The translations under genes were made by a program, and so were the position numbers. Below the pieces are notes generated by a model. That model was not told the DNA's origin. It ran no database searches and saw only the letters and a list, made by a program, of their open reading frames with translations. This document shows positions 1 to 42,937 of a DNA stretch of 42,937 nucleotides, one piece after another. The DNA is from Planctomycetota bacterium (GTDB lineage: Bacteria > Planctomycetota > Planctomycetia > Gemmatales > Gemmataceae): contig JAIOPV010000121.1 in NCBI GenBank assembly GCA_021413735.1, positions 1-42,937 of the forward strand, given 5' to 3'. Positions within the stretch are counted from its first letter, which is position 1. Each line of letters starts with the position of its first letter.

Positions 1-3000
1 CCATACTGACCGCGCGAAATAGCCCGCTTCCCATCTGCCGAGATCCCGACTTGCGCTACCGGATCCGGGTGTTTGGTGAACCGGCTGATTTCTCGCCCCT
101 TGTCTGTGTCCCACACACGCACGATCCGATCCTCTCCGGAATCGCTCGACACGGCACGCTTTCCATCGGGAGTGATCGCAACGTGCTCTACCGACTGTGT
201 GTGCCCGCCGAGTCGGTGAAGTTCCCTGGCGTTCTCCAGATCCCAAATTCGAACAAGATATTCGACAGGCGGTCCGAATAAAGTCGTTCCGAAGACAACC
301 CGTTTCCCGTCTGCTGAAATCGCCACACTGCGGATGTGACCGACATCCTTGATTTGGAAGAGTTGCTTCCCGACTACCGCATCCCAGACAACTCCAAACC
401 CACCCTCATCACAGGAGACGGCTCGCGTCCCGTCAGCGGAGATGGCGACACGGTGAATCGCAGATTTGTGATCAGTCAATCGGTGAAGTTCCTTCCGGGT
501 TTCCGGGTTCCAGATGCGGACGGTCATGTCCTTGCCGCCAGAGATGGCACGTTTGCCATCACCTGAAATACCAAGAGTGTGAATTGTGTCGGTGTGCCCC
601 GCAAGAATGATGGGCTGGCCGGGCACTGTGGGAACTGGCGGGGCCTCTTCAACCTGCACCGCAATATCGAGCGGGTCGTTGATCTCTTCGCCATTACTGC
701 GGGCTTGCAACCTCACGATGACGTTGCAGGCCGGAGCGGACTCGGCGGCAGTGAGTGCAAATCTCACCGCATTCGTGGCACCTGGAATTGGGACAGGTTT
801 CGCTGTCACTCCTGCCGGTAACCCGGTCAAGTGGATTACCAGTGGTTCGGTGCGGCCATTCCGATCGATCTGAACATCGAGTACCTTGGTTTCCCCGGTC
901 TTCAGTGACACGCCGTTTGCGGTCAGTTGAACGGCGATCGGTGTTGGAGTGGGTGTTGGAGCCACGGGTTTCGCCGAATCGACAAACTCCGGGCCATTCC
1001 ACATCCGAACGGTCTTGTCCTCGCTTCCAAAAACAACTCGTTTGCCGTCGGCTGAGATTGCCACGCTCGATACCACATCGGAGTTCCTGTCGAAGCGACC
1101 GATCTCCTTGCCCGTCTCCAGATCCCACATGACGACGTCCTTATCGTGACCGCTGGAGACAACCCGCCTGCCATCCGCCGAAATCGCCACGCCGCGAACC
1201 GTGCTCTCGTGCCCAAACCGTTGGATTTCCTTGCCACTCTCAAGATTCCACGCGGATGTGGTGCTGTCCTGGGCACCCGAGACGGCCCGCTTGCCATCCG
1301 CTGAAATCCCTACTGCACGAATCGCGAATGTGTGTCCGGTGAGCCGTTGGATTTCTTTGCCGGTTTCGAGATTCCACACGAACACTGCCTTCTCTTCACC
1401 CGCGGAGACGGCCCGCTTGCCATCAGCCGAGATCCCCACCGCGTAAACAGTGAGTTGATGTCCCGTGAGTCGCTGCAGTTCCTGGCCCGTCTCCAGATCC
1501 CAGACGAACAAAGCCTTGTCCTGCCCGCCGGAGATCGCTCGCTTACCGTCTGGTGTGATTGAGACGCTCCAAACCGGTTGCGTGGGTCCGGTGAGTCGTC
1601 GAATTTCTTTGCCGGTTTCGAGGTTCCACACAATCACAGCGTTGTCGTAGCCACCGGAGACGGCCCGCTTACCATCGGCCGAGATTCCCACTCCGAACAC
1701 CCAATTCTTGTGGCCTGTGAGCCGTTGGATTTCTTTGCCGGTTTCGAGATTCCACACAATCACGGCATTGTCGTAGCCGCCGGAGATGGCCCGCTTGCCG
1801 TCCGCCGAGATCGCGACGGTCGCCACTTTATCCGTGTGCCCTGTCATCACAAGTTGCTTTGCCAGCGAAGGCGCAGGCGACTTCTCAGAGCTTTTGGTGG
1901 CGACCTTGGGTGGCGATGGGGTCATGGTCGATTGACCACGGTCCGCGGAGCCACCTTGCGCGATGGCGGCAGTTCCAACCCCACTCGATGAACGCGGCGA
2001 GTTCATGACGGCAGCGATGATGCTCGAAATCACGAGGAGAGCACCCAGACCACCTGCAAGAAGCCCAAGTCGTTGAGCATTGGTCAACGACTTCAACCAA
2101 CTCTTGCTGCCATCTGCATCAAGGGGAAGCGGCGCTGGAGTTGTCTTCTTCGCTGGCGTAACTGGTGCTGGCTGTGTACCTGGTCGCGTGACGGACACGG
2201 GCGTCGATTTGCGAGGAACCGGCTTGGGTTCAGACGCCACGGGTTGCGTCGCTGTCATCAATCGCCGAACCTCGGCTTCCTGCAGCCCAGTCAACGCCGG
2301 CGTTTGCTTTCCATCAGGCCCGATGATTTCGTCGAGCAGTGGCACTTTGCGCAACGGCATCCGGCTCGCAAGAATCACCCAGCCCGCCAACGCTCGCACT
2401 TCCGGATCGGGCGAGGACCACAGTTCGCGGAATAACGCCGACCCTGCGGGATTCTTGATGTCCGATTCCTTGAACAGCAGATTGTCGCCGCTGTCGAACC
2501 GGTTCCACAAGGCTCGCCCGCCCGTCGCGAGGCACCGCACTGCGGTATACACCAACAGCAGCGGGAAGCGGTCAATCTCAAGGTGAAAGCGGTCGGCGTT
2601 ACGTCCGGGGTGTTGGTAGTTGGCGTGCCCGATCTCACTTGCGGGGATACCCTCCAGAGCCGGGACATACATCCCGTCGTAGTCGATCAGTTGCGGAATC
2701 ACACCCTTCGCGGACGGCACCAAGATCACGTTGCCGTGCTGCAAGTCACCGTGGGCCATCCCGGCCGCACGGAGGTTCTGACCGAGTTTGTGCCAGATGC
2801 CCGTCAGCTTCGTCAGCACAACGGGATCGTCGGCGTGTTCGCGAACGAACTCGTGCAACAGCTTTCCTTCAACCCAGGTCATTTTCACTGCAGGATATCG
2901 TTCAGGACCGACGCGGATTTCCTCGTCCAAATACTGAAAGTCGACCATGAACCGCAGTCCGCCACTTTCGCGGGCGGCGGAAAGATGATCGCTGATGGCC

Positions 3001-3227
3001 TGATAACGGCGACGCAGCTCGGTCACTTCGCGGGTGAAGCATTTGACGGCCCAGCATTCACCGGTCGGTGTGCGGAGTTGATAGACATCGGCGAAACCGC
3101 CGGAGCGGGCGACCGGCAATCCATGAGCGTTGACCGTTGCTTCTGCGACTTGCAGGCCAGCGTCCTTGAAGGAGTAGGATGGGTCTTGCACCGCCTCGTT
3201 GTAATCGCGTGAACCTGGCCAACGCAT
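1..3227 (-). CDS. Membrane Ser/Thr kinase with WD40 propellers, partial (runs off the left edge)
   Basis: The frame stays open from an ATG at 3225-3227 to base 1, at least 1075 codons. It starts MRWPGSRDYNEAVQDP and is preceded by GGAGG six bases before the ATG. Kinase motifs seen: glycine loop RSGGFADVYQ, lysine in WAVKCF, catalytic loop AHGDLQHGN (HGD for HRD) and LIDYDG in place of DFG. A proline-rich linker and one membrane helix (about residues 387-409, LGLLAGGLGALLVISS) follow. Then come a first WD40 block (about 458-743) with the recurring phrase ISADGKRAVSGG, an Ig-like spacer (about 756-870), and a second WD40 block reaching the window edge. The layout matches the gene at 13294 almost residue for residue up to the spacer, so the two are paralogues. 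The likely role is a cytoplasmic kinase with an extracytoplasmic propeller sensor. Kinase activity is inferred; the missing C-terminus lies outside the window. Confidence 0.9.
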   Translation of the reverse strand, partial: MRWPGSRDYNEAVQDPSYSFKDAGLQVAEATVNAHGLPVARSGGFADVYQLRTPTGECWAVKCFTREVTELRRRYQAISDHLSAARESGGLRFMVDFQYLDEEIRVGPERYPAVKMTWVEGKLLHEFVREHADDPVVLTKLTGIWHKLGQNLRAAGMAHGDLQHGNVILVPSAKGVIPQLIDYDGMYVPALEGIPASEIGHANYQHPGRNADRFHLEIDRFPLLLVYTAVRCLATGGRALWNRFDSGDNLLFKESDIKNPAGSALFRELWSSPDPEVRALAGWVILASRMPLRKVPLLDEIIGPDGKQTPALTGLQEAEVRRLMTATQPVASEPKPVPRKSTPVSVTRPGTQPAPVTPAKKTTPAPLPLDADGSKSWLKSLTNAQRLGLLAGGLGALLVISSIIAAVMNSPRSSSGVGTAAIAQGGSADRGQSTMTPSPPKVATKSSEKSPAPSLAKQLVMTGHTDKVATVAISADGKRAISGGYDNAVIVWNLETGKEIQRLTGHKNWVFGVGISADGKRAVSGGYDNAVIVWNLETGKEIRRLTGPTQPVWSVSITPDGKRAISGGQDKALFVWDLETGQELQRLTGHQLTVYAVGISADGKRAVSAGEEKAVFVWNLETGKEIQRLTGHTFAIRAVGISADGKRAVSGAQDSTTSAWNLESGKEIQRFGHESTVRGVAISADGRRVVSSGHDKDVVMWDLETGKEIGRFDRNSDVVSSVAISADGKRVVFGSEDKTVRMWNGPEFVDSAKPVAPTPTPTPIAVQLTANGVSLKTGETKVLDVQIDRNGRTEPLVIHLTGLPAGVTAKPVPIPGATNAVRFALTAAESAPACNVIVRLQARSNGEEINDPLDIAVQVEEAPPVPTVPGQPIILAGHTDTIHTLGISGDGKRAISGGKDMTVRIWNPETRKELHRLTDHKSAIHRVAISADGTRAVSCDEGGFGVVWDAVVGKQLFQIKDVGHIRSVAISADGKRVVFGTTLFGPPVEYLVRIWDLENARELHRLGGHTQSVEHVAITPDGKRAVSSDSGEDRIVRVWDTDKGREISRFTKHPDPVAQVGISADGKRAISRGQY
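1080..1850 (-). repeat. In-frame 126-bp tandem repeats encoding WD40 blades
   Basis: The WD40-coding DNA repeats every 126 bp (42 codons). The block around 'gccgttggatttc' recurs at about 1216, 1342, 1468, 1594 and 1720, and several copies are nearly identical over long stretches (compare 1340-1440 with 1719-1815). The conserved peptide is GKEIQRLTGH followed by ISADGKRAVSGG. The high DNA identity suggests recent amplification by recombination. Confidence 0.8.
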
Positions 3228-3577
3228 CGGGAGCCTCCGTGGAATTGGTTGGTCAGCCTGATATGAGCCGCGGCGTCGCAGACCCGCATTCCAGAGTTAC
3301 CTGCCACAGCGATTGAAACGATTCGACACGCGACAGAATCCTCCGCTACGTTACCGTCGAGGGGCGAGAAAGTGTTACAGGGGATTTTGGACATTTTTGG
3401 AAATATTGTCGTCGTGATACCACAACGGTGATGACCCAACTGAGGCAAGAGTTGAGAAACCCATCAAAAGTCTTTGGAATGCAGATCGAAATACTTGACT
3501 CTCGTATATGGTTGACGGACAGTGTCAAAACGATGCAGACGGCTTCGGACGGTGCTCCAGCCCAGACAAGGTGACGT
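3228..3577. promoter_or_regulatory. Divergent intergenic region between kinase-WD40 and Hsp70 genes
   Basis: These 350 bases separate two genes that point away from each other, so they should hold both promoters. I see no strong -35/-10 pair. A small inverted repeat, TTGAC-N7-GTCAA, lies at 3512-3528, about 50 bases before the Hsp70 start, and could be an operator. It does not resemble the CIRCE heat-shock element. The stretch 3370-3415 is relatively AT-rich. Confidence 0.35.
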
Positions 3578-5098
3578 ATGGCTCTCCCAGTTGGAATCGA
3601 TCTCGGCACTACCAACTCCGTGATCTCGATTTATCGTCGTGGTCGGCCTGAAACGCTTCGCGTGGAGGGAAGCGAAACGATGCCGTCGGCTGTTTGTTTT
3701 CGAGATAAGGGGAACTCCCTCGTCGGAAACAAAGCACTGAACATGGCGATGATTCGTCCCGAGAGTACGATCCTGTCCGTCAAACGAGACATGGGCAAGG
3801 CTGGCTTCACTTACAACCTTCAGGGACAGTCGTACACACCGATCGACATCTCGGCGATGATCCTCCGGAAGTTGTGCGAAGGGCACGAAGCGGAGGTCGG
3901 GGGGAAGATTACGCAAGCCGTGGTTACGGTTCCCGCGTACTTCACCGACGAGCAGAAACGCGACACGAAACTCGCAGCCGAGAAGGCCGGGTTGGATGTC
4001 CTGCGGTTGCTGCCCGAGCCGACCGCAGCGGCCATTGCCATCGGGCTGAACCGCGGCAAGGACCAAACGATTCTGGTGTACGACCTTGGCGGCGGCACCT
4101 TCGACGTATCGATCCTCGAAGTGCGAGGCAACACGTTCAAGGTCAAGGCGGTGAACGGCGATCACGACCTGGGCGGTAACGACTTCGACCGTGCGTTGCG
4201 AGATCACGCCATCGCGACGTTCAAGACGCAGAAAGGGATCGACCTCAACAAAGAAGACGCAAAAGACGCCCAGGTTCGGCAGGCGTTGCAGGTGCTCACG
4301 TCAGCCTGCGAGCGGATCAAGAAGGAACTATCAGACGCGGAGACGGCACACCTCGATTTGCCGAACTTCTACAAGGGCCAGCATCTCGAAACGGCCATCG
4401 ACCGGGCCACGTTCGAGAGCCTGATCCGGAATCACGTGTATCGCACGAAGGATGTCGTGCTGGCGACCATCAAGGACGCGAAGCTCGACCTCGACGACAT
4501 CGACCAGCTCGTGATGGTTGGCGGATCGACGAAGATTCCTCTCGTGCGGCGAGTTCTGGCGGACACGATTCGCGAGCCGTATGTCGCCGACTATGTGGAC
4601 CTGGCGGTATCGCACGGCGCGGCGATCATGGCTGCGAGTATGCTTGACATCGAGGATGCGGACTCGGCTCCGATGGAGTTGAATGTTCAGGATGTCGTGG
4701 CGCATCCGATTTCGATTGGGCTCGGTGACGAGAACCGCAGACTGCGTTGCTTCGTAGTGATTCCGAAGAATGCCCCGCTTCCCGCGACGGGAATGAAACT
4801 CGGTGCGGCTCCCCCAGGGCAACTCGTTGGTTTACTCCCCATATTTCGCGGTGGGGAAGCGGAGCCGGTGCAAAACAAATTCCTCGGTGACCTCACGCTA
4901 ACCTTCACTCCGAGCCTGAGCCCGACGCTTCTGAGGTTCGAGTTGATGCTCGATAAGAATGGCATCCTTAACGTGGATGGCGCAGAGATCGACCTGAATG
5001 ATGTCTCTCCGTCGGCGCTGCAATATCTCTCCGACGATGACATCGCACGGCTCAAGATCAAGCGCCGGACTCGCGTTGAACTGAAGATGCGGGATTGA
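3578..5098 (+). CDS. Hsp70 family protein (short DnaK-like), first of three
   Basis: A 506-residue Hsp70-like ATPase. The nucleotide-binding domain is complete: phosphate-1 loop GIDLGTTNSVIS near residue 6, ILSVKRDMGK carrying the catalytic lysine, phosphate-2 loop VYDLGGGTFDVS, and adenosine motif MVGGSTKIPLVR. A beta substrate-binding domain follows (about 385-490; LLPIFRGGEAEP, KNGILNVDG). The protein ends there, about 100-130 residues shorter than housekeeping DnaK, so the helical lid appears to be missing. The linker reads VQDVVAHPISIGLG instead of the usual VLLLDVTPLSLG. AAGGTGA lies just before the ATG. It probably acts in the cytoplasm as a specialised chaperone working with the GrpE-like protein at 6976. 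It is not the housekeeping dnaK, given its length and neighbours. Confidence 0.93.
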   Translation: MALPVGIDLGTTNSVISIYRRGRPETLRVEGSETMPSAVCFRDKGNSLVGNKALNMAMIRPESTILSVKRDMGKAGFTYNLQGQSYTPIDISAMILRKLCEGHEAEVGGKITQAVVTVPAYFTDEQKRDTKLAAEKAGLDVLRLLPEPTAAAIAIGLNRGKDQTILVYDLGGGTFDVSILEVRGNTFKVKAVNGDHDLGGNDFDRALRDHAIATFKTQKGIDLNKEDAKDAQVRQALQVLTSACERIKKELSDAETAHLDLPNFYKGQHLETAIDRATFESLIRNHVYRTKDVVLATIKDAKLDLDDIDQLVMVGGSTKIPLVRRVLADTIREPYVADYVDLAVSHGAAIMAASMLDIEDADSAPMELNVQDVVAHPISIGLGDENRRLRCFVVIPKNAPLPATGMKLGAAPPGQLVGLLPIFRGGEAEPVQNKFLGDLTLTFTPSLSPTLLRFELMLDKNGILNVDGAEIDLNDVSPSALQYLSDDDIARLKIKRRTRVELKMRD

Positions 5099-5130
5099 AC
5101 ATTTGTGGCGCTACGCCGCAAGCGGCAAGA

Positions 5131-5272
5131 TTTTGCCCTCCCCCCTTGTGGGGGAGGGTGGCGAGGCTTTGCGAGCCGGGTGGGTGGTGAGCTACAACAG
5201 TTCCACAGGCATACCCTCCACCCGCTCCTCGAAGACTCGGAACGACCTCCCCCACAAGGGGGGAGGTCAAAA
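5131..5272. repeat. Intergenic palindromic element, family A copy 1
   Basis: Two 27-base arms (5131-5157 and 5246-5272) are inverted copies of each other with one or two mismatches; the core is CCTCCCCCCTTGTGGGGGAGG. About 88 bases lie between them, including 'tcgaagactcgg', which is also found in the element at 9630-9759. Each arm is itself a short hairpin. The element fills most of the gap between two Hsp70 genes. Transcribed, it would form a large stem. Confidence 0.8.
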
Positions 5273-5325
5273 CCAAAACCAACCACCCTGAGCGTTATTT
5301 CGCCAACGCTGATTAGGACCTCTCC

Positions 5326-6861
5326 ATGTCCGAACTGCAGGAAAAGAATTCTCCGTATGTCGTGGGCATCGACCTGGGCACGTCGACCTCGATCCTGGCG
5401 ATTTACAGGAAGGGTCGGCCCGAGGTGATCCCGATCTCGGGCGAACGGGTCACGCCGTCAGCGGTGAGTTACCGTGCTGACACCGCACCGCTCATCGGCG
5501 TGCAAGCCAAGCGTCGAACGCTCATCGACCCCGAGAATACCGTCGTTTCGATCAAGCGCGAGATCGGCAACGCTTCCTACGATCGGACGGTCTGCGGTCA
5601 GAAGATCACGCCTGAAGCGGTCTCGGCGCTGATCCTCGAACATCTCAAGAACGGTGCGACGGAGCACGTCGAAGGCAACGCCCGCAAGGCGATCATCACC
5701 ATTCCCGCGAACTTCGAGAACAACCAGCGACAGGCGACCCTGGAAGCCGGCCGCCTCGCGGGCCTGGAAGTGCTGCAACTCGTTGAGGAGCCGGTGGCGG
5801 CGGCCGTCGCTTACGGATTCGGCTCCGAGCGCGATCAGACGATTCTCGTGTACGACCTCGGCGGCGGCACGTTCGACGTCTGCATCCTCAAGGTCGATAC
5901 GCAGGCTGGGGGACAGGCGAAGTTCCGCGTCCTCGGCAAAGCGGGGATTCCTAAACTCGGCGGCGACGACTTCGATGATGCCATCATGGCGATTCTCGCG
6001 GCCGAGTTGGTCAAGGCCGGCGGGCCGGATGTTCTCGATCTGAAGAAGGATCAGGGCGTCAGCAAGAAGAAGCTTCGCACAGCCTGCCAGACGCTCAAGG
6101 AGAAGGCTGAGATCGCCAAGATCGAACTGACCGACGCGGAGAAGGTCGCGGTGGACGCACCGAACCTCATCAAGAACGAAAACGGGCAGGAGTTCCACCT
6201 GTCGTGTGAGTTGACACGAGAGCAGTTCAACGCCGCTGTGAAGCCATTGCTTGAGCAGAGCACAGAATGCATCAGGCAGGCACTTGTTGAGGCGAAACTG
6301 ACTGCGGAAGACATTGACCGCATCATCCTCGTTGGCGGGTCCACACGGGTGCCCTGCGTGCGAACGATGGTGACCGAAATGTTCGGCAAGGAACCCTACG
6401 GCGACATCGAACCCGACACTGCGGTTGCTCAAGGTGCCGCGATCATCGGCGCGTCACTTTCTGAAGCGGCGGAGAAGCCGCCGGTCAACTACATCACGAC
6501 AACGAGCCACTTCCTCGGAATCGAAACGGTCGGTCGGCGCTTCAACGAGATCCTGCCGAAGAACTCTGACGTGCCAGCCGAGAACAAGAAGGTTTACGCC
6601 ACGACCTACGACAACATGAAAGAGATTCGGATCTCGATCTTTCAGTTCCCCGAGAAGGTCGAGTTCATCGACTTGAAGGTGCCCGGGAGTGCCTGTCTTG
6701 GAGAGTTCTACCTCGGGCCACTGCGGGAAGCGCCGAAGGGCCAGGTTCACGTCGAGGTAAGGTTTGGGATCGACCAAAACGGGATGCTGACTGTGGCGGC
6801 CCAGGAACTCGGCGCCGCAGGCGGCGGACAGGCCAAGCAGCTTGAGATCCGCGTGTCCTGA
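5326..6861 (+). CDS. Hsp70 family protein, second of three
   Basis: A 511-residue Hsp70-like protein. Seen motifs: VGIDLGTSTSILAIY near residue 13, VVSIKREIGN with the conserved lysine, VYDLGGGTFDVC, and LVGGSTRVPCVR. The beta substrate-binding domain ends with RFGIDQNGMLTVAAQE, and there is no room for the helical lid. The interdomain linker is very divergent (NYITTTSHFLGIET), lacking the aspartate of the DnaK linker needed for J-protein coupling. AGGACC lies about 10 bases before the ATG. It lies downstream of the first Hsp70 in the same direction, across a palindromic element, and upstream of the GrpE-like gene. The three Hsp70s differ strongly from each other in sequence, which argues for distinct roles or hetero-assembly rather than a recent triplication. 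Confidence 0.93.
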   Translation: MSELQEKNSPYVVGIDLGTSTSILAIYRKGRPEVIPISGERVTPSAVSYRADTAPLIGVQAKRRTLIDPENTVVSIKREIGNASYDRTVCGQKITPEAVSALILEHLKNGATEHVEGNARKAIITIPANFENNQRQATLEAGRLAGLEVLQLVEEPVAAAVAYGFGSERDQTILVYDLGGGTFDVCILKVDTQAGGQAKFRVLGKAGIPKLGGDDFDDAIMAILAAELVKAGGPDVLDLKKDQGVSKKKLRTACQTLKEKAEIAKIELTDAEKVAVDAPNLIKNENGQEFHLSCELTREQFNAAVKPLLEQSTECIRQALVEAKLTAEDIDRIILVGGSTRVPCVRTMVTEMFGKEPYGDIEPDTAVAQGAAIIGASLSEAAEKPPVNYITTTSHFLGIETVGRRFNEILPKNSDVPAENKKVYATTYDNMKEIRISIFQFPEKVEFIDLKVPGSACLGEFYLGPLREAPKGQVHVEVRFGIDQNGMLTVAAQELGAAGGGQAKQLEIRVS

Positions 6862-6869
6862 TCTGAGAA

Positions 6870-6942
6870 GGGCCGCCACGGAGGGCGGCCCCTACAAGCA
6901 GAATTGTCTTTGATTTGTAGGGGCCGCCCTCCGTGGCGGCCC
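6870..6942. repeat. Perfect 28-bp inverted repeat, 17-base loop
   Basis: Arms 6870-6897 and 6915-6942 are perfect reverse complements, starting GGGCCGCCACGGAGGGCGG. The loop is AT-rich (about 6898-6914). It begins 9 bases after the stop of the second Hsp70 and ends 33 bases before the GrpE-like start. It could attenuate transcription or protect the transcript end. Its sequence is unrelated to the elements at 5131 and 9630. Confidence 0.85.
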
Positions 6943-6975
6943 GGCCTTAGCTTCGCATCGTAGAGCGAGACATTC

Positions 6976-8142
6976 ATGGAACCGAACAAGTCGAACGAAC
7001 CGCCCGCGTCTGTTGCGGGCGAGTCGCTTCCGGCCACGTCAGAGGTTGCCCCGCTGGTGGTTGGTGGGCCTGCCGTCGATCCTGTTGCGCCCCCGGCTGA
7101 TCCTCCGGTGGCGGAGCCTGTTACAGAGCCGTCACCGGAGGAACGCGACCAGCTCATTGCGACAGTGGAGGCGGCTCGCGGCAAGTTCCTCGCGCTCTTG
7201 CGTGCCGATGCGAAGCCGAAGTCTCCGGATGTGATGGCAGCGGCCACAGCATACGCAGCAGCACTGAATGAGTCGCAGATACCGCTTGCCGAAGAATGGA
7301 GCCGGTTGCAGTCGGGCGTGGACGCAGAAACGGCAGTCGGTCACACATCTGAGTGCGACAAACTCAGGAACGATGCGGACCGGCTCATCGCGAACTATGC
7401 GGCTCTCTTCGCAGGTCTGCCGGTTCTTGAACAGGCGGTCGTCACGGAACTCGACCGCATGAAAGAAGACGATCCGCCGTTCCTGGCAGCCCCCGCAGAG
7501 ATTCGCGAACCGCTCATCAACTACAAGAAGGGACTTCAGATCATTCAGCGGATGTTCGGGAGATTGCACGCTCGCAAGAAGCCATTGGAAGGTATCGCGC
7601 CGCTGCCACCAGCGCCCACGCTACCCAACGAAGCTCCGTCGGCAACGGAGTTGGCGAACAAGCTCACGGAATTCGGCCACGCGGTGAATGACTGGCGTGT
7701 GGCAGGCAACACCACGCAGCGAGAGATTCGCAAAAAGGTCGATGGGCTTCGCAAAGAGGTCACTGGCTTCGTCTCCGCTCTGCTTGGTCCCATCGACGGA
7801 ATCGAAGGCGGATTGCGGAACGAGCCGGAGTTGCTGGGTCGGTTGGAGTCGTTCCGGAGTGACCACGCGGCGGTGATCGACGGTTGGACTCGGGCATACG
7901 AACGCCTCGATGCGGGGCTGCTTCCGTACTTCGAGGCAACCGGACTGAGTTCGCTGACAGTTGAACCCGGAAGTGCCTTCCGCCCCGAGACAATGGAGCC
8001 GGGTGGCACTGTTGTTCGCCTCGATCGACCGCTTGAGGAAGTCGTTTCGGTGATGCGGCGGGGTTACGCTCTCAACGGCGAGCAACTCCGTCCTGTGCAG
8101 GTCGAAGTTGTGGTTCACACAGCGTCCGAAACACCCGAGTAA
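6976..8142 (+). CDS. Atypical GrpE-like protein (candidate nucleotide exchange factor for the adjacent Hsp70s)
   Basis: 388 residues. The first 55 are rich in Pro, Ala and Val and look disordered. Residues about 55-310 are mostly helical and charged, with no domain I can name. The C-terminus, about 319-380, strongly resembles the GrpE beta-wing: a 'GLSSLTVEPGSAF.P' segment like GrpE's 'GV..I...G..F.P', then VVSVMRRGYALNG and EQLRPVQVEV, matching GrpE's 'V..V...GY.L..R.LRPA.V.V'. GrpE opens the Hsp70 nucleotide pocket with this wing. Canonical GrpE is about 180-200 residues, so this is a long variant with an added N-terminal region. It lies between the second and third Hsp70 genes, which supports the role. 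I read the resemblance by eye; function is inferred. Confidence 0.72.
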   Translation: MEPNKSNEPPASVAGESLPATSEVAPLVVGGPAVDPVAPPADPPVAEPVTEPSPEERDQLIATVEAARGKFLALLRADAKPKSPDVMAAATAYAAALNESQIPLAEEWSRLQSGVDAETAVGHTSECDKLRNDADRLIANYAALFAGLPVLEQAVVTELDRMKEDDPPFLAAPAEIREPLINYKKGLQIIQRMFGRLHARKKPLEGIAPLPPAPTLPNEAPSATELANKLTEFGHAVNDWRVAGNTTQREIRKKVDGLRKEVTGFVSALLGPIDGIEGGLRNEPELLGRLESFRSDHAAVIDGWTRAYERLDAGLLPYFEATGLSSLTVEPGSAFRPETMEPGGTVVRLDRPLEEVVSVMRRGYALNGEQLRPVQVEVVVHTASETPE

Positions 8143-8148
8143 TTGCCC

Positions 8149-9621
8149 ATGCCCGATGACACACTCAATCCGGTTGTTGGTATCGACCTGGGTACCACCT
8201 ACTCATCCATCGCGCGTTGGGACGGCGAACGAATCGACGTCTACCGAATGCACGACGGGCAGGAGTCGATTCCGTCGATCGTCCACATTCAGGACAGCGG
8301 AACGCCGCTCGTGGGCGAGATGGCACGGCCCCGCCTGATGACCGATCCCTCGAACACGGTCGAGAAAGCGAAGCGGTTCATCGGCGACGAAACGAAGGTG
8401 TACACGCTCCGCGGCAAACCATACACGCCTGTCGATATTTCGAGCTTGGTGCTTCAACGCCTCAAGCAGGACGTGGAGAAAAGGTATCCGAAGACAGCGG
8501 GATTCGACATCGCCGGGGCTGTGATTACGCACCCGCACTACTTCAAGTTTCCGCAGATCGCCCGCACACAAGAGGCCGCGGTCAAGGCTGGGTTGCCGGT
8601 CCTGCGGTTGGCGTCGGAACCAGTCGCGGCAGCGCTCGACTACGGCTTCACCAACTACTCGCGCATGGAGAAGACCGGCAGCGAGAAGATTCTCGTCTTC
8701 GACCTTGGTGGCGGCACTTTCGATGTGACGGTGATTGAGGTCATCAATGAAGCCACCAAGCTGACGTTCAAGGTTCTCGCGACCGGCGGCGACGACATGC
8801 TCGGTGGCACGAACTTCGACGAAGCTTTGGCGCAGTGGGCACTCAACGCCCAGGGAATCAAGTTCGACGGATTGAAGCCCGAGGCCAAGAGTCGAGCGGT
8901 TGCCAACCTGATGGAACAGGTCATCAAGACCAAGCGGGAACTGTCGTCGGTTGATTCGTCGTACCTGACGGTGCCGAACATTCTCCCTGGGCAGCACATG
9001 GAGTTGGAGATCACCCGTGCCCAGTTCAACAAGATCCTTGAGCCGTCTTGTGAGCGGATTCGTCGCATCCTGTCCGATACGCTCACGACAGCTCGCCTCC
9101 GCTCTGGTGAACTGAACAAGTCCCTGATGATTGGGGGGTCAAGTTTGATCCCGGTCATGGAGGACATTGTTCGCGAAGAAACCGGGGTGGACCCATGGGC
9201 CGACGCTGACCGCCATCTCGCGGTGTGTCGCGGAGCTGCGTTCCTCGCGGCGATGGATGACGGCCGCGTGACGAAGAAAGAGATTGTCATTGAGGAAGTG
9301 ACGGCTCACGCTCTGGGAGTGCGAGCGGCTGGGAACGTCTTCTCGGTGATGATTCCCGCGAATCGTGCGGCACCAGTGCAGGCCACACGCATCTACACCG
9401 TGAAGAGTTCCAGTTTTGAGGTACAGCCGTTCCAAGGGCACGGCCGCCTCGTGACCGAACCAACTGTCACGGCACTGAAGCCCATTTCGATCACAGGCGT
9501 TCGGCTTGGACCTAATGGCGACGCAGACGTGAAGATCACGTTCTCGGTGAACAATCAGCAAATCCTGTTCGTGAAGATTGAAGCGCCGGGGGTCTCGGAG
9601 CAACGACAGTTGGAGGTGTGA
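8149..9621 (+). CDS. Hsp70 family protein, third of three
   Basis: A 490-residue Hsp70-like protein. I start it at ATG 8149; a TTG at 8143 directly after the upstream stop is in frame but less likely. Motifs: VGIDLGTTYSSIARWDG, VEKAKRFIGDE, VFDLGGGTFDVTVIE, and MIGGSSLIPVMEDIV, where the usual GGST is GGSS. It carries a short insert before phosphate-2 (NYSRMEKTGSEK). The C-terminal beta domain is very divergent and the lid is absent. The linker is IVIEEVTAHALGV. It begins 6 bases after the GrpE-like gene, so the two are almost certainly co-translated and may be a functional pair. Confidence 0.92.
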   Translation: MPDDTLNPVVGIDLGTTYSSIARWDGERIDVYRMHDGQESIPSIVHIQDSGTPLVGEMARPRLMTDPSNTVEKAKRFIGDETKVYTLRGKPYTPVDISSLVLQRLKQDVEKRYPKTAGFDIAGAVITHPHYFKFPQIARTQEAAVKAGLPVLRLASEPVAAALDYGFTNYSRMEKTGSEKILVFDLGGGTFDVTVIEVINEATKLTFKVLATGGDDMLGGTNFDEALAQWALNAQGIKFDGLKPEAKSRAVANLMEQVIKTKRELSSVDSSYLTVPNILPGQHMELEITRAQFNKILEPSCERIRRILSDTLTTARLRSGELNKSLMIGGSSLIPVMEDIVREETGVDPWADADRHLAVCRGAAFLAAMDDGRVTKKEIVIEEVTAHALGVRAAGNVFSVMIPANRAAPVQATRIYTVKSSSFEVQPFQGHGRLVTEPTVTALKPISITGVRLGPNGDADVKITFSVNNQQILFVKIEAPGVSEQRQLEV

Positions 9622-9629
9622 TTGTCTTC

Positions 9630-9759
9630 GCCCTCTCCCCTTGCGGGAGAGGGCAGCGAACGAAGTGAGCGGGTGAGGGGTAAGGCCAACGGAAATGTTA
9701 AGGTCTCACCCCTCACCCGGCTCGAAGACTCGCCACCCTCTCCCGCAAGGGGAGAGGGC
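9630..9759. repeat. Intergenic palindromic element, family A copy 2
   Basis: Arms 9630-9653 and 9736-9759 are perfect 24-base inverted repeats with the core CCCTCTCCCCTTGCGGGAG. The interior contains a second inverted pair (gcgggtgaggggt with acccctcacccg) and 'ctcgaagactcgcc', shared with the element at 5131-5272. Together they suggest one dispersed palindrome family. Confidence 0.82.
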
Positions 9760-9814
9760 AAAAACTACAGCCACCCACCAACACAATTTGGTGTGTCCCG
9801 GAAGCTCGCCAGCC

Positions 9815-11014
9815 ATGAATATCGGGCCGTATCAACTTGGTCGCTCGCTCGGAACCGGAACGGTCTGTGAGAGCTTTCTCGCAACCGATTCCTCCGGGAA
9901 GTCCGTCATTATCAAACGGCTCACGGCTCCAGTGGCGGGCAACCAACAGGTCATCGAACGCTTTGTGAACGCGAGCGTTTTATCCGCGAAGATAACGTCG
10001 CCTCGCTTCCTGACCAAAGTGTTGATGCATCATCAGTCGGATAGCGGAGTGCATCTCGTTCGCGATTACGTTGAGGGGAAATCACTGGCCCAGATCGAGG
10101 CAGAGGGTGGTCTGGCTGACCTCAATGGGAAGCAACTCGCGTTGGATCTGTGCGAGGCACTGCGAGCGCTGCACCGGCAGGGGATTATTCATGGGGGCAT
10201 CCATCCCGGCAACGTATTCGTGCAGAGCGATGGCCGGTTGAAGCTGACGGACTACGGGATCAGTCGCGTCTTGTTGATGGGGTCGGTGGACGCAGAGTAT
10301 TCCCTGTCGGCGATGCGTTACCTGGCACCTGAAATGATTCGCGGCCGAGCCGCGGGACTCGCCGCCGATATCTGTTCGGCTGGGTTGGTCGCGTATCTGT
10401 TGGCTGAGCGAAAGCACCTGATCGAAGGCACAACGGCCGCCCGCATTCGCGACAACATCGAGAAAGCCCACAGCGCTGCAGCTCAGTTTCCGGCACGAGC
10501 ACTCAGCCCGGACCCTGGCAATCGCTTCTCGAATCCCGACGAACTTCGTGCCGCCCTGATGACATGGTTTGATTCACGCACAGCGACAACATCACCACCG
10601 CCCGCACGCGAGGAACCGGTTCCGCCACCGCCGCCTGCCGTGCCAGTCGCTCCACGAGTCGAGAATCCGGTCGGGGCACGAGGCACTCTCGCTGCGGTAC
10701 GAGATTTGAAAAGCGGACAGGATTTGCTGTCGTTGAAGGGACACCCCTGGCAACTGCGGCGTTCCGCGATGCCGCAAGAGTGGCCGATTGTGTTTGCGAA
10801 CAGTGGTCCCGGCGACCTTCATCTGCGGGTGCGATGCGTGGGCGACGGTCTGCGTCTCACGCCATTCGACAGACTCCGTGTGCCGCCCGCGACGAGTCGG
10901 TATGTGATCTTGCAGCTCGATCAAGTGGGTGGCGACTTCGCCCGCTTGGAGATCGAAGTCGAAGGTGGGAAGGTGTCTGAGTTGGTTCGGATTCGTCTTT
11001 ACCGACCGCAGTAA
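9815..11014 (+). CDS. Pseudokinase with C-terminal beta-sandwich domain
   Basis: 399 residues. I start at ATG 9815 (MNIGPYQLGRSLGTG); upstream frame belongs to the palindromic element. Residues about 5-255 form a kinase fold: loop GTGTVCESF (13-21), Lys34 in VIIKRL, and MRYLAPEMIRG. The catalytic loop reads HGGIHPGN (126-133) instead of HRDLKPxN, so both the catalytic Asp and the following Lys are lost, while Asn133 and the DYG aspartate (146) remain. It therefore probably binds ATP or partners without phosphotransfer. A Pro-rich linker (REEPVPPPPPAVPVAP) leads to a beta-sandwich (about 295-399; WPIVFANSGPGDLHLRVRC). In this cluster it may act as an adaptor for the Hsp70 or vWA proteins; that is inference. 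Confidence 0.85.
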   Translation: MNIGPYQLGRSLGTGTVCESFLATDSSGKSVIIKRLTAPVAGNQQVIERFVNASVLSAKITSPRFLTKVLMHHQSDSGVHLVRDYVEGKSLAQIEAEGGLADLNGKQLALDLCEALRALHRQGIIHGGIHPGNVFVQSDGRLKLTDYGISRVLLMGSVDAEYSLSAMRYLAPEMIRGRAAGLAADICSAGLVAYLLAERKHLIEGTTAARIRDNIEKAHSAAAQFPARALSPDPGNRFSNPDELRAALMTWFDSRTATTSPPPAREEPVPPPPPAVPVAPRVENPVGARGTLAAVRDLKSGQDLLSLKGHPWQLRRSAMPQEWPIVFANSGPGDLHLRVRCVGDGLRLTPFDRLRVPPATSRYVILQLDQVGGDFARLEIEVEGGKVSELVRIRLYRPQ

Positions 11015-11038
11015 CGCACGTAACTCGTTCGATCCAAG

Positions 11039-11479
11039 ATGCCATCTATGTCTGAACTCACCGAAAAAGACCCGTGCCTGAAACGCATCCTCGACAAGCG
11101 AACGGGGCGAAATCTCCTCGAAGATGTTCACCCCCTTGAAGCGAACCCAACTGCGGGCACAAAGGTCACAGTCACCGTGCGAATCGAGAATGGGGCCGAG
11201 GCTCCAATCGAACTGGTCGTCACCACCGACCGCGACTGGCTCAAGCCCAGCCGCGAGAAGCTCTACCTGATGGGCGGTGAGACCGGCGAGTTCGATGCGA
11301 CTGTCACGGCAGCCGGAACGGGCGAGTTCGCCAACCTCTGCTTCGCGTGGAGTGGTGCAACTGAGACCTACCGCGAGTACGTGCTGGTGTGGCGCAAGGG
11401 AAAGAGCGAGCAGCCGGCCGCGGCCAGTCCCAAGAACCCCACCGGTATCACCGCACCACCCGATTGGATGAAACGATAA
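11039..11479 (+). CDS. Small beta-sandwich (Ig-like) protein of unknown function
   Basis: 146 residues with no signal peptide. An ATG at 11048 (MSELTEKDPC) is an equally possible start. The centre alternates hydrophobic strands (TKVTVTVRIENGAEAPIELVV, GGETGEFDATVTAAGTGEF), typical of Ig-like bacterial beta-sandwiches, and resembles the C-terminal domain of the pseudokinase just upstream. The C-terminus is Pro/Lys-rich (PTGITAPPDWMKR). It sits 24 bases after the pseudokinase and about 60 bases before the vWA gene, so it belongs to the array. I do not recognise a named family. A role as a binding partner for the vWA protein is only a guess from position. Confidence 0.75.
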   Translation: MPSMSELTEKDPCLKRILDKRTGRNLLEDVHPLEANPTAGTKVTVTVRIENGAEAPIELVVTTDRDWLKPSREKLYLMGGETGEFDATVTAAGTGEFANLCFAWSGATETYREYVLVWRKGKSEQPAAASPKNPTGITAPPDWMKR

Positions 11480-11539
11480 GTGGCGGTCTCTGACTGCCAC
11501 ATCCCCGACCAATATGCCCAAGTTCTCTCCGGTGCCACC

Positions 11540-12388
11540 ATGCCATACGACGCCGAAATCAGCCGTGCGAATCCGACCTGCGTTCTCTTTTTGTTGGACC
11601 AATCTGGCTCAATGGCTGAACCATTCGGTCAACAGCCGGGGAAGGCCAAGAAGGATGGCGTCGCCGACGTCATCAACAAGTTCCTGTACGACCTCGTAAT
11701 CAAATGCTCCCGCGATGCAGGCATTTACGAGTACCTCCGCGTCGGCGTGATCGGCTACGGCGTCCACGTTCGTTCAGCATTGGGTGGCCCACTCGCAGGC
11801 TCCGTACTCCAGATGATCGGAGCCATCGCGACCAACCCATTACGGGTCGAGCAACGAACACGTCGCGAAGACGACGGTGCCGGTGGCGTGATCGAGCGAA
11901 AGATCAAGTTTCCCGTTTGGGTCGAACCGATGGCCAACGGGAAAACGCCGATGGCTGAGGCGTTGAATCTCGCCTATGAGTCCATTGACGCGTTTATCCG
12001 CGAGAAGCCGGACTGCTTCCCGCCGGTCGTCATCAACATCACGGATGGGATTCCCACAACGGAGCCGAGACCCGCATCCGAAGCCCTTCGTGCTTTGAAA
12101 TCGTCCAATGGGAACGTCTTGCTATTCAATATCCATGTGTCAGACAAACCCGACCGGCCCATTGAGTTTCCCGATGCCGAAACCAACTTGCCGGACAAAT
12201 TCGCCAAGTTGCTGTATCGCTTGTCGAGCACGCTGCCCGCACCGTTCGTGGCCGCAGCCCAGAGCGAAGGATTCCAGGTCTCTCCGCAATCTCGGGGATT
12301 CGTGTTCAACGGCGACCTGGTTTCGGTGGCTCGCTTCATCAGCTTTGGAACCCGAGCTGCACAAGACCGTCCTTCTCCGACCGGATAA
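11540..12388 (+). CDS. vWA domain protein, TerY-like
   Basis: 282 residues from ATG 11540 (MPYDAEISRANPTCVLF). The vWA metal site (MIDAS) is complete: DQSGSM near residue 20, the threonine in GKTPMAEAL, and the aspartate in INITDGIPTTEP. Domain and context match TerY-type vWA proteins, which in many bacteria are encoded next to a PP2C phosphatase and a kinase (the TerY-P triad described for Ter stress systems). Here the PP2C gene starts 4 bases downstream and a kinase follows it. It is probably cytoplasmic, since no signal peptide or membrane segment is present. Likely role: a metal-dependent scaffold or substrate of the kinase/phosphatase pair. Confidence 0.88.
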   Translation: MPYDAEISRANPTCVLFLLDQSGSMAEPFGQQPGKAKKDGVADVINKFLYDLVIKCSRDAGIYEYLRVGVIGYGVHVRSALGGPLAGSVLQMIGAIATNPLRVEQRTRREDDGAGGVIERKIKFPVWVEPMANGKTPMAEALNLAYESIDAFIREKPDCFPPVVINITDGIPTTEPRPASEALRALKSSNGNVLLFNIHVSDKPDRPIEFPDAETNLPDKFAKLLYRLSSTLPAPFVAAAQSEGFQVSPQSRGFVFNGDLVSVARFISFGTRAAQDRPSPTG

Positions 12389-12391
12389 CGC

Positions 12392-13294
12392 ATGACTCCA
12401 GTTCGTATTCGATCGATCGAGTTCTCCATTCCGAAACGTGGAAAGACGGAAGCCGAGAACGACGATCGATACGCCGTCGATCTCGATCAGGCTCGTTTCG
12501 CGATTGCGGACGGAGCGACGGAAAGCTCGTTTTCTGGCCCGTGGGCCGGGTTGCTCGTCCGTCGATTCATGGAAGATACCTCGATCGTGAAAGGGTCGGC
12601 CTGGGGCGAGTGGCTCAGTCCCATTCAGAAGACGTGGCTTGAAAGCGTGGAGAAGCAAGAGATCCCGTGGTACGCGGAAGAGAAGGTGGCTCGCGGAGCG
12701 CATGCTGCTTTTCTGGGTTTGGTGATTCGCTCAGACGGCACATGGCGTGCGATCGCGGTTGGGGATTGTTGCCTGTTCCAGTTCCGCAACAAGCTCCCGC
12801 GGCAATGGTTCCCGTTCCGGCAATTGAACGAGTTCCCACTTCGACCGTGGCTGCTCGGATCACGGAGCAAAGCCAACGAGATCACCGGAACCGATCGCGA
12901 GTTTCTCTCAGACAAGGTGCTCGCCCCGTGGCTGGGAGAGTCTCTGGAGGGGCCCACCAATCCGGACAAGCCACGTCGCCCCGACTGGAAGTATGGAGAC
13001 GAGTTCATCCTCGCGACGGATGCCTTATCGAAATGGTTCGTCAATCAAATTGCGGAACGCTGGGGAACCGTGGACCCTCCTGAGATCCCCATTCCCCGCA
13101 ACGCACAAGAGTTCGTGGACTTCGTGAATGAGCTTCGAGAGAAGAAGGAGATCGAGAGCGACGACGTGACCATGATTCGGGTGACACTGAAGAAGCCAAA
13201 AGAGCCGGCACCACAGCCCGCGGAGGAAGTACTCCCAATGGCTGAAGAAGTACACGTGAGCGAATCCACCGAACCGCGTGTGGAGGGTGAGTGA
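12392..13294 (+). CDS. PP2C-type protein phosphatase
   Basis: 300 residues. PP2C motifs in order: ENDDRYAVD (about 22), FAIADGATESSFSG (about 36), AVGDCCLFQF (about 126), ATDALSKWF (about 210; DA replaces the usual DG), and ESDDVTMIRV (about 252). All metal-binding aspartates expected of a PP2C appear present. A charged, Pro/Glu-rich tail of about 40 residues ends the protein. It begins 4 bases after the vWA stop and its own stop overlaps the kinase ATG by one base (TGATG), so vWA, phosphatase and kinase should be translated together. It most likely dephosphorylates targets of the downstream kinase or the kinase itself. Confidence 0.9.
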   Translation: MTPVRIRSIEFSIPKRGKTEAENDDRYAVDLDQARFAIADGATESSFSGPWAGLLVRRFMEDTSIVKGSAWGEWLSPIQKTWLESVEKQEIPWYAEEKVARGAHAAFLGLVIRSDGTWRAIAVGDCCLFQFRNKLPRQWFPFRQLNEFPLRPWLLGSRSKANEITGTDREFLSDKVLAPWLGESLEGPTNPDKPRRPDWKYGDEFILATDALSKWFVNQIAERWGTVDPPEIPIPRNAQEFVDFVNELREKKEIESDDVTMIRVTLKKPKEPAPQPAEEVLPMAEEVHVSESTEPRVEGE

Positions 13295-16200
13295 TGCGTT
13301 GGCCAAGTTCGCGGGAGTACAACGAGGCGGTTCAAGATCCAGCGTTCTCGTTCAAGGATGCCGACCTTCGCTCCGCCGAGGTGGCTGCCAACGCCCACGG
13401 GTTGCCAGTCGCGCGATCGGGTGGGTTCGCGGATGTGTATCAGTTTCGGTCTGCCGCAGGCGAAAGCTGGGCAGTCAAGTGCTTCACGCGAGAGGTCTCG
13501 GAACTCCACCGCCGATACCAGGCCATCAGCGAACACCTTGCCACGGCTCGCGAAACAAGCTCGCTGCCGTTCATGGTCGAGTTCCAGTACCTCGACGACG
13601 ACATTCGGATCGGTCCAACGCGCTACCCCGTCGTGAAGATGGCGTGGGTTGAAGGCAAGCTCCTCCATGAGTTCGTGCGCGAGCATCTCGACGATTCCAC
13701 ACTGCTGACGAAGCTCGCCGGCATCTGGCACAAGCTCGGTCAGAACCTCCGTGCTGCGGGAATGGCTCACGGTGACTTGCAACATGGCAACGTGATGTTG
13801 GTGCGATCCGGGAAAGGCGTGATTCCCCAGTTGATCGACTATGACGGCATCCATGTCCCCGCACTGGAGGGCACCCCCGCAAGCGAAATCGGACACGCCA
13901 ACTACCAGCACCCCGGCCGCGATGCCGACAGGTTTCATTCCGAGATCGACCGATTCCCGTTGCTGCTGGTGTACACGGCGATTCGTTGTCTCGCGGTCGG
14001 CGGTCGGAGTCTGTGGGATCGCTTCGACAATGGCGACAACCTCCTCTTCAAAGAAGCAGACATCAAGAACCCCGCAAGCTCGGCGTTGTGTCTTGAGCTG
14101 TGGGGAATGGCCGATCCGGCAACTCGTGCGTTGGCTGGCTGGGCGATGCTCGCGAGCCGAATGCCGATTCGCGAAGTCCCTCTGCTCGAAGACCTGATTG
14201 GAGCCGACGGCAAACAAACACCGACTTTGACCTCACAACAAGAAGCCGATGTTCGACGGTTGCTCGGCGTGGCTTCCAAGACCGTTCCAGTTCCTGAACC
14301 CAAAGCAACCACGCGGCCAGCGGCTCCTGTTCCACCCCCAGTTACTCCCATCACGCCGCCACAGCCCCCGAAACGGACCAAAACTCGCCCAACTGCTCCA
14401 AGCCCTGTCCGCGATGACGAAACGGTCATCGCGTCTGTGTCAGCGCTCGCACGCATCCGCAAAATCAAGATACTTGCCGTCGCTGGCAGCGCACTCATCG
14501 CGATTCTCGCCATCGTCGTCTTGATGATGCAGAAGCCGGGCACTCCACCAAAGTTTGATGCGGTGGCGATGAACCCCATAGAGCCTTTTACTGACCAGTC
14601 CGAGGGGACAGCACCGCCGCTGGGTATGGGCCCCCCATCCCAGACGCTGCCCTCATGGAAAGCTGGTCCCGTGCTGAAAGGGCATAAAGGTGAAGTGCGC
14701 AGTGTCGCGGTCTCTGCGAACGGCCAACGAGCCATTTCCGTTGGCAAGGACCAAACGGTGCGTGTCTGGGATCTGAATGCCGGGGTAGGACTGAGTGAGT
14801 ATTCGGACTCAGCCAATCCCTATCTCTGCGTTGCAATTTCTGCCACTGGCAAGCACGGTTGTTTTGGCGCTAGCGACGGAACTGTCCGAGTTTGGGACAT
14901 CGAAAACGGCAGCACTCTCTCGGAAACCAAAGCGCACACTGGCGAGGTCACAGGTGTGTGTTTGGACCCCGCTGCCATGCATGTGATTTCGTGCGGCGCA
15001 GACAAGCGAGCGCGAGTCTGGCATATCCTCAAACGATTTGAGATGAGTTCCGTCAACGCCGATACAGATCCAGCCTTGGGCATCGCCATCTCCCCGTTTT
15101 TGCCTCACTGGCTTGTCGCGGGGAACAAAGACCGGAGCGTTCGCCGCTGGGATATGATTGGTAGGCGGGAACTTCCTCCTCTCGTGGGAAACACCAGCGC
15201 GGTGACGTGTGTGGCGACTTCCACGAATGGAAGCCGGGTTCTCACAGGTTGCGATGATAAGACTGTGCGATTGTGGGATGGGGGATCGGGGAAATTCCTC
15301 TATCAACTTGGGGGCGCAACGGATGTGCCTCGCTGTGTGGCGATGTCGAGCGATGGAAGCCGAGCCGTGACTGGAAGCGTTTCCGGCATTGTGCGCATTT
15401 GGGATACAACCAACGGAAAGGAACTCTCTCGGATTCAGGCGCATAACGGAGAAGTTCACGGTGTGGCAATGTCGTACGACGGACGCCGAGCCATAACTTG
15501 CGGCAAGGATGGAATGATTCGTGTGTGGCTGAGTCCAGAAGCTCCACCCTTGCCTCCGCTCCAACTTTTCGCGAATGACGTGAGCGTGAGCATCAGTGCA
15601 GGTTCCGTGATCGACGTCCGTTTGGAGCGAAATGGCTTTCAAGGCGCACTGACACTGAAAACAACGGGGTTACCCAAGTCAGTGACTGCGAAGACTGTCG
15701 CTGACCTTGGCACTGGCGACACTGCCCAAATCGAAGTGCACGCGGCGGCGGCCGCCGTTCCGGGCGTCACCATCATCCGCCTTCAAGCTGAAAGCGCGGG
15801 TGCAGCCTTGCGCGACGCGTGCGAGATTGCCGTCACGGTTTTGCCCACTGGGACGACGATCACACCACCGCGACTCCTGGTTGTGTCCAGCAAGAAAACT
15901 GGGAATGGCGATGTCTACACCGTTGAACCCGAGACAGGCGAAACGAAAAACCTCACGGACCACAAAGCAGAGGACACCGAACCGGTCTGGTCGCCAGATG
16001 GCAAGAGGATTGCATTCGTCTCTGACCGTGAGGGCACACCAGAGATCTGGGCGATGAACGCAGACGGAACCGATGTGAAACAGATCACGAAAAGCAGTGC
16101 CGTCACGAATCCGCGGTGGTCTCCAGATGGAAGTCGCATTGCGTTTATCGGGAGCAAAGGCGGGAAGGGAAGCGTCTGGACAGTAGAGACAGACACGGGG

Positions 16201-16800
16201 AAGTTGACTCAGTTGTCGTTCCACGCCCAACCGAGCAGACAGCCTGAGTGGTCACCGGATGGGAAACGAATCGCGTACGCGAACTACAGAGCCTCCGATA
16301 GCCGATGGTGCCCTTATGTGGTGCCTGCGGGCGGTGGCACATATCAGAGCTTGGCAACCACCTACGGCGGTCAGGACATGGCGTGGTCGCCGGGGGGTTC
16401 GTCTATCGCGTTCACTGATGTTCGCGATCAACCCGGCTGGCGACTCTTCATGATGAATGCGGACGGGAAGAATGTTCGGACTGTGAACAAGACAGGCAAC
16501 ACTTATGGGAACGTCTATCCGCAGTGGTCGCCCGATGGGAGGCGGCTCGCATACGGAGAGATGGTGGACGGGTTTGTGCAAGTGGGTGTCATCAAGTTCG
16601 ACGGCACCGGGGGCAAAGTTGTGACGTCGAAATTCCAGCACATGCTCGCTCGCTGGTCGCCCGATGGTAAGTCGCTGAGTTACTGCCGCTTCGAGAAGGA
16701 CAAGCCAACAGTGTTGATCGTGAGCGACGCCGACGGTCAGAATCCCAAAGAGCTGCTCAGTGATATCGGTGCCGCCACCGCGGAGTGGCAACCGAAGTAA
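13294..16800 (+). CDS. Membrane Ser/Thr kinase with WD40 and TolB-like propellers
   Basis: 1168 residues, start ATG 13294 with GGAGGGTGA just upstream. Kinase: RSGGFADVYQ (41-50), Lys62 in WAVKCF, AHGDLQHGN with HGD at 159-161, DYDG at 182-185. A Pro-rich linker with PPPVTPITPPQPPKRTK follows, then one membrane helix at about 390-413 (ILAVAGSALIAILAIVVLMM). Outside lie WD40 repeats (about 460-746; GHKGEVRSVAVSANGQRAIS), an Ig-like domain (about 753-850), and a TolB/PD40 propeller (about 858-1168) with repeated WSPDGKRIAF. It is paralogous to the leftward gene at 1-3227, but that gene shows WD40 after the spacer where this one has TolB repeats. Likely a transmembrane sensor kinase partnered with the PP2C and vWA proteins. 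Confidence 0.93.
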   Translation: MRWPSSREYNEAVQDPAFSFKDADLRSAEVAANAHGLPVARSGGFADVYQFRSAAGESWAVKCFTREVSELHRRYQAISEHLATARETSSLPFMVEFQYLDDDIRIGPTRYPVVKMAWVEGKLLHEFVREHLDDSTLLTKLAGIWHKLGQNLRAAGMAHGDLQHGNVMLVRSGKGVIPQLIDYDGIHVPALEGTPASEIGHANYQHPGRDADRFHSEIDRFPLLLVYTAIRCLAVGGRSLWDRFDNGDNLLFKEADIKNPASSALCLELWGMADPATRALAGWAMLASRMPIREVPLLEDLIGADGKQTPTLTSQQEADVRRLLGVASKTVPVPEPKATTRPAAPVPPPVTPITPPQPPKRTKTRPTAPSPVRDDETVIASVSALARIRKIKILAVAGSALIAILAIVVLMMQKPGTPPKFDAVAMNPIEPFTDQSEGTAPPLGMGPPSQTLPSWKAGPVLKGHKGEVRSVAVSANGQRAISVGKDQTVRVWDLNAGVGLSEYSDSANPYLCVAISATGKHGCFGASDGTVRVWDIENGSTLSETKAHTGEVTGVCLDPAAMHVISCGADKRARVWHILKRFEMSSVNADTDPALGIAISPFLPHWLVAGNKDRSVRRWDMIGRRELPPLVGNTSAVTCVATSTNGSRVLTGCDDKTVRLWDGGSGKFLYQLGGATDVPRCVAMSSDGSRAVTGSVSGIVRIWDTTNGKELSRIQAHNGEVHGVAMSYDGRRAITCGKDGMIRVWLSPEAPPLPPLQLFANDVSVSISAGSVIDVRLERNGFQGALTLKTTGLPKSVTAKTVADLGTGDTAQIEVHAAAAAVPGVTIIRLQAESAGAALRDACEIAVTVLPTGTTITPPRLLVVSSKKTGNGDVYTVEPETGETKNLTDHKAEDTEPVWSPDGKRIAFVSDREGTPEIWAMNADGTDVKQITKSSAVTNPRWSPDGSRIAFIGSKGGKGSVWTVETDTGKLTQLSFHAQPSRQPEWSPDGKRIAYANYRASDSRWCPYVVPAGGGTYQSLATTYGGQDMAWSPGGSSIAFTDVRDQPGWRLFMMNADGKNVRTVNKTGNTYGNVYPQWSPDGRRLAYGEMVDGFVQVGVIKFDGTGGKVVTSKFQHMLARWSPDGKSLSYCRFEKDKPTVLIVSDADGQNPKELLSDIGAATAEWQPK

Positions 16801-16925
16801 CGCCGAAAGCTCCGATCAATCATTTCGCCTCGTCGGACAGATCACTTTGACCTGTCGCCACAAGAGGCGCCTTGCAAAGAGGATGTGTCAGAAGAAATCT
16901 CATCGGGTTGCTTGAACGGTCTTTC

Positions 16926-16991
16926 TTCCGGATAAATCAAATGGTTCCGGGGCTGAAATCATGGTTCCGGACCTCTTTTGGATGGTTCCGG
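16926..16991 (+). promoter_or_regulatory. Three direct ATGGTTCCGG repeats (operator-like) upstream of the sigma factor operon
   Basis: Identical decamers ATGGTTCCGG lie at 16941-16950, 16961-16970 and 16982-16991, 20 and 21 bp apart. A fourth, partial copy (TTCCGG at 16926-16931) precedes at a 19-bp step. The spacing is two helical turns, which would place bound proteins on one face of DNA. The rest of 16801-17158 holds no gene that I can see. Confidence 0.55.
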
Positions 16992-17122
16992 ACGTGGGGT
17001 GGGTAACTCGCCCGGAATCAATGAGAAGCCTTCCAACCACTTGACTTGCGCATTCTGTTCATCTCGGAATCGAATGGCGAAACCCCAGGCTGAATAGCAT
17101 GGTGTTGTCACTTCGCTCGATT

Positions 17123-17128
17123 TACAAT
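17123..17128 (+). promoter_or_regulatory. Possible -10 box TACAAT before the sigma factor gene
   Basis: TACAAT lies 30 bases before the preferred start at 17159. No good -35 is found at 16-18 bp upstream, so this is weak. If real, the upstream ATG at 17099 cannot be the start on that transcript. Confidence 0.25.
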
Positions 17129-17158
17129 CAACTCAATTCCTCCGCAACAAGGTCGGCC

Positions 17159-17752
17159 ATGCTTCCGGACGATGGCGTTACCCACTGGTTGAAACAACTC
17201 AACGCGGGAAATCCACAGGCGGCCGAAGAGATTTGGAACCGGTACTTCCGTCGCGTTGTGGGGCTCGCTCGCCGAAAACTTCGTGGACTTCCAACCGCGA
17301 TGGCCGATGAGGAAGATGTCGCCCTGAGCGCACTGCGAACCTTCTTCCGCCGAGCACAGGAAGGTCAATTCCCACGATTGGAAAGCCGCGAAAACCTGTG
17401 GCCGCTGCTCGTGAAAATCACTGCGAGGAAAGCGTACAACCTCCAACGGTACGCTCACCAGGAGAAACGCTGGAGCGAGAAGCAACTCCCCACCGGTAGC
17501 GATCCGACGGAAGACGATCTCATCGCCATGATTGGAGATGAGCCCACGCCGGAGTTCGTTGGGGATCTCATCGAGGAACTTCGCCAGCTCGTCGAGTTAC
17601 TCCCCGAAGAAGAGATCAAGCGAATCGCGATGCTGCAACTGGAAGGCATGGAGACAACCGAGATCGCCGAGAAGCTTGGCATCAACCTCCGACGAGTTCA
17701 ACGTCGAGTTCAGGTCATTCACGCGCTCTGGCGGGAGAAGCTATCCGGATGA
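17159..17752 (+). CDS. RNA polymerase sigma factor, ECF-like
   Basis: 197 residues from ATG 17159 (MLPDDGVTHWLKQLNAG), which has AAGGT six bases upstream; an in-frame ATG at 17099 would add 20 residues without a clear ribosome site. Region 2 is seen in AAEEIWNRYFRRVVGLARRKL and DEEDVALSALRTFFRR. Region 4 helix-turn-helix is TTEIAEKLGINLRRVQRRVQ near the C-terminus. Length and the phrase ADEEDVALSAL are typical of the planctomycete ECF-like sigma factors encoded beside Ser/Thr kinases. Its last four bases overlap the next gene (ATGA). It probably directs RNA polymerase under control of the two downstream proteins; the repeats at 16926-16991 may be where the operon is regulated. Confidence 0.92.
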   Translation: MLPDDGVTHWLKQLNAGNPQAAEEIWNRYFRRVVGLARRKLRGLPTAMADEEDVALSALRTFFRRAQEGQFPRLESRENLWPLLVKITARKAYNLQRYAHQEKRWSEKQLPTGSDPTEDDLIAMIGDEPTPEFVGDLIEELRQLVELLPEEEIKRIAMLQLEGMETTEIAEKLGINLRRVQRRVQVIHALWREKLSG

Positions 17753-19164
17753 GCCAGCCTTCGGTTGATGAACTCGATGGCTCGCAGTGGTGCGCGGTCG
17801 ATGCGGTGTGCTGTCGATTCGAAGCCGCGTGGGAAAATGACCAGCAGCCACATCTGAGCGACTACCTCGGCGACATCGCCAACCCCGTGCGAACCGTATT
17901 GTTTCGAGAACTGCTGCTGATTGAACTCGATCACCGACGAGCACGTGGCGAACCAATTCGGCGAGATGATTACGAACATCATTGGTCGGAATTCGCTCAC
18001 TTGATCCGTGCGGTGTTCGCTGAAGTGGGATTGTCAGGCAACAAAGGGAAACTCATGAAGTGTCCGCAGTGTGGGTCAGAGAACGCCGCGATCCGAGACA
18101 GTTGCGCGAAGTGCGGGCAAGCGCTCACGGAAGGCACGCTCGCCGGACCTGCTGTTTTGCAGTGCCCCAAGTGCGGACGGGTGATGCCGGTCGGAGCGAA
18201 GTTCTGCGGATTCGACCGCACGCCGCTCTATCCGTCGGCAACGCCCGTTCCTGCTGCGTCTCCACCGCCGACGCCGAAAAGCACGCCCCCAGCAGAGCGG
18301 CCAGATGTCAAAGTGGCTCCCGCTGCTGTCGCGAAAAGCTCGGCTCCGCTTCCCGCGACTCGCATGATGACGGAAGAGCGCATCGAGGTGGGGGCATCGG
18401 TCCGCGACGAACGGCGAGAGGCGACCGCGGAACTTCTTTCGCCACACGCTTCGTTGCGCGAGATGGTCTTGATCTCAGGCGGCGAGGTGATGCTCGGCTC
18501 TCCTGAAGGCGTCGGCAACGAGGACGAACAACCTCAGCACAAGGTTAAGCTGAGCGCTTACTACATCGACCGCTGTGCTGTGTCGAATGTCGAATACGAA
18601 CGATTCGATCCAACACACAAGACCCGGCGAACGGACGTGGCCGACGGTGACAACGACCCGGTGGTGATGGTCAGTCATCAGGATGCGTTGAACTACTGCC
18701 GTTGGCGATCCACGCAGGAAGGAGTGTCGCCCGATGCCTACACGCTCCCGAGCGAGGCACAGTGGGAACGGGCGGCACGTGGCGGCTATCCCGATCGCCT
18801 CTACCCTTGGGGCGATGTGATTCGGCCAGAGCTGTGCAATAGCCAGGAGACAGGTCGGGGCCGCACGCTGCCGGTGAATCAGTCGCATCCGAACGGGTTC
18901 CTTCTGTTCCACATGGGCAGTAACATTCGGGAGTGGTGTTGGGACTACTACTCCCGAATCTACTATTCGCAGAAGCTGTTCCCGTGGGTTGATCCGCGTG
19001 GGCCTGGTCCGCAAATACTGGACGTGTTCCGCGTCGTGCGGGGTGCCAGCTTCCTGGAATCGGCTGCGAATTTCGGGCGGTGTGCTGCTCGTGGGTTTGC
19101 GGACTCACGCGGGAAGCAAACGGATATCGGTTTCCGCTGTGTCCGAGCTGTCACGGTGCGGTGA
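17749..19164 (+). CDS. FGE-sulfatase-fold protein with zinc ribbons, probably non-catalytic
   Basis: 471 residues. The N-terminus (about 1-95; FEAAWENDQQPHLSDYL, IELDHRRARGEP) is the segment that in planctomycete kinases normally precedes the kinase domain. Next are two CxxC pairs at about 104-122 (CPQCGSEN, CAKCGQ) and CPKCGRVMPVGAKFCGFD, whose last position is Asp rather than Cys. After a Pro-rich linker, residues about 232-471 form the formylglycine-generating-enzyme fold (GGEVMLGSPEGVGNEDEQP, LPSEAQWERAARGG, DIGFRCVRAV). The two active-site cysteines of true FGE are absent from RVVRGASFLESAANFGRC, so it likely binds a ligand or protein. It reads as a kinase architecture split in two, with the kinase in the next gene. 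Confidence 0.87.
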   Translation: MSQPSVDELDGSQWCAVDAVCCRFEAAWENDQQPHLSDYLGDIANPVRTVLFRELLLIELDHRRARGEPIRRDDYEHHWSEFAHLIRAVFAEVGLSGNKGKLMKCPQCGSENAAIRDSCAKCGQALTEGTLAGPAVLQCPKCGRVMPVGAKFCGFDRTPLYPSATPVPAASPPPTPKSTPPAERPDVKVAPAAVAKSSAPLPATRMMTEERIEVGASVRDERREATAELLSPHASLREMVLISGGEVMLGSPEGVGNEDEQPQHKVKLSAYYIDRCAVSNVEYERFDPTHKTRRTDVADGDNDPVVMVSHQDALNYCRWRSTQEGVSPDAYTLPSEAQWERAARGGYPDRLYPWGDVIRPELCNSQETGRGRTLPVNQSHPNGFLLFHMGSNIREWCWDYYSRIYYSQKLFPWVDPRGPGPQILDVFRVVRGASFLESAANFGRCAARGFADSRGKQTDIGFRCVRAVTVR

Positions 19165-19169
19165 GTAAC

Positions 19170-20396
19170 ATGCTCCAGGTTAATGCACTCTTCAATGCGC
19201 AATACGAGATTCGCGGCTGGAGCGAAGGCGGGATGGGTCGCGTCTACTTCGTGTACGATCAGGTAACGCAAAACGAACTTGTGGTCAAAGTCATCCGGGA
19301 GGAGTTTCGCAAGATTCCGGAAGCGTGCGAACGCTTCGAGCGAGAGGCGAAGGCCTGGATCAACCTCCGCGATCATCCGCATATCGTGCGAGCGATTTCG
19401 TTCCACCGAGTTCCGCTTCCGTTTCTGCTCGAAGAGTTGATGGATGGGCCGAGTCTGAACGAATTGCTCAAACAGGAAGGTGGACGCCTCACATTCCGAC
19501 AGGCGGTGATCTTCGCGATGCACATCGCCAGGGGATTGCAGCACGCACATTCATGCCCGCTTCCTGACGGCAAGATCGGCATCATCCATCGCGATCTGAA
19601 ACCACACAATGTATTGCTCACTCGCCGGGGACAGGCGAAGATCGCCGACTTTGGACTCGCCAAGGTTGTGGGCGACAACACCTCGGCCAGCGGACCGATG
19701 GGCACGCCCGCGTACATGCCGCCCGAGCAGGTCAAAGGGAAGAAGGTGGGCGCTGGGTCGGATGTGTATTCGCTGGGTGTGACGCTGTATCAGATGGTTG
19801 CGGGCCGGTTGCCCTTCCCGAGCTGTGGCTGGCACGAAATGGTGAAACACATCCAGAACAGCACGCCTGCTCGGATCTCGCAAGTCCGCCCCGACGTTCC
19901 AGGCCGCTTGCAGGATTTCATCTATCAGTGCCTGGAAAAGAAACCGTCGCGGCGACCGGAATCAGCCGCCGTCGTGGTTCGCGAACTGGAAGAGATTCTC
20001 GCCGGTTTGCCGAACGAAGAGTTGCCAGCGTGTCCGAGTTGCGGCTACTTGCCCCACAAGACACATCCGCAGTGCCCGGTTTGTGGACCAAGCCCGCCAT
20101 TCCCCAATTCCGAACCGCGGCCCACTCGACCGATGAGTGCGCCGCCAGAGTTGCCTTCACCAGTGAGTACGGCGTCCGTGGCTCCGAAGGGCGAACGGGT
20201 TGATACGGATTCGGCGAGGGACACCTTATGGCGGTGCCGACACGGTCACGATGTTCCTCACGGCTTCGCGTTCTGCCTGGAATGCGGCGAACAAGATGAG
20301 CAAGCGGTGGAGTGTGCCGTCCCGACGTGCCAGGCCATCAACCCAGCGGGTTTCTGCTTCTGTTGCCAGTGTGGGCAACCGCTGACGCCGCGTTAA
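19170..20396 (+). CDS. Ser/Thr protein kinase with C-terminal zinc ribbons
   Basis: 408 residues from ATG 19170 with GGTGAG four bases upstream; a GTG at 19161 overlapping the previous stop is possible. All kinase motifs are intact: GWSEGGMGRVYF, lysine in VVKVI, IIHRDLKPHN, IADFGLAK, and MPPEQVKG. The kinase domain spans about 9-280. The tail has CPSCGYLP/CPVCG and CRHGHD/CLECG plus CQAINPAGFCFCCQCG, two or more zinc-ribbon-like sites. No membrane segment is present, so it is cytoplasmic. It follows the sigma factor and FGE-like genes with almost no spacing, and probably phosphorylates the sigma factor or the FGE-like protein. Confidence 0.92.
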   Translation: MLQVNALFNAQYEIRGWSEGGMGRVYFVYDQVTQNELVVKVIREEFRKIPEACERFEREAKAWINLRDHPHIVRAISFHRVPLPFLLEELMDGPSLNELLKQEGGRLTFRQAVIFAMHIARGLQHAHSCPLPDGKIGIIHRDLKPHNVLLTRRGQAKIADFGLAKVVGDNTSASGPMGTPAYMPPEQVKGKKVGAGSDVYSLGVTLYQMVAGRLPFPSCGWHEMVKHIQNSTPARISQVRPDVPGRLQDFIYQCLEKKPSRRPESAAVVVRELEEILAGLPNEELPACPSCGYLPHKTHPQCPVCGPSPPFPNSEPRPTRPMSAPPELPSPVSTASVAPKGERVDTDSARDTLWRCRHGHDVPHGFAFCLECGEQDEQAVECAVPTCQAINPAGFCFCCQCGQPLTPR

Positions 20397-20476
20397 TGCC
20401 GCGATGGTCAGGTGTGCATGTCGTGTGTGAACGAATGCATCACCAAAACCACCGCGAAACTCTGTCCAAGTTCGGC

Positions 20477-21733
20477 TTACTTCGCCCCGATCGCCCAGAG
20501 GTAACCGTAACCTCGGAAGTAGATGCGACCATTGGCGATGGCTGGCGAGCCGAAAATCTTGTCGGGCAGGGTGTTGGTCGCGAGCTTCTTGAACTCCCTG
20601 CCAGCCTGCACCACATCCGTGACCCCTTCCTGACTCGTCGCGTAGATCTTGCCGTCGCCGGCGACCATGTTCGCCCAGTGGTAACCCTTGGTGACGTCGG
20701 CCTTGTAGATCTGCTGACCGGTCTTGGCCTCGTGCGCCGAGAATGGCCCGTGACCGCACAGGTAGATCACATCGCCGATGCGGATCGGCGACACCACGTC
20801 CGGCGTCGTCTTGATGCGCCAGATCTCGGCCGCGTTGTCTGAGTCGATGTTCCCCTTCGCGCCAACTGGATTCAGGCCAACGGTCGGCCCGTTCTTACAC
20901 GACGGCACGACGATCAGGTCTGGGGTGACAAGAGGATCGGACACGAACCGCCAGTGGCTGTTGCTTGTCGGGTTCAAACCCTGAACTCGCCACACTTCGG
21001 TGCCATCCGTGATTTTGTGACCCGTGCAGAAGTCGTTGCCATGCGAGATCAGAAGCGGGCCGCCCTCGCCCTCCCACATGAACGCGGAAGCATACACGTC
21101 TGGGCTTTCGCCTTTGCCATAGCCAGGACGGTCAACAGCCCACTCCTCCTTCCCGGTGAGCGCATCGTACTTCACCAACTTCTGTGCGGCTCGGTGCATC
21201 ACCTGAAGGTAGAGCTTGTCCTTGTACAGCACGGGGGTCCAGTGAGGACCGAAGGCGATGTCGATCTTCCCGTACTTCGAGACGTCGTTTGCCCACACTT
21301 GCGTGCCGTCCATCGTGAAGCAGGCGAGAACGCCGTTGCCAGCGAAGGCCCAGACATGCTTGCCGTCGGTGGAGCAGGATGCGGACGCATCCGACACATC
21401 CGCACCAGCCGGGTTCTTGTATCGCTTCGCTCCGGTGTTCGAGAGCTTCTTCTTCCACTTCTCCTTGCTGTCCGTGCCGATGCACATCGCCACCACGTCG
21501 TCGCCGTCCACTGAGGTCACGAAGATCTTGTCGCCCCACACAGCCGGCGTGCCCGCCCCGATGCCGGGCATCTTGAGCTTCCAGACGACGTTCTTCTCGG
21601 CTCCCCACTCGGTTGGCAGACCCTTCTCGTCGGAAAGGCCGTCGTTCTTCAATCCTCGCCACTGAGGCCAGTCATCAGCGGCTGCGGCCGCTCCACAAAC
21701 CACGAGCATGAACAGGGTGCGAAGGCAGGTCAT
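20477..21733 (-). CDS. Secreted PQQ/BamB-like beta-propeller protein
   Basis: About 418 residues, start at ATG 21733 (MTCLRTLFMLVV) with GGAA eight bases upstream; an ATG at 21742 adds three residues. A signal peptide with likely cleavage in CGAAAAADDW opens the protein. The mature part starts DWPQWRGLKNDGLSDE, the hallmark of planctomycete PQQ-binding-like propellers, followed by repeated blades (WKLKMPGIGAGTPAVWGDK, DGKHVWAFAGNGVLACF, GDVIYLCGHGPFSAHEAKTG). Probably a periplasmic propeller whose ligand is unknown; these proteins are common in Planctomycetes and often called outer membrane protein assembly factor BamB without proof. Confidence 0.9.
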   Translation of the reverse strand: MTCLRTLFMLVVCGAAAAADDWPQWRGLKNDGLSDEKGLPTEWGAEKNVVWKLKMPGIGAGTPAVWGDKIFVTSVDGDDVVAMCIGTDSKEKWKKKLSNTGAKRYKNPAGADVSDASASCSTDGKHVWAFAGNGVLACFTMDGTQVWANDVSKYGKIDIAFGPHWTPVLYKDKLYLQVMHRAAQKLVKYDALTGKEEWAVDRPGYGKGESPDVYASAFMWEGEGGPLLISHGNDFCTGHKITDGTEVWRVQGLNPTSNSHWRFVSDPLVTPDLIVVPSCKNGPTVGLNPVGAKGNIDSDNAAEIWRIKTTPDVVSPIRIGDVIYLCGHGPFSAHEAKTGQQIYKADVTKGYHWANMVAGDGKIYATSQEGVTDVVQAGREFKKLATNTLPDKIFGSPAIANGRIYFRGYGYLWAIGAK

Positions 21734-21801
21734 TGGTGTCATTCCGGTTGGTGAGTTCAGGCGAGTGCGGACGGAGTAACGTCGCAAGGGGGGAGATTGC
21801 C

Positions 21802-21807
21802 ATTATA
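21802..21807 (-). promoter_or_regulatory. Perfect -10 box TATAAT for the PQQ-like gene
   Basis: On the minus strand the sequence reads TCTTATAATGG, an exact TATAAT about 60 bases before the gene start. The -35 position (17 bp upstream) is not TTGACA-like, so recognition may rely on the -10 or on an activator. Confidence 0.4.
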
Positions 21808-21937
21808 AGACAGGCTCACCGCATCGTCCGGGTGGCTGGCAGCGCCGTTCGCACCGCGTCCAGTGTTTTCGCTTCGAGCGGTCGGACCGAATGACCTACT
21901 CGCTGCGCAAAGATGATTACGTCGGGGGTTCTCCGGA

Positions 21938-21947
21938 CACAATTGTG
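21938..21947. promoter_or_regulatory. Palindrome CACAATTGTG upstream of a response regulator
   Basis: A perfect 10-base palindrome, extended to GGACACAATTGTGCCC with one mismatch, lies 78 bases before the LuxR-type regulator start. Such sites are often operators; autoregulation is a guess. Confidence 0.3.
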
Positions 21948-22025
21948 CCCAACAATCCGTACCATAATTGCGCACACAACTCGGAGCGACTCAATCACAT
22001 CCGCACCGATTATGGGCAGTCAAGA

Positions 22026-22676
22026 ATGAGTACCATTCGAATTCTGTTGGCAGACGATCATGCGGTCGTTCGTGAGGGATTGAAAACCCTCATCAATACC
22101 CAATCGGATATGGAAGTGATTGGCGAGGTTGCGGATGGTCTTGCTGCGGTGGCGATGACCGCCAAACTTGATCCCGACGTTGTCATCGTCGATGTCTCAA
22201 TGCCCGGACTCAATGGGGCACAAGTGACGACCGAACTGCGCAAGGCTCACGCGGATCGGAAAGTGCTCGCTCTGACTGTTCACGAGGACAAGAGTTACTT
22301 GAGACTTTTGCTCTCGGCCGGGGCAGCGGGTTACGTCTTGAAGCGTGCGGCAGCGGTTGAATTGGTACAGGCCATTCGAGTGGTTGCCGAAGGCGGAACT
22401 TACCTGGACCCGACGATGGTGGGCACAGTCGTCGAAGATTTCATGCGCCCGCAACACGCCGAGGAACCTCCAGTGGTTGAGTTGAGCGAACGGGAGGCGG
22501 AAGTCGTTCGTCACATTGCCCTGGGGTACAGCAACAAGGAGATCGGTACTCGCTTGAAAATCAGCGTCAAGACGGTGGAAACTTACAAAACGCGATCGTT
22601 GGAAAAGTTGGGGATTCGCAGCCGCGTTGAGCTTGTTCAATACGCGGCGAGACGAGGATGGCTTGAAAGGGTTTGA
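22026..22676 (+). CDS. NarL/LuxR-family response regulator
   Basis: 216 residues from ATG 22026 (MSTIRILLADDHAVV). The receiver domain has the acidic pair Asp10/Asp11, phospho-acceptor Asp56 in VIVDVSMPG, the threonine in ALTVHE and the lysine in YVLKRA. A LuxR-type helix-turn-helix fills the C-terminus (LSEREAEVVRHIALG, NKEIGTRLKISVKTVETY). It should be a phosphorylation-controlled DNA-binding regulator. No histidine kinase is nearby, so its partner is unknown. It is divergent from the PQQ-like gene and convergent with the receiver protein at 22760. Confidence 0.94.
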   Translation: MSTIRILLADDHAVVREGLKTLINTQSDMEVIGEVADGLAAVAMTAKLDPDVVIVDVSMPGLNGAQVTTELRKAHADRKVLALTVHEDKSYLRLLLSAGAAGYVLKRAAAVELVQAIRVVAEGGTYLDPTMVGTVVEDFMRPQHAEEPPVVELSEREAEVVRHIALGYSNKEIGTRLKISVKTVETYKTRSLEKLGIRSRVELVQYAARRGWLERV

Positions 22677-22759
22677 AGGAGACGCTCGCGTTCTCTCGTT
22701 TGAATCAGGACAAGATTCGCCACCAAACATTCACATGCATCAGCCTCGACATCCGTAAC

Positions 22760-23191
22760 TTATCCTGCCTTTGGCGATGGTTGAGCAGGAGCGGAAGGCA
22801 TGGCCAAATGCTCGCGGACTCGTTCCAGGAGTTGGACAAGAACTGCCGGGGCGACTGGCTTCACGAGGTGCAGATCAGCCCCTGCGTCTGCTGATCGCCA
22901 CTTGTCGGCCTCAAGGCCGAAGCCAGTCACGGCCACGACGACAGGCTGACGTCTCTTTGCTCGATCGCGGATCTGACGTGCCACCTCCCAACCGTTCATT
23001 CCTGGAAGCCCGATATCCAACAAGATCACATCCGGAAGTTGACTGTCGATCTGAGTGAGAGCATCTTCACCGGATCGTGCAACTCGCGTCTCGTGGCCAA
23101 TCAGTCGGAGTAATTCGGCCAGAGATTGCGCCACCTCTTCTTGATCCTCGACAATGAGGATGGAAAGGGGAGGGAGAGGTTTTTCCATCAT
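22760..23191 (-). CDS. Single-domain response regulator (CheY-like)
   Basis: 143 residues, start at ATG 23191 (MMEKPLPPLSILIVEDQ) with GGAG eight bases before it; a longer frame to 23278 has no clear ribosome site. Receiver motifs: VEDQEE, phospho-acceptor in VILLDIGLPGMNG, VAVTGFG, and HLVKPVAP. No output domain is present, so it probably signals by protein contact or phosphotransfer. The tail MPSAPAQPSPKAG is disordered. It has no adjacent histidine kinase and ends 83 bases from the convergent LuxR regulator. Confidence 0.92.
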   Translation of the reverse strand: MMEKPLPPLSILIVEDQEEVAQSLAELLRLIGHETRVARSGEDALTQIDSQLPDVILLDIGLPGMNGWEVARQIRDRAKRRQPVVVAVTGFGLEADKWRSADAGADLHLVKPVAPAVLVQLLERVREHLAMPSAPAQPSPKAG

Positions 23192-23341
23192 CGACTGCGC
23201 TCCGAGAATCGGCTCGCCTGGCGAATGGGACAACTCGACTGTTCGATTTGTCGCCGCCATCAGATGAGAGATACCCAAGAGATCGGTAGTTCTTACCCAG
23301 ACCGGGGCAACTCAGTCTGCGAGTTCAATTCTTCCAACCCC

Positions 23342-23542
23342 TTACTCCTCATCCGCTGGCAATTCCAACCCAAGCGCTTTGCGTATTTCCCGGATCTTCG
23401 CTTCGAGTTCGGGCGGGATGGGTTGGCACTCCTCCCACAGCTCTGTTTTCACCCGCATCAGCCGATCGAGCTTTACTCGGAGTCCATGCAGTGCCGATTC
23501 GGTTGGCCTCACTTCATTCCCGGTCTGGCTCGGATTACCCAT
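23342..23542 (-). CDS. Small hypothetical protein
   Basis: 66 residues from ATG 23542 (MGNPSQTGNEVRPTE). It is helical and charged, with the pattern LRVKLDRLMRVKTELWEECQ and an acidic end (LELPADEE). The codon choice looks coding, but the ribosome site (GTGAGA) is poor. I recognise no family. It lies between the receiver gene and a decayed zone and may be a real small gene or a remnant. Confidence 0.45.
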   Translation of the reverse strand: MGNPSQTGNEVRPTESALHGLRVKLDRLMRVKTELWEECQPIPPELEAKIREIRKALGLELPADEE

Positions 23543-24043
23543 GAACGTCTCACGAAACGTGGCGGGCGATGCCGGAGTTTGCCACAACCGGAGTTCGTGT
23601 CAAGCAACTGTCCACACACTGACCAGACACCGTGGGTTTCATGTCGGCGTCAGTAACCCGGCTTCGTTAGAGACTCAACTCAGAAACGCCTTGCTCGCCC
23701 ATAGGCTCTGGAGGGATCACTTGAGCGAACGCCGCAAGGAACGCTCGGCATCTGGTCGAAAATCAAGTGAATGAATGATGCCGACGATCGCAATCATCGG
23801 GTTACCACGTTGTCGATGGGTCGAAATGTGTCGAACGAGCAGGACGCAATCGGAGAGTGGTTGCGGTTCACGAACGTGAGCGGGTGCATGAGGTGTCTCG
23901 ACAGTTGCGGCACCAACTCCATCTCCGATTCACTTCCCGGAGACTTCGCGGACGGTGAGCGGGGGCCGGCTTGGCGAGTTGTTCTTGCAACGGAGGCGAG
24001 TTGGAGCGGGTCCGCCACGAGTAGATTTCGACAAGTGTGGCCT
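23543..24043. other. No gene recognised
   Basis: About 500 bases with only unconvincing short frames in several directions. No RNA gene, transposase motif or repeat that I recognise. It borders the interrupted gene at 24044-24763 and may be decayed sequence. Confidence 0.5.
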
Positions 24044-24280
24044 TCAGTTTTTCTTTGCTGCGCCGAATTTCATTTCGTTCCAAGCCCGGCGGATCGCTGC
24101 ATGACGGAACAGTTCAGGGTCGATGGCAATCTTCCCGCTGACGTTCACGGATGTCAACCCAACGGCTCGTGGGGGGAGCGTTTTCGCGAGTCCGCCGAAC
24201 TCAAATGTCACCTCCATCCCTTCCGTAACGTCGCTCACACGCGCGCCCTCAGCCCGACCGTTGATTGTAAATTTCGTATC

Positions 24281-24292
24281 GGACCCGATGCC
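24281..24292. repeat. Target-site duplication, left copy (GGACCCGATGCC)
   Basis: Exact 12-base direct repeat of 24476-24487, immediately flanking the inverted ends of the inserted element. Confidence 0.75.
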
Positions 24293-24475
24293 AGGGCAAA
24301 CGCATTCAAATCCCCTTGAAACCCGAGGATTTTCAATTCTGAGCCATCTCTTGTCTCGACTCGATGCGGTGTATCATCAGTGATTTACTGGGGATAGTGT
24401 CGCTCCCCTAGTTTTGCCAGGAGATGAAAGAGACGGAAATCTTCGATTCCAAGGGGATTTGAATGCGTTTGCCCT
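24293..24475. mobile_element. MITE-like element, 183 bp, perfect 26-bp terminal inverted repeats
   Basis: The ends 24293-24318 and 24450-24475 are perfect inverted repeats (begin AGGGCAAACGCATTCAAATC). Inner sequence continues as an imperfect inverted repeat (GAGGATTTT against GAAGATTTC; CATCTCTTGTCTC against GTCTCTTTCATCTC), so the transcript could fold into a long hairpin. It encodes no transposase. The flanking 12-base direct repeat indicates transposition, presumably by a transposase encoded elsewhere. The family is unknown to me. Confidence 0.75.
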
Positions 24476-24487
24476 GGACCCGATGCC
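24476..24487. repeat. Target-site duplication, right copy (GGACCCGATGCC)
   Basis: Exact match to 24281-24292 on the same strand, directly abutting the right inverted end. Confidence 0.75.
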
Positions 24488-24720
24488 AAGCCACATGGCT
24501 TCCGTTGAGAAGCCGTCGTCCTTGAACCGAACGACCAAGAGAGAGCCGGCATTACCCTCAGCAGCGGGTTGGACCTTGCCGACCTTCCAGATCCTTAGCT
24601 TCATCCGTTCTAACACCTTTCTCGATGTTTCGATATCATCCGCGCCTCGACCGGAGTCTGTGGCTGCCAGACGCTTTCGGCACACCGTCAAGCTCACATT
24701 GGTTTCAACACTGCAAACCG

Positions 24721-24748
24721 AGAATGAAACGGCCCTGAATTGCTGAGG
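24721..24748. repeat. Dispersed repeat, copy 1
   Basis: AGAATGAAACGGCCCTG (24721-24737) recurs with one change at 25856-25872. The next 12 bases, GAATTGCTGAGG, appear at 25873-25884 in exactly reversed orientation (CCTCAGCAATTC). These may be ends of a dispersed element. Confidence 0.5.
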
Positions 24749-24757
24749 ATTTTCGAC

Positions 24758-24785
24758 TTGCACTTGCGTACTGAGTGGGTATATC
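24758..24785 (+). promoter_or_regulatory. Possible promoter for the lipoprotein gene
   Basis: TTGCAC (24758-24763), a 16-base spacer and TATATC (24780-24785), 34 bases before the ATG at 24820. The match to consensus is moderate at best. Confidence 0.28.
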
Positions 24786-24819
24786 TCCCGGCGTTTCTAA
24801 GGGGGAAGGGGGACGCGAG

Positions 24820-25311
24820 ATGGCAATTCGTGCTATTGGTTTTGGTTTGCTGGTCTTTAGCCTCGCAGCCGTGGGTTGCGGGACAACAAAAAACATAGCC
24901 ATGTTGGGCGATGCGGGGGGTAAGGCCCCTTTCGGCGGAGTGCAGCAAGATAGGCAATGTCTTGATGCCGCAGCAAACGGAGGATACAACTTTTTTGTTC
25001 AACCTTCACCGGAGTCGGAAGAACGGCCACGGGATCAAGCCCCACGAGTTGCACGCATGGTCTTCGCCGCCCTCGACATGCCATTCAGTTTTGTCGGGGA
25101 TATCCTGACCTTGCCTTACACTCTTGGCTACACTTGGGCTAATCAACCCGTCGCCGGCCCAACTGTGACAATCGCTAATCAGCCCGCGGCGAGACTCGCG
25201 AACCCATCTGCGACATCCCCGAGCCCCGCAATGCTCCCCAATCCCAATACGCTCCCCGCGACGCTCCCGAACCTTGCTCCCAAACAGGATCCACCGAAGA
25301 TCTATCCCTAA
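24820..25311 (+). CDS. YceK/YidQ-type lipoprotein
   Basis: 163 residues from ATG 24820 with GGGGGA upstream. A lipoprotein signal peptide ends at the lipobox AAVGC, so the mature protein would start CGTTKNIAML and be lipid-anchored. The middle matches the YceK/YidQ pattern: GGVQQD near residue 40 and ALDMPFSFVGDILTLPYTLGY, like the DLPFSLVxDTLLLP segment of E. coli YceK. The C-terminus is a Pro/Ala/Asn-rich tail (NPNTLPATLPNLAPKQDPP). Function of the family is unknown; localisation in the periplasm or on a membrane is inferred. Its stop is followed directly by the sulfatase fragment. Confidence 0.8.
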   Translation: MAIRAIGFGLLVFSLAAVGCGTTKNIAMLGDAGGKAPFGGVQQDRQCLDAAANGGYNFFVQPSPESEERPRDQAPRVARMVFAALDMPFSFVGDILTLPYTLGYTWANQPVAGPTVTIANQPAARLANPSATSPSPAMLPNPNTLPATLPNLAPKQDPPKIYP

Positions 25312-25593
25312 ATGGATGCACAGGTTGGGAAAGTTCTGAAGGCACTCGACGACCACAAATTGACCGATCGCACCGTGATCGTGTTCGTGTCGGATCACGG
25401 CTACCACATCGGCGAACACGGACTCTGGGCGAAGACTTCCTGCTTTGAGCTCGACGCCCGAGTGCCGCACATTGTTGCTGCACCCAAGATGCATACTGCT
25501 GGTAAGGCAACGCCGGCTCTCGAGGAACTGGTCGATCTGTTCCCAAGCTCACCGAGTTGTGCGGGCAAAAGAGTTTCGGTCTTCATCGCGTGA
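25312..25593 (+). pseudogene. Sulfatase C-terminal fragment, frameshifted
   Basis: The frame reads MDAQVGKVLKALDDH then FVSDHGYHIGEHGLWAK, the metal-site region near the C-terminal half of arylsulfatase/iduronate-sulfatase-type proteins, and EELVDLFP. After this, at about 25540-25550, the expected KLTELCG appears in another frame, so one base has been lost. The N-terminal half with the CxPSR active-site motif is absent. It is a remnant, not an enzyme. It abuts the lipoprotein stop (TAAATG), consistent with a deletion joint. Confidence 0.8.
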
Positions 25594-25764
25594 AAATGAG
25601 GAATTGGTGGCACTCGTTGCAGATTTCACCTCTTCACCGGGAATCGGTGTGTAGCCTACTCGTTTGGTCACGCGGGTGTAACGTCCTCACCGAATGGGAC
25701 TGACAGGTTCGAGGTATATCGACTAGGATTTCGTTCGGCTTGTTACGCGGACCTGGAGCTTGGC

Positions 25765-25833
25765 ATGTTTGCAACTCGCTTGCTTGCTCTTGCGGTGATT
25801 GTCCTTGCCAGAACAGTTCCACCGTCGGCCTGA
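25765..25833 (+). pseudogene. Isolated signal-peptide fragment (possible sulfatase N-terminus)
   Basis: ATG 25765 with GGAG six bases upstream opens MFATRLLALAVIVLARTVPPSA and then a stop at 25831. It has the form of a secretion signal cut off by the hairpin repeat at 25822-25836. It may be the start of a gene lost by deletion. A link to the sulfatase fragment upstream is speculation. Confidence 0.4.
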
Positions 25834-25884
25834 CGGCTCGACGCTCACTAACTCCAGAATGAAACGACCCTGCCTCAGCAATTC
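25822..25884. repeat. Hairpin plus dispersed repeat, copy 2
   Basis: CCGTC-N5-GACGG (25822-25836) is followed by 'gctcgacgctcactaactcc', then AGAATGAAACGACCCTG (25856-25872), a near-copy of 24721-24737, and CCTCAGCAATTC. No gene is seen from 25834 to 25980. Confidence 0.5.
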
Positions 25885-25980
25885 GACTCAGTTATCTTTT
25901 GAGTCGTTGATTCTGCTTTCCCGGTGTGGGCGGAGCCATTACACTTCGCCGTGAAGAACTGCCTGCACGGGAGCAAGCCG

Positions 25981-27102
25981 ATGCTCGACCCAGCCGAAGC
26001 CGCCTTCTTGCAATCAATCGCTCAAAATCACGCCGAGAACACGGCTCGCCTCGTGTACGCCGACTGGCTGCAAGAACACGGCGAAGGATCGCGTGCGGAG
26101 TTCATTCGCGTGCAGTGCGATCTGTCATTGCCCAAACTCACCAAGAAACGCCGGCAGACACTTCAGGCACGCGAGCGAGAATTGCTCGTCGAACACCGGC
26201 AAGCATGGTGCGACGCGTTCGGGCTACCCATCGAAGATGTTCACTTCTCGCGGGGACTGATCGACCAAATGCGGCTTTCAAAGTGGCAACGCGGAAAGCT
26301 GCTCAAGCCTGAGTTTGCGCCGAGATTCGCCTCGCTCACGGAGTTGGACCTCTCGGGGCTCCAACTCGGCGACGCAGAAATCAGCGAGTTCGCGAAGTCC
26401 GCACGGTTCCCGGCACTTCGCAAACTCATCCTCAGCGATAACATCATCACGGACATCGGTGCCACTGCCCTCGCTTCCGCGATGGGTTTGCCGAGCCTCG
26501 ACACGCTTTATCTCTTTCAGAACAACATCAGTGATAGCGTTCAAAGCGCCCTCAAGAAAAGCAAACAGTTCAAGCTGACGAATCTGGATGTGGGGGTGCG
26601 AGCCGTCGGCTATTCCATGAGTGCAGGCGAAACCGACATCGCCCGGCGTCAGTATCTTCGGCGGTTGCTGCCAGTCGTGATGAAGTACTTCAAAAAGTAC
26701 GAGCGATTGCAGTCGGCTGCCTTGTGTGTGGCGCAGTACTGGGCAGACGAAGCCGACGACGCGGTCCACTGTGAGTTGGTGGTGAGTGAGCTACCTGAGC
26801 CGGCTCTGAAAGGCGCGGGCTCCAAGAGCGATCCCAATTTGCCCAACACGTTCATCAAACACAAATACAGCACGGAGTCGAGTTCACGGATTTGGGACAT
26901 CGAGATTGGTTGGGATGATAACGGCAGTGCGATTCCGCTCTGGGCCGCGTTTGCTCCCGAGGAAGGGAGCCAGGAGTACGACTCGATCGCCGAGGTGTAT
27001 CTGCCTGCGGTGCTGTTCTACCGACACGGTGGCTACGAAATCCTGCCGATGACACGCCCGCATCTCAACGGGATTCGACCTGAGCATGATGAGGAAGAAT
27101 AG
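25981..27102 (+). CDS. TIGR02996-domain protein with leucine-rich repeats
   Basis: 373 residues from ATG 25981 with GGGAG upstream. Residues about 1-50 are the repeat-companion domain widespread in Gemmata relatives (DPAEAAFLQSIAQ, ARLVYADWLQEHG, AEFIRVQCDL). Residues about 110-210 are RI-like leucine-rich repeats (LTELDLSGLQLGDAEI, LRKLILSDNIITDIGATAL, LDTLYLFQNNISD). The C-terminal 160 residues (SMSAGETDIARRQYLRR ... YEILPMTRPH) are unfamiliar. No signal peptide. Probably a protein-interaction protein; its partner is unknown. Confidence 0.85.
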   Translation: MLDPAEAAFLQSIAQNHAENTARLVYADWLQEHGEGSRAEFIRVQCDLSLPKLTKKRRQTLQARERELLVEHRQAWCDAFGLPIEDVHFSRGLIDQMRLSKWQRGKLLKPEFAPRFASLTELDLSGLQLGDAEISEFAKSARFPALRKLILSDNIITDIGATALASAMGLPSLDTLYLFQNNISDSVQSALKKSKQFKLTNLDVGVRAVGYSMSAGETDIARRQYLRRLLPVVMKYFKKYERLQSAALCVAQYWADEADDAVHCELVVSELPEPALKGAGSKSDPNLPNTFIKHKYSTESSSRIWDIEIGWDDNGSAIPLWAAFAPEEGSQEYDSIAEVYLPAVLFYRHGGYEILPMTRPHLNGIRPEHDEEE

Positions 27103-27121
27103 GTCCGAAAAGGAGCTTGTC

Positions 27122-27763
27122 GTGCTTTACCTCGCTTTGAGTTGCTTTCAAAGTCGCCGCATGAGTGACGCGGCGGAAACGTTGGCCGCTCTGGCACCCG
27201 GGCAAGTCGGGCTTCAGTTGACACCCGGTTGTGCTCCAAGCCCCATCAATATTCAGTGCCCAACGCGCACCCATCACGGCTTCAGTCAGCGAGCGTTGCG
27301 TGCGCCGGTGTGGAACGAAGGAGCGTTAGTTTGGCGTGGGGATAGTGTGCACCCACCACGGGAACGCGAGGTACCGGACAACTGGCAACCGCCTGATGAT
27401 GTCGTGCTGGAAACGATGTACCCCGGCTATGCTGCTCTGGCGAACGGCGATCAGATTGCGGCAGCGATGGACGCGGGTCGCTGGCTGGCGGTGGATGTCG
27501 CACATCTCGACATCCAACTGTTTCACGGCATCCTGTCGAAATCGGTGAAGCGTCGGCTTCTGGAATATGAACGAGTCGCGGAAGTTCATGTCTCAAACAG
27601 TCACGAATCCCGCGACACGCACGCCAAACTTGTTCGGAGTACCTGGGGAATTGAGTGGGCACGGGCACGGCTTGCAGCAGGAACGCCCGTCATCTTGGAG
27701 TGCTACATGCACAAGCTGTCCCACGAAGAACGCCTGGAACAGATTGCGTGGATGTCGCTGTAG
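27122..27763 (+). CDS. Conserved protein, possibly TIM-barrel (xylose-isomerase-like)
   Basis: 213 residues if it starts at GTG 27122, which has AAGGAG six bases upstream; an in-frame ATG at 27161 (MSDAAETLAALAPG) and one at 27086 overlapping the previous gene are alternatives. Patterns such as VGLQLTPGCAP, VVLETMYPGY, WLAVDVAHLDIQL, VAEVHVSNSH and TPVILECYMH look like successive strands of a TIM barrel with His/Asp/Glu at strand ends, as in sugar-isomerase or AP-endonuclease-like proteins. I could not confirm a family. It follows the LRR protein by 19 bases and may share its transcript. Confidence 0.6.
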   Translation: MLYLALSCFQSRRMSDAAETLAALAPGQVGLQLTPGCAPSPINIQCPTRTHHGFSQRALRAPVWNEGALVWRGDSVHPPREREVPDNWQPPDDVVLETMYPGYAALANGDQIAAAMDAGRWLAVDVAHLDIQLFHGILSKSVKRRLLEYERVAEVHVSNSHESRDTHAKLVRSTWGIEWARARLAAGTPVILECYMHKLSHEERLEQIAWMSL

Positions 27764-27940
27764 CAGACGCTATTGGGGACATCCTGGGATCGCGTTCATC
27801 GTGGCCGCTCTTCGCTTTTGAAGACGAGGCAATGTCCGAGAGATAACTTTGTTTCCCTCAGAGCCGGGGCCGTCATGGCCACAGACCTCGCTTCGCTGTT
27901 GAAGAAGTCAGCAGGATATTCGCGATCCCAGGATGGGGCA
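27764..27940. other. Short gap, no gene seen
   Basis: Space between two convergent genes. I see no strong hairpin or RNA gene. Confidence 0.4.
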
Positions 27941-28177
27941 TCACACTCCGAGGCCAGCGGCGAGTTCAGCGTCGCTGCGGCTACCCGTCTTGGTCGACTC
28001 TGGCCGGTTGGCCAGAATCTCAGCTTTCACGCGGCGCGTCATTTGGAGCACGAAGGCCGCATCGCGAAGCATCTTCTTCACTTCGTCGCGGGTCATTGGT
28101 GCTGGCTTCGTGGCGGTGGTGTTCGGGGTGGTTTCGGTGGTGTTGGCAACCGTGGTGGCGGTGATGTTCTGGGTCAT
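27941..28177 (-). CDS. Small hypothetical protein with Thr-rich N-terminus
   Basis: 78 residues, ATG at 28177 preceded by AAGGA at good spacing. The first 25 residues are Thr/Asn/Ala-rich (MTQNITATTVANTTETTPN); the rest is helical and basic (MTRDEVKKMLRDAAFVLQM, TRRVKAEILANRP). No signal peptide. The strong ribosome site, coding-like base use and an upstream sigma-54-like promoter support a real gene. Family unknown. Confidence 0.7.
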   Translation of the reverse strand: MTQNITATTVANTTETTPNTTATKPAPMTRDEVKKMLRDAAFVLQMTRRVKAEILANRPESTKTGSRSDAELAAGLGV

Positions 28178-28228
28178 GGTCGTTATCCTTTTCGGAGGGT
28201 TGGTTGTTTCTTTCGTGATCTACTCCAA

Positions 28229-28244
28229 TGCAGTGACCGTGCCA
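28229..28244 (-). promoter_or_regulatory. Candidate sigma-54 promoter
   Basis: On the minus strand TGGCACG-N4-CTGCA; the consensus is TGGCACG-N4-TTGCA. The GG and GC pairs have the required 10-base separation. It lies about 50 bases before the 78-residue gene. Confidence 0.45.
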
Positions 28245-28410
28245 CTCGCCGCGAAAAACAATCAGAATCGCGCCGTCTCCAGGGATTTCTAGGCGTTTGT
28301 GCGTGTTGGATGGGGGATTGCAAAATGGTGAACACTTGCCGGATCGTTGCAACTCTTACCACTTAACAGAAAGGGTACAAACCGTTGGGGAATTGCTTGA
28401 AACCATGACA

Positions 28411-28438
28411 AAGCCCGCGGGGGAAACCTCGCGGGCTT
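28411..28438 (-). terminator. Hairpin terminator after the epimerase gene
   Basis: AAGCCCGCG (28411-28419) pairs with CGCGGGCTT (28430-28438) with a 10-base loop, 39 bases past the epimerase stop. The following T-run is short, so efficiency is uncertain; the stem can work from both sides. Confidence 0.6.
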
Positions 28439-28476
28439 GTGCATCTTGAGCGAATTTAGGCGATTCGGGCAGTTCG

Positions 28477-29490
28477 TTACGGTTCGTCGGCCACGATAAC
28501 CGGGGCAGCTTTCGGAGCCTCCAGATCGCTCGTGTCGAGCCGTCCCTCGGCCTGGAGCTGTTTGAAGATCGCCACCGTCTCGCGGATGCCATCGACGAGC
28601 GACGTTTTCGGCATCGGTCCGAGGTCGCGTTCAATGCCCGCGTCGCTCAGATCGTATGCGATGGCAATTTGGGTTGTGCCGGTGGTTACCAGCTTTGCCG
28701 CGTCGGGCAGAACTTGCGTCAAAGCCTTGTGGAAGTCCGTCAGCGTGACGACCGCACCGCGAAGGTTGTAACTCTTCGCTCCGGTATATGGGCGGTCGAG
28801 GCACGCGATGAACGTCTTCGCCACGTCGTCCACGTACTGGAAGTCGCTCCAACCGCCAAAGTTGATCTGATACGGCCGACCGAGCAGCACAGCCTTGATC
28901 GCCTTCGTGGGTTCGCTGGTCATGCCGAGGTCGCGGCCGACACCGTAAACGGTCCACGGTCGCAGACCGATGCTTGAGATGCCGGAATCCTGGAAGTAGA
29001 TGCGGGCGTTGCCTTCGTTGCAGCACTTGAAGATGCCGTAGTGCGTGCTGGGTGTCAGCAGCACATCATCGCCGAGCGAGCCAGCCGGGTACTTGTCGGG
29101 ACCACCGAACACGGCTGCGCTGCTGGCGTACACGAGACGCTTGATCTGCGTGCCAGCCGCTTTCACCGCTTCAAATACCGCGAGCGTTCCGAGCACGTTT
29201 ACCTTCGCGCCGAGCATGGGGTCTGTGCGGCACGTCGGCACCTGTAAGCCCGCGAGGTGGATGATGTGCGTGATGCCGAAGTCGCTGATGGCCTTCTTCA
29301 GCGCGGCGAGGTCGGTCACGTCGCCTTGCACGAACGTGACCTTCTTCACTTCCGATTCGGGCAGGACGAGCCGCAGTCGGCGAGCGTCTTCTCGCAGATC
29401 GAAGACCCAGATTTGGTCGCCGCGAGCGAGGAGGTTGCGGGCGATCCACGCGCCGATGAAGCCGTAACCGCCGGTGATAAGCACACGCAT
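28477..29490 (-). CDS. NAD-dependent epimerase/dehydratase
   Basis: 337 residues, extended SDR family. The Rossmann motif GGYGFIGAWIA is at residues 7-17 and the downstream acidic residue of VFDLRED suggests NAD binding. The active site is seen as YASSAAVFGGP and HYGIFK (Tyr-x3-Lys). Substrate is likely a nucleotide sugar or related compound, by family. The tail (DLEAPKAAPVIVADEP) is disordered. It lies downstream of gyrA on the same strand, with two small hairpins between. Confidence 0.9.
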   Translation of the reverse strand: MRVLITGGYGFIGAWIARNLLARGDQIWVFDLREDARRLRLVLPESEVKKVTFVQGDVTDLAALKKAISDFGITHIIHLAGLQVPTCRTDPMLGAKVNVLGTLAVFEAVKAAGTQIKRLVYASSAAVFGGPDKYPAGSLGDDVLLTPSTHYGIFKCCNEGNARIYFQDSGISSIGLRPWTVYGVGRDLGMTSEPTKAIKAVLLGRPYQINFGGWSDFQYVDDVAKTFIACLDRPYTGAKSYNLRGAVVTLTDFHKALTQVLPDAAKLVTTGTTQIAIAYDLSDAGIERDLGPMPKTSLVDGIRETVAIFKQLQAEGRLDTSDLEAPKAAPVIVADEP

Positions 29491-29542
29491 CAGTGATGTC
29501 TTTCGTGGTGGGATGTTGCGTTCATCATATTCGTTGAGCGGT

Positions 29543-29576
29543 GGTCCCGTTGGGACCGCCCGCCCCGTTGGGGCGG
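29543..29576 (-). terminator. Two small hairpins in the gyrA-epimerase gap
   Basis: GGTCCC-GTT-GGGACC (29543-29557) and CCGCCCC-GTT-GGGGCGG (29560-29576) stand side by side just past the gyrA stop. No T-run follows. They could end gyrA transcription or belong to the palindrome group of this genome. Confidence 0.4.
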
Positions 29577-29579
29577 CCG

Positions 29580-32330
<2,751 letters not shown>

Positions 32331-32406
32331 CTGCGTCTCCTCGCTCGAACCCGCGGATTTTGGGGTCGTCCACAGGGCTTCGGAACTCACTCCATATGAC
32401 TCGGTT

Positions 32407-32412
32407 ATTTTA
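32407..32412 (-). promoter_or_regulatory. Possible -10 box (TAAAAT) for gyrA
   Basis: TAAAAT on the minus strand, 76 bases before the TTG start, in an AT-rich patch (TTTTTGTAAAATAA). No clear -35. Confidence 0.25.
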
Positions 32413-32529
32413 CAAAAACAGGCGTTTCCGAACCAGCGAAGTTGTGCGGTATCGGGAACTTTTCTTTGCGTCGGAAGTCTAAGTGGTATTTAGTGTTGGG
32501 TGTTTTGTGTTTCGTGGTCAACGTTGGAA

Positions 32530-32596
32530 GTTTAGCGTCAGCCTCAACGGGGCTGCGCCAACCGTGTGCGCAGCCTCGTTGGGGCTGACGCTAAAC
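32530..32596. repeat. Intergenic inverted repeat, 29-base arms
   Basis: Arms 32530-32558 and 32568-32596 match as inverted repeats at 27 of 29 positions (start GTTTAGCGTCAGCC), with a 9-base loop. It lies between the divergent gyrA and STN-like genes. Confidence 0.8.
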
Positions 32597-32620
32597 TGTG
32601 ATTGAATTTGGAGATAACAC

Positions 32621-33271
32621 ATGCGTGTCATCCTGTTTGCGGGACTTGTAGCGGGCCTCATCGCGGTTGCGGAAACCCCCGTCGCGACTCGCGCTCAGGT
32701 GGCGAAAGATCCGCCGAAAGAGCCAGCCAAACTCACCGTCAAGGATTCGACGTTAGCCGACTTCACGAGAACGAAGGCGCTCAGAACGAAGATCACGGCC
32801 GACTTCACCGATGCCCGCCTTGGCGAGATTCTGAAGGAGTTCGCCCACCTCGCTGAAGAGAAGACCGACGAACCGTTGATGCTCAGTTACGGCGAAGGTT
32901 TCCCATTCACGCAGAAGGTCACGTTCGGCGTGAAGAACCAACCGCTGGAGGTTGCGCTCGACTCGTTGTTCAAGAAGGCGGGCGGCGGATTGGGTTACGT
33001 CGTGGTATCGAAGGAGGGGGACAAGTACGATGGATGGCTGCGGCTGACCACGACCGGTGAACGCGGCATCGAGGCACCGCCACCGGGAGCAGCCGAGGAA
33101 GCCGAGGCTGGTGCAAAACTCGCGCTCGCGAAGAAACTCCTCGACGCGGGCAAACCGGCTTCCGCGAAGCCCGTGTTGGAGATTGTGGCCCGGAAGTTCG
33201 CGGGCACGAAAGCCGGAGCCGAGGCGAAAGCGTTGCTAGAGAAGCTGGAGAAGGAGAAAGAAAAAGAGTGA
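32621..33271 (+). CDS. Exported protein with STN-like (secretin N-terminal) domain
   Basis: 216 residues, ATG with GGAG upstream. A signal peptide (MRVILFAGLVAGLIAVAE) leads into a domain (about 60-130) with the STN layout: ADFTDARLGEILKEF, then VTFGVKNQPLEVALDSLF and LGYVVVSKEGDK. The C-terminus is Ala/Lys/Glu-rich and helical (AEEAEAGAKLALAKKLL, EALLEKLEKEKEKE-like). STN domains occur in secretins and TonB receptors; this one is alone, so it is probably periplasmic with unknown partners. Its TGA overlaps the GTG of aat. Confidence 0.8.
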   Translation: MRVILFAGLVAGLIAVAETPVATRAQVAKDPPKEPAKLTVKDSTLADFTRTKALRTKITADFTDARLGEILKEFAHLAEEKTDEPLMLSYGEGFPFTQKVTFGVKNQPLEVALDSLFKKAGGGLGYVVVSKEGDKYDGWLRLTTTGERGIEAPPPGAAEEAEAGAKLALAKKLLDAGKPASAKPVLEIVARKFAGTKAGAEAKALLEKLEKEKEKE

Positions 33272-33966
33272 GCAGGGAGCAGCGAAAGCGTGATGTGCCG
33301 TGGATTCCGCCGGAACTGGCGGACCCAGATGGGTTCGTCGGCGTCGGTGGCGATCTCGGTCCGCGAATGCTCCTGCGAGCGTACTCTGAAGGCGTGTTCC
33401 CGTGGTTCAACGAAGGCGATCCCATTCTGTGGTGGTCGCCGAACCCACGGACCATCTTCGAGTTGGCCGACAACTCCACTCCCGACGGCACCCCCGGTTA
33501 TGGCGGGCTTCACGTCTCACATCGGTTCGCTCGCACCATTCGTTCGGGCAAGTTTCGCGTGACGGTCAATCAGTGCTTCGAGACGGTGATGCGAAGTTGC
33601 GGCGAGAACCGCGACGGCGGCACTTGGGTCACGCCGGACATGCTCGCCGCGTACACCACGATGCACCGCCTCGGCCATGCTCACAGCGTCGAAACGTGGG
33701 TTGGCGACGAACTGGCCGGCGGCATTTATGGCATTGCCATCGGCGGTGCGTTCGCGGCTGAATCGATGTTCTTCCGCGTGACGGATGGCTCGAAGGTGGC
33801 GCTGGCGGCGCTCGTCTCGCGGTTACGAGAACGTGGCTTCACGCTGCTCGACGTGCAGATGAAAACGTCACACACTTCACGGCTGGGCGCGACGAACATT
33901 TCCCGCACTGAGTATTTGCAGCGATTGCGTGAAGCCGTCGCGATGGTCGGAATCAGTTTCGTGTGA
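33268..33966 (+). CDS. aat: Leucyl/phenylalanyl-tRNA--protein transferase
   Basis: 232 residues, GTG start overlapping the previous stop (GTGA). Family signatures: VGGDLGPRMLLRAYSEGVFPWF, ILWWSPNPRTIFE, GGLHVSHRFARTIRSGKF and the C-terminal DVQMKTSHTSRLGA. Aat adds Leu or Phe from tRNA to N-terminal Arg/Lys of proteins, marking them for ClpS/ClpAP (N-end rule). Length is normal for the family. Cytoplasmic. The overlap with an exported protein gene suggests co-transcription without an obvious functional link. Confidence 0.95.
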   Translation: MSREQRKRDVPWIPPELADPDGFVGVGGDLGPRMLLRAYSEGVFPWFNEGDPILWWSPNPRTIFELADNSTPDGTPGYGGLHVSHRFARTIRSGKFRVTVNQCFETVMRSCGENRDGGTWVTPDMLAAYTTMHRLGHAHSVETWVGDELAGGIYGIAIGGAFAAESMFFRVTDGSKVALAALVSRLRERGFTLLDVQMKTSHTSRLGATNISRTEYLQRLREAVAMVGISFV

Positions 33967-33987
33967 CAACCGACGAAACCACGACAC

Positions 33988-34046
33988 CGCGTAGCCGCGA
34001 CCGAAGGGAGCGCTCTGGTATCGCTCCCTTCGGTCGCGGCTACGCG
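33988..34046. repeat. Perfect 25-bp inverted repeat, 9-base loop
   Basis: Arms 33988-34012 and 34022-34046 are exact reverse complements (start CGCGTAGCCGCGACCG). It begins 22 bases after the aat stop and could terminate transcription, though no T-run follows. Confidence 0.85.
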
Positions 34047-34119
34047 AAATGCGATGCTTGTGTTTCAGCGTCCGTTGCCGATAATTGCACTGCCGCCCTG
34101 GTTGCGCTGGTCGATACGC

Positions 34120-37100
34120 ATGATCGTCACCTGTCCGAACTGCCACCGCACACTCTCCACCGCTGACGACGGTGATGTCCCGTCGTTCTGCATGTACTGC
34201 GGCTCCAAACTCAGCAACAAAGGCGACAACGCCGCCACGCGAACCGCTCCGTTTGTGCCCGAATCATCTGCATCCAGCACCGGCGAAGACGTTCCATTCG
34301 GTCCCGATACCGCCCCCAAAACCATCGGCGGCTACAAGCTCCTTCGCCTCCTCGGTGCCGGCGGAATGGGCGCGGTTTACGAAGCCGAGGCACCCGGTTC
34401 CTCTGCTCGCGTCGCCGTGAAACTGCTCTCATCGCGGCTCGCTTCCAGCCCCACATCTGTCGAACGCTTCAAGCAGGAAGGGCGGCTTGCCAGCCAGCTT
34501 GCCCACCCCCGTTGCGTGTTCGTGATCGCGGCCGACGCCGACGCCGGACGGCCTTACATCGTCATGGAGTTGATGCCCGGCGATACGCTGAAAGATGCCG
34601 TCGATAAACGTGGGCCGCTGCCCGCGGAACAGGCCATCACGTACCTGCTCGACGTGATCGACGGGCTTTCGGAAGCTCACCGCGTCGGCATGATTCACCG
34701 CGACATGAAGCCGAGCAACTGTTTCCTGACGGCCGACGGTCGCGTGAAAGTCGGCGACTTCGGGCTGTCGAAATCGCTCATCGGGTCACGCGATCAACAC
34801 CTCACGCACAGCGGCGCGTTCCTCGGTACGGTCATGTTTGCGTCGCCGGAGCAGATTCGTGGCGAGCCACTCGATTACGGTTCCGACATCTATTCGCTGT
34901 GTGCGACGCTCTACTACCTGCTCTGCGGGCAAGCTCCATACCAGCACGAAAGCATGACCGCAGCGCTTGCGAAAGCCATCTCCGAAGATGCGCCGCCCGT
35001 TCGCCAGAAACGCCGGGACGTGTCGCGTGGTCTCGATGCGATCGTAATGAAGGGACTCGAACGCGACCGCGAACGTCGCTGGCAATCGCTCGACGACCTG
35101 CGGGAAGCCCTCGTCGCCCTGTTGCCGAGCCATCAGCACCCCGCACGTCCGCGAGTCCTCATTGGCGCGTATCTCCTCGACATCATCGCAATCTCGTTCA
35201 TCACGATTCCAATCGAACTCACGCGAACCTGGGGCACGGTTTCGGAAGGGCATCTCAACCCGTTCGAGTTTCGCCCGATCGCGATCCTGATTGCGTTGCT
35301 GTACTTTGCCATCGCTGAGGGCGTGTTCGGGGCGACCATTGGGAAGGGCTTGCTCGGGTTGCGCGTGAGTCGAGTTGGGCACACCGAACCGCCCGGCATC
35401 CTGCGCGGGTTCGTTCGAGCGACCGTGTTCCGCGTGCTGATGCTGAGTGTGGTGCTCTTCCCCGAAGACTGCGTTATCTGGTTTGGACCGGTGACGGGCG
35501 GAATCCTCGGCGGCGTGTCGCTGGTCGTTGGCCTCGCGGGTTTGCTCGTTCAGGTTCGGCGACAGTGGGGATTCCGTGGTTTGCACGACCGCATCAGCGG
35601 CTGTCACGTCACGCAAAGCCCGTTCCCGCGTCGAAAGCTCCGACTCACAGTGAAGCATCCGACGCCGTTGTCGGCGCTGTTGCCCCCGCCGGCAGACGCC
35701 TTGCCCGAGTTGGTCGGCGGCTACGCCATTCGCGGCCGATTGGCGGTCGATCCTGACGGCGAACAGGTCTGGGTTGGCGAAGACCGGGCGCTTGCGCGTT
35801 CCGTGCTGATCTGGCTGAAACCCGCCGAACGGGGAACGGTTGCGTTGCACGAAGCAGCTCGCCCCACGCGGCTCCGGCATCTCGGCAACGGGTCGCTGAC
35901 CTGGGCGGGCACGGCGTTCGATTGGGTTTCGTTCGCGTCTCCGCTCGGCGCTCCGCTCGCCGATTCCATCAACCCATCGCGTCCGTTGCGGTGGGCGGAT
36001 GCTCGCTTGTTGTTGGAACAACTGGTTGAGGAGTTTCGGGCTGCGGAATCCGATGGAACCATGCCGCCGCGAATCGGACTCGATCAGGTTTGGGCCGAAC
36101 CGAACGGTCGGATTCAGTTGCTCGAATGCTCTCTCTCGGGCAGACACGCCGCCTCTGGCACCTCGTTCGGATTGCTGCGTGAAGTTGCGTCGCTCGCACT
36201 GGAAGGTAAGCCAAGGTCGCACGCCGGTGCTGTTCGCGCTCCGTTGCCGGCTCACGCCGTACCGATCCTCGACAAGCTGTTCACCGATGGCGGTTATTCG
36301 GCGCTCGCGGATTTCCAAAAGGAATTGGCCGAGACGCACGCTCACCGACCAGAAGTGACGCCCGCAGTGCGAGCCGCGCAACTCGGCATTCAGGCTGTGG
36401 TGCTGCTGATTCCGTTCGCGACCATGTTCATCTTGACCGGTGCGGTTGCTCCGTTCTTGACGCACGCCGCGAAGATTCGTTCCGAACAGGCCGACGCAGC
36501 GATGGCCACCATCGCGGACCCCGAGAAAGCGAAGCGGCTCGCGCCGGGACTCGACAAAGAGTTGAAGCACCCGCAACTCAAGGAACGTCTGGAAGCGTAC
36601 CGCGACCGGATGCGAACTGAGGCCGAGGCTCGTCGCCCGATGCTATTCACGCCGCAACGATTCGGGTTGGAACAACTTGTCGAGAAGTCGGATGTCGAAG
36701 CGGTGAATCGGCAGAATGGCTATCCGGTGCAGGTGCGAGAAGCGATTCAGTGGGCTGGTGCGGAGAATGGCACGCCGCGTTCCCGGTTGCGCAGCCCATG
36801 GCGTTCCGAAGCGGAACCGATCATTGTTGTGCTGGTCCTGATTCCGGTTGGGCTTGTGATCGGCGGAGCGGTGTTACGAGGTGGTCTGTCGATGCTTGTG
36901 GCCGGAATCGCTGTTGTGCGAGCCGACGGACAGCGTGCGTCTCACCAACTTTGTGGTTTGCGTGCGTTCGTATGGCTTCCGGTGGCGGCATTGCTGTTCG
37001 CGGCGGCGTGGCTTCAGGTGCTCGACCCCGAACCCGAGCGAGTGTATGCCGCTGCGGGGTTGTGGTTGGTCGCAATTGCTCTGCTGGCGGTGTATGTGGT

Positions 37101-37170
37101 GATTGCGTTGCGATATCCTGACCGGCCGCCGCACGATCGCCTCACGGGAACGTATCTCGTTCCGGCGTGA
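34120..37170 (+). CDS. Ser/Thr kinase with RDD membrane domains and a second, degenerate kinase domain
   Basis: 1016 residues from ATG 34120 (MIVTCPNCHRTLS); the site has no strong ribosome signal. Order: zinc ribbon CPNC/CMYC (5-27); active kinase with LGAGGMGAVYEA (79-90), Lys101, HRDMKPSN with Asp195, and DFG at 213-215; an RDD-type membrane domain (about 344-500; LLDIIAISFITIPIEL, FRGLHDRISG); then about 530-740 a kinase-like but degenerate domain (GGYAIRGRLAVDPDG, VLIWLKPAE, RIGLDQVWAEPNGRIQLLE) lacking HRD and DFG. Further membrane segments (about 758-780) and a second RDD-like end (about 900-1010; RPPHDRLTGTYL) follow. Likely a membrane kinase with an internal pseudokinase regulator. 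Confidence 0.9.
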   Translation: MIVTCPNCHRTLSTADDGDVPSFCMYCGSKLSNKGDNAATRTAPFVPESSASSTGEDVPFGPDTAPKTIGGYKLLRLLGAGGMGAVYEAEAPGSSARVAVKLLSSRLASSPTSVERFKQEGRLASQLAHPRCVFVIAADADAGRPYIVMELMPGDTLKDAVDKRGPLPAEQAITYLLDVIDGLSEAHRVGMIHRDMKPSNCFLTADGRVKVGDFGLSKSLIGSRDQHLTHSGAFLGTVMFASPEQIRGEPLDYGSDIYSLCATLYYLLCGQAPYQHESMTAALAKAISEDAPPVRQKRRDVSRGLDAIVMKGLERDRERRWQSLDDLREALVALLPSHQHPARPRVLIGAYLLDIIAISFITIPIELTRTWGTVSEGHLNPFEFRPIAILIALLYFAIAEGVFGATIGKGLLGLRVSRVGHTEPPGILRGFVRATVFRVLMLSVVLFPEDCVIWFGPVTGGILGGVSLVVGLAGLLVQVRRQWGFRGLHDRISGCHVTQSPFPRRKLRLTVKHPTPLSALLPPPADALPELVGGYAIRGRLAVDPDGEQVWVGEDRALARSVLIWLKPAERGTVALHEAARPTRLRHLGNGSLTWAGTAFDWVSFASPLGAPLADSINPSRPLRWADARLLLEQLVEEFRAAESDGTMPPRIGLDQVWAEPNGRIQLLECSLSGRHAASGTSFGLLREVASLALEGKPRSHAGAVRAPLPAHAVPILDKLFTDGGYSALADFQKELAETHAHRPEVTPAVRAAQLGIQAVVLLIPFATMFILTGAVAPFLTHAAKIRSEQADAAMATIADPEKAKRLAPGLDKELKHPQLKERLEAYRDRMRTEAEARRPMLFTPQRFGLEQLVEKSDVEAVNRQNGYPVQVREAIQWAGAENGTPRSRLRSPWRSEAEPIIVVLVLIPVGLVIGGAVLRGGLSMLVAGIAVVRADGQRASHQLCGLRAFVWLPVAALLFAAAWLQVLDPEPERVYAAAGLWLVAIALLAVYVVIALRYPDRPPHDRLTGTYLVPA

Positions 37171-37564
37171 TCGTCGCCGCTTGCGGCGAAATCCAAAGCC
37201 TGTTCACTACCAAACCTGTCTGTCGGACACGTTTCCGTTGCAGCATCACGGGAGCGTCGGCATAATACGCTCACAGCCCCGCCTAACAAGGATGATGACA
37301 CAGCGGGTTAACCGGTCCGGGCGTCCCGTGGCCGACCGTCTGGATGACGGCAGATTGTTTTAACCGATACTGTATCGCCCGTCGCACCTCGGCCCCGCGT
37401 CCGACGCGGGAGTGATATCGACGATGATTGTGTGTGAACTCGTGCCCGGGCCTATTTGGGTCTTGCTGACCCTGTACCCGCGGATGACCATCGACCGCCC
37501 CGGTTTCCAGCCGGTTCGCGGCTCCGTTCCCACGCCTCCCCGAGTTTCGACGGGCACCGGCCGT
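37171..37564 (+). promoter_or_regulatory. Long gap before rny with candidate promoter
   Basis: No gene seen in about 390 bases. TTGCAG (37238-37243), a 17-base spacer and CATAAT (37261-37266) form a possible promoter, giving an RNA leader of about 340 bases. The palindrome CCCGCGTC-C-GACGCGGG lies at 37394-37410. The leader may hold structure; no known riboswitch recognised. Confidence 0.35.
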
Positions 37565-37600
37565 CTGTTTGGTCGGCCGACAGGTTGGCCGACCAAACAG
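37565..37600 (+). promoter_or_regulatory. Perfect hairpin touching the rny ribosome site
   Basis: CTGTTTGGTCGGCC (37565-37578) pairs exactly with GGCCGACCAAACAG (37587-37600), loop of 8. AGGAG follows at 37602-37606 and the ATG at 37617. The stem ends one base before the ribosome site and could affect translation or mRNA decay. Confidence 0.6.
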
Positions 37601-37616
37601 CAGGAGTTGCCCTCTC

Positions 37617-39218
37617 ATGGATCCGCTCGACCCGCTTATTGCGGGCCTCCTCATTGTCGTAGCCGTCCTGCTCAGCATGGGCGGGACGTACTTCATGGTC
37701 CGCCGCGCAATACCCAAGACCACCGACACCCAGACCCGCACCGAAGACACCCGTGAAGCACAATCTCGCGGAAACGAACTGATCGAGCAGTCTCGCCGAG
37801 ATGCCGAACAACTTCTCCGCGAAGCCGAACTCAAAGCTCGCGACGAGGCATTCCGTCGCCGCGAAGAAGTGACACGCGAACTCGAAATCGCACGCACGGA
37901 ACTGCGTGAACTGGAACGCCGCGCCGAGAAACGCGAAGACGCTGCCGAGCAGAAGCAGAAGGATCTCGCACGCAAAGAAAAGCACATCGAAAGCCTCAAG
38001 GAGAAGATCGCCGACCGCAAGGAGTTGCTCGAAAAGAAGGCCAAGCATCTCGACGAAGTGATCGAACAGGAGAAGCAGAAGCTCCACGAGATCACGGGGC
38101 TGTCTCGCGAAACCGCCGAGAAGATGCTGCTCGACCGCCTAGAACGCGAGTTGTCGAACGAACTCGCCACAAAGATTCGCCAGCACGAGGAACGCCTCAA
38201 GCAGCACTCCGAAGGCAAAGCCCGCGAGATTCTGGCGACCGTCATTCAGCGTTGGGCCGCGGAGTACACCGCAAGCGCGACTGTCAGCACCGTGGACATT
38301 CCTTCCGACGACATGAAGGGCCGCATCATCGGTCGCGAAGGCCGCAACATCCGCACATTCGAGAAGGCCACGGGCGTCGATGTCATTGTCGATGACACGC
38401 CTGGCGTGGTGATTGTGTCGGCGTTCGACAACGTTCGCCGAGAAACCGCACGGCTCGCGTTGACGAAGCTCATTCAGGATGGCCGCATTCATCCGAGCCG
38501 CATTGAGGAAGTCGTCGCGGAAACGCAAGTCGAGATGGAGAAGCACATCACGGAGTTGGGCAAGCAAGCGGTGCTTGATGCGGACGTCGCGATGCCGCAC
38601 GAGAAGCTGGTGTACCTGCTTGGTCGGCTACGCTTCCGCACAAGTTACAGTCAGAACGTGCTGGCACACTCCGTTGAAGTGGCGCATCTGTGCGGGTTGA
38701 TGGCTGGCGAACTTGGCCTGAATCCGGGGCTGGCGCGACGTTGCGGCTTGCTTCACGATGTGGGCAAGGCAGCGGATCACGAGATGGAGGGCGGTCACCC
38801 GAAGGTCGGGGCGGAACTGGCGAAACGTTACGGCGAAACGAGCAAGGAAGTGCTGCACGCAATTGTCGGCCACCACGACGATGTAACCATCGACAACATT
38901 TACACGGTTCTGGTTTCCGCTGCGGACGCGATCAGTGCGAGCCGTCCGGGGGCACGTCGTGAGACGCTGGAAAAGTACGTCAAACGCCTTGAGGATTTGG
39001 AAGCGGTGGCGTGTGGCTTCCCGGAAGTGGAACACGCTTACGCGATCCAGGCGGGTCGTGAGTTGCGAGTGATCGCGAACGCTCACAAGACGAGCGACGC
39101 CGACGCGGTTCGTGTATGTCGTGCGATTGCTCGCGCGATCGAGGAACAGCTTGACTATCCGGGCGAGATCAAGGTGACGGTGATTCGCGAGACTCGCAGC
39201 GTGGACACCGCGAAGTGA
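37617..39218 (+). CDS. rny: Ribonuclease Y
   Basis: 533 residues from ATG 37617 ([17 protein letters not shown]) with AGGAG upstream. Order: N-terminal membrane helix (about 7-30), long charged coiled coil (about 45-205), KH RNA-binding domain (about 215-285; [19 protein letters not shown]), and HD phosphohydrolase domain ([10 protein letters not shown] and LLHDVGKA with His380/Asp381; HHDDV). This is the standard RNase Y layout and length. It is a membrane-attached endonuclease that starts mRNA decay. A hairpin directly before its ribosome site and a long leader suggest post-transcriptional control, possibly autoregulation. Confidence 0.96.
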
Positions 39219-39225
39219 CTTTCGG

Positions 39226-39298
39226 TGCGAGCCACGGGGTTTATCCCCGTGGTGCTGTGGTGAACAAAACACCACGGGGGTAAACCCCGTGGCTCGCA
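39226..39298. repeat. Intergenic inverted repeat, 29-base arms
   Basis: Arms 39226-39254 and 39270-39298 match at 28 of 29 positions (start TGCGAGCCACGGGGTTTA), with a 15-base loop. Each arm also contains an inner palindrome (CCACGGGG...CCCCGTGG). It lies between the convergent rny and phosphoesterase genes, so it may act as a two-way terminator. Confidence 0.85.
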
Positions 39299-39304
39299 GA
39301 AGCA

Positions 39305-40033
39305 CTATCGTCCTTCGCGGAGGCGGTCGCCGAGGAAGTTCGTGAGTTCGGGTATGTCGTAAATCTTCCGCACAGTTGCGTCCACGTCATACTCGACACG
39401 CCGAAACGTCAGGTTCAACCCATCTACGAGAACGTAGCACGCTCGCCAGTCGCCATCACGCGGTTGACCAACGCTGCCGACGTTCACGATCCTCTTCCGC
39501 TCGCCAAGTCGATAGGAACCACCGCACTCGTCCGGCGACAGGAATTGAAGGCCGTCGGTGAAGATGCCCGGAACGTGAGTGTGCCCTGCAAAACAGTAGC
39601 GGTCAATCAGGGCGAAGTTGGCATCCATCTTCTTCTGGTTGTAGACATCCTCGGGGAACAGGTACTCGTTGAGCGGGTTTCGTGGAGACCCATGCACGAA
39701 GAGGAAATCGCCCCGTCGATATGAACTCTGCATCACTGTAAGAAATTCCAACGAGGTGTTGTCCGAAAAAAGAGTGCGAGACCATACAAGGCTCTCAGCC
39801 GAATGCCGAGCACCCCAACCTTCAAAGGCTTGAGTTCGGAATGCCTCCTCAAAGTTGCCCCGCAGCGTCACTTCAAACGATCGCGTGCGTTCGAGGCATT
39901 CGATGGGATTTGGGCCACAACCAAGAACATCACCCAAGCAGAAGATACGAGTCACTGGGTGCTTCGCGATGTCGTCGAGCACCGCGTCGAGTGCTTCGAG
40001 GTTCGCGTGAATGTCGCTCAGCACCGCCCACAT
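39305..40033 (-). CDS. Metallophosphoesterase (YfcE/MJ0936-like)
   Basis: 242 residues. Metal-site motifs in order: SDIHANLEAL (7-16), FCLGDVLGCGP, LRGNFEEAF (GNFE where many have GNHD/E), VHGSPRNP, and AGHTHVPG. The length fits the calcineurin-like phosphodiesterase group acting on nucleotides or small phosphodiesters. Cytoplasmic. It lies 14 bases downstream of the acetyltransferase-like gene on the same strand, so the two form an operon. Confidence 0.93.
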   Translation of the reverse strand: MWAVLSDIHANLEALDAVLDDIAKHPVTRIFCLGDVLGCGPNPIECLERTRSFEVTLRGNFEEAFRTQAFEGWGARHSAESLVWSRTLFSDNTSLEFLTVMQSSYRRGDFLFVHGSPRNPLNEYLFPEDVYNQKKMDANFALIDRYCFAGHTHVPGIFTDGLQFLSPDECGGSYRLGERKRIVNVGSVGQPRDGDWRACYVLVDGLNLTFRRVEYDVDATVRKIYDIPELTNFLGDRLREGR

Positions 40034-40047
40034 GGTCGCAGGTTCCG

Positions 40048-40983
40048 TTAAAGTGCGAGTTCCAACAGCGGGAAGCGACCCTGTTCCTTGAAGTAACGGC
40101 TATAGAACCCCACAAGATGGCGTGCGTCTGACGAACATTGCGCCGCGAACGCATTCACAGAGCCGTCGGTCATCTCGACGCTCAACGCACCCAGCAGAGT
40201 CAGAGCCGCCGTGATGGTTCGATCTGGCTCCGCAACCAAAAAGCTAAACAGCCCGTTCACACGCTTGGTATTCAACCCCTCGGTGCCAAACGCGCCGAGT
40301 CGGAAACACGGTGCCAACGGATCAATCTTTCGCACGTCGGCGTAGTCGCCGTTCTCGATCCCCAAACCCACCGCGAACGGCACCCCAGTCCCCTTCGCAC
40401 GCAGCACCCGAACAGAACTCGACGGGAAGTACGGGTTCCCGAAGAAGTACGATTCGAGCTTTGCCGCCGGCAGACGAAGCACCCCCTGACCCATTGCCGC
40501 CAACGCTGGTAGATCCTCGGGCTTCAACTGATCGGCCACTTGCGAACTGTTCACGACGGTCAGGGAGTCGCCCGGCGGTAGCCAGTAGTTAATCATGTCG
40601 CGGGTGTGGGCGAATCCATGGTCGGTGAAGAACCGCAACACCGGCTGCCAATCTCGTCGATACGCGGCGAAGAGTTGCGTCAGACCGCGTTCCCGGGCCG
40701 ATTGCACGGCCGCTTCAAGGAGTTGCGGCGCAGCCGACTCGAAGCCCACGTCACACCACGGAAAACTGACTCGCCCTTGTTCCGGTTCGAGCGTGCAATA
40801 ACCGACGACCTTCCCAGCTTCCTCGGCGTAAAACCGAGTAGTTGGATCGAATGCAAGGTTGGCTGTGCGTTTGCGGATGTCGGCTTCGGCTGCGAATTTG
40901 AAGCCGGGTAGGTCGGTGATGGCAGCGTTGAAAACGCGAACTTGTGCGGCTTCGTCATCAGGCTGGAACGTGCGAATTTTCAC
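40048..40983 (-). CDS. GNAT-family acetyltransferase-like protein
   Basis: 311 residues, GTG start at 40983. The first half looks like a GNAT fold (IRTFQPDDEAAQVRVFN, EEAGKVVGYCTLE, LLEAAVQSARERGLTQLFA, FFTDHGFAHTRDMINYWL). The second half (about 150-311) resembles a second, degenerate GNAT domain (SVEMTDGSVNAFAAQ, RHLVGFYSRYFKEQG). Typical acetyl-CoA loop residues (RxxGxG/A) are weak, so activity is uncertain. Substrate unknown. It is co-directional with the phosphoesterase. Confidence 0.78.
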   Translation of the reverse strand: MKIRTFQPDDEAAQVRVFNAAITDLPGFKFAAEADIRKRTANLAFDPTTRFYAEEAGKVVGYCTLEPEQGRVSFPWCDVGFESAAPQLLEAAVQSARERGLTQLFAAYRRDWQPVLRFFTDHGFAHTRDMINYWLPPGDSLTVVNSSQVADQLKPEDLPALAAMGQGVLRLPAAKLESYFFGNPYFPSSSVRVLRAKGTGVPFAVGLGIENGDYADVRKIDPLAPCFRLGAFGTEGLNTKRVNGLFSFLVAEPDRTITAALTLLGALSVEMTDGSVNAFAAQCSSDARHLVGFYSRYFKEQGRFPLLELAL

Positions 40984-41147
40984 GGGCGTTCATCGGGTTA
41001 TGGGATGGGCAAACGCGATGTTATCCGTTCTCGCGGCGCGTGTCCTGAGATTCTGGCAATTTTGGTGAGCCGAAAAATCCTTGGGGTTGATTCCACTTTC
41101 CGCTGGCGGTTACCCTTTCGCGCCCACAGCGACATGGAGTGCCACCA

Positions 41148-42728
41148 ATGGCGCAGGTGAAGGTCGGCCCCAAACTTGAGAATCGATTCCTGTCGCTCGG
41201 CGAACCAGCCATCGTAGTGTCGCCGGAACAGGGCACCTCCGCGAACAACTCATGGCTCAATTCGCGGGGGTTTGTCGTCGCTTTGATTCTGCTGGGCATC
41301 GGCTTGCGAATTGTGCCAATCCTGCAGAATCGCAACCTGTGGATCGACGAGGCGATGATCGCGTTGAATCTCGTGGAGCGTTCTGCGTCGGGGTTGCTCG
41401 AACCGCTGAGTTGGAACCAGGGCGCACCGGTTGGATTCCTGCTCGCCTCGAAAGCGACCATCACGTTGTTCGGTGCTTCTGAATGGGTTTTGCGATTGTT
41501 CCCATTTGTCGTCTCGGTGCTGGGATTGATCGGGTTCGCGTGGCTCGTGCGGCGAATGTTGCCGGGTTCCTCGGGAACCCTCGCTCTGGCGCTGATGGCG
41601 ATCAACCCGGTCCTCATCAGCTACACGGCCGAGTGCAAGCAGTACGCCATCGACGCGGCCATTGCCATCGGGTTGTTCACGGCCGCGTTCGGGCTGCTTC
41701 ACGGCGAGGGCGGTTTGCGGCGATTCCTGGTGCTCGCGCTCAGCGGCGCGGCAGCAGTTTGGTTCTCGCATCCGGCAGCGTTCGTGCTCGGCGGCATCGG
41801 TACAGCGTTATTCCTCGAAGCCGCGTATAACCACGACCGCCAGCGGATGTTGATGTGTTCCGCGACGATCGGATGTTGGCTGGCGAGCTTCGCAGCCTGC
41901 TATCTGCTGACGCTGCAGCATCTCGGGAACAATCAATATCTGCTCGACTACTGGGCGGGGCACTTTCTGCCGCTGCCGAACTCGCCGGGGGCCATCGCCT
42001 GGCTCGTGGATCACTTTTTCGCGTTCTTCGCGTATCCGGGCGGCCTTGGCGGAACCGAGTTCAAGATCGGTGGCATCGCGGCGCTGCTGTGTCTCGTGGG
42101 AATCGGGAACTTCTGGCGAGATCGTTGGCCCGTGGCGGTGGCGTTGGTCGTTCCAGCACTGTTGGCGCTGCTGGCGTCTGGTGTTCACAAGTATCCGTTC
42201 GCGGGGCGATTACTGCTATTCCTGGTGCCGTTGATGCTGCTGGCGGTTGCCCGCGGTGTGTCGGCGATCGTGGCGAGTTTGCACCCGACGCAACCGTTCG
42301 CCGCGAGGCTGATCGTCGGGTTGCTACTCCTCGCGCCGTTGGTCGAAACCTATCAGCGGTTCAAGCGGCCGCGTCGTCACGAGCAGATCACGGAGGTGCT
42401 GGCGGAACTGCGGAGTCGCGTCCAACCCGGCGACAAGGTGTACCTCTATTACAACGCCGCTCCGGCGTTCACGTTCTACACGCGAGATGAGGCGTTCCCT
42501 GTGGCGGTGACAGTGGGAAGCGAGTTTCGCCAGCATCGCACTGGTTACCGCGATGAACTCCGCGAGTTTGCGGGTGAACCGCGAGTGTGGGTGGTTTTCA
42601 GTCACCCATACCTGTCGGAGGAGTCACTGATTCGAGCTTACGCGGAATCGCTCGGCGACTGTCAGGAGGAGATTCACCGCACCGGAACGGCCGCCTACCG
42701 CTACGACTTCCGAACCGTGAAACCATGA
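41148..42728 (+). CDS. GT39-like membrane glycosyltransferase (ArnT/PMT superfamily)
   Basis: 526 residues from ATG 41148 with GGAG eight bases upstream. About ten or more membrane helices (FVVALILLGIGLRIVPIL, WVLRLFPFVVSVLGLIGFAW, LLLFLVPLMLLAVARGV). The first loop has NLWIDEAMIALN, the acidic-pair position of the GT-C/GT39 fold, and a later loop has NPVLISYTAECKQYAIDAA. The soluble C-terminus (about 415-526; GDKVYLYYNAAPAFTFY) faces the outside. It probably moves a sugar from a lipid carrier to a lipid, polysaccharide or protein in the membrane. Substrate unknown. Confidence 0.9.
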   Translation: MAQVKVGPKLENRFLSLGEPAIVVSPEQGTSANNSWLNSRGFVVALILLGIGLRIVPILQNRNLWIDEAMIALNLVERSASGLLEPLSWNQGAPVGFLLASKATITLFGASEWVLRLFPFVVSVLGLIGFAWLVRRMLPGSSGTLALALMAINPVLISYTAECKQYAIDAAIAIGLFTAAFGLLHGEGGLRRFLVLALSGAAAVWFSHPAAFVLGGIGTALFLEAAYNHDRQRMLMCSATIGCWLASFAACYLLTLQHLGNNQYLLDYWAGHFLPLPNSPGAIAWLVDHFFAFFAYPGGLGGTEFKIGGIAALLCLVGIGNFWRDRWPVAVALVVPALLALLASGVHKYPFAGRLLLFLVPLMLLAVARGVSAIVASLHPTQPFAARLIVGLLLLAPLVETYQRFKRPRRHEQITEVLAELRSRVQPGDKVYLYYNAAPAFTFYTRDEAFPVAVTVGSEFRQHRTGYRDELREFAGEPRVWVVFSHPYLSEESLIRAYAESLGDCQEEIHRTGTAAYRYDFRTVKP

Positions 42729-42839
42729 CCCAGGCCGTTGGCCTGGGCTAAGGGAACGCGGTCCTTCAGACCGCAAAGACATCACCGGTTTTTAAGGTCT
42801 GAAGGACCGATCTTCCTCAGCCCAGGCCAACGGCCTGGG
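42729..42839. repeat. Large intergenic inverted repeat, arms of about 50 bases
   Basis: From CCCAGGCCGTTGGCCTGGG (42729-42747) the sequence folds onto its inverted copy ending at 42839; the arms match over roughly 50 bases with a few differences (inner block GGTCCTTCAGACC). It starts directly after the glycosyltransferase stop. Confidence 0.85.
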
Positions 42840-42902
42840 GTCTTAGCTGTACAGCGCGGGTGTCGGGTTTCTCCGTAAGTTGTTTATCGGGGAGGATTCC
42901 CG

Positions 42903-42937
42903 ATGACAGAGCAAGAGATTACGGACCTCGGTCCGGC
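42903..42937 (+). CDS. Start of a gene cut off by the right edge
   Basis: GGGGAGG, seven bases, then ATG at 42903 opening MTEQEITDLGP. Only 11 codons are visible, too few to identify. The strong ribosome site supports a real gene. Confidence 0.6.
   Translation, partial: MTEQEITDLGP

Follow-up and report, generated by a model that had tools for sequence, protein, structure and literature searches.

The evidence tilts toward GrpL, a 388-aa protein encoded between Hsp70 genes of a planctomycete of the family Gemmataceae, being a divergent, enlarged nucleotide exchange factor (NEF) of the GrpE type that is dedicated to the Hsp70s encoded around it. GrpE serves to reload Hsp70 with ATP, and in bacteria it is usually regarded as one general factor per cell. 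This reading draws on the exclusively GrpE top matches of the predicted GrpL core, a shuffle control, the presence of a second, canonical GrpE in the genome, the hairpin of the upstream Hsp70, HspB, and the abutment of GrpL with the gene for the downstream Hsp70, HspC. A dedicated NEF is in our view the best interpretation, probably serving not all three Hsp70s (HspA, HspB, and HspC) but one or two of them. A locus with its own enlarged GrpE and with Hsp70s of mixed GrpE dependence would allow one to test what a private NEF contributes to an Hsp70.

GrpL and its predicted structure

Throughout, the window is the whole stretch of 42,937 nucleotides that was analyzed. The GrpL open reading frame starts at ATG 6976 and ends with a TAA stop at 8140–8142; an earlier, sequence-only reading of the window had its coordinates and frame right, and had rightly placed it between Hsp70 genes, with HspB before and HspC after. 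We divide the protein as follows.

6976..8142, plus strand: GrpL, extended GrpE-like protein, 388 aa (open reading frame, motifs, Pfam GrpE)
6976..7134, plus strand: GrpL aa 1–53, Pro/Ala-rich tail, probably disordered (regular secondary structure begins at residue 54)
7135..7572, plus strand: GrpL aa 54–199, helical extension (four helices, block pLDDT 46–85; no credible relatives)
7642..7938, plus strand: GrpL aa 223–321, GrpE long helix and four-helix-bundle helix (core model helices 19–78 and 80–117)
7945..8112, plus strand: GrpL aa 324–379, GrpE beta-wing (six strands; the Pfam match ends at aa 379)

The motifs F.P, GTVV, RRGYALNG, and LRPVQVEV are all found in GrpL. A Pfam-A search returned a single family, GrpE, over aa 245–379 (38.0 bits, E 1.7e-9), and a six-frame search of the genome gave 39.4 bits; both scores exceed the curated cut-off of the family (PF01025), which is 25.8 bits. 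With three home-made profiles, built from the canonical GrpEs of the family, from 41 long GrpEs, and from 39 other GrpEs of the family and phylum, GrpL scored 13.8, 29.1, and 31.5 bits, respectively. The best of 5,000 whole-protein and 5,000 C-terminal shuffles reached 6.9, 11.7, and 6.2 bits with the same profiles, so that none of the 10,000 attained the scores of GrpL. Since the scores with the last two profiles are similar, a special kinship of GrpL to the long GrpEs is not indicated. Four NCBIfam GrpE equivalog models match, but at scores well short of their cut-offs (17.0–23.4 bits against 152–200; at best 23.4 against 200), and a phmmer search of the PDB with the single GrpL sequence gave no GrpE at E≤1. 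The lone weak PDB match of the sequence, an anti-CRISPR protein (E 0.022), was taken as chance. By profiles and models together, GrpL is a genuine but much enlarged, divergent GrpE-type protein; it is 2.3 times as long as the canonical GrpE of the same genome (169 aa, counted from the first ATG), in agreement with the "twice the normal length" noted earlier.

AlphaFold2 modeling of full-length GrpL from a 30-row alignment (mean pLDDT 69.8) predicted helices at residues 54–77, 84–121, 124–165, 174–199, 223–242, 245–270, 276–279 (short), and 284–321, followed by six strands within 324–379. The blocks covering residues 321–380 have pLDDT values of 90–97, blocks within 71–130 average 46–64, and residues 11–34 fall below 50. 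Residues 1–53 look disordered, as the sequence-only reading had proposed for the N-terminus. Its "novel helical part" holds to the extent that residues 54–199 are helical in the model and have no detected relatives, but we do not claim the fold as new. A model of the core alone (aa 205–388, mean pLDDT 84.0) has helices at 223–282 (60 residues) and 284–321 and places the six strands as in the full-length model; the fold elements of GrpE, a long helix, a bundle helix, and a C-terminal beta-wing, are all present in this predicted core. When the core was compared with the PDB using Foldseek, ranks 1–12 were exclusively GrpE chains with E-values from 7e-7 to 9e-3, the next match having an E of 1.1, and the TM-scores of these twelve are modest (0.32–0.60, depending on the target). 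VIA-align, run on 265 chains preselected by Foldseek, superimposed 159 residues of the core on human GrpEL1 (9bls_C; Z 10.3, rmsd 5.2) and 149 on E. coli GrpE (1dkg_B; Z 9.6, rmsd 6.0), the top non-GrpE row reaching only Z 4.3. The structure comparison that had been suggested earlier thus predicts a GrpE-like wing and matches the GrpL core to GrpE with confidence. The beta-wing pattern first noticed in the C-terminal 60 residues is borne out by the Pfam match, the shuffles, and the topology of the core model, and the GrpE-like part reaches beyond those residues to include a long helix and a second helix in addition to the six strands. In the Mtb complex, a basic long GrpE helix is described as contacting both DnaK domains (PMC10803776, as excerpted). 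By eye, a basic stretch is present in the long-helix region of GrpL as well.

As a reference for invariance, we used 23 positions that are identical in all 31 canonical GrpEs of the family, 12 of which are kept in GrpL and 16 in E. coli GrpE. In E. coli numbering, GrpL keeps 71, 75, 96, D100, G122, G138, F149, 173, G177, R186, P187, and V190 and has lost 67, 74, 101, 102 (to I), 104, 108, 123, 154, 156, 183, and 188. G303 of GrpL, which aligns with G122, matters because the substitution G122D is reported to inactivate GrpE (PMC10825016, as excerpted). Both MAFFT and hhalign place four extra GrpL residues after G303, between the equivalents of G122 and G138; in an alternative alignment without a gap, A307 would occupy the G122 place.

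For the whole GrpL model, helical bundles of the STAT and syntaxin type outrank GrpE (Z up to 11.7 versus 9.4), which we attribute to the N-terminal helices, in part weakly predicted. A kinship of GrpL with these bundles was rejected, as the N-terminal helices are in part poorly predicted and, by the note of the comparison tool itself, Z values of this size are uninformative for helical proteins, bundles attaining them by chance. The better fit of model helices 79–321 to these bundles would nonetheless suit a scaffold that lacks exchange activity, in which the wing would be docked to an Hsp70 and the N-terminal helices, lying on the bundle helix, would block dimerization and hold a client or a kinase. 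We consider this improbable: the modeled region is largely of low or moderate confidence and is covered by no known relative in the alignment, and GrpE is the sole strong match of the core-only model, even though the loss of 11 of the 23 invariant positions and the report that GrpE is active as a dimer only (PMC10825016, as excerpted) speak for a scaffold.

Searches with full-length GrpL gave matches in 16 of 102 genomes of the order and in 11 of 392 genomes of the phylum (a shallow search in which the best four candidates per genome were scored), the own genome being included in both counts, and none in the genome_contigs collection or in plasmids. The non-self matches lie at residue 185 or beyond, in the GrpE part, and several are ordinary GrpEs. 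The one exception, in genome G106 (GrpL aa 108–242), contains three internal stops and was treated as noise, as was a weak match in G335 (aa 199–247). For the N-terminal half, no relative was detected among the 102 order genomes, the 392 phylum genomes, genome_contigs, and the plasmids. A six-frame Pfam search showed that the genome holds two GrpE matches, GrpL and a canonical GrpE on another contig (C275) that adjoins a dnaJ-like gene identified by eye; with the canonical GrpE encoded elsewhere, GrpL would be free to specialize. In Gemmataceae, an Hsp70 gene lies directly 3' of the long GrpE in at least 34 of 41 long-GrpE loci.

The three Hsp70s and their GrpE determinants

The Hsp70 block and the repeats within it comprise the following features.

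3578..5098, plus strand: HspA, lidless Hsp70, 506 aa, with a short GrpE hairpin (Pfam HSP70, 354.7 bits)
5131..5272, no strand: palindromic element I5 in the HspA/HspB gap (inverted repeat, 27-nt arms, 96%)
5326..6861, plus strand: HspB, lidless Hsp70, 511 aa, with the GrpE-signature hairpin at full length and the two cleft salt bridges intact (Pfam HSP70, 393.2 bits)
6870..6942, no strand: perfect inverted repeat I4 in the HspB/GrpL gap, 28 nt (100%)
8149..9621, plus strand: HspC, lidless divergent Hsp70 (Pfam HSP70, 302 bits; TTG 8143 is also a possible start)
9624..9765, no strand: palindromic element I3 in the HspC/kinase gap (36-nt arms, 89%)

The ATG of HspC at 8149 lies six bases past the GrpL stop. 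GrpL and HspC abut, whereas the remaining genes of the block are set apart by palindromic elements; no other gene is as closely coupled to GrpL as HspC. Promoter and terminator scans gave nothing beyond shuffle level. The ATPase residues D8, K70, E171, D194, and T199 are kept in all three Hsp70s alike. Because only 15 residues of HspA and none of HspB and HspC extend beyond the position of E. coli residue 507, the lid is missing from each of them.

In DnaK, the GrpE-signature motif comprises residues 290–295 and the cleft salt bridges are K55–E267 and R56–E264; HscA, which has neither the signature nor these salt bridges, exchanges ADP fast by itself (Mayer 2021, PMC8215388, as excerpted). The hairpin of DnaK residues 276–302 contacts the GrpE helices (PMC10825016, as excerpted). 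Counting the residues between S274 and R302, we find a hairpin of 28 residues in HspB and of 23 in both HspA and HspC, compared with 27 in E. coli DnaK and with 17 and 21 in the negative controls HscA and HscC. Positions 55/56/264/267 are occupied by K/R/E/E in HspB, L/N/S/E in HspA, and R/P/E/I in HspC. The combination for DnaK-type GrpE dependence, a full hairpin with both salt bridges, is thus found in HspB and is lacking in HspA and HspC. Judged by these residues, HspB appears to be GrpE-dependent, and HspA and HspC look like Hsp70s with spontaneous ADP release. This split within one locus offers a ready-made way to test what has been published on the determinants of GrpE dependence.

How far the hairpin predicts GrpE dependence can be gauged from 39 Hsp70s of the family taken from loci with a GrpE-like gene (open reading frames of >350 aa and >150 bits in loci L061–L100 and L109–L120). 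The hairpin has 27 residues in 36 of them and 25, 23, and 42 in the remaining three; the 23-residue hairpin belongs to an Hsp70 encoded beside a GrpE-like gene in a congener (G020), the 42-residue one to an Hsp70 whose GrpE-like gene lies about 5 kb away. In those Hsp70s of the family that are paired with a GrpE, the upper salt bridge has disappeared (R56 to N in members of a J-like/long GrpE/Hsp70 trio, see below), and K/R55 and E267 are retained. As the upper pair is absent even from these proteins, it is the lower salt bridge and the hairpin that distinguish HspA and HspC. The G020 exception and the loss of R56 in paired Hsp70s make the hairpin rule an imperfect one.

DnaK residues R167, N170, and T173, which we take to be part of the J-domain site, are absent from HspB, and HspA and HspC retain R167 and not N170. 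No J-domain was recognized in the window by family scans of its frames, by phmmer with two J-like members, or by a pattern search, the pattern being insensitive, since it also missed J-like genes later found by eye and with phmmer. With these residues gone from HspB and no J-domain seen in the window, the cycle would lack its usual trigger.

Other Hsp70 matches of the genome lie on contigs C208, C121, C75, C147, C2, C263, and C233. The parts on C263 and C233 are complementary and probably represent one dnaK split across contigs; the fragment on C263 has a full hairpin. In a tree of 25 Hsp70 rows, HspA joins an Hsp70 of the congener G019 with support of 98/96, and the placement of HspB and HspC is not settled, their branches, above all that of HspC, being long. 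HspB is 42.4% identical to the G019 Hsp70 and 43.1% to E. coli DnaK. Tree and identities together neither favor nor disfavor a tandem duplication of the three Hsp70s.

The full hairpin of the C263 fragment bears on an alternative to which we give a slim chance, namely that GrpL is an NEF paralogue serving the housekeeping DnaK and other Hsp70s too, with its location resulting from duplication and drift. The absence of the GrpE signature from two of the three neighboring Hsp70s would agree with such a general factor, but a canonical GrpE is already present beside the dnaJ-like gene, GrpL abuts HspC, and the long GrpEs of the family directly precede an Hsp70 in those 34 or more of 41 loci. Slightly less probable still is a co-adapted interface by which GrpL would serve each of the three Hsp70s, with a bundle helix that is about one turn longer and so fits the HspA and HspC hairpins, which are four residues shorter (23 versus 27): the four-residue insertion between the G122 and G138 equivalents, the reported contact of the hairpin with those GrpE helices (PMC10825016, as excerpted), and the coupling of HspC to GrpL fit this idea, but HspB retains the long hairpin, the lower cleft salt bridge is also missing in HspA and HspC, and the insertion comes from a single-sequence alignment in which A307 could take the G122 place without a gap.

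We return to GrpL as a dedicated NEF. The sequence-only reading had proposed one for all the Hsp70s of the locus; the predicted GrpE fold, the second canonical GrpE, and the precedents in the family uphold the dedicated factor, but not its extension to all three Hsp70s, as HspA and HspC are without the determinants. The reading is weakened by the split of the partner evidence, in which the hairpin points to HspB and gene coupling to HspC; by the lost invariant positions (11 of 23), the four-residue insertion, and the modest TM-scores; by the imperfect hairpin rule and a window in which no J-domain was seen; and by the lack of an orthologue with the GrpL N-terminal half in the genomes searched. 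Mechanistically, the C-terminal half of GrpL (long helix, bundle helix, and beta-wing), presumably as a dimer, would dock on the nucleotide-binding domain of an Hsp70 in its ADP-loaded state and swing subdomain IIB open, leading to ADP release. The helical and disordered N-terminal half may act as a tether or a gate for this exchange, perhaps through contact with the substrate-binding domain of the Hsp70, a client, or the neighboring kinase module. By sequence, HspB would be the likely classical client of GrpL and HspC a likely co-expressed partner, while HspA, and perhaps HspC, would probably exchange nucleotide without classical GrpE help.

The kinase and phosphatase neighborhood

The Hsp70/GrpL block is set among genes for kinases and a phosphatase.

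3..3227, minus strand: STK_OB-like kinase with WD40 repeats, running past the contig edge (open frame of 1075 aa; WD40 in Pfam)
9815..11014, plus strand: Ser/Thr kinase with C-terminal extension (Pfam Pkinase, 94.2 bits; open reading frame from 9695, ATG 9815 more likely)
11039..11479, plus strand: 146-aa protein, family scans without result
11480..12388, plus strand: TerY (vWA) (PADLOC TerY, 307.8 bits)
12392..13294, plus strand: PP2C-like phosphatase (PADLOC PP2C, 111.3 bits)
13291..16800, plus strand: STK_OB-type kinase fused to WD40 and TolB-like propellers (PADLOC STK_OB, 251.7 bits, model positions 1–309 of 562)
17099..17752, plus strand: ECF sigma factor (relatives beside the HspA-like Hsp70 in congener G019)
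17749..19164, plus strand: zinc-ribbon FGE-sulfatase-domain protein (relatives beside the HspA-like Hsp70 in congener G019)

A TerY-P triad consists of TerY, a PP2C phosphatase, and a Ser/Thr kinase (STK) with an OB fold or zinc ribbon. Adjacent genes for all three are present here, with TerY, PP2C, and the kinase part matching PADLOC models at 307.8, 111.3, and 251.7 bits. The kinase differs from the usual one in being fused to WD40/TolB propellers: the STK_OB model is covered over positions 1–309 of 562 only, the propellers come next, and the OB part of the model is without a match. The kinase–WD40 gene at 3..3227 is oriented away from the Hsp70 block, and its start region contains a 970-nt inverted match (75%) to 13293–14262, so that two related kinase–WD40 genes flank the Hsp70/GrpL block. 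An open reading frame at 2583–3212 on the plus strand was dropped as no more than an antisense image of the kinase gene on the minus strand. The sequence-only reading was silent on both the TerY-P context and the kinase–WD40 gene at the contig edge.

TerY occurs in 49 of the 102 genomes of the order when weak matches are counted and in 4 of 392 genomes of the phylum sample at E≤1e-30, the own genome included. No recognizable Hsp70 was found in any of 43 other TerY stretches (40 from the order search, mostly the best-scoring, and three more), several of which end at contig ends. On a 4.6-kb contig of the congener G019, an Hsp70 gene lies beside a WD40 fragment and relatives of the ECF and FGE-sulfatase genes of the window. 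This Hsp70 is closest to HspA (46% over query residues 4–468, 51% in the nucleotide-binding domain) and was the sole match outside the own genome, under the set E-value limits, in searches of the order with HspA, HspB, and HspC. The HspA-type Hsp70 is thus linked to such loci in two genomes, the GrpL link being seen in one.

The position of GrpL beside kinase and phosphatase genes suggests a private, signal-linked chaperone cycle. A more elaborate scheme, which we regard as speculative and rather doubtful, is a phosphorylation-controlled Hsp70 relay, possibly in stress or phage defense, in which three lidless Hsp70s, one needing an NEF and two fast and NEF-independent, would work with a private NEF, a TerY-P/WD40-kinase switch, and no J-domain protein, the helical half of GrpL being the point of control or of client docking. 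Of the features of the locus, its kinase/phosphatase surroundings and the mixture of GrpE determinants hold the greater interest; the triad is of a sort tied to phage defense, and the locus would make testable how Hsp70s work without a lid, a J-protein, or, in part, an NEF.

Comparable systems

Canonical GrpE (PF01025; E. coli 1DKG, Geobacillus 4ANI, human GrpEL1 9BLS) shares with GrpL the long helix, bundle helix, and beta-wing. Canonical members have about 170–200 aa, whereas GrpL has 388 with an extra helical part, is encoded between Hsp70 genes, carries the four-residue insertion in alignments, and scores far under the NCBIfam equivalog cut-offs. In the trio of J-like, long GrpE, and Hsp70 genes that we found in Gemmataceae, a long GrpE stands beside an Hsp70 as at GrpL; the Hsp70s of the window, in contrast, are lidless, the N-terminal half of GrpL is not recognizably related, and the gene upstream of GrpL is HspB rather than a J-like gene, phmmer with two J-like members being empty in the window.

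Some GAP1-N2 GTPase systems contain Hsp70 and GrpE, certain of these Hsp70s being truncated, and others contain a kinase, PP2C, and vWA, with FGS effectors in planctomycetes (Kaur et al. 2020, PMC7159879, as excerpted). The window resembles them in having Hsp70 and GrpE genes, including truncated Hsp70s, and in its FGE-sulfatase-domain protein, the counterpart of the FGS-domain proteins of planctomycete systems. In the excerpted text of that paper, kinase/PP2C/vWA is a separate theme, whereas the window joins the triad with Hsp70 and GrpE, and in its Hsp70s the beta portion of the substrate domain is still present. In 31 frames of the window, some of them possibly not genes, no GTPase, FNIII, or DnaJ family was found (for the two WD40 proteins, among the best 25 families); the contig ends upstream.

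Type II and III-A CoCoNuT systems combine Hsp70-like (NBD/SBD) proteins with a TerY-P triad, and the source that describes these Hsp70 homologues as likely very poor ATPases also points to TerY-P-like modules with antiphage activity (Gao et al. 2020, cited in PMC11090510, as excerpted). An Hsp70-like protein and a TerY-P triad in one locus are common to CoCoNuT and the window, but the Hsp70s of the window have the ATPase residues and a GrpE is present (compared with the excerpted text of PMC11090510). No McrB/McrC family, the criterion for CoCoNuT, was found in the same 31 frames within the contig (again among the best 25 families for the two WD40 proteins).

Among the best matches of partial literature searches, we found no extended GrpE between planctomycete Hsp70 genes. 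Myxococcus xanthus has a second GrpE, GrpS (Mxan_6672), numbered next to the DnaK paralogue MXAN_6671 (PMC10313047, PMC11019930). The excerpts of these papers describe that DnaK with an SBD-alpha and do not mention a kinase triad, in which the window differs; like GrpL, GrpS is, by its consecutive locus tag, an additional GrpE at an additional Hsp70 locus.

A gene trio with a long GrpE in Gemmataceae

Within the Gemmataceae, a J-like protein, a long GrpE, and a full-length Hsp70 form a conserved gene trio, whose loci we assigned to class A.

L061-L089, L109-L120: class A trio loci (for example, L226:5705-8697 and L203:5771-8786)

The J-like gene lies upstream on the same strand in 38 of the 41 loci, and the Hsp70 gene follows directly downstream in at least 34. 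The open frames of the long GrpE span 201-675 residues, mostly 237-400. The J-like protein measures about 98 residues; two members match Pfam DnaJ with 36.4 and 39.9 bits (cut-off 27.8). At the aligned place of the HPD motif, HPD itself is found in only 6 of 39 J-like proteins and HPE in 18.

Further GrpE-like and Hsp70 genes

L244:3-3139 (G020:C116): another GrpE-like ORF adjoining an Hsp70, in a congener of the window organism
L091-L097, L099, L100, L077:14397-15104: divergent GrpE-like class
L240:1584-3935 (G019:C327): HspA-like Hsp70 of another congener

The pair in G020 differs from the Gemmataceae trio; in its Hsp70, the GrpE hairpin, the segment tied to GrpE dependence (residues 276-302 in E. 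coli DnaK), is short. Several Gemmataceae encode an additional class of divergent GrpE-like proteins of about 200-270 residues, with an Hsp70 neighbor in two cases (L092 and L093) and none recognized near others.

In the HspA-like Hsp70 of G019, the lid is replaced by about 240 residues past the Pfam HSP70 match, a part in which a Pfam scan found no family. Its gene neighbors ECF/FGE-sulfatase relatives and a WD40 fragment.

Other features of the window

3-3227 (-): kinase-WD40 gene, STK_OB type, continuing past the contig edge
5131-5272, 6870-6942, 9624-9765: palindromic intergenic elements of the Hsp70 block
11039-11479 (+): 146-residue protein between kinase and TerY

The kinase-WD40 gene is missing from the ORF list because it extends past the contig edge. 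An ORF on the plus strand (2583-3212) was rejected as a gene, being its antisense shadow. The 146-residue protein, which matched no family in Pfam, NCBIfam, or PADLOC, resembles an Ig-like beta protein by eye. One of the three palindromic elements has perfect arms of 28 nt; these elements may be mobile palindromes or transcript-end signals.
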